From Bryoerythrophyllum caledonicum (lineage: Eukaryota > Streptophyta > Bryopsida > Pottiales > Pottiaceae): a stretch of 64,000 bases of DNA. This document shows, piece by piece, positions 1-64,000 of the stretch (position 1 is its first letter; each line of letters opens with the position of its first letter). Below the pieces are notes generated by a model, which did not search any database, was not told where the DNA came from, and worked only from the letters and a program-made list of their open reading frames with translations. The translations under genes and the position numbers were made by a program. Where the stretch lies: assembly GCA_963971425.1 (NCBI GenBank), contig OZ020514.1:12777218-12841217 (forward strand). Reading direction: 5' to 3'.

Positions 1-2
1 CC

Positions 3-118
3 ACGAACATCCTTAGCGCCCAACCAATCTGGCTCAATCTGGGGCGTCCGACACCACCCAAGCCACAGAATACTCCCGGTGGTCGTGGTCGCAATTCCCT
101 GAACGATAAGAAGTACAG
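3..118 (+). pseudogene. gene P, exon fragment: end of ParB-like domain
   Basis: The open frame from base 3 reads TNILSAQPIWLNLGRP and ends with a basic NDKKY segment before a GT donor near 119. It aligns with gene M (reverse strand of about 36790-36930), which reads TNILDSRALWI then AGRP and NDKRF. In gene M this segment directly follows the ParB-like domain, so the catalytic-like part of gene P lies upstream of the window. No stop interrupts this short exon. Gene P as a whole is broken by two transposons and several nonsense codons downstream. Confidence 0.6.
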
Positions 119-410
119 GGTTAGTTGTCCACATTCAACTCGAGTCGAGCTGAGTATGAATATGTTCGGATCCATCATTCTTGTTTACATGTTGAACTGA
201 TATAATGCTTACTCTTCAGATGCAAATGTTAGCTAGTAAGATAGATTTATTCATATTGTTGACATACATGTTCAGCTCGGCTCGAGCTGAACATGCTTCG
301 AAGTGCATGCAGTTTAGTTTCCGGAATCTGACATGTTGTTATGAAATAGCAGGAATTCATCGAAGAAGTTCAGCTTTGGTTTGCATGTATCGATGTAAAC
401 TCGAATATAA
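119..410 (+). repeat. gene P intron with two TE-P/TE4-type palindromes
   Basis: Intron of gene P. It holds two members of the palindrome family: one at about 137-158 (CAACTCGAGTCGAGCTGAG) and one at about 267-296. The second reads CATGTTCAGCTCG, then GC, then TCGAGCTGAACATG, and is almost perfectly self-complementary over 29 bases. The outer arm CATG/CATG differs from the outer arms in TE4, but the core is the same. The acceptor is placed near 410, where homology with gene M resumes (GKKKKSDALDLHNEEKII). Confidence 0.65.
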
Positions 411-1082
411 GGTCGGCTGGAAAGAAGAAGAAGAGCGATGCTCTTGACCTTCACAACGAAGAGAAGATCATCACCAGATGTCACGACACTTATGCTCTCT
501 CGAGCGAGTTCATATCGTCATACGCGCAGGGCGAGCTGATTGATGTCAATTCAGCAGACCTCCGCAAGATGAAGGACAAGTCTTCTTGGAAAGCTGCGAA
601 GGATGGGGTGCTCAACCGGGAATTCTTCAAGTGGCTTGGCAACATGTCGGAGTCCGATCACTCGAAGATGCTTCTCCACATCTTGAATCGCAGCGGAGAA
701 AAGCGGACGCAGCGATGGCCGAAGCTCGTGATCAAGCAACCTACTTCAGTGTTGGAGAGGTGCTATACTGTGAAGGAGTGGGTTCAGCGGCGCAAGAGAA
801 AGCAGCTTGTCACGAGGGAGTTGTGCACAATTAAACCCTCCCTTGCTTTCTTTGATGCCGCAGAAATCTTCAGACTGGATCGCTAGAAGCAGCCCAAGAA
901 GGATTACTTCGTCTCGTCAGCGACGATGCTCGTCCTGCTTAAGCAACCGGGGGGGAGATCTTCTTCACGGAAGGGAAGATGCTTAGGAGCAAGAACAAGA
1001 AGGCTGAAGAGCTCTCTCCCTACATGAAGGCCTTCTTCAAATAGTTTTTGGAGAAGCGGTCCAGCTTCATGAAGTCTGTTGG
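411..1082 (+). pseudogene. gene P, central exon, 5' part (interrupted by TE1)
   Basis: The frame beginning AGKKKKSDALDLHNEEKI aligns over about 200 residues with gene M at 36549-35850. Shared blocks include DGVLNREFFKWLGNM (M: DGVLTREFFKFLGNM), HILNRSG, the basic WVQRRKRK / WVDRRKRK, and ELSPYMKAFFK / DLSPYAKEFFR. I recognise no catalytic motif here; it is a unique region of the long accessory protein. In-frame stops occur at 884 and at about 1052, with local frame slips near 900-1000, so this copy is dead. It ends where TE1 begins, and the homology continues at 22669. The function of this region is unknown. Confidence 0.65.
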
Positions 1083-1142
1083 GGAGCGAAGCTATTTTGT
1101 AAGCAGAAAGTGGTGAGCGGTGAGCGGTGAGCAGATAAATAT
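1083..1142 (+). repeat. TE1 left terminal inverted repeat
   Basis: The terminal block GCTATTTTGTAAGCAG is followed by GGTGAGCGGTGAGCGGTGAG. It is inverted-repeat partner to 22600-22659. The shared sequence is about 55 bases with substitutions and one small indel. The GTGAGCG heptamer repeats may be the transposase binding sites, by analogy with other MULE TIRs (inference). Confidence 0.7.
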
Positions 1143-1823
1143 TGGATTTAGGTAGTAATTTCTTGAGAACTTGATAATATTGGTAGGTTTTTTTTTTAAA
1201 ATGGCTATTAATAAATAAAAATGTGTACTATTTGCGAACTTATCTTATCTTTTAATGTGAAAAACGTATTATCCTATAACCGTGGAAATGGAATTTTTTG
1301 TAACTGCATTTTTACATTCAGAAGGAAAGGGGGATTTTGGGATGATTTGAAAATCCTTCTTTAGCCACATGTTGAATTGAAAATGTTCAAAGTATGCATT
1401 TACTCAATCAATAAGACTATCCCTAACATCCTGATATCTTGACAAGAATTGTTTCAAAGTGTTATCTTCTTCACTTTTATACTCATTACTTTCACTTTGT
1501 ACTGAAATGCAAGGAATAGTAATTCACAAAGTTTTTTATTAGAGTTTGAGGTGAGCCTCATATTAAGATTTATGGACTATTTTTGGAGTCAAGTATAGTA
1601 ATCAAAGAGCCATAATAGAAATTTATAGTGTACAAAGAAGGCCTAGCATCCTAGATAATCCATTATAGGATTCCATACAATGGTAAGATGAAAGTGTAGA
1701 AGAAGTAACTATGGTAAGATGAAACTGTAGAAGAAGTACAAATCGCAATATGTATTGGTGGCCCTTTTAGTCACACCAATGTTTCAATTGAATATGCAAT
1801 GACAAATACAATATATCCAAATG
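1143..1823. other. AT-rich left subterminal region of TE1, no gene seen
   Basis: Only AT-rich sequence and short broken frames are visible. The motif CCTATAACCGTGG at 1273-1285 resembles CCACGGCCATAGGG near the right end (22432 and 22510) in inverted orientation, so it is a possible subterminal repeat. Confidence 0.4.
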
Positions 1824-4800
1824 TCAAACCGTTACAACAGTTTGGCACTTGGGTAGAAGAACTTCCAACACGTGCTTGATTTCATTGTAGCTAAAACTTG
1901 GTGCGTGGATAAATTGATCTACCTCAGGAAGAAGATGACATAGTTGAGTAAAAATATAGTACATATGTTTGCGATTTATCCATTGACCACGCTTCCCTAG
2001 GGACTTCATTTTCATATCTTTGAAAAATGGACAATCGCAGCTTGGAAATTGTCCAATAGTGATTAGATATGACGATGCCTTGGATCCTTGGATAGATTCA
2101 AATGTAATAATTGAATCCAACCCTGGAGAAGGAAGCATGGTGACCTTTTGAACTTTACCATTAAATGTAAGGGCGGACGCATAGCTGTTGGAGTGTTTCA
2201 TAGATGGGGCCTTGGAGTTGCATCGAATGTTCTTCCCGAACCTGCGCTTTGGGTAATCGTTAGGGGAAATTGGTGTTGGGTACTCCTCAAAATTGATAAG
2301 TCCGATAAAATCACCGAACAATTCATGTGGTGCTAGTATAGGGCGTTCTGCCAATCGAAATCCGGCATGCTCTAAAGCATAGACTTCTAGTCGAGTAAGG
2401 TTGGTACCAAGCTTGACGGGCCAAACCTCGGGCACATGTGGTTTAGCCACAACCCACTTGGGCCTTGTGCCCTTCACACAACGTTTAATATTGTCGTTGC
2501 AAAAGAAAAATTGCATCTGCTCCACCTTATTCTTCTTGTAATAGGTCATCATTCCGGTGTAAGTAGGAGCTGTTGTAGACTTGTTGTATTGGACAATCTT
2601 GGCGACGCATTTTTTCTTTGTAATGGCTTGTTGTGCAAAGCAAGCTTTTGGTGAAGTCCTTCGAAGCCGCGCTATGTGGCACTCCTTCTCATTACAAGTC
2701 GTCTCAAGGGCCACCTTCGTATGTTGCGGAATTGGTGTGGCCGTTGTTGTCTCTTCAGCTCGGGGAATCTCTGCTACAGGTTCGGACTCATAGTCATGTG
2801 TATGACCAACAAAACTGCCTCCATTGCAGCGTGCTTTCTTTGCCGGCCGAGACATGCTGATCTTGTCTGGGCAATGAGAGTCATACTCTGATCCAATGGG
2901 GATGTTTGTCCTTTGTTTCAAAGATATGAAGACGTCTTCACCTTCAAAATGGGGCTCTCTCGTACAAAATTTGAAGCACCTGGCATTACCTCTAAGGCCG
3001 CATGGAGTTTCTTTGGATCTCTTGTAGTCTTGGCATTGCGTTGGGCAAGGTGCACACAAAGATCGTCTCTACTTGGGCTCGTGCCTGCTCTATCGCCTTT
3101 AGAGAACTGATAGTATGCAAGAACTTGCGTGAATGCTCTAACGTAGTCGTCCACTGTCGCTACATATAAATCATTTCCCTCTTTCCCGACTATTGGAGCC
3201 ATTTGTTGTACACTGTCTCCGCAAGGTTACAAGAGGGCATTTCCACGAGTTCTTCTTCACTGAGATTCTGCCACATGTAACAAGGTATTAGAGAATAGAT
3301 GACATATCAAATTATAAGTAAGATAGTACATAAAATCATAAGCAAGAAGATAAATTAATCTGTAAGTAAGATGAAATTCACATAGATAAGAAATATACAC
3401 TTACAAGCTCCATAAATCCACCCCATTGGCGGTATCGAAAGTGCCAAAAAGCAAGCCATAGGTCTAGACAAACAAGGCCTTCCTCGATTGTAGGGCCTAA
3501 TGATAACCACCAAGATCTGATGGCAAGGTATTTAGATTGCGCGTCTTCCAAAGAATTTGCATTCTTCTATTGCTTACATAGACGACGATGTTGCTTTTAC
3601 AGATCGGGTCAAATATCCGCCTTTGTGTGTTTTTCAAGAGATTGGAATAAGCATGTACGTTTCCGGTCATCCATTCAAATCTTTGCATCGCCAGAACTGT
3701 AAATGATCCTCACCGCATTCAAATTAGCTTGGGCATTGTCCGCCATAAATCCGTGGAAATTGGGCTCGGAAATGCCATGTCTTCCTGCAACGGCATTCAG
3801 GTTCTTCCAAAATACAACTTAGGCCTGAACGTCCTCAAATTGCATGTCACAAACTGCCATTGTCATGACACGACAATAGGAAGCATCGTAGACATGACAA
3901 GCCATTGTGGTCCAACCCTTCACACGCTTAACATCGTCAAACATCATCCAAGCATTCTGTAAATCTCCGCTAGTTTGCATCCGCATGACAAGATCGACAC
4001 CACTGCCGGGTCCAACTTCAGACATTTTAAAAACAAATACCTTGTCAGACGCTTCTCCTTGTCCAAGAAACATGTTGTTTTGCAAATACGCCCATTTGTT
4101 GGATCCTCTAAGCTTTGTTATGCTGTCCATGACTCCGTAGCGTCTGAGATAGCGGAAGGATGAGACCTTGTTTCGCAGATTTGGAGATGTTAAGTTCTTG
4201 CTCCTCTCAAGAACATGCACCAATTCCTCCTTCGACAGACTCTGTTCAGAGGCACCTTCTGGATTCAACAACAATTTTGCAACAAATTCCTTCCCGGCCT
4301 CCAATACTATAGCAGATGTTGTAGCGGATGGAGTTCTCTCAACTTGCTCGCTGAGGAGGGTCGTCAATTGTTCCTCAGCCTCTCTGTCAACACCAATCTT
4401 TACGGGATGTGACTGAATATCAATATAAACACAAGCACAAGACATCAGAGGGGGACTTAAGACATAGTAGATCTTGGCAGAGCAGACGTTTAAACATGAA
4501 GGAGGAGTCTGACACACTCTACAAACAAAAGTAGAGCCTTTTGGAGGTTTAGAATCAGGGACAAATGTTAAGTACAATGCTCCATCCCACTCTGTCTCAT
4601 TGGTTGGAGTAGGTCTATGAACTCTATCAAGGTAGTTACATTGGTCATTGACACACTTCAAGTGACCTAGGCATGAGGACATTCTAAAAGAGAGACCGAA
4701 GTCATTTATAATGTGGGTTGTGACTGTACGATTCCATGCATGACCATCATGACGCTTGTCCATGCCCTGCAGTAGCTTGGCTTGTGACTGCAAAGACAGC

Positions 4801-5524
4801 AGTGAAGCTGGAGGCAAAACAAAAATGACATCCCCATCAAAGCTTGGAGGCAAGCAATCCATAGTAGAAATCGGGACCTCTGAAAAATCAACCTTGGACA
4901 ATATAGACTTTGACCCTTTCTGGCACCTAGTTTTTGTATACATTCTACTATAGATGGCGAAGGTGATGTTGATGGTGGAAGAGGAGGTTTCACACAAACG
5001 GGTCGACTGTCATGAGAGGATTGACAAACTGGTGAATCTAGATGTACAAGAGATGGAGTACTATCTGGTTTTTCTTGATCAACAAGAATTGGGGTGTCCG
5101 TATCCGAGTCATCACTCAAAATGTGAATAATTTCACAACCTCGCTCAACTTTGACTTTGCGAGGGACGCTTGTTTGCTGATCCCTAGTTATAGAAACTCG
5201 AGATCCCAAAATTTGGGTGGATAAACTGTAAGTAGTTCGTCTAACACCGTACACTCTAAAAGTTCCTGGCTTGAGTAGCCAGGATTTTCCTTCGTCGGAA
5301 TTGATGGCATCCTGACCTATGGTGTGAGTGACAACACCAAACTCTGGGTCACGTACTTCTTCATCAACATAAACTGAATCCTCCAACAACTGAAACCTAG
5401 AAGAAAGTCTACTCGCTGTAACTGAGCAATGACCATCATATGCTACACGGAATGTAATCGGGATTTCTTCGCCCTGACCATGAATCACAACGGTACCTAC
5501 ACTACCTAAATCAATTGACGCCAT
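1824..5524 (-). pseudogene. MULE transposase of TE1 (SWIM finger), decayed
   Basis: Read on the reverse strand. The start ATG at 5524-5522 (MASIDLGSVGT) follows an acidic N-terminal region. Next comes a Cys/His-rich segment (CLGHLKCVNDQCNYLDR, about 4640-4690, then CRVC and HPVKIG), likely a DNA-binding zinc cluster. The core near 3680-3770 has GFMADNAQANLNAVR, GD and RTCLFHW, which is the second catalytic Asp region of this plant MULE group. The C-terminus carries a SWIM-like finger, SCDCPFF ... RKHMYY (about 1960-2046). The expected third Cys is Arg, so the finger looks broken. There are frameshifts near 4950 and 3055 and nonsense codons near 3817 and 3678. It would have moved TE1 and is now inactive. 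TE2 carries a more decayed relative. Confidence 0.75.
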
Positions 5525-6230
5525 CACAATCAACTTTAGAAGCAAAACAACAGAATGAGAGATTTACATTAAAAGATGTAATTTGATTTATACTCTAAAA
5601 CAACGAAGAATTTCAGACTGTCAAATTTTGGATGAAAAGCATGATAACGATTAATTGATAACATTGGCAAGTCTAGATCCGATTTAAGCGAAATGTAGAA
5701 CAAATAGTACACGGAGACTGACAATATTCAAAATGGTGGCGTTGTTGACATGAATTATGACCATGATGTATCTGACCTCAGGATGGAGAAAGTATCAATT
5801 TGAAATAGAACTAAGTGATGAGTTTTTAGTGCAATGCTACGAGGAGAAGGCAAACAATAGTATATACAACAACACACTTGTATTATAATTAAGTAGAGGA
5901 GGTTCACATACTGCGCTCCAAGTTTGAAATCATTGTGTACAAAGTAGTTGTAGCGGATCAAATATAGGTTTGAACAGCTCATAGAGGTTATGTTATTCAG
6001 TAAAGTAGTGAATACGAAGAAAAAATGAGGTAAATTCTAGCGGATGACAGATAGGTAGGTATGATTAGCACTTTCTAGAAATATTTTTTGCAATATAGTT
6101 GCTATGGGGATAAATTAATGAAATGTGGTGTCGACATTGGGTATTGGTTGATTTCAATGAGCATCATCTTCAAATGAATCATTTCCGATATTGTTAAGTC
6201 GTATAGGTTAGGAGAATTGGCATTTCTCAA
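5525..6230. promoter_or_regulatory. divergent intergenic region between MULE transposase and gene B
   Basis: About 700 AT-rich bases separate two genes that point away from each other, so both promoters should lie here. I see no convincing TATA box or repeated operator-like motif. The assignment rests on gene orientation only. Confidence 0.35.
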
Positions 6231-6736
6231 ATGTCTAGGATTTGTAGCAACAACTGTCTTGTTCAATTGAGTGAGAGGAAGAAAAAACGAAGGAGGAGAG
6301 GTATTATCTTTTCGAGTCGTAAGCAGCTGCAGAGATCTAGGATGGGAAAGCGCAAGGCATGTATTGGTCAGATAGACATATCTGAAACAACAAAGGTGTT
6401 GTCATTTAACTCTACGGAGCGTGATAGTGATTGCAAACTTCCGAACATTGAAGACAATGAAGGCGAGTCGTCGTCTCCGATGATGGTAAGGGCTTTGTCG
6501 CTGAGATTTGCATGAAGGTCCAATTGCATGTGTACGCAAAAGTTGGCTCTTAGTATTGCATCAATTATATATCATGCAAACTTAGTATACTCTTTGTGAA
6601 GCCCAACTTCTTGAACTTCGTTATTTAAACTTTTTATGATGTGGGTTTGTCAGGCAGAAGTTGCTGGAGAAAGTAGAGGATACTGTAACAACATACCACG
6701 GACTACAACATCTCCACAATCAACCCCTCCGAGAAG
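6231..6736 (+). pseudogene. gene B, first exons (basic/acidic N-terminus), interrupted by TE2
   Basis: Exon 1 starts at ATG 6231 (MSRICSNNCLVQLSER). It is very basic (KKKRRRRG), a possible nuclear localisation signal, and turns acidic (NIEDNEGESSSP) before the GT donor at 6486. Exon 2 starts after TTTGTCAG at 6654 in phase 0 and reads AEVAGESRGYCNN ... STPPRR. TE2 interrupts exon 2 at 6736 and it resumes at 13922, four bases before a GTAAG donor. A later ATG near 6340 (MGKRKACIG) is an alternative start. The role of this N-terminus is unknown; the downstream exons define the gene. Confidence 0.55.
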
Positions 6737-6815
6737 GACCAAGCTATTTTGCGTGCGTAATTTTGCGAGCCGCGAGCTGCGAGCCTAGGATTGCGAGCCT
6801 TGTTGGCAAAAATTG
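6737..6815 (+). repeat. TE2 left terminal inverted repeat
   Basis: GCTATTTTGCGTGC is followed by GCGAGCC/GCGAGCT heptamer repeats and ATTGCGAGCC. Its inverted partner is at 13836-13910. The heptamer-repeat architecture parallels TE1 (GTGAGCG), and both elements share GCTATTTTG close to the terminus. Confidence 0.75.
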
Positions 6816-7915
6816 AGTTCTTAATTTGAAAAGGGCATAAAAAAGTAAAAGTTTTAAGGTTTTTTTAGAATGACATTGATTAAATGCATTACATCAATGG
6901 ACCTATTACCGTGGGGAAGGGTGGAGAAATTGTATGCAAGAAGGATCTAAAAATGACAATATTGTTGATTTTTTTTTTATAAAAATGGACTTATGACCGT
7001 GGAGTCTAGGGTTCTACAATGTAGGGAAGATAGAATTTCTGAGGTTATAAAGCTTTGGAGCATGATTTTAGTATGTATAAAAAGACAGTGAGAGGGAGAG
7101 AGGGGAGGGAGAGAGGACGAAGTAGGGGGAGGAAGGTTTTAGAATTTGGAGAGTGGTAGTGGTTCTAGGAATCTGGGGATCGGAGGGGGTGGGAATAGTG
7201 CGATTTAAGGAGATGGCAAGTATAGTTTGGAAGGTTTTAGAGATGGAGCGTAGGAGACAATGAGAGTGGGACATCTGAAAATATTGGTTGAATTTAGGGT
7301 ACCATAGAACAAAGATTTAGAGTTAGGATTAGCAGTTTAGAGGTAGACGATTATGAGATAGATGATTCAATTTGGTGGATGATGACCCGGGGCACAATAA
7401 ATTTGGGAGATTTAAAAGGTGTATTGGCGGTAAAGCTAGTGCAAGGGAGAGCAAATGATTTAAAGTATGAAACTATTGGTAGAGGAGAAATAGTAAGTGG
7501 TTAGAACCAAAGATAAGGGAGAAAAGTGGGGAGATATGAAGGATAGTTTAGGGATAATTTGCAACCCCAGAATGTAGTTTTTGGAACTGGAAAAATTAGA
7601 AAGAGTCTTGGAGGGGGACATTAGAAGAGTGAGATATTAAACTTGACTTCTATATACTTGCAAGGGAAGTGTAAATCTCCAATCTCAGTCTCCCTCTGTC
7701 CCGTCATTTTTACGAAGTATAGACTCACGAGTGATGGACAAGAACTAGTACAAACGGTGGAAGTGGCCCTTTTAGTCTCACCGCCTTTTATATAGAATTG
7801 GAGTGACACAATATAAGTTTTGAGGGGACAACGCCTTACGCTCAGTGTGACGGTACTCGACGTTTTTGAGGGCAAATATCTCCATTATACTCTAGTTTGT
7901 TCCCATCTCAACTGG
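6816..7915. other. TE2 left internal region, no gene seen
   Basis: Purine-rich, low-complexity sequence (for example about 7080-7150, GAGAGGG runs) with no frame I can link to a protein family. TACCGTGGGG at 6909 and TGACCGTGGAG at 6985 may be subterminal motif copies shared with TE1. Confidence 0.35.
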
Positions 7916-9600
7916 CTAGAAGTCTGGGATATGTAGCTTAGATTGGATCCACCTTTGTCGTGTGTCCACAACACAACAATGAATGTCGTTGTTACAAAAG
8001 AAGAATTGCATTCTTTTCATTCTCAATTTCTTGAAATTGTCCATCAGTGCCATGTATGTTGAGGCAAATATACTTCTTCCGTGCTGCACAATCCTGCCCA
8101 CACACTACTTCCTTATATCGGCCTATAGAAATAAACATGTTTTACTGGATGTCTTAGGAAGCCTTCCAATGTGCCATTGCTTCTCATCACAGACAATCTC
8201 TTGCACAACTTTGACGTGTTGAATCGGGAAATAAATTGGAGGTGACACCGATGGAAGTACTTCAGTTGCTTCAAAAGAGCAAGTAGAGTGTTGTGGTCGC
8301 TCTTCAATCGTTAGGTCAACAATCATTGGATCAATACGACAAGCGTTCATCATTAAACGTGATGCCCTTATTTTGTCGGGGTGATGCTAGTCAAATTCTA
8401 ATCCTGGAGAAGAAACTATTTTTCTATTTAGATATACAAAAATTTCCTCACCTTCTAAGTAAAGATTGCAGGTACAGAACTCGTCTGCACCGAGCATATT
8501 GGCGAGTGCAGCATGATTTCCAGAGCGTTGAATGATGGAATAGGCAATGCAAAGAGTGAGTTAATCCTTCCCAAGATCGTTGCCTAGTTTTTTCACCTTT
8601 CAGATATTGATAATAGGCAACAATCCGTATGCATACCTAGACCATATCATCCATAGCCGCAGTATACATATGATAATTTTTTGCCTGACTGTTGGAACCA
8701 CTTGATGTGCACCAATTTCGTCAAAATATATGACAACATCTTGACCTGTTTGAACAGCTTCCGATAGATTGTTTGATCAATAATTATGATTAGTACAACG
8801 TTTGGCATGGCGAACTGATAGAAGAACTTAGGTTTCAAAATATAGCTAGTAGCGGCATAAGGTAGTATAATTAGATAAGTATGACAAGCGCCAAAAGAAA
8901 GTGCCGATGTCGGCACTCCTTTGAGAGTGACTTCTAGCAATGAATAGTGTAGTACTAACAACGGGATGCCGAAACCGATTCTACTCTAAAGTAATATTGA
9001 TGTCGGCATCCCGTTGTTGAATCTTGATGTCGGACATCAATTCTTTGAGATTTGGATTTGAATTGTCATGCCTACTTGAAATCGCATTCCATAATCTCCA
9101 GAACACTTGCTGAAATACCACATTTTAGAGTACATATCAAAAACCGCAATTGTCATCACGAGACAATAAATACAGTTGTACACATAGGCAGCCATAGTGG
9201 TCCAAGACTTGACACTTTTGACATGGTTAAACATCATCCGCGCATCCTCTAAGTCATCTCCAAGTTGCATAGTCTTAATTAAATCAACCGTGATCTCAAG
9301 TTCTATCTCTGCCATCTTGAAGATGAAAACATTATTGGGTTCATTGCTTGTCCTGGAAAACGCTTCTCCTAGATGAAGGCCCAATTATTAAAGCTTCTCA
9401 GTTTAATAAAAATGCCCATTACTTCAAAACAACGCAGATATCTAAAAGTGGTTATTTCATTTCAAATACTAGGGTAGAACATTTGCTTGAACTTGACCAA
9501 GACAAGGACAAGTTCCTCATAAGCAAGGGTCTTCTCAAGAATATTTTTTGGACACAAAAATAATTTCCGAGCTAATCCTTGCACGCTCCAACCACTATGG
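7916..9600 (-). pseudogene. decayed MULE transposase of TE2
   Basis: Separate reverse-strand fragments match the TE1 transposase in the expected order. The block at 9037-9384 (VFIFKMAEIELEITVDLI, then ARMMFNHVKSVKSWTTMA) corresponds to VFVFKMSEVGPGSGVDLV ... AWMMFDDVKRVKGWTTMA in TE1. The block at about 9462-9560 (KTLAYEELVLVL) matches SLSKEELVHVL. The block at 7916-8101 (MQFFFCNNDIHCCV, PKLHIP-like) matches MQFFFCNDNIKRCV ... KPHVPEV. The DDE core between them is largely missing or scrambled and no long frame remains. It is clearly older or more damaged than the TE1 copy. Confidence 0.65.
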
Positions 9601-10460
9601 AGGTGCCAACATCGGCACCCTTCTACAGAATCTCTCCTATATTTTAAAAAAAAAACCTCCAAAGGAGGTGCAAACATCAACACCCTACAAGAGAATCCAT
9701 CCTACATATGAAAAAAAACCATCTAAAGAGGATGCCGACATCGGCATCAAACTAGAGGATCATTCGCATGTCTAGAAAAAAAACCTAGAAATGGAATGCT
9801 CACATTAACACCCTCTAAAACACCTTTCCTATGTTTTTAAAAAAGAATCTTTAGGGAAGGTACGGACATTGGCACTCCACTAGAAGGCCCTTCATATTTT
9901 AAGAAAGAGAACCTCCAATGGGATTGCCGACATCGGCACTCCTCTACAGGATCGTTCTTATATTTAAAAATGAAACCTCCAAAGTGGATGCCAATACCGA
10001 CACTCTTCTAGAAGGCTCCTCCTATATTTAGAAAAGAGACCTCCAAAGGTAGTGCCGATATCGGCACTCGTCTAAAGGAGCTTTCTCATTTTAGAAAATC
10101 AATCTTTAGAGGGGTGTCGACAACGGCACTCCTCTAGAGGATCTATATATCTTTGAAAAGGAAAATTGAGACCTCTAAAGGAGGTGCCGACATCGGCACC
10201 CCCAGGACACCCTTATATTTTTATTAAAAGCAACCTTCAAAAAGAATTTTGACATTAAAATTTAACATCCCTCAAAAAATATTTTCTATTGTTAAAAAGA
10301 GAACCTCCAAAAGTGGTGCCGACATCGGCACTCCACTAGAGGACTCTTCTTTTGTTTAAAATGAGAACCTCTATAGGGGATGCCGACATTGGCACTCCAC
10401 AAGAAGGCTTATCCAATCTTTTAAATGGAACTTCCAAAAGGGAGTGCCGATATCGGCACC
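9596..10460. repeat. 65-bp satellite with GTGCCGACATCGGCAC palindrome (about 14 units)
   Basis: A palindrome of the form GTGCCGACATCGGCAC recurs at about 9602, 9667, 9730, 9797, 9859, 9924, 9987, 10053, 10116, 10183, 10250 (degenerate), 10314, 10378 and 10441. The spacing is 62-68 bases. Each unit is joined by an AT-rich linker such as TTTAGAAAAGAGACCTCCAA. Further copies occur at about 8904 and 9002, and on the far side of a hairpin at 10682, 10746 and 10876. This is a diverged tandem satellite whose palindrome is the best conserved part. Confidence 0.85.
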
Positions 10461-10466
10461 CTCTGG

Positions 10467-10676
10467 AATTTACATTCACACTCTAGAAAATTTTGAGAGA
10501 ATTCCAGAATGGTATCACACTTCATCATCCAACACTCAAAGAATAAGTTATCTACGGATGAAGTCTTGGAATTCACGAATTCATCCGTGGATAACTTGTT
10601 CTTAAAGTGTTGGATGATAAAGTTCAATATCATTTTGGAATTCTCTCAAAAATTTCCAGAGCGTGGATATGAATTC
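10467..10676. repeat. long imperfect hairpin at the satellite's symmetry centre
   Basis: The arms of about 95 bases (10467-10562 and 10580-10676) are inverted copies. The left has GAGAGAATTCCAGAATGG ... CATCATCCAACACT ... ATCTACGGATGAA. The right has TTCATCCGTGGATAACTTG ... AGTGTTGGATGAT ... TTTTGGAATTCTCTC. The loop is about 17 bases. GTGCCGACATCGGCAC units flank both sides, so the satellite itself is folded around this point. Confidence 0.85.
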
Positions 10677-11129
10677 TAGGGGATTGCCGATGTCGGCATC
10701 CCCTTTAGAGGATCCTTTTTTGAAGATAAAATAGGCCCTCTTATGGATTGCCGATGTCGGCACTCCCTCTAAAGATTTCCTTTTTACAGATAGCAAGGAT
10801 CTTTTGGATGAGTGTCAATGTGTCTTGCCTTGGAGACTCCTCTCAAAGGATATGGGAAGAGCGTCCTAGGGGGTGCCGATGTTGGCACCCTTTTTACAAG
10901 TATGATGATTGTGAAGAATATTGCATAATATTATATTGAATCTTATCAAATCTTATCAATCAACCATGCCATTTAGCTAACTCCAAATCCTTATCTACTC
11001 AAATTTGATTCAAATAAGGGCTCGCAAATGCATTGCTTGTGTCTATTTTTTTTGTCCAAAATGAAAGGTGCAAGTGCTTGTGATTGACAAAGTATTTCTT
11101 GTAGTCATCTTTTCCAGTAATATTGAAGG

Positions 11130-11470
11130 TCATCGTCATTGATCAACGCCAATTCACATGCCGGAGATTATCGTGGCCTTCAGCGACCTCACTCCATACT
11201 TAATGCATGCATCAAAGAGTTCATGAAAATGGTCATTAATATCTTCCTAAAAACTCCGTTGGCATTTTCTGCAACTTGTCTAGTCCAATCAAAGTATATT
11301 CCATCAAGAACATACAACACAATGAACAGCTATAGACCGTCCATGGAAGCAATTATTTCCTCCATCTTGTGCTTCACCATTGCTCTAAATACCACCAAAT
11401 ACATCGAGAAAACTTCCTTGTGTGCCTTCACCAATCTTACGATTATATGAAATGTTACATCTATATTATC
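11130..11470 (-). pseudogene. BTB/POZ domain fragment 1 captured in TE2
   Basis: On the reverse strand the region reads GDNIDVTFHIIVRLVKAHKE followed by VFSMYLVVFRAMVKHKMEE, the typical BTB pattern (D-V-F, then VKAHK-VL and VFR-AMF). Stops occur after the first 50 codons. It parallels fragment 2 at 12490-12963. BTB domains normally dimerise and recruit CUL3 ubiquitin ligases; nothing in MULE transposition needs one, so capture from a host gene is likely (inference). Confidence 0.6.
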
Positions 11471-11479
11471 TTCAATGAC

Positions 11480-12480
11480 CAATTAGATGAGGACCTTGTA
11501 ATTTCATCAAAATGGAAGCTTTCAAATAATCTCCCTTCCCACGCTAATTAGCTCTGAGATGTCCAAATTTAGCGTGGAGTTTTCTATCATGTCTGCTTCA
11601 TCTTGAATCCTGTTGTTTGACTATATCCAAATCTCAAGTGCCAACAATTACAATAGCTATAAAGAATTGAAACCACATCTCTCACAGCCTCCTCAACACT
11701 CTCGTCCCTAGCATTGATCCACGACCAATCTTAAGACTCTAAAATTCAGAAAGACAAAGATCTATTGAAAGAGACTAAGAAATCTAAAACTAACCATATG
11801 ATCCAGTCTCCCTCAACTCTCCTTTTTTTTATTGAAGCCCTCCAACTCTACAAGAATAGGACAACTGCGTTTGCAATTCATTTTAGAGTTTATTTCTCAA
11901 TTTCTAGTAGAGCAACTTAACATCTGCAATTCACAAAGCTCATCAATTGGAATGCCGCTATCGGTGGCCCTATCAAGGTGCTTTTTGAATTGATCATTGA
12001 CAATTGTTGATTTTCTGCATTTGCTTTGTCTGATGGAGGCCCTTGGGAGGCTTTGTTTCATTTAGATTTGACGTCTTCCCTGACGTCTTCTTCACGATCA
12101 AACTGCCGCTGCACTTGTTGATTCTTTCATGTTTATGTATATTGTTGATTCTTCATGTTTATGGACTACCTGGCATCTTTTTTATGATCAAACAATCTGC
12201 AAAGTTACAAAGAAAATTGGATTAAGTTAGTTGGAGTTCTTATTATTTCCTCAAACATCATTTTTTGTTTATTTATTTCACAAATATTTGTATGACTTCA
12301 TCAGGCTGATGGCGGAGCATATCTCTCCTGACTCAGACTGCGCCATGGCCCCGTGGGATGTTGCAATTGCATATCATTTCAATTGCCCGCATTTTTAAAC
12401 AAATCCATATTCTCTTCTTGAAGTTTGTTTAAAAATGCGGGTGTAAAACCACTACCACTGTCCATTCCCTTTGTCGACCT
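11480..12480. other. TE2 internal sequence between BTB fragments, no gene seen
   Basis: AT-rich with scattered stops. A short inverted repeat around 12385-12440 (GCCCGCATTTTTAAACAAA and TTTGTTTAAAAATGCGGGTG) could form a hairpin. Confidence 0.4.
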
Positions 12481-12489
12481 TGACTAGTG

Positions 12490-12963
12490 GTGTTGAATGT
12501 AATGCTTGATGTAGCTCTTGCAAATCCACATTCCATTCGCGTTCTGGGTCATTGTCGTGCTCTGGCGCCAATACACATTGCAGTTTCTCGCGTCAAATGG
12601 TTTTTCATTTCGGCAATGAGTGTGGCCTCCAGTGCCCACGCTTCATACTTTATGCATGCAACAAATAGTTCATCAAATAGCATATCAACGGCTTACTGAA
12701 ACTCTGGCGGCATAATCAGCAACTCAACGGGTCCATCTAAGTAAATTCCTCCAAGGAATATACAAGATCACCATGAAGAACTTCAGTTCTTTAATTGAAA
12801 TGTCCAGCACATCAACCTCCAAAGTGATTGCTTCCCTCATATTATTCTTGAACATTGTTTCAAATACTTGAGAGTACATCAAAAGGACACACTTGTATGC
12901 CTTCACCGAACTACCAACCGCATTGAAGGTGATGTCAATGTTATCACCCACCTCTAGTTGCAT
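12490..12963 (-). pseudogene. BTB/POZ domain fragment 2 captured in TE2
   Basis: The reverse-strand frame 12963-12724 starts MQLEVGDNIDITFNAV and continues with SSVKAYKCVLLMYSQVFETM, FKNNMREAITLEVDVLDIS and a PWRN tail, matching the BTB core. The next reverse frame, 12699-12490, has AVDMLFDELFVACMKYEAWA, resembling the helical region after a BTB. The two frames are separated by a stop or frameshift near 12720. It is a second, partly independent copy of the BTB sequence at 11130-11470, so the captured segment was probably duplicated. Confidence 0.65.
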
Positions 12964-13835
12964 TAAAAGTCATAGTGTAGTAAAAAATGTAGTTTTGAGT
13001 TTTCACCATTTCCCAAGCAAATGAGCTTTGTGATGTCCACATTCAAACTTATCTGCTCCATCTATGTCACCTCTACTTGATTTCTAGCAAATCAAAATGA
13101 TTCTAACAATCAAGCAGATCCATATCAATAAACAAAACTTCTAAGACTCTATGATCCACTTGCGCAACTCTTAGGAATTTTGAAATAACGCTCATGAATA
13201 CCTACTGCTCTCTCCACCCTTATATACTCACTACTTCTAGCTGCATCAATTTAAAGTACAATTTCTAAGTCCCACAATATGACTCTAAACCACAACATAA
13301 CTTGAATTGTCAAGCCTCTCAAGAATTGCGCTACAGAGTTCAATACAAGGTAGCTTTGAATAATGAAGCCCATCATTCTACTTAAGAGTCCGTTCTATTG
13401 CCCAAGACTATCTATGACAAACGTGTGGGGAAACATCTACCGGAGGCTATCTATAATATGAGCGTGAGGAAATCTTTATGTTAAATCACTCTCCAATAAA
13501 AATTTATGTGGAGTGTGATATAATGATTATAAACCTATGGTGTATCCATAGGTTTACCAGTTTATTTTGAATCAAGGTTCAGACGCCCACGGCCATAGGG
13601 TGCCTAAACCATTTTAGCAGTCAAGATCACCTCCATTTATAACCCAAAGCCCTAATAACAAAGGACTAGGTTAATATAAATGACAACGGTTCATCAATTT
13701 CCGCGGCTATAGGGCCCCTTCTCTTGAACTTTTACTTTTAACTTCATTTTTTTTCTAACTTTTTTTTAAAAAATTATATTTTTCCTAACTTTATGCTTCT
13801 CTTTAACTTTTACTTTTGTAAAAAATACACAACTT
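12964..13835. other. TE2 right internal region, no gene seen
   Basis: AT-rich non-coding sequence. It includes CCACGGCCATAGGG near 13588, similar to motifs near the right end of TE1. Confidence 0.35.
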
Positions 13836-13910
13836 TTTTATTTCTAGGCTCGCAATCCAAGGCTCGCGGCTCGCGGCTCGCAAATTTGGGCACGCAAAAT
13901 AGCAATCCCT
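13836..13910 (-). repeat. TE2 right terminal inverted repeat
   Basis: Contains GGCTCGCAATCC and GGCTCGCGGCTCGCGGCTCG, then GCACGCAAAATAGC. It is inverted to 6737-6815 and followed directly by the CCTCCGAGAAG target repeat. Confidence 0.75.
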
Positions 13911-14677
13911 CCTCCGAGAAGAGAGGTAAGCGTTTGTAATCTTATTTCAGACAAATGCAGTTATAATTCTCATTCGTTGATAATAGAACATTGCCGTGAT
14001 ATTGGATTGCCAATCACGTGAAGTTGGGTCATGAAGAATGCATTTATCATTTTAACTTATTACTACCAAGTTAGTGTGTCACAAGTTCAAAACCAGCTAT
14101 CATAATGAAGCAAGTGGTTTTTGTGAAAGAAACATTTAAAGAGCATATTGTTTCAAGGTCCCAAGTACTAATTAATTAGAGTATTAAATATCAACTTTTA
14201 GGTTTTTGCTTGTAGAAGTAGATTGTTCTGAATTAATGATGCATTGTTCGGACACAAACAATATGAACACGATGCAAAAGGTTTTGGCTATTTAACATGT
14301 ATCAAATGCATCATGCTATAATATATTTTTGTTCGAATTTGAAGGAACCGAGATTAAAACAAGGTTCAGCGGTCACCTACTTGAAAGAATATTATGGATG
14401 AAAATCAGTGGATGGCTAAATAATCCAACAGTAGATCGTCAAGTACCAAAACCCTAAACCGATCCAGCAGAGGTAATCCAAGCAAGATCCTCATTTGCTT
14501 TTTGCTTGCACACAGACCTGCTCCACCTGAACTCTCAGCGACATAGCATTTGTTAGGACACAAAGGTTTCATTGAAGTTTCTTGTTATCTGACTAACGCT
14601 TATTGTGGGTGTGGCAGGGATCTGAACCTAGGAGCAAAGAGATGGTGGCAACGACCTCACCAACAACAAGGATTGAG
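13911..14677 (+). pseudogene. gene B exon 2 end and exon 3
   Basis: Exon 2 resumes after TE2 and ends at 13925, before GTAAGCG. Exon 3 (14618-14677) follows GTGTGGCAG, reads GSEPRSKEMVATTSPTTRIE in phase 0, and ends at a GTATG donor. Both are short serine/threonine-rich linker exons. They were chosen because phase and splice sites match the flanking exons; no domain is recognised. Confidence 0.45.
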
Positions 14678-15184
14678 GTATGTTGACATGATTCAAGTAG
14701 GACTTTAATGGATATAGGTTTTGGGGCATAGATGGAGTGTCCATTGCGTTTTTAGTGTTCTCCCGATTTCGCTTATTGTGAGTGTTCACATCGAGGCTTC
14801 TGCGCTGAAATGTCTTTGATAGTACAAATCTGTGTCGATTAGGGTTTACTGTGAAGTGTACAAAGAGGGTTTTCTGAAGATTTACGTACCTTAGTACCAA
14901 AGTTTTCGAAGTAGGTTTACTGAAGATTTACTGAAGATTAAGTACCTTAGGTCCGCAATTAAACTTGTCTTGATATCAGCCGGTTTTTCTTAAGTAGCCG
15001 TGTGAGCATTGCCTGTTTCGGTGTCTGTAACATATTGATTTTACTGTGAGTAAACCAATAGTTCAAAATAGAGGAGATAGTTCAGTGTGAGATTACGAAG
15101 AATGCATGTACTGCGGATAGAAGAACAAGAGTGTCGTATCCCGAACAGAATTGTTTGCAAGTCACGATCAGTTTCAGAGACCAA

Positions 15185-16215
15185 ACCCTAAGCCACTTGC
15201 ATGCATGATTCTCTTTGTTGATGTCATGATTCTCTTTGTCGATGTCATGTTTTTTGAAGCTGATTCTTTTGACGAGAATCATGCATGCAAGTCAACGAAG
15301 AGAAAATCATTCGACAGCTTCAGAGAATCATGACTTCTGATGCTGTCGAATGTCGAATGTCGATGATGATTTCTGAAGCTGTCGATGTCATAATTTTATG
15401 AAGCTGATTCCATAGCCACGAAAAGCGAGAAACCAATTCCTAAGCCACTAAAAGCAAGACCAAACCCTAATCCACATACAACGCATTCATGCAAGTGCAC
15501 AAGGGTCCTAGGAGGTGTTACCACTTGCAGGACATGATAAAAACTGCACTTTTAACAGGTCTATTCACTGCCAATGTGGTAAATTTCATTCCTTGAGTCA
15601 AATACACTGTTTTTACTACTTTCAGGAGGTTTTACCGTTTGAAGCATATGGTAAAAGCTGCACTTTTAATACTTTGATTGTAAACCATGCTTTCTCGTAT
15701 ATCCCATAAGGATTGTCCTGGGAAAGAGAAAGGACAAGTATATCAAGGTGCGGAGATACACTCCAATTACTTTGGACTTTCCAATTACTCTTGACATGCT
15801 TTTTCCAGAGTTGGAGTTGGATGCCCTACCTTGTAGGTCTTCCATGTTCAAAAATAAAATGCATGTTAAAATTACTTCGGTCTAATTATGTATTTGAAGA
15901 CTTGGTTAATGACAAATAATATTCAAAAGAAAAAATTACCATGTGAGAAAACCCCACAATTTGCCATGTGAGAAAACCTTGCAATTTACCATGTGTGAAA
16001 ACACTGCATTTTACCATGTCAAATTACCATGTGGTAATTTTCCATGTGGTAAAGTCGCCTTTTTACCACATCAAGTGAGATTACCCGTTTAGTGTAATAT
16101 ATCTGAAACCAACGTGGTAAAGTCAACCATTTTACCATGTGGTAATGGCTCTTGGAGCCCCCTGTGGTGGTTTAGTGTGAGCTTCAGAGAATCATGACAT
16201 TGCATGCATGCAAGG
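15185..16215. mobile_element. about 1 kb foldback-like insertion in a gene B intron
   Basis: The ends look inverted: ACTTGCATGCATGATTCTCT near 15197 and, on the reverse strand, CTTGCATGCATGCAATGTCA followed by TGATTCTCT near 16213. Internally, ATTCTCTTTGTTGATGTCAT-like units recur (15200-15420), and the motif CATGTGGTAAA / TTTACCATGTG appears many times in both orientations (15515-15680, 15940-16150). No protein-coding frame is visible. It could be a non-autonomous foldback or MITE-like element. No clear target duplication was found. Confidence 0.45.
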
Positions 16216-16234
16216 ACCAGAATTAAATAATACC

Positions 16235-16660
16235 TCATGGCCTTGTATGCGAGGCCTCCCTCACACACCTTCAAGTTCATGTGATGCCTGCGAATTGAAT
16301 TTCAGTGTGGATAGAAGTTCATCTTCGTGGAAATGGAATGTAATATTGACTTGTCGTCAGTGGGATCCCGATATGCTCCTTCGTGACATGGCCTACCTCA
16401 TGACGCGGTATTGTTTACAGCATGGCGGCACCTCATGTCGATAAGCAGTATGAGTTTACAGCATGTATCAAGAGACCTCGTACACGAGGCCTTCCTTGCC
16501 GGGTCTCCTTGGCCTGTGAAGGTAATCCAGGACAAGGACCTCCGCTAGCTGATTAGTTGATCTTGTGTTAGGATGACGACGGTGATCATGATAAATTATG
16601 CGACTCAGGAGCCAAAGTCAATGGTCCTTGAAAGACCTCGTTTATAAGGCCTGATATTTT
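16235..16660. repeat. dispersed GACCTCGTAYACGAGGCC palindromes
   Basis: Three related palindromes, CCTTGTATGCGAGGCCT (16243), GACCTCGTACACGAGGCCT (16473) and GACCTCGTTTATAAGGCCT (16634), lie in the intron before the ParB-like exons. They resemble neither the TE4 palindromes nor the TE2 satellite. Confidence 0.5.
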
Positions 16661-16892
16661 GTATTTCATGGCTTTCATGACTTCGGACCAAATAATTCGT
16701 CGCTGCTCAGTTATTCGAATTTGTGACTGAAATTGTGTGCATTTGGAAGTTCTTGTTCATGTGCAGTTACTTGTGGAATTCTCTAATACAATCGTACGTG
16801 GCAATTAAATAATTTATTGTCCATTTTGCTTAATCACTAATTGTTTTTCTTCATTTATATTTGATTTTAACTCAACCCTTTTCTTTGTGTAG

Positions 16893-19568
16893 AAAAACAC
16901 AGAGGACCATATGGTGGAAAGTTCACCACCAGTACCTTCAGCACCAAGTGATGAGGTATTCATCTGAAAGCCCTCAATTATGCACTTTTCTAATAGTGGC
17001 CACATGATAGTGACACTGCCAAGTTTATTAATTCAATAATAATGCAATGTTGTATAGTTGTTTCAACTTTCATCTTATATAGAAAATGCGTTGTTTATGA
17101 GGATGATGACATAAGAGAATAAGCTGGTGTTAGTGTAGGTTGTGAATCCCATCAATTTCTTGACTGATAGTGTTCGAAGGTTTAAAACATTATTTAGTGA
17201 GTGCTACATAGTATTATAGGATGCATGCTATTGGAGTAAAAATCCTTTTCATTTTAGCCATCAAATTCGAGGACATCTAATGTTGCACTCATTTTTCTTT
17301 GTAATTGTAATTGAATTATGGGTTTGGGCATCTATACAAGTCTCTTATACAAGGGTTGTTCTGATTGTGCACTTATATTTTATGTTCAAGATGATAGTGT
17401 ACTTTATTTATATGTTGCACTTTTACTATTGGTTCTCCACCATGTCACACATAGATGGTGTAGTGTTTTTTACAATGGCTATTAGTTGATGTAGAAGGTT
17501 CAATTTTGAATAGAGTTTTCTTACTTAAAGGAACATTTTCTCTAAATTCTATAGTATTTGCTTGAACTAGGAAGATCCAAATTTCAATCAGGATGGCGAG
17601 GATCCTAATGACGGCGTCAATATTCAGGTTTGCCTCGTTTATATTCTCATGCCATCATATTTTCTCCCATTGTTATATATCTCATCAATATTTTGATTTA
17701 TTTTCTCCCAGTGTTATATATCTCATGAGTATTTTGATTCACGTTTTGTAGAACATTCCAACGACCGACTCTAAGGATTCGTCATCAAAGTGCCCCGGTG
17801 GATTGATCAGTTCGCTTGAGGGCGAAAGAGCTAGACGACTTCATCAAAAGTCCAATTTTGTGACACTCCTGAAGAGCATGCGCGTTACAAAGGGTCCCTT
17901 TCACGTGCCTCTTTGCAGGATGATTGCTCTTCCTCGAGTGGGTACGATTCAAGATATTGACGTCCATACTTTGCAAAAACGATTTGAGGGAGGCTATATT
18001 GATGGAGATCGTGCGTTCTACATCTCCAACTATGATGACCGAGAGCTGACACGTGACGTTACCCCTCACATCATGTCAACGTGGGATGCACATTGGATAG
18101 CAGCAAATGAGAAGTTTGAGGAGATGTTGAAATCTATTCTAGAGTATATTGCATTCAGTGGCAAAATGTTTTTTGTCTGGTACGGAAATCACAAGTTCAA
18201 CGCGTGGTGGCGTTTTATTTCAGAACAGCATAGCGACGACCCTATTTGGCATTATGCTGTTCAATGCATTGTACTGAATCCGACTAGCCGGATATCGGTG
18301 TTACCCAATTGTATGCACGATGTGAATTGGTAAATTCTCTAACATTTATCCTCTAAGCCATGCTCAATTTGACATCTTCTATGACATTTAAGTCTTTATG
18401 TCTCTTATTCAATAGGTATGATTGTATAGGTCAACCCAGAACGATTTTGTGAAGACCAACCTTCTAGCAAAACTTCAGCGCATTCGGTATTATGGTGAGT
18501 TCAGGTTGGAAGATTTCAAGGATCTTTTGACGGCGGAGGAATTCAAGACGTGCTTGAAAGTGCGGCAGTCCCGCGCAGCATGGTTTCCGTTAACGGTTGA
18601 TGTTTTTATATCGTTCTTATACCGGGTATTGTTTGGAACTTCATATACATTTATATTTACGGGCATTGTAACCAATTTTTAGTTTTTTTTTTTAAACAAA
18701 CTAATTTTGATATGATTGTAGCAAGATATTGCTCGCGCATCTGATGAGGCGGCAATTGATTATGAGAAGAAGACCATGCCATGGGATAGAAGTGTAGAAG
18801 GAGTGTGGAAAGTCATGAGCGATGCTGCAACGAACACCGTGAAGTCAATCAAGAGCAAGGACTTTCAAAAATACCTTGCAGTCGCCAATCTCAAGAACAG
18901 CGAGGACTTCTTTGATGAGGTAGATTTTCTATAATATTGTCTGCTTTGATATAGTGTGTTCTATATTTTTTATTTTCGTAAATCTATATATCTTTTACCT
19001 CAGTCTCTAGTAATTCAATTTTGCTTTTGTCATTTTCTGCAGATCAATTTTCATTTCAGACCATCGAGAAATTACAAAAGGTGGCAACCGCAGCGGTGGA
19101 GCCTCATTTCAAAGCAAGGTGGTTGTATTTTTGGAACTCTCCTTCAATGGCTCGGTCAGCATTCCGCTTTCGAGCTACACAATTTAAAGATGGCGCTCTT
19201 GATTCCTTCCTCAATCGTGCAACATTTTGGACTCAGGTACACATTGAATTTATTTTCATGTCACTTGAAGTCCTTTTATCTTGAGTAGTAAGTAGGAGGT
19301 CTGACTTTTGAAATTTATGATACTAGTTGAAGGACAAATTCATCGCCCATATTGACAAAATTTGTGCAACAGGCATAATTTCAATGAACATGGATGCTTT
19401 GACTGGTATTGAAAAGCCCTCCAAGTATGTGGAAAAATGGCGCATGAATCTATGGGAGAAGGCATTCATGGTCATTGTGCATCCGGGTTTGAAACCACCC
19501 TTTCAGAAGAATACAAAGTTGGATGAGCTGCCTGGAGGTGACCTCGCCATTAAACGGCTTTAATATAG
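16893..19568 (+). pseudogene. gene B, ParB-like nuclease-fold domain exons
   Basis: Exons by phase and splice sites: 16893-16955, 17571-17627, 17752-18329, 18430-18625, 18722-18919, 19060-19236 and 19327-19568. The large exon contains GPFHVPLCRMIALPRVG, then WDAHWIAANEKFEEML, then FFVWYGNHKFNAWWRFI (18170-18216) and PIWHYAVQCIVLNP. The GNHKFNAW block matches the ParB/Srx signature (hydrophobic strand, G-x-H-R/K, Ala-rich helix), where DGNHR is usual. ParB-like domains bind DNA or CTP, or cleave DNA, in bacterial and phage systems; here the role is unknown. A stop at 19561 lies before a good donor, so the gene is damaged. The assignment is by motif only. Confidence 0.55.
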
Positions 19569-19658
19569 GTTTGTCTCTTGTATTCTATACTCTACTATTT
19601 TAGTTCAAATATATTTTGATTTTGAGTGACTTAATATACTCAAAATTCATGTCTATAG

Positions 19659-20393
19659 ATACATTGTAAGGGAGCTGATACCAAAGAACGCACTTCAGCA
19701 ACCACTATTTCTTTCATTTCTATCAACTTGGATTCAGCCTTCATCAGACTTGTGCATCTTCACAGAGGTGTAGAAGAAGAGGTATTCCACTCAAATTTTA
19801 CATGGTGGTGGATGGTACTTAGAATGCTCCACCAATTTTGTTTCGGATGTAGAGAAAGAGCTTTTTCAAGGTCTTATAGAGGTTTCAATACTACCTGTTT
19901 CATCTCCACTGGGGATGCCGGAGGTTGAAATTGTAGAGCAGTCTTCATCCCCACCAGTCTTAGCTTGAGAGGAGACCTCTGGTAAGAAGAAGCGGCTTTC
20001 GAAAGCTGACAAGGAAAAGCTCATCAAAGATGTGGAGAAGGGTGAGATTCAAGCAGCAGTTGCAGCCGCCTTTGCTGAGAGAGACACCTTAAATCTTTCC
20101 TTGATGCCTGATCCAACAGGTATCACTAGGAACGAGGTCTTGGCATGGAACTCTCCTCCAATCGTGGCATCTTCTCAAGCCGTTGGTTCAAGCCTAGTTG
20201 AAGTTACAAGGATGGAAGTCCAACAGCACAAGCAATGCCAATTTCAGTTTTCTAAGTCTTCCGTTGCTCCGTTGTCAGTTGTCTCATCGGAGTGTTTCAT
20301 CAAAAATATATCACTTTTCTCTATCATGCAGTCTCTCTTGGAGGCAGAAGGCCCACCCCAGCTATGGGAGGAGCTACATCAGTTCATTTCAAA
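19659..20393 (+). pseudogene. gene B, linker region between ParB-like and methyltransferase-like parts
   Basis: The frame is continuous in phase with the preceding exon (YIVRELIPKNALQQPLFLSF) and has internal stops near 19768 and 19966. It then reads through a basic KKKRLSKADKEKLIKDVEKG helix and AVAAAFAERDTLNLSLMPDP to a GTTAGT donor at 20394. No enzyme motif is seen here. The nonsense codons are TAG and TGA, with flanking frames still open. Confidence 0.5.
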
Positions 20394-20484
20394 GGTTAGT
20401 CTTTGTTATCCTTATTTGTTTATAACATTCCCTTGATTACACTGAACCCCATTCGTTTACATCCATTGGATTCTTTGCTTGCAG

Positions 20485-21763
20485 GTTGGTGCAGGTAGAA
20501 CGCGGAAAGTTTCAAATGACAGTTGCAAACACACTGGATTGGATCTTATTGTGGCTGACATTCCAGAGAATTTATCAGTACCTGGGATCTCTCAATCTAT
20601 TGATGCCATTTCTTTGTGGAATTCAAGGTAATGTTACTATATATTGATAGAATTTTTGAGTTTGCAGACAATTATCTTCATGACGATGTTGCTTTGCTTC
20701 TGCTTCATCCCAATGATAGAGATCTACAACTTGAAATTGATGAATGTGCTTCCACATACAACTTCAAGCTACTCATCGATTGGTGAGCATTGAACGAGCT
20801 GCCTTTAGCTTTGCCTCGAGATCCTTCTGCGACAGTAAGTACTCTAAACCATTTCTTGATAATTATTAGCTTTAGTCTTAAGCTTCTTTTTGGTGTCTCT
20901 AATCCATAATTGTATATATTGTTTCTTTCTCAGGGGATGCGAATCTATGTTCAGTTACTTGTTCGTGACGCTCCCATCGTCTCGAAATTCTCAGTTTGCT
21001 CTCTTGTTGTTGAGCTCGACATCTTGTTCAATCCGGTGAACATTGCTTCACAGCTCATGCACGGCGACTCACCATGGCGAGGGGCTCGTGAGAAAGCGGT
21101 TGATCTCATGAAGACCATTCTTGAATCCCTCACAAAAGTTGGGGATATTGTCTTAGATTGGAATGCCTCTACAGGTAAGCATTCTTTTATATGTCGTAAA
21201 CTTATTTTTTTTATTATTCACTTCTAATTTTTCTTTTCTATTAATATGTATTATCTAGGTCCAACTATTCGGGTGTGTCAATCAATGGGCAGACATGTAT
21301 AGGCCTTCGAAGAAGACTCAGAGATTTTCTAGTCATTACTCGCACTGCTAATTCCAAAGTCAGCTACGGAATTGGTAGTGGAGAGGAGGAAGAACTTGCG
21401 ACGTACTCAAGGGGAACCAGCACAGAAGAAGCAAAAAAAACAGTCGTATTCCTTCTTGTACGTAAGTTCAACCCAAGTTCAAGATTTTTTTCTTGTTTTC
21501 AAAATCTTTGTATGTTATCATTATCAACTTTGCACCTCATTGTTGCTCTGTTTCTTTGCAAAGCTTTGCCGCTATTGTCATCTCGAGATTCTTCCTTTTC
21601 TTTACCTATGTGGACAAAGAGAACTGTGGAGATACAATCAACTATGAAATCTCCTCCATCAACACGTCAACGGCAGAGGTATGACAAAGATGTACTCCGT
21701 TATGTGGAGGTAGAGGCAGAGGTTGGTAATGGAAGCGAGGGTAGTTCAAATGACACGGAGTAG
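20485..21763 (+). pseudogene. gene B, DNA-methyltransferase-like domain (degenerate)
   Basis: Exons 20485-20628, about 20657-20834, 20935-21173 and 21260-21460 read through in phase, with further exons up to the stop at 21763. The first has GLDLIVADIPENL, in the place of the DPPY motif of amino-methyltransferases. The later exons have SPWRGAREKAVDLM, then VGDIVLDWNASTGPTIRVC and GRHV, stop, AFEED, matching the motif order GD-VLD-x-G-G-T and GR-x-x-x-xE. In beta-class DNA methyltransferases DPPY comes first and the SAM site (FxGxG) last, which is the order seen here. Key residues differ (DIPE for DPPY, NASTG for FxGSG), and stops occur near 20785 and 21298. It may be a binding-only or dead methyltransferase, or a decayed active one. 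Confidence 0.55.
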
Positions 21764-22599
21764 TTGTTTCGTGTACTCGTTGTCAATTTCTCATTCAGTA
21801 AGATCTTATTTGCCATTCCAACTAAAGCCAATCCAAAATGGATACTCTTCTTGTAAACATTCTAATAGTATCCATTCGAGTTTAAATTGAAACATGCCTT
21901 TTATTTTGCTACCATCTTCTAAGCTATCTAGACACGGAATAATGTACCACATGAATCACAACTTTAAACTTATTCCAATTTGTAACTGCGTACAAAACTG
22001 TCAGATAGATTAGTCAACTAGTCTATCATTGAGTAATGCATCAGAATTTAGTAGCATATACAAGGCAAGGTTGGATTATAAATTGTACACTGAACGACGT
22101 ACACTATATTGTCGTACCGTAAACCATACATATAAAAATACATTCGATGCAAATAAATGAGTTGTTTTATAATGAGCAAATGGATACATGACTTTTTCAA
22201 TACTAAAAATCTATTGAAAATCTCATTATAAATATGTATAGAGAACCATGAAGACGTAGTTTTTGTAGGGCTAAGTAAAACTGGAACAATATAGATACAA
22301 TCTTCATTTCGTAAACAGTAAACTCTAAATCCAAAATTCCAATTCTTTAAATCAACGTTCAAGTACACTGTACATCATGCAAACACAAGAAATCGTGGAT
22401 TTCTCTAATAATGAGAATGCGAAGCCATTCATCCACGGCCATAGGGTATTTTATGAAACTACAAGTCATCCTTTTATTTTTATCCATCATACTCATTATA
22501 GTGTAAAATAATCCACGGCCATAGACCCTCTTGTGAGTTAAAAAAAATGTCTTCAGCACACAAACTTGTTTTAAAACTCACTTTTTTTTGCTCAAAATC
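21764..22599. other. right subterminal region of TE1, no gene seen
   Basis: AT-rich; the open frames here look random. Two copies of ATCCACGGCCATAG (22432 and 22510) match, in inverted orientation, CCTATAACCGTGG near the left end. Confidence 0.4.
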
Positions 22600-22659
22600 C
22601 CTATATTTCTGCTCACTACTAACCGCTCACCGCTCACTGCTCACAAAATAACATTCCCC
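22600..22659 (-). repeat. TE1 right terminal inverted repeat
   Basis: Contains CTGCTCACTACTAACCGCTC, then ACCGCTCACTGCTCAC and AAAATAAC. It is inverted to 1083-1142. Confidence 0.7.
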
Positions 22660-22668
22660 GCCTCTTGG

Positions 22669-23294
22669 GTCAGCATTTTTCCGGAAGTACAATGCGACAA
22701 CAAATACGCTGGGGCAGTGGCCCGCAAACTCCTGGCCGACAGACTCACATGTACGACTGGGGTGATCGACTTCCGCTTCTTCCCAGGTTATATGCGGAAG
22801 GCGACAACCAGGGTGCTGAAACCCTTCTTCACAGACTTCATGAAGACGTTGAAGAGTGGAGGAATGTCGGGCCTCACGCAATCAAAGGTCTGGATCTGGA
22901 TATGCGGTGACATAGGCCAAGGTCCAGGCGTTTGCTAAGCTTGCGAATTCTCCATGGGTCGAACATTACGAGAAGTGCGTGACGTCTTATGTTCAAGGGA
23001 AGTACGAGCGCTTGGGCGACGTGGCGGTAGGTAGCAAGCCATCAAAGAAGCCTGTCAGGATGATTTGGATCACCCACAAGGCTGGAAATGAATACATTGG
23101 AGTTTGCAACGAGTTCAAGTCGCCAAATCATGCCGCCAATGATAACACTCGCAAGTACCGGGAGCTGGATTTACGCGTGAACAATGGAGAGTTCACAATG
23201 AAGTTCTACTTCCAAATACTTGGAATGTTGTGCAAGCCTGGTGATGTCGACTTTTCAGCGTTTCGTGCATCGAAATTCCTTATTGCAGCAGTGG
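22669..23294 (+). pseudogene. gene P, central exon, 3' part
   Basis: Continues the exon broken at 1082. Matches to gene M include GVIDFRFFPGYMRKATTRVL (M: GIIDFRNIPGFSG), KVWIWICGD (M: AWLFICGN) and the terminal block KYRELDLRVNNGEFTMKFYF, then LCKPGDVDFSAFRASKFLIA (M: FCKRGDSVVQLFGRTKLLTA). The GD-x-x-x-x-F-G-x-(S/T)K-x-x-x-A pattern faintly resembles a methyltransferase SAM motif, as in gene B, but is too degenerate to assign. Frame changes occur near 22890-22930. The exon ends at a GTAAGTGC donor (23295). Confidence 0.6.
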
Positions 23295-23630
23295 TAAGTG
23301 CTTCTGAATTTTTCTTATTTTGCTGTTGTTGTCTATCATATCATTCAATCGTCAAATCAGCTCGACTCGAGTTGAACATGCGGCGTGGTTTCACGTGCTG
23401 CATGATTAGCTCAACTCAAGTTGAACATGCAGCGTCGATTCAAGTGTTGCATGATTAGCTCAACTCGAGTTGAACATGAAGCGTGGATTCAAGTGTTGCA
23501 TGATTAGCTCGACTCGAGTTGAACATGTAGCGTGGAATCAAGTGTTGCATGTTCAGCTCGACTCGAGCTCATTCTGCTAGGTCGTTGCCTTGTCATTGAG
23601 TTCTTAGATCTGTCTAAAATGTCTGCAGCT
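23295..23630 (+). repeat. gene P intron with five tandem palindromes (48-50 bp period)
   Basis: CAGCTCGACTCGAGTTGAAC and close variants start near 23358, 23409, 23457, 23505 and 23553, each followed by ATGCNGCGTNGATTCAAGTG-like spacer. All have the TE-P/TE4 core with outer arms drifting toward GTTCAACTC/GAGTTGAAC. Tandem growth of one palindrome-containing unit explains the array. Confidence 0.8.
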
Positions 23631-24843
23631 GAACGCTCTGCAGATATTTAGTATCTGCGAAAACAACGATAGGGCTGCATATGCTGCCAAGGCGCGCATG
23701 GCTTTGACGCTCGACAAGGCCGACTTGGTGGAGGGAGGGTATCTTGTTGACGTTAAAAAGTACCCTTACGAACCTCCCGCCAAGGGTAAGGAGCCCATGG
23801 TCAATGACAATGAAGAAGAGGCTTTGCTTGAACCGGAAGCGGAAGCGAAAGTGAAAGAGGGGCACGATGGAGACCAGGTTATGGCGGATGGGAATATTTT
23901 TGCCAGAGCAACTTTGCTTGGAGGCTCTGCCGACCCCATTAATTCTGATGACGACAGCGAGGAAGATGATATTACTCCGCTTATTTGTCACCGGCCTCAA
24001 CGGGCACTAGATGAGGCTGGGCTATCCCACGAAATTGTCGTCGACATATCAGACAACTCGACGGACAACGGCGGCAGACCTTTTTCCGCCCCTGCAGGTC
24101 TCAAAGGTATAACTAGTCCACCTCGGAAGAAAGCGAAGAAGTAGATGGCATTGGCATCTCCTGTGCAGTCGCGTTTCCCTCCGGGTGGCTCTCTCGCGTC
24201 TGTGAAGGATCTAGTGCATCGACTCCAACTGCAAGAACAGGAGCATGCGGCGGCACAGGCGGCCGCGTTTAGAAGGGCGAAAGTTGCCATCAAGCGGCAG
24301 GACGAACTCATCGCTCAGCAAGCTCAATTAGCGGAGGAGCGCTAATGCGAGCTGTTGGCGATTCAAGTCGAGCATTATAAGGCGGAGTTGAAGAGGCAAG
24401 AGGCGCTCATGATGGCTAAGATGGAGTCAATGTTCACGCAGTATAACACAAGAATCCAACTGCCTGTAGGCGGAGCAACTCCAATTGCTGAGGGGCATGC
24501 ACTTCACATCGCCGTTTCGGAGCCTCCGACCGCAACATCTCGCGATCTCCAGGATACTACGATGGAGACGGAATCGGCCAATGCCCCGAGCGGCCTTCCA
24601 GTCACGCCGATGATGGATCCGAGCGACCATGGCCATCAGCTTGAAGCTTATCTGGCGGCGCCTCCCCCATTGCCCAATGTTGTTGCTCCCCTGCCTCCTC
24701 CTCCGCCCGTCGACGAGGCTGCCATCCGAGACCTCGAAATGACGGAAGCCAATCCTTCCGAAGTTGTGGATGACTATCCGTCACAAGCTTCTCCCGCCCG
24801 AGGAACGCCAAAGTACTCATCAGGTGGTCATCTAAATGACTAG
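23631..24843 (+). pseudogene. gene P, acidic and coiled-coil exon
   Basis: One frame runs through with stops at 24142 (TAG) and 24343 (TAA). It begins LTLDKADLVEGGYLVDVKKY (gene M: LTLDRADFDISAYHV), then an acidic NDNEEEALLEPEAEAK block, SDDDSEEDD and a basic PPRKKAKK, likely a nuclear signal. A Gln/Ala/Glu-rich helix (VHRLQLQEQEHAAAQAAAF ... QDELIAQQAQLAEER) is a probable coiled coil, as in gene M. The tail is Pro-rich (PPPLPNVVAPLPPPPPVDEA). Likely role: oligomerisation or protein contacts within the accessory protein (inference). Confidence 0.6.
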
Positions 24844-25240
24844 TAGTAATTATTTTTGAGTATATATTATATTGTAAATACAAGTGTTCACAGACATTTA
24901 TGTACATACCAGCCATAGTGGATTACTTATTTGAAATACAACAAGTATTTTTGGGACTGTCGTGGTCTATTGTGTCTTGTTGGTTCAAAGTTTGGGTGGT
25001 TGTCCATTACATAATCAACTCGGTTCGAGCTAATCATGTATAGGACCTCATGTGATGATTCACCTGCTACCAATTAGATAGAAAGAGTGCATGTTCAACT
25101 CGTCTCGAGTTGAACATGCATTATTGTGCATGTTTATATTCACCGGATATCGATTGTTTGAGCCGCAAATCATGTGGATTAGTGCTAATTTCCTCATATT
25201 GATGATGATTCTCCCTTGTACGGTATCTAAATGCTCTGAG
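24844..25240 (+). repeat. gene P intron with two palindromes
   Basis: Palindrome remnants at about 25018 (CTCGGTTCGAGCTAATCATG) and 25095 (TTCAACTCGTCTCGAGTTGA, with arms extending to GCATGTTC/GAACATGC). Otherwise AT-rich, with no other feature seen. Confidence 0.65.
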
Positions 25241-25443
25241 TTTGGACGTGGATGACCTCAGGGATCAGACCCCAACGGCGTTTCGGATTTCCCATAGGGT
25301 TTGCAATGTTCAAGGGTCAACTCCTCCTTCCCCGAATCTTGTGCAGTCTGGGAGCCGGTCGCTTTCATTGCGAGGGGTCAAGACACTTTAGGTATGCAAA
25401 TATGTCTCCAACTCCCCCTTGGTTTTGTGAGAACCCTTCTTAG
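25241..25443 (+). pseudogene. gene P, short linker exon
   Basis: The frame DLDVDDLRDQTPTAFRISHR to VQSGSRSLSLRGVKTL corresponds in position to the gene M linker at 33475-33740 (DDEVLEVF region). Similarity is weak. It was chosen because it lies between the coiled-coil exon and the phosphatase-like exon in both copies. Confidence 0.35.
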
Positions 25444-25519
25444 CTTGTCTGCTTTTGTGTCTAATGAGTGAATAATTAGTAACACGTTACGTCCGTCTCT
25501 TTCCTATCTGCTCCCCCTC

Positions 25520-26322
25520 TAGGTCGGCGAGTCTTCATCGGGCGCCCGTAGGCCTGTACCCAATGTTCCTCGAACGGCTCCTAGAGTTTTGGAACCTTGG
25601 TTGAACATTGTATTTGACCTGAATGATATCTTATGCACGTGTGAAGATTTCAGTTCTAGAGCGGCTGGCCTAAAATTCAATACAACGACTGCGCCGCAGT
25701 CTGCAACTGTTCAAGCCCATGTTTGCCCAAAGCTTGTTTGGGTGCATCCGGGCTGCAATGCGTTTTCGAGAGCTCTTTCGGAGTTTGCCACAATATCTGT
25801 GTGGAGCTCGATGAAATTGAGCACCACTCTGGCCCTGACGACATACCTCTTCAAAAATGTCACCTCTCCGAAGGTCATTCATGGGCAAGAACATTGTACC
25901 CAAATTGCCACGTCTATGACGAACAAGGAACCTCAGTTCCTGAAGGTGAAGGGCACAAAGAAGGAGGTATTTTTGAAGAAACTATATCTAAGAGCTTCTT
26001 CTCAGAGTATGGGGATTTTTTCACGAAGGAGAATACAATTATTGTGGACAACAATCCGGTTAAACATGTTCTAAATGATCCCGATAATGTACTTCTTTCG
26101 TACGCGTGGTCATACAAGGGGGATGGTCGGCAAGATAGTTTCCTCCTCGATATCTTGCTCCCCTTGTTGTACAAGCTGCACAAGAGTGCAGACTTAGGTC
26201 TCTCGAAGTTTCGGGTGGAGAATCAATTAGGTCGTGTTGCGCTTAGCGCAGAGCCGTATAGCGTAGAGTATGTAGAGCTAATTAGCGCCATTGAGAAGTC
26301 CACTGGTCTCTCATGGCAGTAG
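25520..26322 (+). pseudogene. gene P, FCP1/NIF-like phosphatase (HAD fold) domain
   Basis: Starts near EPWLNIVFDLNDILCTCEDF, in the place of the HAD motif DxDxT (here DLND). It continues with KLVWVHPGCNAFSRALSEFA, ISVWSSM (the WSS motif of FCP1/TIM50-type proteins), VFLKKL and TIIVDNNPVKHVLNDPDNVL (the late DDNP motif, here DNNP). A one-base frame change near 25990 separates the two halves. Gene M has the same domain at 32538-33362. FCP1-like enzymes dephosphorylate Ser/Thr, for example in the RNA polymerase II tail. Plant DLNG-type relatives exist, but the changes at both Asp pairs suggest weak or no catalysis. Confidence 0.7.
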
Positions 26323-26395
26323 CTGGTTGGACAATTATTATTAGCGACACCTCCATGTTGTAAACATTGTGTAAAAATTTTGTAATGAAAGTGGT

Positions 26396-27240
26396 TGGTG
26401 TCTTTTTTGAAAACATGTCCTTGTCATTTGATGATGGTTTGTTTCTTGGATCTCTTTGAAAGCATTAGTTCATCATTTTCTCAGGGAAATTATTGTGCTC
26501 CCTCCGTGGATTCAATTCTCAAATTTGAAGACTGTGGACTTTCTATCAAGAGCAAAGGAAATTTGTTGTTTTCCCCTCCTATAGCTCATTCAACGATGAA
26601 CTACTCCAAAGCTCCACTCAACGATGAAGAGGTGAACAGCCCGCTAGAAAAGTTTTGTACTGCTTTCGTGAGCTCCCCTTCTCCTCTTCGGCCTCGTCGT
26701 ATGTTTGCGTCTCTCGAAAATGAAAGTGGATGGGCGATTGGAGGTCAGCAAGTTGCATTCAAGGATGATGAGGCGCTGACCCCCGCTCGTCGTTGCATGG
26801 TAAAGCACGCCCCCCTTCCACTCTCCTCCGCACACTAGATTGCTTGTAGATACACACAATCAGCTCGGACAGAGCTGATTATGCAACGTTTGCATGCACT
26901 TCTGTTAATACATAGTTTTTTCTTTGATGGCAGGCTCCAGCCCTAGAATCTGAGGTTGTTGTCGCATTACCATCTTCCATCGACATGTGTGCAAAGGTGC
27001 GCGGCGGGCTTAATGTCTTTGTGCCTCGTATTGGTCTTGATCATTTGGGGTCCGATCTTCTCTCTTCCCATGAGATCACACCTCGTTCAACCAAGGTTTG
27101 TTTGCCATTCTCTTGCATTGTTTTGAATGGAATATATATTTACATATTCAACTCCATTCGAGCTGATTCCTTGCAGATCATGCTTACCAGACTTGCATCA
27201 AACTCTCGAATCCCGTCGCTCCATTGTATTATTCGATAAG
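26396..27240 (+). pseudogene. gene P, C-terminal exons before the CACTA insertion
   Basis: The first exon, from about 26486 to 26799, reads NYCAPSVDSILKFEDCGLSI, then SKGNLLFSPPIAHSTMNYS, matching gene M 31897-32295 (RASVDSLLGPEEFVLSLRSK, then GLLLHSAATTQSTMDYS). Small exons follow at 26936-26995, 27000-27095 and about 27176-27237, with palindrome remnants in the introns near 26862 (CAGCTCGGACAGAGCTG) and 27149 (CAACTCCATTCGAGCTGATT). No enzyme motif is seen. The gene continues at 61670, beyond TE3. Confidence 0.55.
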
Positions 27241-27266
27241 ATATCTTCATGGTGTTAACTTGTGAT

Positions 27267-27302
27267 CACTATAAGAAAACCATGTTTTTGGTGTCGTCAA
27301 GG
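27267..27302 (+). repeat. TE3 left terminal inverted repeat
   Basis: CACTATAAGAAAACCATG then TTTTTGGTGTCG. It pairs with 61572-61607. Direct GAT flanks both ends. Confidence 0.9.
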
Positions 27303-27540
27303 CTGTTACGTGTTGTGTTTTCTGTGATGTCAGACGTCAGACGGAAATCTCTACAGTACCTCAAATTTAGTTTGACGTTGCATTAAACATGTCCCTGTTA
27401 AAGACGAAACGCGGTGATGTCACCATAGACAGGGACGTTCTTGGTGACGTCCAAAAAAACATGGTCACGCCAGAGTGCAATGTCATAGAAAACGTCGAAT
27501 GTCCACATCAGCCACTGCGTTTATTTTCAGTGTAGGATGA
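27303..27540. promoter_or_regulatory. TE3 left subterminal repeats
   Basis: GACGT/ACGTC and GATGTCA motifs recur: GATGTCAGACGTCAGACGG, GTGATGTCACC, GGGACGTTC, GGTGACGTCC, AACGTCG. CACTA elements carry subterminal repeats bound by TNPA, and similar motifs are dense near the right end. The binding role is inferred. Confidence 0.55.
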
Positions 27541-30500
27541 CTGCAGCCCGCTGCCCAAAAGCAAAACACTCAGAAAATGGGCAACTCCTCTACATAGATA
27601 GGCAAAATTTGTTTCTGTTGAAACTTTGGCTTTCTTTATATTGAATAAATTATTTAATGGACTTTGAGGAACACATGAAACTAAAAATTATTTAATGGCC
27701 CAACTTATATGTACATGTTACATATATTTTGTGTACATAATATTTTGGAGTTCATTACATATGGGATTATCTACTCATTAATTTATATTATATCACAGAA
27801 CATGTTTGTTAATATAGCAATTCCATTAATTCATTGTTTGCATTAACTTTATTATTGGCAAAGGTTTTAGTGCTTGTTTAAAACTTGCAAAAGTGGAAAA
27901 AAAAACAAAAAAAAAGAAGGTGTGGGTGGCTTTCGGTGTTTCAAACTCCTAAGAGTGATTATCACAAATTAGGAATGGACGATATAGTAGAAGGTTGTTA
28001 TAAGAATTACAAGACAGGTAAAAAAAAAGGAAAGGTGAAAGTGGTCTTCTGGTTGGTTGAAGACAACTGAAAAGAGTGAAAAATAAAAAAAGATAGGTTT
28101 CTAGTTCTTGGATTGTCTTAAGAATTTGATGAAAAATGTGAATGGCAGCATGGTGCCGTCAAAAAATAACAAGAACAAAATCGATGAATTGGTCTTAGGC
28201 TTCTTTAAAAATTGCAAGAGGGAAAGACAAGAAATGGAGAATGACAAAAAGGCGTTTGGTTTCATCAGAAGTGAAAAAATTAAATAAGAAGCATAAGAAA
28301 TAGTTGAAAAGCACTTCCATTCTTTCAAACATTTGAGACATTGTAAAAAATATCAAATGTGTGAGTGTTTATTGGGTGTTTTAAAATTGAAACCCAGCGA
28401 AGAAATAAATGGAAAACGTTGAACAACGTCACTTCCGGTGTATGGAGACATCGAAGGTTTAAAAAAAAAACTGAGAATGCATGGGTGGTCTTTGGTTGTT
28501 CGAGAAATTGCAAGAGTGAGTGGGAAAATTGGAAAATAATTACACACTGATCTTCCATTTAGTCAAAACTAAAAAGAGTGAACAGGAAAAATGCAAAATT
28601 GATGAAGACGTATTTCTTAGTTTTTAAAAATGAATGTCGAAAGAAAACAATGTGAACTGTGTAATATCTTGAGTTGTAGGTCTTTAAAAATTGCTCTCGT
28701 TCTGGAGTAAAAAAATTGGGAAAGCCTACAGTTTACTTTGTGGATTTAGGAGTGAAAAAAAAACTGGGAAATGTGGAAGTGATATTATTGGGGTGTTTTA
28801 TAAACTAGGTTAAAAAACAATGGGAATGTGGGAGTTCGTATATCTTTTGATGTTCTCAAAATTGTAAGAATGAATTCAAAAAAGGGGAAATGAACAAGTG
28901 TTGTTCAGTTGCAACAACACACAAATGACCAAATAAAAAATCACACCGGCACAGGTTTAGGGTGCTCGTTAGTTGTTTTAAAAATCTCAATATATATTGT
29001 AACTGGGATATGTATAAGTGTTTCTCCATTGTTTTATAAGTGAGAAAACTGGAAGTTTTTCTGTTATAATGCTTGAAGTGCTTTTTGTGTGTTGGAAACT
29101 TACAAGGTCCCTAAAGGACCACGACCGCTTTCGCTCTAAAACCAGTCCAAAATTGCCACTACCAAAAAGAGACATGAAAATCACATTTTAAAGTGAATTT
29201 CGGATTTTGAACCGTAAGATCTTAAAAAATACTTCTACATAAGCATGCCATACAATTTTGGTTGCATTCTACCGCACGGATTGATAGATTTTAGTGTTTA
29301 AAGTCAAAACAATGGTTCATTTTCTTCCCTGCATTGAGTAGATCAGCAGACTTTGACTTCATTTTGTATCAATTTTTTCATTGTACAAGGTCTAAATCTT
29401 TTACCATTGTCTTAAGCATGATGTTATTTCCCAATACACCAATTTTTAGAGGTAAAAAAAGGGTGAAGCATATTCAAAACAAGTGTGCAAGGAGTGGAGG
29501 TTCAGAAATTGCCATTTCAAGTTTATTTTTTTTTGTGAACTACGTATGTATTCGAATGATAATCCAAACGGTCAATAAGAAGGTTTCAACCACGTATTGT
29601 TGTTGAAAAAATAAAAAGTGAAATATATGAAGATCTCTAGGTTTTATGTAGAAAAGATTAATTTTTTTCCCCCATTGCCCGACAATGTGTGAAAATGTTT
29701 GACTTGGAATTAAATGCCTTTTTACACTAAAGACAAGATTTTTTTAATATATCTAATGAAGGAAATATTCTTTATGTGTGTGAAAAATCTCAATGTCAAT
29801 AGAAACTTCTGTCAACAAATTTGGAGGTGCCCAGAGTCCCCACTTTTGGCTTTAAGTGGTACTAACTTTCAAACCACAAATCCAAAAAATAAAATAAAAT
29901 ACCTCTACGAAGCTCTTATTAGAGGCTATCTTTTATAAAATTTTCAAATAAAAAGGATTTTTAATCGAATTGTAGGTACATGCTCAAAATCCAATTTGAC
30001 CCCGGGGGGACGTTTGCTCCAGTAGGGGTTAAAGCAAAATAATGCAATTGCTTCAAGCTGTGGACTCAGATCCTTCTCAAAATTGCAATACTAAATGAAA
30101 AATGAAATCTTTGTAAACTTTAAAGCACAAACAATAAACGCAAAAGTTCTACATGAGTGTACTCAAAGGAGACAACATATTATGCAATTCTTTACGAGAT
30201 TGTGAATTTCCAATGGCCTAGCTACTTCTTTGTTGTTATCCTTTTCAATACAAACATATGGACAAAATACTTATGAATAGAGCTATGTATATTCCTTGAT
30301 TACATATTGGATAAACTTAAAACAAATTTGAAGTGCAACCAAGAATGCAACGGCTTGAAGATAATAGATACCCACACATTTTGTACTAATGGCTTCCCTA
30401 TATCGCAAACTTTAAGATAATCTATATTATTCAAATCATTCACTTACATCTTAAATATTGTCAAGTACAGTTGCCGTTGCAAATGCCATCATTCAAGCTT

Positions 30501-30656
30501 GGACATCACCGAATACGTCACCAAATATGTATATAAAAACGTCTCTCCAAACACTGTAGGGAGTATCAAAAATGATGTCGCCTATGACATTGGTGTCCAC
30601 AATCGTGCCTATGCCATCCTCATCAAAAGGGCTGTAGAGGACCGCCATGCACATTC
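27541..30656. other. TE3 left non-coding region with degenerate tandem repeats
   Basis: Between about 27870 and 29060 a degenerate unit recurs. It is roughly TTTGGTTGTTC-AAAAATTGC, then AAGAGTGA-GGAAAA, at irregular spacing near 80-110 bases (for example 28197, 28500, 28677). The open frames here are by-products of the purine-rich repeat. From 29060 to 30656 I see nothing beyond AT-rich sequence. Confidence 0.45.
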
Positions 30657-31127
30657 CTAATGTGCTGCTTCTACTTGCTCATGCATGGGAGTCTCTGCTA
30701 CTGGTTGGATGTATATTCCACCATCTGCAGTTGCCTCTCTCACTAGCTCCGTGACCAACAGTTCCGGTTGCAGACCAGCGAAGTCCTCATCATTTCCCAC
30801 TTCAGTCACAGAAGAGATGGATTGGTTGATTTGGAGTTCACCACGTCTTCCCCTTACATCCGTGCGGCATATAATCTTCCACCCATGCTGGTGCGGGTCA
30901 TCGGAAAAGAACACTTGTTGATAATGCAATGGAAACGCAAAGGACTCAGTATGAATCCTACCATCCATGTGGTTGAAGTTTGCCATAGGAAACCCATATC
31001 TATCCCTCTGCACATTTGGAAAACGACTATCTTGGTTTCCTCGAACCCAATCGCATAAAAGTACAGTGGTGCAATGATTTCGATAGTCGAGCTCCAGGAT
31101 CTCTTCAATGTATCCTACATAGTCATC
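30657..31127 (-). pseudogene. TE3 transposase C-terminus: DUF4216 domain (3' exon part)
   Basis: On the reverse strand: DDYVGYIEEILELDYR, then VLLCDWVRG, FPMANFNHM, FAFPLHYQQVFFSDDP, GWKIICRTD. This is the DUF4216 pattern (YYG-I-EIIELDY ... VLF-CDW ... QVFY-DP) that ends plant CACTA TNP2 proteins. It terminates at VEAAH, stop. The first part of the same exon is at 50046-50430; TE4 lies between. Joining across the 4 bp CATC duplication keeps the reading frame. The tail after the domain is acidic and low in recognisable motifs. Confidence 0.85.
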
Positions 31128-31158
31128 AACACCATATTCGTTATAATGGGAGATTTCC
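31128..31158 (+). repeat. TE4 left terminal inverted repeat
   Basis: AACACCATATTCGTTATA followed by ATGGGAGATTTCC. It is inverted to 50015-50045, and matches the end of TE-P at 62330-62360 with about 27 of 31 bases. Confidence 0.85.
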
Positions 31159-31419
31159 ATGATTTTGAAGATATATGATCTTTAAAGTATCAATATATAT
31201 AGACAATTGTAGGTGCAAAGCATATCAACAATGCACCAAGAATACTATATACCATTACATGGATGGACCAAATTAGCCGAATGTCCCAAAAAATGGTAAC
31301 GCTAAAAGAAGCATGTACCATTATTCCAAGCTTTATTTAAAACTTCATGAAAAAAAATCACAAACAACACTCATTCACCCCGAGGCAAAACACAATCGTC
31401 ATATCACTAATCAAATGGT

Positions 31420-31746
31420 CTACGGAGTTCCACCATAAGCTTCTATACGCGTCTTCAAAAAAGCCCTCTGACGTTGCCTTGTCCATGTTGCGCCATTCTC
31501 TTGCATTAATGGACTCTCTAGAAGACGCTGCAAACCCCGCCTACGCACCTCGTCACTGTTTGATTTGGGCAGCGAGTGCTGGCGGGTGGGGAAAGGAGAG
31601 CATTTGCCTCTAGTAGCATCCCCAGACAAAGTTCGAGGACGGAGACATTTACCGAATGGTCCCTGCACAATAGGCGCCACACACAATCCAAAGAAATACA
31701 CTTTAGGTCGAATACTGCTACACAACACACATGAAAATTTAATCAT
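31420..31746 (-). pseudogene. gene M, last coding exon (basic C-terminus)
   Basis: On the reverse strand, FPTRQHSLPKSNSDEVRRRG then LQRLLESPLMQENG aligns with the gene P end at 61670-61921 (PSRRHSLPQPKSLERRKGWS, then TVLANLF). It is basic and proline/serine-rich. A frame change separates the upstream half. Together with the following TIR this marks the 3' end of the accessory gene about 300 bases inside the element. Confidence 0.5.
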
Positions 31747-31896
31747 TGAGATCCATCCTAGCGCACATTAGGTCGGATGGAGCTAAAATGCAGAAGGAAA
31801 GATCCACAGAGCACATTTAACCCCCAACAAAAAAACAAGCTTAAATGAACCAAAACTACATTAGTGCAATGTAGCTCAACAACAAACCAAAATTGT

Positions 31897-32295
31897 CTAG
31901 GCCAAAACATCGCAATAGTGCAATAAATTGGAGGTCATCATAACACGCACCGCAAGCGAGCGTTGGGAAGTACCATCCCTTAAACCGTCGTAGAGAATAC
32001 GCTTTGCTGGAGTACAATTATCCGGATTTAAAGGCGGGGACCCAGGAACTAAACGAGGCCACTGCGGCGAAGGCGAGTTGTTCCTATCATGAATTGGCTC
32101 CCGCGCAATAGGGCTTTCAACAACTCCGTCGTCCACTGCCATGGTCGAATAATCCATGGTTGATTGCGTAGTTGCAGCAGAGTGCAACAAAAGCCCTTTA
32201 CTCCGAAGAGAAAGGACGAACTCCTCTGGCCCTAGCAAGGAATCCACGGACGCCCGACAGTCACAGTCGTGTAGAAATTTCAACCACAACGACAC
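31897..32295 (-). pseudogene. gene M, exon after the phosphatase-like domain
   Basis: The frame RASVDSLLGPEEFVLSLRSK, GLLLHSAATTQSTMDYS, then PSPQWPRLVPGSPPLNP and CTPAKRILYDGL matches gene P 26486-26799. The shared SVDS, LSLRSKG, ST-MDYS and AR/KR blocks show real coding constraint between copies. The function is not recognised. No stop interrupts it. Confidence 0.55.
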
Positions 32296-32537
32296 TCACA
32301 TACCCTAGAACAATAGATGAAAATTCCAATCATTCAAAATAGCATGACATTCCATCAGCAGTAGATATTCAATTTCCACAACAAACAAAGCGGTGAAACA
32401 TCTCAGTTTCATTTATAAAAAAATATATAGACAGAAAATGGTCCAACAAAATTTACAACATCGAGCTGCAGTCAATCGATACAGTTTAGCTCTATGCGAC
32501 CTAAAGTGTAAAAGGAATCTAAGCGTTCCCAACGGCA

Positions 32538-33362
32538 TTAAGAGCGGAGATTTTGAAACGCTTGGATTGCGTTCCAGATACTCGCAGACTGACCACACGT
32601 CTTCTGATCATTATAAAACATCTCCCGACTAGAGGGATGTTCGGCCCGGTACTGCGCTAGACCACCCGGAAACTGATGAAGGTCAGAGAGATATGGCAGC
32701 AATTCCTCCAACAATACAGAGTCATCTCTCGCGCCAACATGTTTGTGCGACCATGAAGGAAGAAGAAGGACGTTCTCCGGCAAATTGAGCATGTGCTTAA
32801 TCGGGTTGTCGTCAATGACAAGCGTATTTGCCGGAGAATACTCACGACCCAACCTATTGAAGAGATGGCTCGATAAGGTCTTCAAGAAGATGTCCTTCTG
32901 AGTGCTAGATTCCTTCATGTAGAATGTTTTGCTACCGACTCTACGCTCGGGAACCCTATCGCAACTCTCCTGACCAAAGATCCTGAGAGGGTACGAAGAA
33001 CTATGCTGAAAAAGATAATTACATATCTGACGCGTTGTGGATTCCATCATCGAACTCCAGATCGTGATGGTGGCAATCTTAGACAACTTTGTAAGGAACT
33101 CAGCACAACCAAGGCGCACTCGAACTAGTTTAGGGCCTACTTCGGCCGGCAGCAAAGCCGAGTGAATGGACGGGATAGAGTCCCTGGATCCTCTGGCCTG
33201 CCACGACGGCTCACACGTGCATAGAATCCCATTGAGGTCCAGCACAATGTTCAACCACCTGCCCTCGATATTTGAATGGACTCTAGGTATTTCTTCTAGA
33301 TTATTGGCATCACTTATTGATGCCTCGCCGACCTGGTTCGCAAATGCCAGGAGAACGACCAA
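32538..33362 (-). pseudogene. gene M, FCP1/NIF-like phosphatase domain
   Basis: The longest clean frame of this domain (about 270 codons). It has WLNIVLDLNGILCTCEP (motif I, DLNG), ITIWSSM (motif II region), KDIFLKTL, and TLVIDDNPIKHMLNLPENVL (motif IV region, DDNP intact), then EELLPYLSDLHQF. The FCP1/TIM50 fold normally shows DLDxTL; the second Asp is Asn here, as in plant DLNG-type relatives, so activity is uncertain. Gene P has the same domain with a frameshift. Presence in both copies indicates that the domain is an inherited part of the transposon, probably taken long ago from a host gene. Confidence 0.75.
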
Positions 33363-33474
33363 TATTTCTACAAATTCATTAACAACGACGATTCAACAAT
33401 ACGTAGAACGAAAGAGATAAATGGGGGGAGGAGTGATGGGGGAATGAGTGGAGTTCAAAAAGAGTTAGAAGAAT

Positions 33475-33740
33475 ACCTCGAGAACTTCATCGTCCTGCAG
33501 CATTTCGTCTCGGGCACCCATCGATCCCAACGAACCCTGCATGCTGTCAAGGGGCCTGGAGTGCCCGACATCCATTTGGGGGCACGGTTCTGGGACAAGA
33601 AGAGGTGGCTCAGAATCATGATTGATCTCGTCTACGAGCACGGCTGAAACTTGGACGACCTCTTCTATGACTGGGACTGCAGTTTGGACGACCTCTTCTA
33701 TGACTGGTTGAGCAATCGCGTCATCACCGAAACTTAGATC
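33475..33740 (-). pseudogene. gene M, acidic linker exon with internal duplication
   Basis: Reverse-strand frame: PVIEEVVQTAVPVIEEVVQ, a 10-residue repeat in tandem, then VSAVLVDEINHDSEPPLL, MQGSLGSMGARDEMLQDDEV. It is acidic and lies between the coiled-coil exon and the phosphatase-like exon. A palindrome at about 33825 (GTTTAGCTCGAGTCGAGCTG) sits in the intron just upstream. Function unknown. Confidence 0.45.
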
Positions 33741-33945
33741 TGGAAAAATTCAACAACTTCACACCTATCAGCGGATGGGCACAGAGGACACGGATACAAG
33801 TCACAGTGGTTAGATGTCAAGCAGTTTAGCTCGAGTCGAGCTGAAGTGCTCGCCGTGCACTGTAATATTAACAAAAAAAATACTGGAGTACAAAATTGGA
33901 CATTTACAAAATGTTCTGCCTCTATACACTCGCAACTACGTTACA

Positions 33946-34925
33946 CTAACCTGACGATGACCTGGGGACATCTGCGATAGATTCGTCCCGATCGGGCGAC
34001 TTCGGAGGGGAAGAGGGGCGGGCCGACGCGGAAGGGAGAACATGAAGCAATTGAGCCCCACTGGAGACGGGGGAGGTAACCGACGGATATGGAAGCTGCA
34101 AATCGCAAGACGGACTCGCAGACCCGTCGTACGGTGATGCGGGAGGCTGGGGGATTGCAGCAATAACTACGGGCGGTGATGTGGCGGAAGTAGGCAAATT
34201 AGCCGACATGAATCTCTACATCATGCGCATCATCTCGGCATGCCTCTGATCTTGGTCTCTCTTCATTTCATCGTCACGCCTCCGCTGCATATCCCTGAGC
34301 TCCTCGTCGCGCTCCGCAAGTCGCTGCTCCATCAACCTCATCCGGGTGGCCTCCTCTTCGAGCTTCTTCTCAAGGGAGATTAACCTGTTGTCATCCTGAG
34401 CGCTGCTCGTGATAGCCAAAGGAGAGCGCGTGCTTGCGCTAGCAACCTTCCTCTTCTTGGCCGCGGGACGAGCGGTTGAAGCGCCCAAGGTGGGAGCTGA
34501 ATGAAGCCTGTCGAAAATCTCCAACGAATCCAACTCCGGGAAGTCGAGTCGTTGTCGCGAGGAAGCGATTGTGTCTCCTGCTTCAGATTGAGATGCACTC
34601 TGAAACTCAGGCAGAGTAGCGTCAACGAAGTCGTCCTGGGACTCATTATCCGGAGTGACGGTGCTCGAGATCGGGCACGCAACCACAGCGCTCGGCTCCG
34701 CATCTTCCTCCTCATCGCCGAGGTCAATAATGGCTTTCCCCTTCCCCTTTCCAACGGCATCTCCAAGCTCGGGAAAGATCTCCGAGTTGACGTGATACGC
34801 AGAAATATCGAAATCGGCCCGATCCAACGTCAAGCCGACCTCGAAGGCGTCGTCAAGATCCTGCTCATCGGTGTCGTGAGAAATGCAGAATGCTTCCAGG
34901 TCGAGCATCTGCACACCAATGGATT
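33946..34925 (-). pseudogene. gene M, acidic and coiled-coil exon
   Basis: The frame starts near MLDLEAFCISHDTDEQDLDD and has LTLDRADFDISAYHVN (as in gene P), an acidic DLGDEEEDAEPSA block and a basic ARPAAKKRKVAS (possible nuclear signal). A strong heptad helix follows (SLEKKLEEEATRMRLMEQRL, then AERDEELRDMQRRRDDEMKR). A single stop at 34216-34218 separates this from a Pro/Ser-rich tail (SPPVVIAAIPQPPASP). A coiled coil suggests the protein forms oligomers. The exon is flanked by palindrome-bearing introns. Confidence 0.65.
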
Positions 34926-34934
34926 GAACAAGAT

Positions 34935-35185
34935 TCAATTTAGGTCGAGTCGAGCTAAACTCAATACAAACAATTGCTGGTACAAAAACTTGGCTATTAT
35001 AACTTCAAATGATACGAACGAAGTTAATGACATCCATAAAATCATACAAGAAAAAGCCGACACTTTAGGTCGAGTCGAGCTAAAGTTTCACCAAACAGCA
35101 TAGGCATGACCTCATTGAAACTATGCACGAGTCAGAAAGGGAACAAACAGTTTAGCTCGACTCGACCTAAACTGCAGGGATGCTT
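34935..35185 (-). repeat. gene M intron with three palindromes
   Basis: Copies at about 34941 (TTTAGGTCGAGTCGAGCTAA), 35064 (TTTAGGTCGAGTCGAGCTAA, extended AAG) and 35152 (CAGTTTAGCTCGACTCGACC, ending TAAACTGC). The outer arms differ (AATT.., CACTTTAG.., GCAG/CTGC) but are mostly self-complementary. Confidence 0.75.
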
Positions 35186-35187
35186 AC

Positions 35188-36550
35188 CACACTTGCTGTC
35201 AGTAATTTCGTCCGGCCAAACAGCTGGACAACAGAATCCCCCCTCTTGCAGAACAGCTCCAGGAGCTTGACGAAGAACTCCATCCTCATCTCGTTCATGT
35301 TCATGGAGTACGCCAACTCGTTGTACTTGCGCAGCTTCGTGTACAACACATGCTCTGGAGCTGCGTAGATCTTCTTTACGGCTGGGATCACCGTAAGCTC
35401 CTTGAAGAGAAGGAGGAGCCGAACCGGGTCTAGAGCGTTGTTGGTCTTCGGCGCGAATCCTCCGAGGCGCTCGTTCTCGGAGGGAAGATACTTCGACTGC
35501 AGCACATCGTATGCATGGCACAACGACGAGCCCTCAGCAAACGCTGTCACTTGAAGGTGTGACTGCTCGTTGCCGCAAATGAAGAGCCAGGCTGGAAGAT
35601 CGGTGAGGGGAGGCTGCCCTTTCGATGCGAACATCGTCATGAACTCGTCGAAGAAGGGCCTCTCCAACGACGACGACGACGTCCCAGAGAACCCGGGGAT
35701 GTTCCGGAAGTCGATGATGCCGAGCTTCACATTGCAACCCAGGTTGCGCCATGAATCCGAAGGCCACGTCCCGAGCGAATTCGTTGCCGCCTTGTAAGAA
35801 CGGAAGTGCAGGGCTCCCACTGGTGAAACGAACCGCGACCGCACATCGATGAAGACTCTGAAGAACTCCTTCGCGTACGGAGAGAGATCTTCACATTTGC
35901 AGTTGCGAAACTGCGTCTGCCTCGAGTTGGCGTAGTACGAATCCGGTGGACCCCAATCCAAGAGGGCACGCTTGGAGGCCTTGCTGACGTTGTAGTTCTT
36001 CTTGAACGTCCGCCAGTTTGAACGTCTATACGCTCCAGTGCTGTTGAAGAAGGCCAGCTCTAGCCTGATCAGTTGAAGCTCCATCCGAGCGACCTCCTTC
36101 CTCTTCCTCCGATCCACCCAGTCCCGGGCTGTATAGCAATCCTCCAACGCAGAATTTGGGAGCTTGATGACCACCTTAGGGTAGGGCAGTTTCCGAGATG
36201 GCCCTGATCGATTGAGAATGTGCTTGCACATTTTCGCGTAATCAGCTTCGGTCATGTTGCCGAGAAACTTGAAGAACTCGCGCGTCAGCACCCCATCCTT
36301 CTCAGGAACCCAAGACTTCGCGTCCTTGAACTTTGCCAAGGGCGTCGAAGTTGAATCGACGTTGATGAGGTCGCCATGCGCCGCAGAAGAGATGACATCG
36401 GACCACAGCTCGAAGGTCTCATCTGTCGCGGTGATTATCTTCACCTCGTTCGTAATTGAAAGCTCCTTCGCCTTCCCGGCTTTCTTGAGCGTAGCCTGGC
36501 TCTTCGCAACGTCGATCATTGCGAAGCGCTCACGAACCGCGTTGAGAAAT
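35188..36550 (-). pseudogene. gene M, large central exon (unique region)
   Basis: An open frame of about 450 codons with no internal stop. It begins RFAMIDVAKSQATLKKAGKA and includes DGVLTREFFKFLGNM, CYTARDWVDRRKRKEVARME, SPYAKEFFRVFIDVRSRF, IIDFRNIPGFSGTSSSSLE, LPAWLFICGNEQSHLQVTAF and a final FCKRGDSVVQLFGRTKLLTA before a GTAAGC donor. It aligns end to end with gene P (411-1082 plus 22669-23294), which makes it a conserved part of the element. GDSVVQLFG-x-TK loosely recalls a SAM-binding motif as in gene B of TE1, but no convincing DPPY is visible. I would call the function unknown, possibly a much-diverged methyltransferase fold. Confidence 0.6.
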
Positions 36551-36779
36551 GGCCGGGCAGAACATAAAAGGGTCGTTTAAGTATACAATAAAGCAAGAAT
36601 ATTATCATGTCTAGTAGGGTCCAAACACTGCAAGTTAGCTCGAGTCGAGCTAACTTGCAACGCAAAAGCAGACAATGAAAGCGATTTCAATCAATACACA
36701 TGACTATACAGATACATCGCGAACTTGCACTTTAGCTCGAGTCGAGCTAAAGTGCATGACCTTGGTTAAGATATATTAC
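36551..36779 (-). repeat. gene M intron with two perfect palindromes
   Basis: At about 36628-36660, TGCAAGTTAGCTCG then A-G-T then CGAGCTAACTTGCA. At about 36728-36757, TGCACTTTAGCTCG then AGT then CGAGCTAAAGTGCA. The outer arms differ between the two (TGCAAG/CTTGCA versus TGCACTT/AAGTGCA), yet both are perfectly paired. Confidence 0.85.
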
Positions 36780-38229
36780 CTCAAACCTCTTGTCATTGGC
36801 CATTTCAACTGCAGTTCTCCGACCTGACTTGTGAGACCCGCGAACGCCTGTGGCAGAGTGCTTTGGCATTGGTCTCCCAGCTTAGATCCACAAAGCACGG
36901 GAGTCGAGGATATTTGTTGCCCACGTTGGCTTGAACTGGACCAAATGATTCACGCGATTATAATACGCGGAAATCTTCCTCAGCTTCTCCGGATCTTGCG
37001 TCCAGACAATGTAACATTGCCATGTTCGGAAGTGCCTTCTCATCACCTACGGAACGTTGCCGTTAATCATCTCCTTTGAGGCAGCAATGCTGTGCTGGCC
37101 GTTGATGATGTAGAAGTCGCAGTCGCTGAGCTCCTCCACAGTCGTCGGCATACTGTCGAGCTTCGGCATGACGCAGAGAGTCTGCTTCTGCGTCTTGTCT
37201 GGCATTTGGAGGTAGTAATGCTTCAACTCCTCCATGCCCCGAGGCTCGAACGCACGGATTGTCCACTCCGGCGGTGCATTATGCAACCTCATCACGTCAA
37301 GCTCGATCTTCATCTCTCTGTCGCCTTTGAAAAAACAACTCTGACACTCCGTTCAGAATTTCTGGTAAATCTGTTGGACGTTGTTGTAGTCGATTGTCTC
37401 TCCGTATCCGAGCGCCTTGGGGAGCTCCGAGAGTACAGAGGCCATCGAATTGGCTTGCTCCTCCTCCGATACGAGCTTAGACTTCTTTCTTGAAGAGGTC
37501 TCCGGCTTCTTGGCAGCTGACCGCTTCTTGACGGGGGAAGCAGACAGCGTGTTGCGCAGAGTGCTTCGACTTGTTCTTGCACTTGGAGTTCTAACCGGTA
37601 CCGACGCCTGACTCATGTCTTGGCTACCGGTCACGGCCCCCGAAACCGTTGAAAGTTCTATCGGCCGTCTTGCCGCAATATTCTTCGCCTTATCTAGAGC
37701 GGCAAAGGTACTCATTCTAGAGAGAATGACGCGCAGTTTATTAGCTGTAGCCTTTGCTTTCAGCGGCTGTCCGCTACTAGTCTCCCATTTCTTAAGGGAG
37801 ATCTCATGCTCGACCTGAGTCACTATTTCCTCAAATTTGGATGACCTAAGAGAATCGACCAAATCCAAGATACAGAAGGGAGATGAACTATTGTTTACTA
37901 TTATAGTAAAGAAATACAGATCTAAGGACTCAGAGGTCGTCTCACACGACAACTTAACGTGATCGTTATCTTCTTGGACTACATCAGTAACTTTGTTCTT
38001 GAAGTCGATGTGCTGGGGATCGACGATAGCACCAACGAAGGTCTGACCAAACACTAAATGATCCGTATAGGTCGCCCACAGAAGCGTCCACTTCAGTGTC
38101 ATCGATGGGTCCTTGAGCTCCCAGCAGTCCAAGTGGTTGTTGTTGTCTCCATCGTCATCGTCAAGGTCGACAGGCTTTGGCTGGAAGAAGTGCTGCAGCT
38201 GCGACACCATCCTGTCCCTCTCAGATCTG
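36780..38229 (-). pseudogene. gene M, 5' exon with ParB-like domain
   Basis: One frame from the AG at about 38230 with three stops (37353, 37047 and 36884). The N-terminal part includes an acidic DLDDDDGDNNN, WTLLWATYTDHLVFGQ, and basic Ser-rich stretches (SARTSRSTLRNT, AAKKPETSSRKKSKL). The domain then reads KIELDVMRLHNAPPEWTIRA, TLCVMPKL, DFYIINGQHSIAASKEMI (37068-37118), FRTWQCYIVWTQDPEKLRKI and SAYYNRVNHL. The INGQHSIAAS block is the ParB/DGQHR signature (strand, G-x-H, Ala-rich helix). By analogy it may bind DNA, a nucleotide or another protein. No host role is known to me. Confidence 0.6.
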
Positions 38230-38380
38230 CACAAATACAAAATAGAGCAAAGATATTAGATTGCTCTATTGATCATCCGATTAGGACGGCGAGGTCACAC
38301 ATTAGCTCGACTCGAGCTAAAGTGTACCGTTATTCAAGTATGTGAGTAATACTCTGCAACAGAATTTAGACATTAAGGAC
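38230..38380 (-). repeat. intron with palindrome upstream of the ParB-like exon
   Basis: A palindrome at about 38300-38325 (CATTAGCTCGACTCGAGCTA, extended AAGTG) in the intron that ends in TTTGTGCAG at 38230 (reverse strand). Confidence 0.65.
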
Positions 38381-38384
38381 ATTC

Positions 38385-38892
38385 TCTTAGACGCTTACAA
38401 TCAACTCATGCCTGCTTCTCGTTCAACTCTCAAAAATGTGGGAGAGCTTCAGGTCACGCTCAAATCACTCACGAACCTCACTCTTAGAGGTTCTCAAGTG
38501 GTTTAAGCGGGACTGAAGCTCTTGCACGATTTATGAGAGGTGAACGGAAAGAAGACGTGAGTTGAGTTGGGAGACTACAATTACACCAATGAATCAATGT
38601 TGTATTCAAGTTTTAGCTTCATCTTTAGCTCGACTCGAGCTAAAGTGCTCATGCATGGAATGCATAGCTGAACAGTTCTGACACTTGCAGTATTCATTCA
38701 AACGACTTTCCTATACATTTCTATTCAAATCATGGCTACTTCTCGTTTAACTCTCAGAACTGCGAAAGAGCTTCAGTTCACGCTTAAATCACTCACGAAC
38801 CTCACTCTTTGAGGTTTTCAAGTGGTTGAAGTGTGACTGAAGTTCTTGCACGCATGTGAGAATTGAACGAGAAGTGGACATGAGTTGGGTCG
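38385..38892. repeat. two related long hairpins (about 180 bp each) flanking a palindrome
   Basis: Hairpin 1 (about 38405-38570): the arm CTCATGCCTGCTTCTCGTTC ... GAGAGCTTCAGGTCACGCTC pairs with GACTGAAGCTCTTGCACG ... GAACGGAAAGAAGACGTGAG. The loop is near the GAACCTC/GAGGTTC stem. Hairpin 2 (about 38735-38892) is the same structure with diverged sequence (CTTCTCGTTTAACTCTCAG ... GAATTGAACGAGAAG). Hairpin 1 also contains ACCTCACTCTTAGAGGTTCT as an inner stem. A CTTTAGCTCGACTCGAGCTA palindrome at 38620 lies between them. No coding frame. They look like small foldback or MITE-type elements, or possible hairpin RNA precursors. Confidence 0.65.
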
Positions 38893-38974
38893 TCGGTATC
38901 ATTGGATTACTATACATTTGGAATGTTTAAAGTCCGAATAGTGTTGTGTTCGGGTTGTTGTTTATGTTCATTCT

Positions 38975-39568
38975 CTCACACTTTAGCTCGATTCGAGGTA
39001 AAGTGTGTAGGCTATACAGAGAGGCCATGTTTTATTTTAAACCCAGTGTTTAAGAGTTGATATTAAGATTTTATTTCGAGTAGTCTCTTTTAGCGCAACC
39101 GAAGACGTACGAAGTCGTACATTTTATCTCGAGTCGAGCCATTATGTGACCTCGATAGTGTATTATTGTCCACAATTTAGCTCGAGTCGAGCTAAGTTGG
39201 GACTTTTCTGTGCACATTTGGCACACTTACGCTCTTGTTGCGCCAAAGTGCAACTTTGTGTTTTCTTCATTGATCAAACTTTACCTCGAGTCGAGTTAAA
39301 GTGTGGCCAAATGTTCACAGAATAGGTCCACTTTAGCTCGACTCGAGCTAAAGTGTGGCCAAAGATGCACAGAAAAGGTCCACTTTAGCTCGACTCGAGC
39401 TAAAGTGTGGCCATATGTGCACAGAAAAGGCCCACTTTAGCTCGAGTCGAGCAAATGTGTGGATATTAGTGCACAGTGGGGGCACACTTTAGCTCGACTC
39501 GAGCTAAAGTGTGTTCAATAGTGCAAATATGGATTTCCCACATTAGCTCGACTCGAGCTAAAGTGTGT
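38975..39568. repeat. array of about nine TTTAGCTCGA-S-TCGAGCTAAA palindromes
   Basis: Copies near 38981, 39119, 39175, 39280, 39332, 39382, 39435, 39487 and 39540. The last five are spaced about 52 bases apart with related spacers (GTGTGGCCAAATGTGCACAG, AAAAGGTC). Outer arms are CAC/GTG. The array lies upstream of gene M, in the long spacer between the two divergent genes of TE4. Confidence 0.85.
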
Positions 39569-40264
39569 TCAATGAATAGCGTATTTATCGCAGATTGTAC
39601 AGATTAGTCATTCGTTATATGACACTGAAGGCGTAGGGTTCAGGGCTCCTGGGTGAGAGTATGGATTTTACCTTTCAGCCATTGCTTATGAACCTTAATC
39701 CCAGACAAATTCTGCTGGAACTAGACTTCCTGCAACAACAATTACAAACCCACACACAAAATCAATCAAAGTAGCACATGGAAACCAAAACATTGAAATC
39801 TTTCACATTGAAATCAACACTTTGAAATGGGCAAATTGAAATTCAGCACTTTGAAATAAACACATTGAATTCAGCACATTGAAACAATGACATTGAAACC
39901 AGCACATTCAAACTAGCAGAAAGTAGCACACTTACACCAGTTCAAACCAACACATTTAAGCTAGCACAGACCACCACAAATATCCACAAACCACCACAAA
40001 ACCACCACATTCAAATCTCCACATTCAAATCACCACATTCAAACCAGCACATTCAAACCAATATACACTCTCATCTACGTGCTGACACATACATAAAAAG
40101 CAATGCTACACATATATTATGTTTCAACACATCATATCAAAAGAAAAACTACACAAATATCAAAAGAAATGCAAGACTGAATGAGTGCACTTACCTTTAG
40201 AACTGAGAAATCCGACTGGAAAAGCTGGAAGTCTTGTTACTTGATCACGTCAATCCTCCATGCA
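39569..40264. other. TE4 spacer, CACATTGAAA-rich low-complexity region
   Basis: From about 39770 to 40060 short units such as CACATTGAAATC and CACATTCAAACCA recur imperfectly. A possible small exon of gene M (reverse strand, about 39671-39735, between TTGTTGCAG and GTAAAATCC) is too short to support. Confidence 0.4.
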
Positions 40265-40530
40265 CGGCCGTTTCAGACTCTACGTGCTCACAGAAACTCA
40301 CAGAAACTCACACACTCACAGAAACTCACACACGCTCATAAAAACTCACACACACTCACAGAAATTCACACACACTCACACAAACTCACACACGCTCACA
40401 GAAACTCACACACTCGCAGAAACTCACACAAACTCCCACAAACTCTCACAAACTCACACAAACTCACACAAACTCTCACAAACTCACACAAACTCTCACA
40501 AACTCACACAATCTCACGCAAACAGCCCTA
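40265..40530. repeat. CTCACACAAA / CTCACAGAAA minisatellite
   Basis: About 25 copies of a 10-base unit (AACTCACACA and variants with AG, GC or CT) in tandem. All long open frames here are products of the repeat and are not genes. Confidence 0.85.
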
Positions 40531-43500
40531 AACTCTGGCGCTGCACTGTACACGAAGTCACACAACAACAAATCGCACGTCCTACAAACCCTATGCGCAT
40601 GAAACCCTAGACTCCAGTAAATTGCACACGGAAGCCTATACGCAGCGCTACAGTGTACACAAACATAACAATCCCTGTAGATTACGAAACTAACACAAAC
40701 CAACGCATCAACTCACAAAACGCAGAAAACAACAACGCCTGGAAGTACACGGAAAACCTGGACTGCAACAAAAAGAATAGAAAAATGGCTCGCGCCACGA
40801 CTTCGTGGGGAAGTTTCTGGGCCACCTATAGCCGTGAGGGTCGAAACCCTGTGGCCGTTTGGTGGTGCCGAGATACCCTCGGGATACCCTTTGCGATATT
40901 GGGGTGTAACTCCCGGGTATTATGCCGGATGCTCCACAAATCTTTCACCTTCGTTACTGATACCCGGACTTTTAAGAAGCCAATTTAATTTTACCAGAAT
41001 AAGTTCAAGATATTACGCGCCTGTAGTATTTGTGTACTCGTAAATTTCCAACACAATTTTTCGGAGCCACTAACACTACAATTTTGGATATTTTGGGGCA
41101 ACAAACAGGTAGCAAAAGGAAAGTTATTATTTCCAATTTCTTTCGTATGATCTCAATTAAAACTTCTAAATTGACATTTTCTCAATAATACACAAATTTA
41201 AATTGGACGAAAGTGAACGTTTATAGTATTTAGTGTTTAGTTTTCTTTCATGGTTTTAGTGGATCAGCTGGCTTTCACTTCACTCGATTTCAATTTTTGC
41301 ATTACACAAGGAGTAAATTCATTACCATCGATATATATAAGTTCCTCCTACAACAATTATTAGGTGAAGCACAGTTAAGAGAGTTTTAAAGCTACGATTT
41401 TAAGATTCTATTACTTTGAATTCAAGTTTTGCTTTTTTATGAGTTTGATATTATTTTCTATGACAATCGAATAGACAATAAGTATGTTAAGACCACATCT
41501 TGCAATTGTATAATTATAAAATAAATGCCAGTGGACACTTTAGCTCTAATGGAGCTAAAGTGTGCGTATTAGCTTTATAGTTTCCTACATTTACTGATGG
41601 TGTACACTTTAGCTCTAATAGAGCTAAATTGTGAATTTTTTCTGTACTTTTCACTTCATTTTGCTTTTACTGTAACGGTACAAATACAGTTGTTAGAGCA
41701 TCTCCCCCCCTGACGAAGAATTTTCCACGCCAGCGGGAAGGTGCCCAAGTTTGAGATGAAGTGGGGGGGTCACCCTTTTCCCCCCGCACCGTCCCCGAAT
41801 TGGCCACTATGAGGGAACGCCAACGCCCAGCACTAACTCTATAGTAGGCTAATTTTTTTGGAGGTTTTTATTGATTTCTTTTAATTCCCTCGTGTAATTT
41901 CATGCTTGAACACATGCTCTCGGGGAATTTTGGTGTCCCCTGTACTTTTTGTAAATTTACTATTTAGAGGAACCGGCGCCGCCACTGCAGTGGGCCGGTA
42001 CACCGGCCTAGGCCTCACGGAGTCGGCTTTACCGTGTTTATTCTTGCATTCCGGTCACTCGGTCCCGGTGGAGATTATCTTTTTCTAGTACACTATTTGT
42101 CAACAAGTTGGCAACTAATTTTAGCCACCATTGTCCTGAATATTATCCCTCATTCGTTCACCTACTACAGTTCATTTCGTAATAGCCCTCTATCAAAACT
42201 CTTCCCTAGCACACAATTTTGATACTTGATAAATAGTATAAGCTCAAAGTCTTCAGCCTACCGGTCGCCATGCATTCATTCTTCGTCTCATCTTCAACCT
42301 CAATTTCTTATCCTCTTATCCACAACTATTCTCATTCCCATCTCTTGCATTTTCTTTACATTATTTAATATTATCTAATGAATATTTAATGTGTAATCAA
42401 ATATTTAGCCAATAACTAATGACTTTGTAATGATTTTTTATAGGATAATTCATGTATATTGGTATATCTGTAACTTTTATGCACAATTAAAGAATATTGG
42501 AATTTTATTTATTGAATGTTGGAAGTTTTAAAAGTATATTTATGATAGTTTATTAATATTTATATATTTAATGATTATTTAAAGAGTATTTAATGCACTG
42601 TTAATGAATAGTTAATGAATAGTGCATAAATTTCTAATGTAAAATTAATGTGTATTTGAATATTTAATGAGTATTTAATTAATATTTACTGAATATGTAA
42701 TGCACATTGAATGCGTATTATGTGATGGATATCTAATGAGTATTTTACTTGTATTCCTATATTTATTGTATGTTTAAGTGTTTTCCTTTTCCAATATTCC
42801 ATTCTTTTCTCATTTTCGTTTCCAGAAGAATGTTCTTATATTTCCAGTCTTCTACTTGTAGTTTCATTTTCCCTCCATATTTTACATTCTACTTTGTCCA
42901 AATTTTTATATTTTCCTTTTGCTCCATACCTACGTCCGCTTATTTCCAAGCTCTTTCTTGCAAATTCTTCCTTTTCTACATGCACTCAACCCTTCTTTAC
43001 TATGATGCTCAAGATGTAATCAAATCATGATTAAGGTTCCCTACAGTAATTGTCGACAAGTAAAAACTTTATGTTCTACTATTTACTAGGATTGACATTT
43101 AGTGTAGTAGTTGGCATTTAGTGTAATATAGTTTTGTCACTACACTTATTGTAAATTTTACAATTACTGTGTGCATTCCTATTTAGTTTCCACTTCTCTA
43201 GAAGCCATCTTCTGTATACTGGAGCTACATAGTGCATTTTTGCTTTCTAATCCACTCCATTTAGTGATGGTGCACAATTTAGCTCTAGGAGAGCTAATCT
43301 GTGCATATTATCTTTTTAGTTCACTGCACCTAGTGATGAGGCACAGGTTAGCACGAGTGGAGCTAAAGTGTGTGCGCACACTCCTTTTAGTTCACTGCAT
43401 GTAGTGATGGTGCACACCTCTGCTAAAAACCGATCTGATGTATGTGCAATGTGTATTTCCACTTCTACAAACAATCATTTTGAACTCCGTACTTCTCTTT

Positions 43501-45067
43501 ATGGATAAGTATTTCACAAGTGGAATAGTAATCTTTTGAATTTTAAAAGGATTTTCATAATATGTGGATCTAAATCTCCAATAGTAATATTAAAAAACAA
43601 AAAAATATGACGATCCCCTAGTTTTTAGTGGATATGAAGTCTAAGTATTCTTGGTACCCTAAATCAATAATATGTGACAATGTGAAAAATAGATGAATGA
43701 ATATGTAATCTTATTTTTCACTAGAAAAATAACATATTTTTTCACAATACCATTTGTTCTAATATTACTTCTATGTATTGAAAATACCACATTCCATACT
43801 GTGTCATAGCAAAAGGTTTTTTAGGTTGCTCGATGTGCCGGCAATCGAGAAGTTTCTCTTTTGGCTCGCATAACTTTTAATGAAGACGTTCATTGAGAAA
43901 ATAAATTACTTATAAATATGCCTCTCATTGAGAAAATACATTACTTATAAATATGCCTCATTACTTTTATCATCCTTCTACAAGATTTTGAGAATTTTAA
44001 ATATAATTTGCGACCACTAGAACGTGCTCAAAAACTAATTATTCCATTTTTGCATGTATAAATAAATTCAAAATTACTTACATTACGAACATTAAATTAT
44101 GCCTAATGCACTAAGTGATACACTTTGTATTAGTTATATTTTATATTTTGATTATCTTTTTTTTGTCATGAGGAGGTCTCTCCGTTTCTTATTTAAATCT
44201 TTTAATATTGTTCCACTCTCTATGTTTTACAAATGACAAAGTCTTCAATTTCACGTCAAAACATGAAATAAATTGTATATGGTCAAGAATTCTTCCATCT
44301 TTTATGTCATGCTTAGATTGCCACACCCTAAAGTCATGAAAATACAATGTGAACTCAAATATAAGATATTTCAATCCAAAATTAATATTAGTTTGCGCAT
44401 ATTTCAAGTCTTTGAGTACCTCTAAGTGGAAAGTAACCAATTTCAATTGCAAATCCAGACCATGGGGACATTGGGATTCTTGCCAAAGAATGCACATTCT
44501 AAATTGATGACGAAATAGTTACATGACGCACATTTTTAAAACCCCAAAGAAATGATGTCCAAAGCATGTTTGAATACATTTGTTTTGGCTAAAAATACAC
44601 GTGCACATATAATATGTTTTTTTGTTTTTTAAAATGCTACTCGTCTGTTAAGGTCTTTGATTCAAACATAATAGATAAGTCCTATTTGGATTGTAATAAA
44701 AACTATTTCTAATCATCTCAATATCTTCTCTACATTTTCCTATACCTTAGTTGAATTGTCAATATCATGAATCTTCAAAGTATTATTATATTGAAATGAA
44801 TTGACATCAAAAGATATCACCTAAATCAAGGATTCTAAACCGTGAACCCTAAACCTGAACCTAAATTCCAAACCCTAAACCCGAAACTCCAAACCCTAAA
44901 CCCGAAACTACAAATCCTAAACCCTAACCCTAAACCTAAATCTAAACCTATCCAAAACCCTGAGCGTTACCCTAAAACCGTGTATATAACTCGCATGTGC
45001 GAGTATATTCGAGGTATTGACCTTTCCTTATTTTAGTCAACCGGGAAATAGTTGATTCAGTTTCCCG
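40531..45067. other. TE4 long AT-rich spacer, no gene seen
   Basis: Mostly AT-rich sequence without a supportable gene. It holds: weak palindromes at about 41535 and 41608 (CTTTAGCTCTAATGGAGCTA type), 43280 and 43350; a C-rich block at 41705-41830; degenerate TATTTAATGAATA units at about 42360-42740; and the CCCTAAA-like tract listed separately. Open frames here have no recognisable composition. Confidence 0.5.
44836..44965 (+). repeat. degenerate CCCTAAA (plant telomere-like) tract
   Basis: Contains AACCCTAAACC repeated with interruptions (AACCCTAAACCCGAAACTCC, then AAACCCTAACCCTAAACC). It resembles the Arabidopsis-type telomere repeat in plants. It is degenerate and interstitial, inside TE4, so it is not a chromosome end. 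Confidence 0.6.
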
Positions 45068-45562
45068 CTAAGATTTCGAATTTGCACTTTTTAGGGGCTG
45101 TGAAAAAGTCCCCCCCCGCCAATTCTGAAGTTTCATCCCGCCAATTCTGAAACGGTCGTGTGTCCGTGAGTGACCTCGCCGATACTCGAAAACTTTCTTC
45201 ATTTGTTTCCTTCTCACTTTGGTTGTTGTGCAAGGTTGTTGTGGAAAGGCTTGGAGGTAGTACGACTGTCGGAGCTTGAAGAGGGCAACACCTATAGGTT
45301 GCGCACGGTTGAGCAGGTAAGGCAACAACGTACCGGTTGTCTTCTTCATAAGGTACACAATGTATACTTCTTGGATTCTCCGTGCACAGTCTCTAGCAAT
45401 TAGGATGTGACAGTGTGTAGGGTTATTGCGCTGGTTCCAGCTGCTACTGTGATTTTGAAGCATCAGTGAGAGTTTCTTGACGACTAACGGAAAGATTTGG
45501 GTTGTAGTACACAGAGAGTCAGATTCATAGGCGGAAGAGTTTTCCCATACGAATCCCGACAA
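45068..45562 (-). CDS. possible small ORF (164 codons), unknown
   Basis: A reverse-strand frame with ATG near 45562 (MSGFVWENSSAYESD) and a basic C-terminal half (TTTKVRRKQMKKVFEYRRGH). No domain recognised and no second copy in the window to test it. It sits just upstream of the palindrome array that precedes the transposase. It may be chance; kept only because it is clearly longer than its neighbours. Confidence 0.2.
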   Translation of the reverse strand: MSGFVWENSSAYESDSLCTTTQIFPLVVKKLSLMLQNHSSSWNQRNNPTHCHILIARDCARRIQEVYIVYLMKKTTGTLLPYLLNRAQPIGVALFKLRQSYYLQAFPQQPCTTTKVRRKQMKKVFEYRRGHSRTHDRFRIGGMKLQNWRGGTFSQPLKSANSKS

Positions 45563-45583
45563 AGGCGCCGAGAATCACGGAAG

Positions 45584-45960
45584 GACAGTTTAGCTCGACT
45601 CGAGCTAATCTGTCTTACGTTCTTTCGAAGGACAGTTTAGCTCGACTCGAGCTAAACTGTCGGTCAATATCATTATTGTCAGTTTAGCTTGAGTCGAGCT
45701 AAACTGTCCTTCGAAAGAACGTAAGACAGTTTAGCTCGAGTCGAGCTAAACTGTCGATTCAATATTGTAGGACAGTGCAGCTCGTATGTAGCTAAACTGT
45801 CCTACTATAATGTTTCGACAATTTAGCTCGACTCGAGATAAACTGTCTTACCTTCTTCTGAAGGACAGTTTATCTCGACTCGAGCTAAACTGATCTACCC
45901 TATTTTCTATGCCTTTTTATCTCGACTCGGGATAAAATTACATTGCGTCATATACTCATT
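45584..45960. repeat. array of eight palindromes, 46-48 bp period, upstream of the TE4 transposase
   Basis: GACAGTTTAGCTCGAC then TCGAGCTAAACTGTC (31 bases, self-complementary) and variants start near 45584, 45631, 45678, 45724, 45770, 45817, 45862 and 45912. Outer arms GACAG/CTGTC are specific to this array. The spacer CTTACGTTCTTTCGAAGGAC (45614) is repeated in inverse at 45705, making a larger inverted repeat centred near 45670. The position in the divergent spacer, 290-670 bases before the transposase ATG, would suit a regulatory or transposase-binding array. Confidence 0.85.
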
Positions 45961-46250
45961 AAATCAGGTCGGATCGGGCCAAATTGTCACTGTCAAGGGT
46001 GAGATTATTTCATATTCGGATAAAAACTAATCGCATGAAATTTTCCACTTGTCATATAATACCGCATCAGTTTACCTCGAGTCGAGCTAAATTTGCCTAT
46101 TCTTCAATGTCAATTCACTTGTATCAAATGTATTTTCAAGCGCCAGACTTTACCTCTTCATATGCTTCTTCATTGATGTCTATTCCTACAAGATATTCAC
46201 CTATTATTATTTGGCAGGGTTATTTAATGTTTACCTCATTGGAATGCAGA

Positions 46251-49082
46251 ATGTCGTCTTCGGAGGACGACGATGTTCATATTGACGCTCCCGTGAACCC
46301 TGACCTTCCTGAGTTTGATGTTATTCCTCGCCGTCTCTGGGTCAGGATGACTGTTTCGCTTCACAATGGTTCGGGTGTTCGCGTTGCGGAGGGGTTGGTT
46401 CGCAATGTCCGGTCCAGTGCAATTCTAGGTTCCTCTGGTCCTCTCGGGGATTCGAATGTTGTAGTACAGGTGTCCAGTACTTTTGTTCTGGAGGAAGCTC
46501 CTGATGAGTGGAGGTACTCGTTTAAGTCCTGGCCTATTCAACAAGTTTTCTTAAACGGTGTGAGTCTCTTCCATCATTGCCTTAGGGACGTTTACAATGT
46601 CAGGTTGGTTGAGCGTAACAGACCTCTAGGTGGGAGCTCCGGTTCTTACGACAATTCCTCAAGGAATACACGTCCAACAGTGTCCAGGAATGCTGAATTT
46701 CTCATGACTCCTCTTTCCATTAACGCAGTTGCGAGCAATAGTTGTTGCAGTGAGAACTGTGTACAACACTATCCTAGAGATAAAATAAAAGTCCTTCGGA
46801 TGCGCTTGTACTGTGAGACCATTGTGCAGTTTAGAAATCATATCAAACTCGACGTTCATAGACAGTTTCATAGAAACTCTTCGGGTAGGAAGGTTGTGAC
46901 CCTAGAGGGTGTGGACGTTTGTGCCCATGCTTGGATGAAAATCATGGGTGTAAGTTCGAGTACTTTCTATCGGAATGCGAAGGACGCTGCCGCTGGTCAT
47001 GCGGCTCAACACCATGGGAATACCGGTTTGCGTAAGCCTAGAGGTCATACGGTTGTGGCTATTGCCGCTCTTGGAGCCATTCTCGATAGACATGCGGACC
47101 ACATGCCTCACAAGTCCCGTGTTCTCCCATCTGGTGAGAAGGCTGTGGCAAAGGTCCTTCCTGCAAGTTTTAAGTGGAAGGATCAGATACCGTTTCTTGA
47201 TGATCATCTCGCTGATTGTGGATTGCCGCCAATCTCAACCTCAAGCTTGAGTAAGATTCGGCGAGTGAGCTTTCCTGAGTACTATGCCAAGAGAGGTGGG
47301 GACAACTTCGCCCGTTGTTCTACATGTGACAAATACCAGGATCAGAAGAAGCTTACTCAACCTGGAACACAAGCTTCGCTGCTATGGCAAAAGAAGATGC
47401 AGGTTCACATCGATTCTGCCTTCTCACATCGGGACTTGTACTACCTGAACCGATTTTGATCAAAGTCGTCGCCCCAGGAGGTTCTTACCATCATGCATGA
47501 TAAGATGGATCACTCAAAGACCGCGTCCCCGGTTTTTTCACATAAAACAAAGCACTTAGATGGGCTTATGAAGTTGCCTCTTGCAATCACAGGCATGCTT
47601 GCCCATGGTCATGTAGACCAGCGTTACGCCCATTACGGCCTTGATTTATACTCCCATGATGCCAATTACACGGTTGGGTCGTTCGCAAAACTATTGCGTG
47701 ACTTGGAGGCGCCTCCGAAGTCATCGTCCCGGCAACTCTTTCCTGAATCTTGCTCTCATCCATTGTATGCGGCCGTGTTACGGGGTGCAGAGATGTGTTT
47801 GGATCCATTAGGGCAGATTCCTGATATCCCAGTTCCTGGGAGGCCTTTGCCACCAATATTGAACGTGCAAATGGACAATGCTGTTGGTGATAACAAAAAT
47901 AGATTTGTTTTCTGTTTTTGGTCTCTTCTTGTTGCAAAACGCATCTTCCGCGAGGTATATGTTAACTTTATGCTAGTTGGTCATACACATGATGATATAG
48001 ATGCATTATTTGGACGTTGGAGTATGACACTGAGGAAGGAGAGTTTTCCAACCATTCCTTTGCTCATGAAGTCGTTCATGAAAAATGAGAGTGTTCCCAC
48101 AATCCCGCATCTCATTTAAGAGGTTCCTGACTTTAAGAAGTTCATTGGGGATATGATTGCGGACGGTGATGAAGCTTTGCAGGGTCATACGAAGGCTCAT
48201 CAGTTCAAGTTTTATGTGGACTCAAGTGGTTGTCCGGTAATGAAGTATAAAATCCTTTGCCATGATGAGGATTGGCTTCCTAAGGGAGGAGAAGGTAGTG
48301 GCATCAAATTGTGGAAGGAGGATTCTGAATGGAGGTCTTTATGGCCTCGCGGAGAACCTGATGCATTGAAGCCTTCTACGATGCGGCATCTCCATGAGGT
48401 GGTGAAGGGACTTTCAGGATTCATCGATCACTGGGAGCAATCATCGCGGGAGTCTGTTGAAGCCCGTTCGCGTTTTGAGCCGCTATCGTATTATTGGCGC
48501 AATGTTAGAGATGCTCTGATACTTCCAATGGATACACCGATATCATTGGAAGACGGCTTTTGGCCAACGACGCGAATTGTCCATGCCATTGAAGATGAGT
48601 TCTCAGCGGAAGGTGAGGTTCGTGAGGAGTACCGTGAAGATGAGCATTTTGTTGGCCAGAGACGCGATCGTCCACCTCCTTCTTTTAGAGTTTGCCGTGA
48701 TCTTTTTGCTGGCTATTTTGTTGCATTGCGGCCTTGTGATGGGGACGAGCGCCCATTTTGGATTGCTCAAGCGATTTCAAATCCTAATTCTAATCCGGAT
48801 ATGCCAAACACCGTGCGTATCCAATTCTACCGCCCTATATCGCGCGATCGGGATGTTGTGAAGTTCTACAAAGATTGGGATACTGATACCAACCTTCGTT
48901 GGACAATTGAAAAGGGGATAGCCATAACGTGGGAGAGTACCGATTCAATCTTGACAGCATGGAAACCTAGGTCTTCAAAGAGGGATGGAGGTCATGTGCA
49001 AGATTCAACTACAAAAATTCCGAAGGGGCAAGTAGCGATTATCAAGGCCTCTTTAGAAGCACTTGCCAGGTCCGAGTCGTAG
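46251..49082 (+). pseudogene. TE4 transposase, DUF7869-type (DDE-like), two nonsense codons
   Basis: One frame of about 940 codons from ATG 46251 (MSSSEDDDVHIDAPVNPDLP) to TAG 49080, with TGA at 47457 and TAA at 48117. Domains in order: acidic N-terminus; a predicted helical DNA-binding part (AWMKIMGVSSSTFYRNAKDA); a zinc-binding CSTCDKYQ; then IMHDKMDHSKT, the first Asp; ILNVQMDNAVGDNKN, the second; and FMLVGHTHDDIDALFGRWS, the third acidic/His block. These three motifs are those of the DUF7869 family, found in many eukaryotic transposon proteins. A C-terminal region follows (YWRNVRDALILP, KGIAITWEST). Apart from the two stops the frame is intact, so inactivation is recent, or one stop is tolerated. 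A start at an upstream ATG is possible. Confidence 0.8.
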
Positions 49083-50014
49083 TGGACTTAGATCAATGGA
49101 CTTTCCTTTTCCAAGATTTTGGATTCTGATGCGTAATACTTCATGTAGTATGGTTAGATCCATTGGTGCTGAGATTATAGACATTTGTATGACTATTATA
49201 TGTGATGCCAATGATTGCTATGAAATATTCTCTCCATTATTTTTGCGTATCGGTGATATTTTGCAGTATGTTTTATTTTCTTTTTAAAATAACAATATGA
49301 TAAATTGCTTCTAATCTTGAAACCAATAATACCAGTAATTGTCTTCCTGGTGAATGATAGAAAGTAGATGTTGAGTCGCACTTTAGCTCTAGTGGAGCTA
49401 AAGTGTGAGCAAATCTTCTTATTTAGTTCATTGTACTTAGTAATGGTGCGCACTTTAGGTCAAGTGGAGCTAAAGTGTGTGGAATTGCCTTTTTGAGTTC
49501 ATTGCACCTCTAAGTGATGGGGACATTTTAGTTCGAAGAGAGGTAGTGTGTATGCAATTTTTTTCCCACTTCTGAGCACCATCATTTGAAACTCGTTATA
49601 TATTTTTAGCCAATTTGTATTCCACAAGGAGAATTGAAATTCTTTTAAATAAAAAAAAGCTCATCAAAATGTGTTTAGCTAATTCTCTTACAAGTGGATA
49701 TTTGTCCGTCATTTAGCTCACTTTTAGCTAAATTGGAGCATGGTGTTAATCCGGGTTAATAGGATCGAGTGTGAATATTTAGCTATTCATATTCAATGAA
49801 CACATGTGGTATAAAAGAAGTGTCGACTAATGTGTTCTTCTTTTCAATATTATAGTTAGAATCGTAATGCAATGTTATCCGTAGTTCTTATTTTTCTAGG
49901 GGTTTTTGTAGAAAAATGACCTCCCAATTTAATGGAAACTCATATCCCTCCATATTGTAGAAATTAGATGTGCACTTTAGCTCTTATGATCTACATGTGT
50001 TAATTTGGGAGTTG
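49083..50014. other. TE4 right subterminal region, no gene seen
   Basis: AT-rich. Weak palindromes at 49381 (CTTTAGCTCTAGTGGAGCTA), 49450 (CTTTAGGTCAAGTGGAGCTA) and 49975 (half palindrome). The 3' end of the transposase transcript would lie here, but no clear signal is seen. Confidence 0.45.
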
Positions 50015-50045
50015 CTAAATCTCCCAATATAACGAATATGGTGTT
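50015..50045 (-). repeat. TE4 right terminal inverted repeat
   Basis: CTAAATCTCCCAATATAACG then AATATGGTGTT; inverted to 31128-31158, followed by the CATC duplication at 50046-50049. Confidence 0.85.
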
Positions 50046-53000
50046 CATCGGTTCTCTCTATGGGTGGGCCATTACAAAGCCTCCATTGAAGTTGTCGACT
50101 GAATGAGGCAACCACACAAGAATCATGTGCGACAAGTCCTCCTTCTGCACTACGGACACAGAAGTGCATTCCAAAGGCATGCATTTGACGATGTGACACA
50201 ACATACCACTCTGGAGGTTGCCCATATTGTATGACATCCTCATGTACATGTTCACCAGCGTCCTGTAGAGCACTTACACGGGCACTCACCCACGATGCAA
50301 AAGGAGGCAAGTCAAAAACGTGAACAGGATATCGCATGGCCGTTGTAGGATGTCGACGGTGAAATTGTCTTCGGTACATCTCCCTCTCTTCCCACCTCTG
50401 CCCTCTTGCTCTTACATATTCCCTACACATCAATTTCCATGAGGTGTTATGATGAAAGAGTTCTAGCTGACATGGATGCCCATCGTCATTTGGAATCAGA
50501 CTATATCATCTATGATATTTACTATAACACACTAACGTCTAAGCAAATATCAAGAATGACATATAAACAAATGCATTTGTTGAAGTGATGTAGATGGACA
50601 TGTCACAATGAACATGTTACTCAACCCGCTATGCTTCGAATTGCGTCGACTGAAACAATGGAAAGGAGAAATTTTATCGATTACTACGTACATATATAAT
50701 CATGAAGAATTATAGACAAACAACTTAGGGTTTGGCACTCACTGACGCCAATCCTCCAAACACATTACATTGTCCAGTACAAAGGCATGTGCGTATTTTC
50801 GAAACTCATCTGGCATCTTCCGCTTCCGCTGCGACTTGAAACAAAGAATCTCATCAATCATTGCAGGCTCTTCTTTCGGATCCCATATGCGATGTACAGT
50901 TCCTCTGTACTGACACATGTACTCAGTACAAAATCCAAGGGTATCATCCATTTGATATCCTTCAGCCATGCTACCTTCTGGATGCGAAAATGTTCTGACA
51001 TAATCCTTAAGCGTTTTCATGTATCGCTCTATTGGATACATCCACCGATAGTATACAGGACCGCAATTGAACAATTGCTCCACCAAATGCACTAGCAGAT
51101 GCGTCATGATGTCCAGAAATGTAGTCGGGAATTCCTTCTCCAATATGCATGTGGCCATGATGACATCGCGCATCATGTCATCCTTCTCCGCGAATCGTAC
51201 CTCCTTTGCACAAAGTCTCTGGAATACTCTACTCATTTTTATGATAGCCAAGCGGACATTGTCATCCAAAAGGTTCCGAACTGCCATTGGGAGAATCTAC
51301 AAAACATGTTCCACCAAGAACCAAACATTTAGTAATAACAACATTCAAGATTCAGTAATAACAACATGACACAGACGTCTCCTACTACGCCAACATGAAC
51401 ATCCTATATAAAGTCCGTTGTGGCTAGTGTCCTTGTTTTTGACATTTAAAGTGTCATGATTCTCTCTCCTCCTATGTCTAAGGTGACGTCCACCACTAAT
51501 TACCTGGCGGGCTCTACATTTTTATAACTTCATTACAATGCATGCATAGACTAAGTTCTTAGTGTACCTGTTGCATGAGGACATGATAGTCATGTGTCTT
51601 CATATACTGTAGCTTGCCATCTTCTAATCGCTTGTGAATGCTACCAACGTAGTTCGAAGAGGTTCGAATATTAGAAATAATTTCTACAAACTCCTTGTGT
51701 TCATGTGGCTTCAATACAAAAGGGGCATGTGGCATGTAATACTCATCTTGGCGCCGTCGTGGAGGTTGAAGCCATATCTCTTCCCGAATGCCCAATTCTT
51801 GAGTGTTGACTCGACTTCTGGGACTGTCCTTCATTCCCAACAATGTCTTCACTATATTTTCGCACAAATTTTTCTCACAGTGCATGACATCCAAGGTATG
51901 TCTCTCCAACAAGTGTTGCATGAGGACATGAAGCAACCACAATAGAATACATTATGGCATTATGGCATATCCTTGCCAGACTAACATCGTTCCCTAAAAA
52001 AACACGTCCTCTTTGATGTCAAGATGGACGTCAAAATCAATGCTACCAACATCCGAATGGACGTTAAATCTAATTATGCATGTTTAAAAGAACGTAGCAA
52101 CGCCGCAAAACTATTACAGATGCAAGGTCCAGAAGTCCTTACCTCCCAATATGGCAGCTCATATAATGCACATAGCCGTTTCACTCCTGTTACGTGGACC
52201 GGATCATCTGGACCATTCTCCTTTCCACCTAAATCTAGGTATGATTGTTGCCACGCAGCATGACGATTACTATCTTTTCCTGTCTGTGGAGTTGGTCGTT
52301 CACGGTTCTCCACTTTCCCATTAAATCTCAAGTTCCGACGATATGGGTGGTGCCTAGGCAAATGACGACGTATGCCTCCGTACACAATCTTTGAGCCTCT
52401 TGTTCTTCTGTTTGCAAGAACGTCACCTGTCTTGGCCATTCTCGCTTCAGTATTTGGTCCACACAAAGGGCAACCCTTGTAACCCTTGCAACAAAGGCCT
52501 CAAATGAGTCCGTAAGCTGGAAAATCTGAGATGGTCCACATGAGTACGGCACGTAAGGTGAAAGTGCGGCTGTGTTCTAGTTGAGAAAAGTCAAGTGCCG
52601 GAACACCATGCCACAGTTCCTGGAGCTCCCTCAACAAGGGACGAATGAAAACGTCGAGACTGGCAGCATTCGATGAGTGCTTCCCTGAAATCAAGATGCA
52701 CAAAGAGATGAAGAATTTTTTTGTGAAAAACCATGGCTCAAGGTTGTATATCAAGATCAAGACCAGCCACGTCGACCAATTGGTGTTGTTTAACTTGAAT
52801 GGATTCACACCATCTACAGCAAGAGCAAGCCTCATGTTACGAACTTCAGACCCAAAGTTGTTGAATGCGACGTCACTGTCAATGTGCTTCCATGCTAGAC
52901 TATCCACCATTGAACGCATGACACCGTTGTTGCTGACGTGTTTAGTGTACCCCGTAAGCATCCGCGCTATCTCTGACAACCTCCACATTCGTTTCAACCT

Positions 53001-53951
53001 TGGAATCAAAGGAAAGTATCGAATGACCTTTGAAGGAATGTGGTTTGTCTCGTCTGCCCATCGAGAGGTGCTACATTTAGGGCAAGAATCCATAGCTTCG
53101 TAATCACCTTCAAATAGAACACAACCATTTCGGCATGCGTGCACGCTATTGTAATGCAATCCAAGTCTTCTAATGCTCTTGCGGGCTTCATAATGGTTTC
53201 GAGGCAATTTATTGCCCAATGGGAGTAAGTCAATAGACAAAAATCGAAACAACTCATCAGTGAATTTGTTACTGACGTGGAACACCGTACACATGTTCAT
53301 GATGATGATAGTGGCTGACACGATGCTTGTTCTCGAACCAGGATACACTGCAGTGGTAGCTTGGGAATAAAACTCTTCCAACCCGTCCACAGTATCATTG
53401 GCACCATCATCTCGATCGCCTACGTCGTGTGACGCATCCGCCTCCTCGTGCAGTGTATCTCCTCTGTCCAAGGCCTCCATTACCTGGCGCTGCACTTCGT
53501 GGAACTCATCCAGTGGAGGAAATTCAGGATCTTCAGCAGGTTTAGTATTTCTGTTGTCAGGGTTGACGTCTTCAAAAACGACAGCATTGTTGACTACCTC
53601 ATCCGGAACATCCTGTCGGACGACATCGTCGTCAAATGCAACGTCTTCAACCCAAATTCCACCAGCCGGATAGCCTTCAAGGCGGTCCCCCCCTAGAAGA
53701 GACCTTTTTAAAAATGGATCTCGACCCACCGTTGCATGGTGTTGCCGTATGACTTAAATGGTTTTGCGACGGCCATCCATGCAATCCCGGCACGAGCACC
53801 TGAAAGATTGCACATTCTTCTGTGTGGCCACTCGCAACTCGGTGTGCAAAATCAAGTCACCCACAGGGATGTAACGTAGTGTGCGTCCATCTTGAGCTAT
53901 ACGGATTGTAGTGCCACGCCGCTCGGAACTAGAATTCATACGAGTTGCCAT
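50046..53951 (-). pseudogene. TE3 transposase, TNP2-type CACTA (main part)
   Basis: Start ATG 53951 (MATRMNSSSERRGTTIRIAQ). The first exon, to about 52145, has a CSCRDC transposase-associated motif, then LGGDRLEG, the TNP2 core (FPLIPRLKRMWR, MRSMVDSLAWKHIDSD, NNFGSEVRNMRLALAVDGVN, PF, DFPAYG, CPLCG, YGGIRRHLPRHHPYRRN, FNGKVE). Exon about 51942-51569 has TLDVMHCEKNLCENIVKTLL. Exon about 51290-50743 is the DUF4218 domain (LPMAVRNLL, HLLVHLVEQLFNCGPVYYRW, MYPIERYMKTLKDYVRT, EGYQMDD). Exon about 50430-50046 begins the DUF4216 region. Stops at 53754 (TAA) and 52500 (TGA) lie in otherwise continuous frame. TE4 splits the last exon; the rest is at 30657-31127. Confidence 0.88.
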
Positions 53952-54300
53952 GGATATTTCAAAGACTTCACAAACTCTTTGGAGGGCCCCAGTACACCGC
54001 GCGCCCTACATAAATCTGTAAGACAATAGCAATAGAATCTTCTTAGAAGTAGCATTAAGGGACAAATGTCCATGTCATTGAGAACGCCATGTCCCTTAAA
54101 TATTGTGCCTACAAAGCATGTTGTATTACATACGAATGAGCAAAACGATTAATATAGAAACAGAACCTTGCAGCAAATCAAATAAGTAACGTAAGAACAT
54201 CGGATGGCAGTTCTCTTGGTGCCACAATAGCTTACCAACACGGCAGTGGACCTCAAAGTTTGACAAGAAGTGGCACACTACAGATGAAGAGGATTTTCTG
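53952..54300. promoter_or_regulatory. divergent spacer between TNP2 and TNPA-like genes of TE3
   Basis: The two genes point away from each other, as in some CACTA elements. AT-rich, with no defined box. The assignment rests on orientation. Confidence 0.35.
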
Positions 54301-54333
54301 AGGATATGTAATCATGTTTGTTTTGACATCGTC

Positions 54334-56700
54334 TTGGACGTATGGAGTAACAGGTTTCCGTACTTACCGCGACCGGAAGAGTATAAATTCCGACGTGTCT
54401 GTAGCTTCTTGGAGAAGGAATACTACAGTAGAAGAAGTCGTCCGCGTGCGCTTAGGGTTTGTTGCATGCACTCTATAGAGTCCTCTAAGCAGTTTCTTAG
54501 TTGGTTTCAATTGTTCACCAAAATGACAGTACGACCTAGAATATCCACGCCTGCTAGGATCCGTGCTGTTGGAAATTCAAAATAGGCGCAGGCGCAAAAC
54601 TTGGAGGACTCAAAGGCTGCGGAGGCTCTCACCAGTCTTGTTTTTGTTTTTGTTCCTCTCAAGAGCGCTATGAAGCCCAAGACAAAAATTTTGGAGGCAC
54701 TGGTCGCCCGATGGAGCTCCCGCTTGCAGAGACGTGACCTACACCAAAGCCCGTCGCAACCTTCCACGCCTGAGAGTGATAGAGGAAACCCACCCCCCAA
54801 TCAGGTGAATTGAAACTCTTTGCTCCTCCCATTCATCCTGATGCATTAATCTTTGGCCATTCTGAAACCTTAAAGCAAAACGGCTTGAAATTTTTTATGG
54901 GTATGCTCGAAATGGCTCCGTGTAACGAGGTTTTGTCTGTAAAAATGACGCACTACAACCTGCGGTACACCATTCCCCCTCCAAGTCAGTCACCGAAGGT
55001 CACGTTGTAGCATGTCAATTCCATGCTATTGATGATGCTCTTCCACCTCACTGTGACATAGTGGCGGAGGCGCACGAAAATTAGTCCCCTCACAGAGAGT
55101 CACTGACTTGCCAAATTCTAGACATTGGCTTTCTTGGTGACACTACAGACGTGAAGAATTTTCCAGGGTTTGTAGGAAACCATTTGGGCATGCTTTCCGA
55201 TCGTGAGTACATCTTCTGACGTGACGCGCGGGTAGCCTACGGGAGCTCTATGTGGAGTAGCTTCCGACCCGGATATCGTGCAGGCCTCTAGCGGATAAGG
55301 AGTCGTGGGTAGGTGTTTATTCCAGCCGCCATTTTTCAGGACGCCCCCCTCGCTGGGTTCTACAGATGCGAACTGAACTACGTCCCTCCTCTACCTTCCT
55401 CGCTCCGAATTGCTGGTCGTCCTTCGCTCCGAGCTGCAGGTGCCTCGCTCCGAAGTTGAGTTCACTAACCTCATCTCTAGGTCGCTCCGAAGCTCGAGGT
55501 GGAGCTCCGAACTGCTCCAGGTCGCTCAGAAGCTCTAGGTCGCTCTTTACCACCGAAGTCAAGGTCGTGTGCACGAATCTCCAGCTCCGAAGTGGAGGTC
55601 GCTGTAGCAATCTCAAGATCGCCCCGAAGCTGCAGGTCGAGCTCCGGCTACTCCAGGTCACGCCGAAGCTCCAACTCGCTCCGAACCGCCCAAGTTGAGG
55701 TCGGGAGCATGAATCTCTAGCTTCGAAGTTGAGGTCGCTGGCCGAATCGCTCGAAACTCCAGGTCGCTCGCTTTGAACTTTAGGTCGAAGGTTGTGGTTG
55801 CAGCTCCTCGCGCTCGTTGCAGCATGCAGCCTACAAGACTGAGGTTCATTGTTACACAGTCTCCAGCCATGCTCCTTGCGGTGGTGTGCACATGCCAGCT
55901 TTTGTTGTTGGCAATGTGATCTTCGCGCCATGCACCTCGCGCTCCTCCCTCCACGCATTTTTGGTCGTGCACTGCACCCAACTAGGTTGCAATACAGTCG
56001 CTTGGCGTTCATCAATTTCCTCAGGTACTAGTAAATCTCGCGTACTAGGGTTTTTTAGTTCTGGGTTTCTTGCAGATGTGGTTAGTTTCAAGTGATGTCA
56101 CGATGCTCTCCACGGAAATTGCATGTTAAATGTGGATGGCACAGTTACGCTAGTGGTGATGATGCTGGACAAATGCTTCTAACCGTGATCAGAAGGCCGG
56201 TTGCAAGTTTCCAGGGTTTCCCGCGACGTCGGCACCAACGAGAGTATCCCGCGGAGGGATTCCTTGCTTCAAGTCTGTTGTGTCTAAGATGTCACTTGTG
56301 CGGTTGTCATGTGTTGTAGGTGGAAGGAAGTTTTTTTGTGAAGTGGAGAGACCCAATTTCAGAAATGCCTCGACGTCAGTCACACGGTGGGAAGCGGAAA
56401 GAATTGCGAGCTTCAAGAAGTCCCGATATGAAAGAGGAGGCTCCGTCCCTGGGAAGGCACATGCACGCAGTCGGGGAGCATCGTTCAAAGGCTCAAGAGG
56501 ACCGGCGAGTCACAGCAGCCCTGAAAGGTAAGGCTCCCGCACGTGAACTTTTTCCTCCACGAAAGAGAAGAGTTGTTGTGATGGTCTCAGAGGACGAGAA
56601 AGACAAGGATAATTGCTCTGAAGAAGGCAAACACAACGACTCTCTGAGGGAGCAATCTTGGAGGTACGATTGTGGCCTCTTTAGTAGAAGAATGTATTGA
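54334..56700 (+). pseudogene. TNPA-like gene of TE3, 5' exons
   Basis: Open stretches with exon-like boundaries: 54334-54585 (VWSNRFPYLPRPEEYKFRRV), about 54590-54804 (EDSKAAEALTSLVFVFVPLK, ending PPPNQ before GTGAAT) and about 56322-56527, then to 56700 (PRRQSHGGKRKELRASRSPD; KRRVVVMVSEDEKDKD). Basic and acidic low-complexity regions fit a nuclear DNA-binding accessory protein. The minisatellite at 55370-55800 and the rDNA fragment at 57091-57828 are intronic or have disrupted the gene. Assignment to one gene with the 58586 exon is inferred from strand and order. Confidence 0.4.
55370..55800. repeat. GCTCCGAAGCT-AGGTC minisatellite in TE3
   Basis: Irregular repeats of GGTCGCTCCGAAGCTCCA-like units, with variants (GAGCTCCGAACTGCTCCAGG, TCGAGCTCCGGCTACTCCAG). 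It gives long Ser/Arg-rich frames on both strands, which are repeat artefacts. Much higher GC than its surroundings. Confidence 0.7.
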
Positions 56701-57090
56701 CGTCAGCTTGTCCAAAGAGACGTCCATTTGAGGAGCTTGACGTTGTAGTTGACGTCAGAGTGCATTAGGGTCACGTTTTCGAAACATGGAGAGATTGTTG
56801 TGTTCACGGAGACGTTAATCTGGACATGTCATGTTCACGTTTACGTCAAGGGCGTTAACGACAAATGATGCGCATTCCTACATATGATAGGGTTTCCAGT
56901 ACGGACTCCTGGATTAAAACCTTGGATTAAAACCGCCGAAGTTGAGGGCGTGTGCACTGAGTTTTCTCGTTTTCTTGGAGACGGTCACTCTCCTCGATTG
57001 AGAACTAACTGTTTACGGCATGTTCGAGAGATTCGAGAGAGAGACCGAGGAAGTTTGGTTTCACATTAGGTCTATCTGTGTCCATGGCCT

Positions 57091-57107
57091 ATTGCGGCAT
57101 CGAGCAT

Positions 57108-57152
<45 letters not shown>

Positions 57153-57209
57153 TACGTTCCGTATTGGTGGGTGAACAATCCAACACTTGGTGAATTCTAC
57201 TTCACAATT

Positions 57210-57241
<32 letters not shown>

Positions 57242-57716
57242 AACGTCGCTATGAACGCTAGGCTGCCACAAGCCAGTTTTCCCTGTGGTAACTTTTCTGA
57301 CACCTCTAGCTTCAAATTCCGAAAGACTAAAGGATTGATAGGCCATGCTTTCACAGTTTGTATTCGTACTGAAAATCAAAATCCCCTTTTGCTTTTACTC
57401 TTCCGTTCCACACAAGATTTATGTTCTCGTTGAGATCATCTTAGGACACCTGCGTTATCTTTTAACAGATGTGCCGCCCCAACCAAACTCCCCACCTGAC
57501 AATGTCTTCTACCTGGATCGAGGCGCCGGAAGCGCCCCTTAAGACTAGAAGCAGGGACAGAGTCCCGCCTCCACTTCATGGAATAAGTAAAATAACCTTA
57601 AAAGTAGTGGTATTTCATTGGCCCTTTAAGGGCTCCGACTTATTCTACACCTCTTAAGTCATTTCACAAAGTCGGACTAGAGTCAAGCTCGACAGGGTCT
57701 TCTTTCCCCGCGGATT

Positions 57717-57749
<33 letters not shown>

Positions 57750-57828
57750 AAGATAGTAGATAGGGACAGTGGGAATCTTGTTAATCCATTCATGCGCATC
57801 ACTAATTAGATGACGAGGCATTTGGCTA
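57091..57828 (-). rRNA. 26S/25S rRNA gene fragment captured in TE3 (domain V region)
   Basis: The reverse strand follows the 3' half of nuclear large-subunit rRNA in order: AAATGCCTCGTCATCTAATT, GCGCATGAATGGATTAAC, ATTCCCACTGTCCCTATCTA, GCGAAACCACAGCCAAGGG, GACTCTAGTCCGACTTTGTG, GAAATACCACTACTTTTAA, AGACATTGTCAGGTGGGGAG, AAAAGATAACGCAGGTGTCC, TTCAGTACGAATAC, GTCAGAAAAGTTACCACAGG, CTTGTGGCAGCC, CATAGCGACGTTGCTTTTGA, AATTCACCAAGTGTTGGATT, CCGTCGTGAGACAGGTTAGT. It carries many substitutions and small changes, and stops where homology ends at both sides. It is a pseudogene, about 740 bases of roughly 3.4 kb. It lies inside a CACTA element, so transposition can carry it. The match is from memory of conserved plant rRNA. 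Confidence 0.9.
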
Positions 57829-58585
57829 AATGTTTTGATCCTGCTTATGTTTTGATCATGTTTTGTTGACATGCATTTTGGTAGGTTTGAATTTTTCTTT
57901 TCCCTTCCACTGTGCACACTACGAGATGAGTCATGTGAAAGGAACAGAAAGTCCAAAGGAAGTGTTACAGAGAGAGAATCGGCAATTTTCTGTCATTGGC
58001 ATAGTATCTATCTCCTGGCTCTCCATAACGTAGAAACTAAACAAGGCAATAACAAAGAAAACAAAGTATATCATGAAGCGTGAGGAGATGTGTTTTGATG
58101 TCTGCGGTAGTGGCTGAGATTTGGAGTGTTTTGCGGCGGTCGAGGTATGCTTCTCTTATTTGATTTCAGTACTGCATTGGCTTAAAGTCGCTTCCTGAAG
58201 AATTAGGTCGTTCACTAGTCTTTTGAAAGACGTAAATCATGTGATAGGTTGAATTTAAATGTCAAAGCAGCCATGGAATGTTCTGTTAGATTAGTTTATT
58301 CTGAACTTGAGTAGATGTCGCGCACCCGGGATTGTTTGCCCACCTTGAACCTTGTGAGTTTTTGACATCCTTGTTGTTTCTGACGTCAAATGAAACAAGC
58401 AACCTGTCATATTCAACATTTCGTGTGATACATTGTTCAGGTAATGATGGTAAGTGGAGAAGTTGCTGACTCCAGACTCACCTACGTCCAATTTTCTACG
58501 TTAGTTCTTTTTTTTCTCTCTTCTGTAATACAGGTAGGGCATACGCTCATAAAGTGCACTGTTTTTTTGCAACCGGGGATATGAT

Positions 58586-58933
58586 ATGCATTCGGGGGGT
58601 GAAGGTCAAGATTCTGATGCCGAGACGGATAATGCTATTGAAGCTGTGCATCCAAAATATAGAAAAGGAGGAACTACAGGCATGAGGGTACCCATTGAAG
58701 TGGACGGCGACGGGCAGCCATTTGGGTCCATGAAGGAGGCTTTATCGAATGATGTGAAGAAATACGCAAAGGACCTTGATCCTAGGGTTGGCTGGGAGAA
58801 ACAACCATGGAGTTTGAGGAAGAATCTTCTCAGAAGATTGTACACAGGTATGAACAACAGTGAGACCCTTAAATGCAGGGACAGTCTGGTGTTCTTATTT
58901 TTCTTTATGCAACATTCTGCCCATTTGAACTGA
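58586..58933 (+). pseudogene. TNPA-like gene exon with Ptta/En-Spm-type domain
   Basis: The frame DSDAETDNAIEAVHPKYRKG, GMRVPIEVDGDGQPFGSMKE, ALSNDVKKYAKDLDPRVGWE, KQPWSLRKNLLRRLYT ends at GTATGAAC. The pattern (PI-x-D-x-x-GQP-G, an L/S helix, then W-x-x-x-P) matches the plant Ptta/En-Spm transposase domain (Transposase_24 type), which often accompanies TNP2 in CACTA elements. Its likely job is binding the subterminal repeats of the element. No stop in this exon. Confidence 0.55.
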
Positions 58934-59039
58934 CGTCTCCCTAAACATGTACGTGTACATGTTGTTGTTCAATTTGACGTCAAGTCAAACTTAAGTGGCA
59001 AATCCTAAGAACAATACTGCCACGTCTCTCTTTGTTATG

Positions 59040-60684
59040 AAGCTCAGATGCGTTCAATTTCTAAGGGTAAGGCATCACCAACGGCGCAGATGCGGGCCAT
59101 TGAGAGGGATGTCGTGTCACGATTGGTGAGTGTGACATTGCACTATTGTCATTTGCATTTCCCTCATATTCATTTAGTCTAGATGTCACATTATATGTTC
59201 ATGTAGACGTTGTAGAGAACGTCTGTTCTCTTCAGGGTTGTGAATATACTCCTAAAGTGAGCCATGTTTGCTCTTCGTGGCATTTTCTAAGATTACACGT
59301 TAGTACTTCCTTCTCTCCAGCTTATTTGATGTTGATAAAAAAGTTGTTGACGTCCTTCTTTGATGTAAATGTGTGTGTTATGCCATGTAGACCATGGTGC
59401 TAGGCAGAGCACTGTTCGACCCTCAGATAGATGCAGAAGTGGCTAAGCAGTACCAGCGGCAGCAAGAGGACAAACACAAGGTCCGTCCCGATTACGCAAG
59501 AGAGATTGAAGAGATACGTAGTCGTGTTACAAAGCTGGAGAGTAGCCTCACACATCTCAGGGAGAATGTCAATGCATCCAACAAGCGTATGGAGGATATG
59601 ATGCATTAAGTTCTTCACAATCAGGGGTTGAAGCAAGCCATTGTGTTGGAATATGTGCCTGAGCCGTCATCATCAAAGAAGGTGGTAGAGACATCTACAT
59701 TGACGTCAACTACAACAGAGGCACAAACGGCGGTTCTTCAAGAGTTCCGTATGCCAATGTTGAAGAGCACGGCCCCCCCCACAATGACACCGAATGCAGG
59801 TGCTCCTCTTCCCCTCGGTGTGACGGAAGTTGTTTTGAATGACGTTTCCACGGATGCTGCGGTTGTCCATGTCGATGTCATGGACAGCATAGCAGTGACC
59901 ACGGAAGAGCTGGACAACTCTCATGAAGTTTTAGCTGCAATGATCTCCCAAAAGACCACGACAAAGAAGATGATGTGTACTCCATGGGAATTGAGGATGG
60001 GGTGCATTCTGTCAGTGAGGGCGTGGGCGTCGTGGGTGAAGGTAACACAACATCGCTGGAGGTTGTTCTATCTTTCTTTGGCAGCCTGTCAGAGCTCCAG
60101 GTACGCACGAGATCCCTAAACCCTGTATTTGGCAATTCTTTTTACTAGATACCATTGAAGATGGTACAGTTTGCGACCTGAGTGCGTTCAACAAGACAAC
60201 CTGCTGTCAATCGGGATGTCATTTATGACGTCACGTATGACAGTTTGTAATGTCAGTAAAGACCGAGGTAGTACATGTGATTTATCTTATGAGTGATTTA
60301 CCTTACTCTTGCAGGAAGAGATTCAAGCACCGGTGAGCCATCAACGCGCCGACAACGTGCGATTAAGACCTCACAAGCTGTGAAGGCAATAAAGCAAACG
60401 ACTAAGTCACCAGGAAGCAAAGGCCCAACACCGAAGCCAACCGGTCTACCCAAACCTGCACAGGTAGTGTCAAAGGTAACTTAGGAGAATCTAAATTATT
60501 TGTGGTTTCACATTAATGTTCGATACAAATGTATGCAAGCATATAGGTAGAATTGTGCTAAATCAGCATACAAAGTGGTGTTCGAGAATGCAGTAGCTTA
60601 TTCACAATCTAACACTGTGAGGATGGCTATTGTAATTCAGGTGGCTGGGAGTGGCAAAAAAGCTGAGGCCATTCGGAAAAAGTG
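59040..60684 (+). pseudogene. TNPA-like gene, 3' exons with coiled coil
   Basis: Exon 59048-59126 reads MRSISKGKASPTAQMRAIER, then DVVSRL. Exon from about 59394 has LGRALFDPQIDAEVAKQYQR and a coiled coil (EIEEIRSRVTKLESSLTHLR) up to a TAA at 59607. The same frame continues to about 60000. A frame change precedes GVHSVSEGVGVVGEG. The last exons, 60316-60471 (GRDSSTGEPSTRRQRAIKTS, QAVKAIKQTTKSPGSK) and 60642-60684 (VAGSGKKAEAIRKK, stop), are basic. A terminal coiled coil and basic tail suit a multimeric DNA-binding protein. Confidence 0.5.
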
Positions 60685-61571
60685 ATGGGGTGGCATTGTT
60701 GACCTCATTGATGTCTAGGCAATCGGCAAGTGTTTTTTGTGATGTTTAAAACAAGTCTCGATTTTTATTGCATTAGATGAGATAGATTTTGTATGTCATA
60801 GATGGATTAGTAGACCATGAGGATCTATAGGATGTTTTCTCTTGCTACATGTGACAAATGCAGCAAAGCTGTCCCACGTTTGTAAACCGTCCATGTTTCC
60901 GGGAATGTGAAAGTTGCGTTGATGGCATGTTCATGTTTACATCTGAGCTGACATTGATGCACGTCTCCACTGACAGTGTCACATGTTCCACCCACGCCAA
61001 AGAGGACATCACATAGAATAGCAATATCTGAAGTGCATGTTTAGGAAAACATCCGCATAAACAAAGTAGTTGTTCAATTGAACATGGCCTCTAGTATAAC
61101 AAATATCAATGACAACATATTGGCAAAACGTGTCAACGTCAGGATTGATGTAATGAAGAACAGGAGCATGTCATAACAAACGTCAAAAGTAATAGCCCTG
61201 TATAGACAAAATATGCCCTAAAACCATGATGTCAGGTGACGTGGACTGCCACGTCAGAAATTGAGAGATCCAAGTCAGCAAATTCAAAATTCCGCGTCAC
61301 TACCATTGTGAAAATGGAGTTGGATGAAAAAAATCCTATGTGGCATTGCCCGGATGAAGAAATTGCTTATGTGGACGTGGCCCCCACTCCACGTGGAGCC
61401 CTTTCCAAAGCTTTATAGACCACGTTCATTTGGATGTCAAGAGGTTGACAACCCCAAATCAACCATGTCACCCAAAATTTTGGACATTTTTTGCCTGTCA
61501 AGGTAGACGGATTTTAGGTGACATCAACATTGATGTCACAACATGTTCATTTTGATGTTCAGGCATGTATT
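60685..61571. promoter_or_regulatory. TE3 right subterminal region with GACGT/GATGTCA repeats
   Basis: Repeated ACGTC, GACGT, GATGTCA and CATGTTCA-like motifs: CACGTCTCCACTGACAG, ATGATGTCAGGTGACGTGG, CTGCCACGTCAG, GATGTCACAACATG. Similar motifs continue back to 56700. They parallel the left end (27303-27540), as expected for CACTA subterminal binding sites. Confidence 0.55.
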
Positions 61572-61607
61572 TCAACGCGTCACAAAAAACACGAGTTTCT
61601 TATAGTG
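61572..61607 (-). repeat. TE3 right terminal inverted repeat
   Basis: Ends in TTTCTTATAGTG, followed by GAT at 61608-61610; the inner part CGCGTCACAAAAAACACG mirrors the left end. Confidence 0.9.
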
Positions 61608-62329
61608 GATGCTTGACTTAATTGCATATTCACCTTCGTTCAAGCTGATTCTTTGTTCTATTTTGTTAGGTTCCACACGTCGAGCATCCAAGTCCTTCTT
61701 TGTGTGTGCCCTTTCAAGGTTCTCATTTGAATGCAACATCGGAACCGCCACGTCCTCGGCTCGTTTCGAGGAAGAGTAGAGAAAATAGAACATCATTGGC
61801 TCCATCCCGTCGCCACTCGCTTCCACAGCCTAAGTCTCTTGAGCGTAGGAAGGGATGGTCCACTGTTTTAGCGAATTTGTTCCCTGCCAATAATTTGAGC
61901 CGTCGATCAGCAATGTTGTAGGCATGTTTAGATGCTCTAGGGGATGCGGATAATGATTCAATTTAGATAAGAGATGCGTAAGATTGGTTCTTTCTTGTAG
62001 TGCAACATTTGTGATTGGTATTGCAAATGTTGTTCCATAAAAGTGCTCATAAATTCGAGTTTAGTATAATGAAGCTGCTAATTAGCTCGATTAGAGTTGA
62101 ATTTCCTAACGCTCAGACAAATGTATGTATTTCTGGGTTACATACTACTCAATAAAAGAAGTGATAAGAGAACATTCCTTTATTTACTTTCCATTCTCTA
62201 TCGTAGGAAAAGTGTATATTCCTTCTTTACTTAAGCATTTGCGTTGTTTATGTATTAAGTGCATGTTTAGCTCTGTCCATTCACATCTGGTCTCCGACAT
62301 AAGAGTGCGCAAATACCTTTCAAAGTCCC
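61608..62329 (+). pseudogene. gene P, last exon and 3' region
   Basis: The intron resumes after TE3 with a decayed palindrome (CACCTTCGTTCAAGCTGATT). The acceptor TTTTGTTAG (61669) opens VPHVEHPSPSLCVPFQGSHL, RKSRENRTSLAPSRRHSLPQ, KSLERRKGWSTVLANLFPAN, ending NNLSRRSAML, stop at 61921. It is basic and matches the gene M end. Between 61922 and 62329 only non-coding 3' sequence is seen, with a weak palindrome near 62087 (TTAGCTCGATTAGAGTTGAA). Confidence 0.55.
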
Positions 62330-62360
62330 GGAAATCTCCCAATTTAATGAATATGGTGTT
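62330..62360 (-). repeat. TE-P right terminal inverted repeat
   Basis: GGAAATCTCCCAATTTAATG then AATATGGTGTT. It matches the two ends of TE4 with few changes (ATTTAAT for TTATAAC) and fixes the right border of the outer element. Confidence 0.75.
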
Positions 62361-63200
62361 ACAGCTTAGGCGATGCAGAAACTAGTATTGGTCAACTTGT
62401 TGATACGGCTGTGGAGGAACATTGAAATATCTAGATGGTTGCGGGGCCCTCACTCCAAGTGGTTTCAAATTGGTCGAGATCGTGGCTGCGCAAGTCCTCT
62501 TCTTTGTAGAAAATGAACCTACCTTCTTGACTGTAGCGTTTTCAAATGAGAAGCTCCGCAATCATCTACAAGACAATCTAAAATCGCCGTAGGAGTGTAC
62601 TGATAGAATTACTACACGATTAATGGCTTTCCATTTGACAAGGCATATGATGCCTCAAGGAAAGTTAAGAAGCGTCAGATCAAGGCATATGATGCCTCAA
62701 GGAAAGTTAAGAAGCGTCAGAGGGAGAGTTGAAGAAACGTAGCATTTTTTTATCATGAGAAGGCCGATATAGCCTGGAGTCTTTATGTTGTTGTATGTTT
62801 GTTGCCTTTGTGTCTATGTTTATTAATGTCTAAGTTGCTTTAGAGTTGAGGTTTTTGCATGTGTGTGGCCTTTATCAAGTCTATAATATTTTGTTTTGTT
62901 CTTGCATGTATTTGTATTTTTGCATGTCTCCATCTCCTTCACATTTTGCATGTCTTGCAGCCGAGTAATGACTGTAGTCTGTAGATGGTCATTGTAGATT
63001 CACTTATTTTTGGTTGCCAGATTCGAGAGCAGTGACAGCCTTACCATCTGTCAGAAAGAAAAAAAGATTGTTTTGTATTTGCAAACTTGTTTGCTTGAAC
63101 TTACCAATTGTGAAAGTTTTAACCTCAAGATTCAACTGATAAGTAGTTTTGATTCATGAGATTGATAAGATGATTACTGTTGATTTGCTTAATTGATGAA
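62361..63200. other. flank beyond TE-P: gene remnants and a 39-bp direct repeat
   Basis: A broken frame near 62440-62600 reads GALTPSGFKLVEIVAAQVLF, FVENEPTFLTVAFSNEKLRN and stops; not recognised. AAGGCATATGATGCCTCAAG plus the following 19 bases is duplicated in tandem at 62640-62678 and 62682-62720. The rest is AT-rich without features. Confidence 0.45.
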
Positions 63201-63539
63201 ATTAGGGTTTTCCGTAATGCTAAGATTTTGCTTTTTTATTCTTCTAATTTGCTCTTAATAGCCGCACGCTCTCTTTTCAGGTCTTCTAGGTACTTAAGTA
63301 GGTGCCCTCATCACCATATTCTTCATTTCATTCTGCATTTTTCTTGTCCTTATCTGTTTGTTCTACATGCCTGTATGTTCTCGTAGTGGTTCTCTGTAGT
63401 ATGTTCTTCGTCGTGGTTTATTTGTTGCATGTGACTTTGGTGCTTGTAGCAATTTCTATGCTGCATCGTATTGGGATTTCCTTGCTGCAATTTCTTTGTT
63501 GCACTGATCATTGAGTCTGACTCTATTATCCATAGTTTG

Positions 63540-63955
63540 CGAGAAGTTAGAAGAGATCGTGCTGGCTGCAATTTGGATGGACGTCGTTGAGGCAACGAGG
63601 AAGAAGGGTGTCAAATTCTTCCATTTGCGAATCTTGGTCTTCAAAGACCAATTGACGCTGGTGAGTTTGGATCCATCTCCTCGGCTGTTTTCTGCTCTTG
63701 TTTAGTTCTTGATGCAGATGCTTCTATTATTTGACAGGTCGTTGTTCAATTCTAACTCTGTTGTGTCCTAAACATTTCAGATGCTTCCAGACTTCTTTGC
63801 CAATGAGTATTAGTCAGACCTTAACAAGGAGTTTACACTAGTTAGGGCTGAAAACCCCCAGAAGTAGAAGCTGCGCTTTGGAGGAGTATGGCACCATAAT
63901 GTAGCTCAAGTTGTAACTTTGGCGGGTGGAGTACTTTTATGCATGGTACGTCATT
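63540..63955 (+). pseudogene. two small exons of an unrecognised gene
   Basis: Exon about 63542-63660 reads EKLEEIVLAAIWMDVVEATR, KKGVKFFHLRILVFKDQLTL, then GTGAGT. The next, about 63781-63943, after CATTTCAG, reads MLPDFFANEY, stop, SDLNKEFTLVRAENPQK, stop, KLRFGGVWHHNVAQ before GTACGTC. The splice signals are good but two stops occur. It could be a piece of another transposon gene; no homolog is present in this window. Confidence 0.35.
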
Positions 63956-64000
63956 AGCGCAAGAGACTTTCTCCTTTTCAAGTTGCTGCATAGCAATGTC

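Follow-up and report, generated by a model that had tools for sequence, protein, structure and literature searches.

Paired-arm palindromes in a moss DNA-transposon superfamily as candidate docking sites for an element-encoded protein

A 64-kb stretch of the genome of the moss Bryoerythrophyllum caledonicum (contig OZ020514.1, positions 12,777,218 to 12,841,217; hereafter the window) contains dozens of short palindromes that resemble each other in a 15-bp core and differ in their outer arms, which change as matched pairs. This raises the question of what keeps such sequences symmetric while their letters change. We propose, with a probability of about 0.6, that the palindromes are dyad duplex cis sites of ~31 bp belonging to one DNA-transposon superfamily, serving an element-encoded dimer, required in cis for mobility, with a probable role in expression.

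Palindromes of the window and the element that carries them

Cores with up to two mismatches number 37 in the window, against 0–1 in each of 20 Markov-random windows. Inclusion of 3-mismatch cores with at least 5/8 paired arm bases, those with fewer being excluded here and from the 113 sites of the multi-locus counts, brings the total to 46. A sequence-only reading of this DNA had described more than 30 copies, a constant core, and five arm pairs (GACAG/CTGTC, CAC/GTG, TGCAC/GTGCA, TGCAAG/CTTGCA, and CATGTTC/GAACATG). The copy number and all five pairs were recovered, but the core is exact in just 14/46 sites and within one mismatch in 27/46. Thirty-four sites lie in one 18.9-kb transposon, nine at 22.5–27.3 kb, two at the left edge, and one at 62084, near another terminal repeat.

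The 18.9-kb transposon (31128..50045, given like the palindromes without strand) is a whole copy nested inside a CACTA-type element. Its left terminal inverted repeat, AACACCATATTCGTTATAATGGGAGATT (31128..31155, plus strand), follows the target duplication CATC at 31124–31127, and its right one, AATCTCCCAATATAACGAATATGGTGTT (50018..50045, minus strand), precedes CATC at 50046–50049. Copies L005, L013+L014, and L022+L023 share the left border at 31128, and homology with copy L011 stops at the same right border, 50045. CACTA/CMC elements have terminal repeats starting CACT(A/G), a 3-bp target duplication, and Transposase_21 within; here the termini read AACACCATATTC (terminus AACACC), the duplication is the 4-bp CATC, and the Transposase_21 ORFs at 52.1–53.8 kb lie outside 31128–50045, placing the inner element apart from that class. 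Its scanned ORFs contain no MULE domain, and the 4-bp duplications also count against a MULE identity of the kind seen in VANDAL elements (VANA/VANC), as MULE target duplications are longer than 4 bp.

On the minus strand the element encodes a NIF-like phosphatase (32541..33392; Pfam PF03031, E 6.8e-18), relatives of which are present in other families, and gene M (35170..36576), whose 469-aa product falls in no Pfam family and has at least 91 scored matches genome-wide. Gene P, also on the minus strand, has approximate borders (36750..38210) transferred from copy L022, where it is open over 487 aa; the window copy has a stop at 37047–37049. A plus-strand DUF7869 gene (46251..49082; PF25273), a possible transposase, carries two in-frame stops in the window and is open in other copies (841 aa in L011, 757 aa in L010). 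The predicted structure of the DUF7869 protein was unusable (mean pLDDT 29). P had been called ParB-like from its letters, a label that agrees with a weak likeness in fold to ParB and sulfiredoxin: the top nine Foldseek matches of its model (mean pLDDT 40) were KorB, ParB, and sulfiredoxin, at E 0.024–0.12. Pfam and sequence searches gave no ParB match for P, and no DNA-binding domain was found in it. Its motif reads NGQHSVAAS.

None of the element's 34 palindromes lies in an ORF, ORFs making up 40% of its length; the limits behind this count are partly hand-drawn (the 34.2-kb ORF was ended at 34915 and the DUF7869 gene started at 46258), and stop-to-stop reading puts sites 34942, 45966, and 46074 in open frames. 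One palindrome (33820..33850) sits between the NIF and 34.2-kb ORFs, with a central G here and a C in copy L022. Three follow M, at 34934..34964, 35059..35089 (arms CACTTT/AAAGT), and 35146..35176 (arms CAGTTT/AAACTG; central C in 14/23 and G in 9/23 close copies). One-sided core changes persist among them, the left core starting AGGT in 23/23 close copies at 34942 and in 14/23 at 35067. Between P and M are two perfect 31-bp palindromes, TGCAAGTT/AACTTGCA (36629..36659; 509 genome places within 3 mismatches) and TGCACTTT/AAAGTGCA (36726..36756). Upstream of P come three solitary palindromes (38296..39007; cores at 38304, 38627, and 38985) and an array of eight, mostly of 52-bp period (39118..39567), to which the C.G/A.T switch site 39179 belongs. 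Four diverged palindromes (41534..43372; cores at 41542, 41611, 43281, and 43350) are followed by ten upstream of the DUF7869 gene (45584..46096), mostly of 47-bp period, with arms GACAGTTT/AAACTGTC, one 4-mismatch core, and spacers in both orientations. Near the right end are further diverged palindromes (49377..49552), two with cores at 49385 and 49457 and one a 4-mismatch site at 49530.

The sites at 22.5–27.3 kb and 1–300 belong to elements that are related to this one but have diverged from it. They include a five-palindrome array of 49-bp period (23351..23577; arms near TGCATG(A/T)T(T/C)/GAACATG) directly after the M exon of one relative, and two palindromes (129..296), the second with arms CATGTTC/GAACATG, before the M exon of another. 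Helical phasing of the arrays was considered and set aside, as unit lengths of 34, 45, 47, 49, and 52 bp share no phase.

Genome-wide spread and miniature copies

Exact cores occur 6187 times in the genome, with G or C at the centre of 5819, and a backward control pattern occurs 0 times. On contig 1, each of the 50 exact cores listed from its start to 7.67 Mb falls in this superfamily, by homology or termini, either in long copies encoding M, the ParB-like P, and NIF proteins or in miniatures of 163 or 237 bp. The original claim of confinement to one transposon family survives, for the sampled sites, at the level of the superfamily, its diverged relatives in the window included, and these 50 cores give no sign of equal density outside it. 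The elements that hold the sampled palindromes have the terminal repeat AACACCATATTC and 4-bp target duplications. Long copies span 19–23 kb, judged by the distance between matched termini, and carry tens of palindromes each, some between ORFs and others arrayed upstream of P and upstream of the DUF7869 gene; the first ~266 bases of one long element (L081) are free of sites. A second family, whose M is 44% identical, repeats this placement (M–P interval, after M, and upstream of P), its arms being different yet matched. One 21-base palindrome pattern gave 0 matches in viral contigs. DUF7869 proteins as general palindrome binders were rejected, since no exact core lies within 300 kb of either of two other DUF7869 matches on contig 1, at 2.81 and 3.21 Mb (the two examined, from the best 150 listed).

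The 163- and 237-bp copies are short, end in inverted termini, show target duplications, occur in many copies, and share their ends with a longer coding element, and thus qualify as MITEs. Those examined hold one palindrome each; the first of them were located via exact cores. Among short elements drawn from the terminal-repeat list, 12/12 contain a palindrome with up to two mismatches, two of the 12 (L074 and L075) having also appeared in the palindrome-based list. Target duplications of 4 bp are perfect in 21/22 short elements, and the genome holds 2533 termini, all element sizes together. Against nine reference loci, a 163-bp miniature matches solely in its termini, its right subterminal part, and the palindrome region. 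We propose that miniatures retain one palindrome because the site would be required in cis for mobility; retention could instead reflect descent.

Arm pairing, change between copies, and what could maintain symmetry

The statistics of arm pairing, pair type, and core conservation come from loci located via exact cores. Over 49 distinct sites, arm complementarity exceeds that of 2000/2000 shuffles at offsets 8, 11, 12, 13, 14, and 15 from the centre, bearing out the proposal that self-complementarity is kept or regenerated while the arms change. Offset 9 scarcely varies, and pairing at offset 10 is not above shuffles (511/2000 reach the observed value). From offset 16 onward pairing is near background; eight bases outside the core pair, for a total length of ~31 bp. 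Pairing is not universal: in the TGCATATTC family (family 2), offset 12 is loosely paired, with T.G in 25/63 and T.A in 38/63 of the places listed. Within the core, deviations over 113 sites are rarest at the A of offset 7 (4/226) and the T of offset 4 (3/226), and reach 34/226 at each G of offsets 6 and 2. Between orthologous copies, at sites with gap-free alignment within 12 bases, the core changes less than its flanks (5/406 vs 52/1536 and 14/378 vs 116/1410; in further pairs 2/56 vs 62/215, 14/154 vs 108/584, and 5/56 vs 50/216). In miniatures the core is not better kept than the remainder (5/150 vs 13/760; 8/180 vs 87/1800), as for free decay after insertion.

Symmetry could also arise by mutation, if the palindromes fold or template-switch at replication so that one arm serves as template for the other and the centre is inverted; covarying outer arms would then be a by-product, whether or not the core is functional. 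We regard this as possible though doubtful as the main cause. It would account for the tolerance of several pair types in outer arms, for spacers whose orientation differs both inside a copy and from copy to copy, and for miniature arms with 2 changes in 352 cells against 100/2560 elsewhere. At site 39179, where all four combinations of one arm pair were allowed, 40 C.G, 13 A.T, and 0 mixed pairs occur among 53 exact matches, and the other 47 places listed (one mismatch, many being other array units), making up the 100 listed of 177, are likewise without mixed pairs; this switch may, however, be a single inherited event. Central C/G exchange segregates at 3/5 sites against 10/116 flank G/C columns (Fisher p 0.009; L005 and L012 excluded), whereas it is absent from 60/60 exact matches of the 237-bp-type site and from 10/10 and 12/12 miniature copies. 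General hypermutability of the centre, hinted at by the orthologous comparisons and unseen in miniatures, is thus retained solely as part of this rival. Paired changes are also few at orthologous sites (0, 1, and 2 against 12, 27, and 22 single changes in the three largest comparisons), and the sharp ~31-bp limit and the conserved core would require another cause.

Selection on the fold itself, whether a cruciform in DNA or a hairpin in RNA, with the stem length fixed and the outer-arm sequence free, agrees with the several pair types that family 1 accepts within one element at offsets 11, 14, and 15, and with a modal half-length of 15–16 (24 and 16 of 113 sites). Against it, the A and T beside the centre, the would-be loop, are largely kept (19/226 deviate), and the most invariant core positions are A/T pairs, unlike in a stem maintained by G-C strength; one family-2 position is, moreover, frequently unpaired. 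Without regard to orientation, G.T mismatches in the arms outnumber A.C (52 vs 32), an excess that is unexplained; by gene strand in the window, G.T is close to A.C (5 vs 4 for each gene orientation; small numbers), and no G.U excess is seen. A structure-selected RNA hairpin, one of the explanations first offered, is disfavoured on these grounds, and we consider fold selection as a whole quite unlikely. A tiny mobile hairpin inserting into these elements, another of those explanations, would suit the high copy number and the similar units at different places. Yet target duplications flank the whole miniature or the 19-kb element, and a comparison of occupied with empty sites gave no clean empty orthologous site among the compared copies: L022+L023 has a palindrome at 30 and L013+L014 at 29 of the 31 window sites in range, and L005 and L012 have 4/4. 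The absent sites (45639 in L022+L023; 39335 and 45639 in L013+L014) all come from the arrays of 47- and 52-bp period, and such a mobile hairpin is very improbable. Of the explanations first put forward, a binding site for a dimer fits best.

Candidate docking sites and known systems

In the docking-site reading, a homodimer encoded by the element would bind the duplex core, contacting a half-site of roughly TTYANCTCNA on either side of the central G or C. The palindrome would be needed in cis for mobility, and site clusters in long copies may promote expression or shield it, much like the VANC motifs of VANDAL elements. Arms would drift family by family, with symmetry retained through the dimer's symmetric contacts, through one arm being rewritten from the other, or both. 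The several pair types at family-1 offsets 11, 14, and 15 are not explained by one sequence-reading dimer alone. High-copy short palindromes are also found in bacteria as REP sequences, linked to REP-associated tyrosine transposases (RAYT); the moss palindromes differ in lying inside an element that has terminal repeats of its own. The targets of VANC-type anti-silencing are bound by a TE-encoded protein that removes DNA methylation.

The closer parallel may be found in the VANC targets of Arabidopsis VANDAL elements, presented in the available text of the sources as short TE-specific anti-silencing motifs concentrated in noncoding DNA (introns, intergenic parts, and termini); many stand in tandem repeats, whose units are gained and lost and which vary among related TEs (PMC5735166, PMC10398659). 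The moss motif likewise clusters in the noncoding DNA of a single TE lineage and forms arrays (0/34 in ORFs; 47-, 49-, and 52-bp arrays; 50/50 listed cores). In contrast, the VANC21 motif is described in that text as 9 bp in same-orientation arrays, whereas the moss site is a palindrome of 31 bp whose arms pair; it belongs to a different type of TE encoding different proteins, is kept in miniatures, and is known here from its sequence. Beyond the Arabidopsis VANDALs, it offers another candidate, of different structure, for noncoding recognition sites that are specific to a TE and evolve along with it, and its thousands of natural replicates could be used to study how palindromic sites change yet stay symmetric.

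KorB-OB and ParB-parS provide a likeness of another kind. Proteins of that class bind CTP and touch their palindrome through a helix-turn-helix. KorB reads dyad sites as a dimer, and OB oligonucleotides, in the text seen of two reports, contain TTTAGCGGCTAAA, an odd palindrome with a central G (PMC5577506, PMC11790492). The OB half-sites TTTAGC/GCTAAA given there also occur in family 1, spaced by 9 bp as opposed to 1 bp in OB, and the resemblance may be chance. P itself resembles KorB, ParB, and sulfiredoxin weakly in fold (best E 0.024). One could envisage a spreading-clamp or partition-like system in which P, with or without M, would load at the odd palindromes in the way KorB does at OB, coat the element from its dozens of sites, and so keep it accessible for expression and transposition. 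In this scheme the paired outer arms would be the trace of each family's recognition code; we consider it unlikely.

Our searches of the open-access literature found nothing on such palindromes within a transposon, and four core strings appeared solely in a paper on Physcomitrella satellites. In the portion of that paper available, the Physcomitrella patens tandem repeat Pp01_31 contains the same 15-bp core and Pp08_44 has it across the unit border; both are listed just as satellites, and the string "palindrom" is absent from the main text (PMC6302065). The Pp01_31 arms given there, AATC/GATT, are unlike those of the window sites, and a search of this genome for its unit, with up to 3 mismatches allowed, gave no match. 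The orphan satellite core is now tied to a transposon superfamily with unusual passengers, a NIF phosphatase and a ParB-like protein.

Palindrome copies and their host transposons

The sequence-only reading described a core, AGCTCGA-S-TCGAGCT, with co-varying arms. This observation holds, with limits: single-sided arm changes occur, offset 12 is often unpaired in a second family, and introns are drawn from gaps between ORFs. The window contains 14 exact cores and 37 with ≤2 mismatches, against 0–1 of the latter per window in 20 random sequences matched for first-order composition; with 3-mismatch cores that have mostly paired arms included, the total is 46 palindromes. Across the genome (437 Mb) there are 6187 exact cores, 94% of them with G or C at the centre (A or T in 368), and 0 matches to the core pattern read backwards. 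The perfect palindrome between the element genes P and M recurs at 509 genomic places with ≤3 mismatches.

The transposon at 31128–50045 is bounded by inverted termini (AACACCATATTCGTTATAATGGGAGATT...) and flanked on each side by a CATC duplication. Nested in a CACTA-type element, it lies between the DUF4216 and Transposase_21 parts of this host and has a left border common to genomic copies L005, L013+L014, and L022+L023. Its products are a NIF-like phosphatase, M, P, and a DUF7869 protein. All 34 of its palindromes fall outside ORFs as drawn, which occupy 40% of the element, and the gaps between ORFs suggest an intronic position. The termini of the element recur in a second family (L007–L009, L017, L010), whose identities to the window element are 44% for M, 41–43% for NIF, 63% for DUF7869, and 26–28, 54, and 70% for three pieces of P. 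A third family is represented at the left edge of the window (running on into L024) and at 22.5–27.3 kb.

At the start of contig 1 (to 7.67 Mb), the proposed confinement to one transposon lineage is borne out at the level of the superfamily: the 50 exact cores listed there were all fetched, and 50/50 lie inside it, as part of family 1, family 2, or a short element. These short elements measure 163 or 237 bp (one 238) and carry superfamily termini and 4-bp target duplications, perfect in 21 of 22. A palindrome (≤2 mismatches) is present in 12/12 short elements drawn from the terminal-repeat list, two of which also stood in a palindrome-derived list. The match of the 163-bp form to nine reference loci is limited to its termini, the region of the palindrome, and the subterminal part on the right. 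Superfamily termini number 2533 in the genome (≤2 mismatches); among long elements, the left end of L080 has one doubtful palindrome site and that of L081 has none in a 266-base stretch. One miniature element (L011:1033–1270), flanked by ATAA on both sides, is a nested insertion within a large-element copy.

Covariation of the arms and constraint on the core

Matched change of the arms, also claimed from the sequence, was assessed by collapsing homologous copies to 49 sites and shuffling arms among sites 2000 times. Complementarity exceeds that of shuffled arms at six offsets from the palindrome centre, 8 and 11–15 (65–88% vs 36–49%; 0/2000 shuffles reaching the observed value), and is near background at offset 16 and beyond. 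Within family 1 alone, covariation persists at offsets 11, 14, and 15, with several pair types at each. When all four combinations were allowed for one arm pair of site 39179, in the 52-bp array upstream of P, the 53 exact matches comprised 40 C.G and 13 A.T; mixed combinations were found in 0/53 of these and in 0/47 one-mismatch places, many of them other array units (100 of 177 places listed). Family-2 sites are often unpaired at offset 12 (25 T.G vs 38 T.A among the matches listed), and three orthologous comparisons gave 12, 27, and 22 single-sided arm changes vs 0, 1, and 2 paired. Paired change is thus real over long times, yet not enforced at every step or position.

The core changes more slowly than its flanks in every orthologous comparison with the window: 5/406 vs 52/1536 (L022+L023), 14/378 vs 116/1410 (L013+L014), 14/154 vs 108/584 (L011), 2/56 vs 62/215 (L005), and 5/56 vs 50/216 (L012). 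Arms change at intermediate rates, except in L012, where they evolve at almost flank speed (10/48). Miniature copies, several of which were found via exact cores, have no extra core conservation over the remainder (5/150 vs 13/760; 8/180 vs 87/1800); their arms are conserved (2/352 changes, both sets pooled). Across 113 sites, hardly any variation is seen at offset 7 (A) or offset 4 (T), and the most at offsets 6 and 2 (both G), although CpG decay may account for part of the variation at offsets 2–3. Such position-specific conservation suits base-specific recognition of the duplex over stem stability. The A and T adjoining the centre are mostly kept (19/226 deviate); a folded hairpin would place these bases in its loop.

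A putative docking site and its comparison with known systems

The best-supported reading makes the palindrome a putative duplex site at which a dimer encoded by the element would dock. Miniature copies would need the palindrome in cis, and full copies would probably use their palindromes for expression or protection. Symmetry of the outer arms is compatible both with symmetric protein contact and with self-templated copying. P has no match in Pfam or PDB sequence searches. Its structure model has a mean pLDDT of 40, with better stretches (at most about 83) within residues 281–419, and the nine best PDB matches of this low-confidence model are KorB, ParB, and sulfiredoxin (E 0.024–0.12). KorB operator oligonucleotides contain TTTAGCGGCTAAA (PMC5577506, PMC11790492); their half-site TTTAGC/GCTAAA recurs in family 1 sites, which likewise have a central G, but the half-sites are spaced by 1 bp in the operators and by 9 bp in family 1. 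We regard this resemblance between sequences as a lead that is possibly due to chance.

The architecture comes closest to that of the VANC motifs in Arabidopsis VANDAL elements; the two are alike in mode, and membership is not implied. The VANC motifs are short and TE-specific, occupy introns as well as intergenic and terminal noncoding parts, and make up tandem repeats that have diverged among related TEs (PMC5735166, PMC10398659). Unlike VANDAL members, the element has no MULE domain in the ORFs scanned. The Physcomitrella patens satellite Pp01_31 contains the same 15-bp core, which in Pp08_44 spans the unit border (PMC6302065); the Pp01_31 unit has no occurrence with ≤3 mismatches in the B. 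caledonicum genome.

Inter-palindrome spacers of the 47-bp array (45.6 kb) occur in both orientations, in one case as exact reverse complements, and their orientation differs among copies. Since every palindrome amounts to an inverted repeat in itself, we infer that neighbouring sites could mediate inversion, deletion, and duplication. Among 23 close copies, the central base is exchanged between C and G at 3/5 sites, vs 10/116 flank G/C columns. No such exchange is seen at the 237-bp-type site (G in 60/60 exact matches and 12/12 aligned copies) or in the 163-bp type (C in 10/10 aligned copies), and centre inversion is therefore rejected as a general property.

Additional features of the element and window

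The NIF-like phosphatase ORF (32541–33392) is carried by the transposon in three families at about 41–43% identity and is therefore no recent capture. DUF7869 is very abundant in the genome, with at least 150 scored matches among 3605 first-look candidates, and in many of them an open frame runs for about 1075 aa; these copies apparently belong to other elements, and the name DUF7869 was not found in the literature searched. A further terminal-repeat end at 62349–62360, with a 42-bp inverted match to 31128–31169, is accompanied by a palindrome at 62084 whose core has 2 mismatches; the window yielded no left end to match it. Upstream of P, a 164-bp direct repeat (38401–38564 vs 38725–38887) is 83% identical, and in other copies of the element it shows an inverted self-match as well. 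Within the element, a 10-bp unit (about ACAAACTCAC) is tandemly repeated at 40267–40572, adjoined by a 14-bp repeat (about AAACCAGCACATTC) at 39.75–40.09 kb, and imperfect CCCTAAA telomere-like repeats form a run at 44840–44960.
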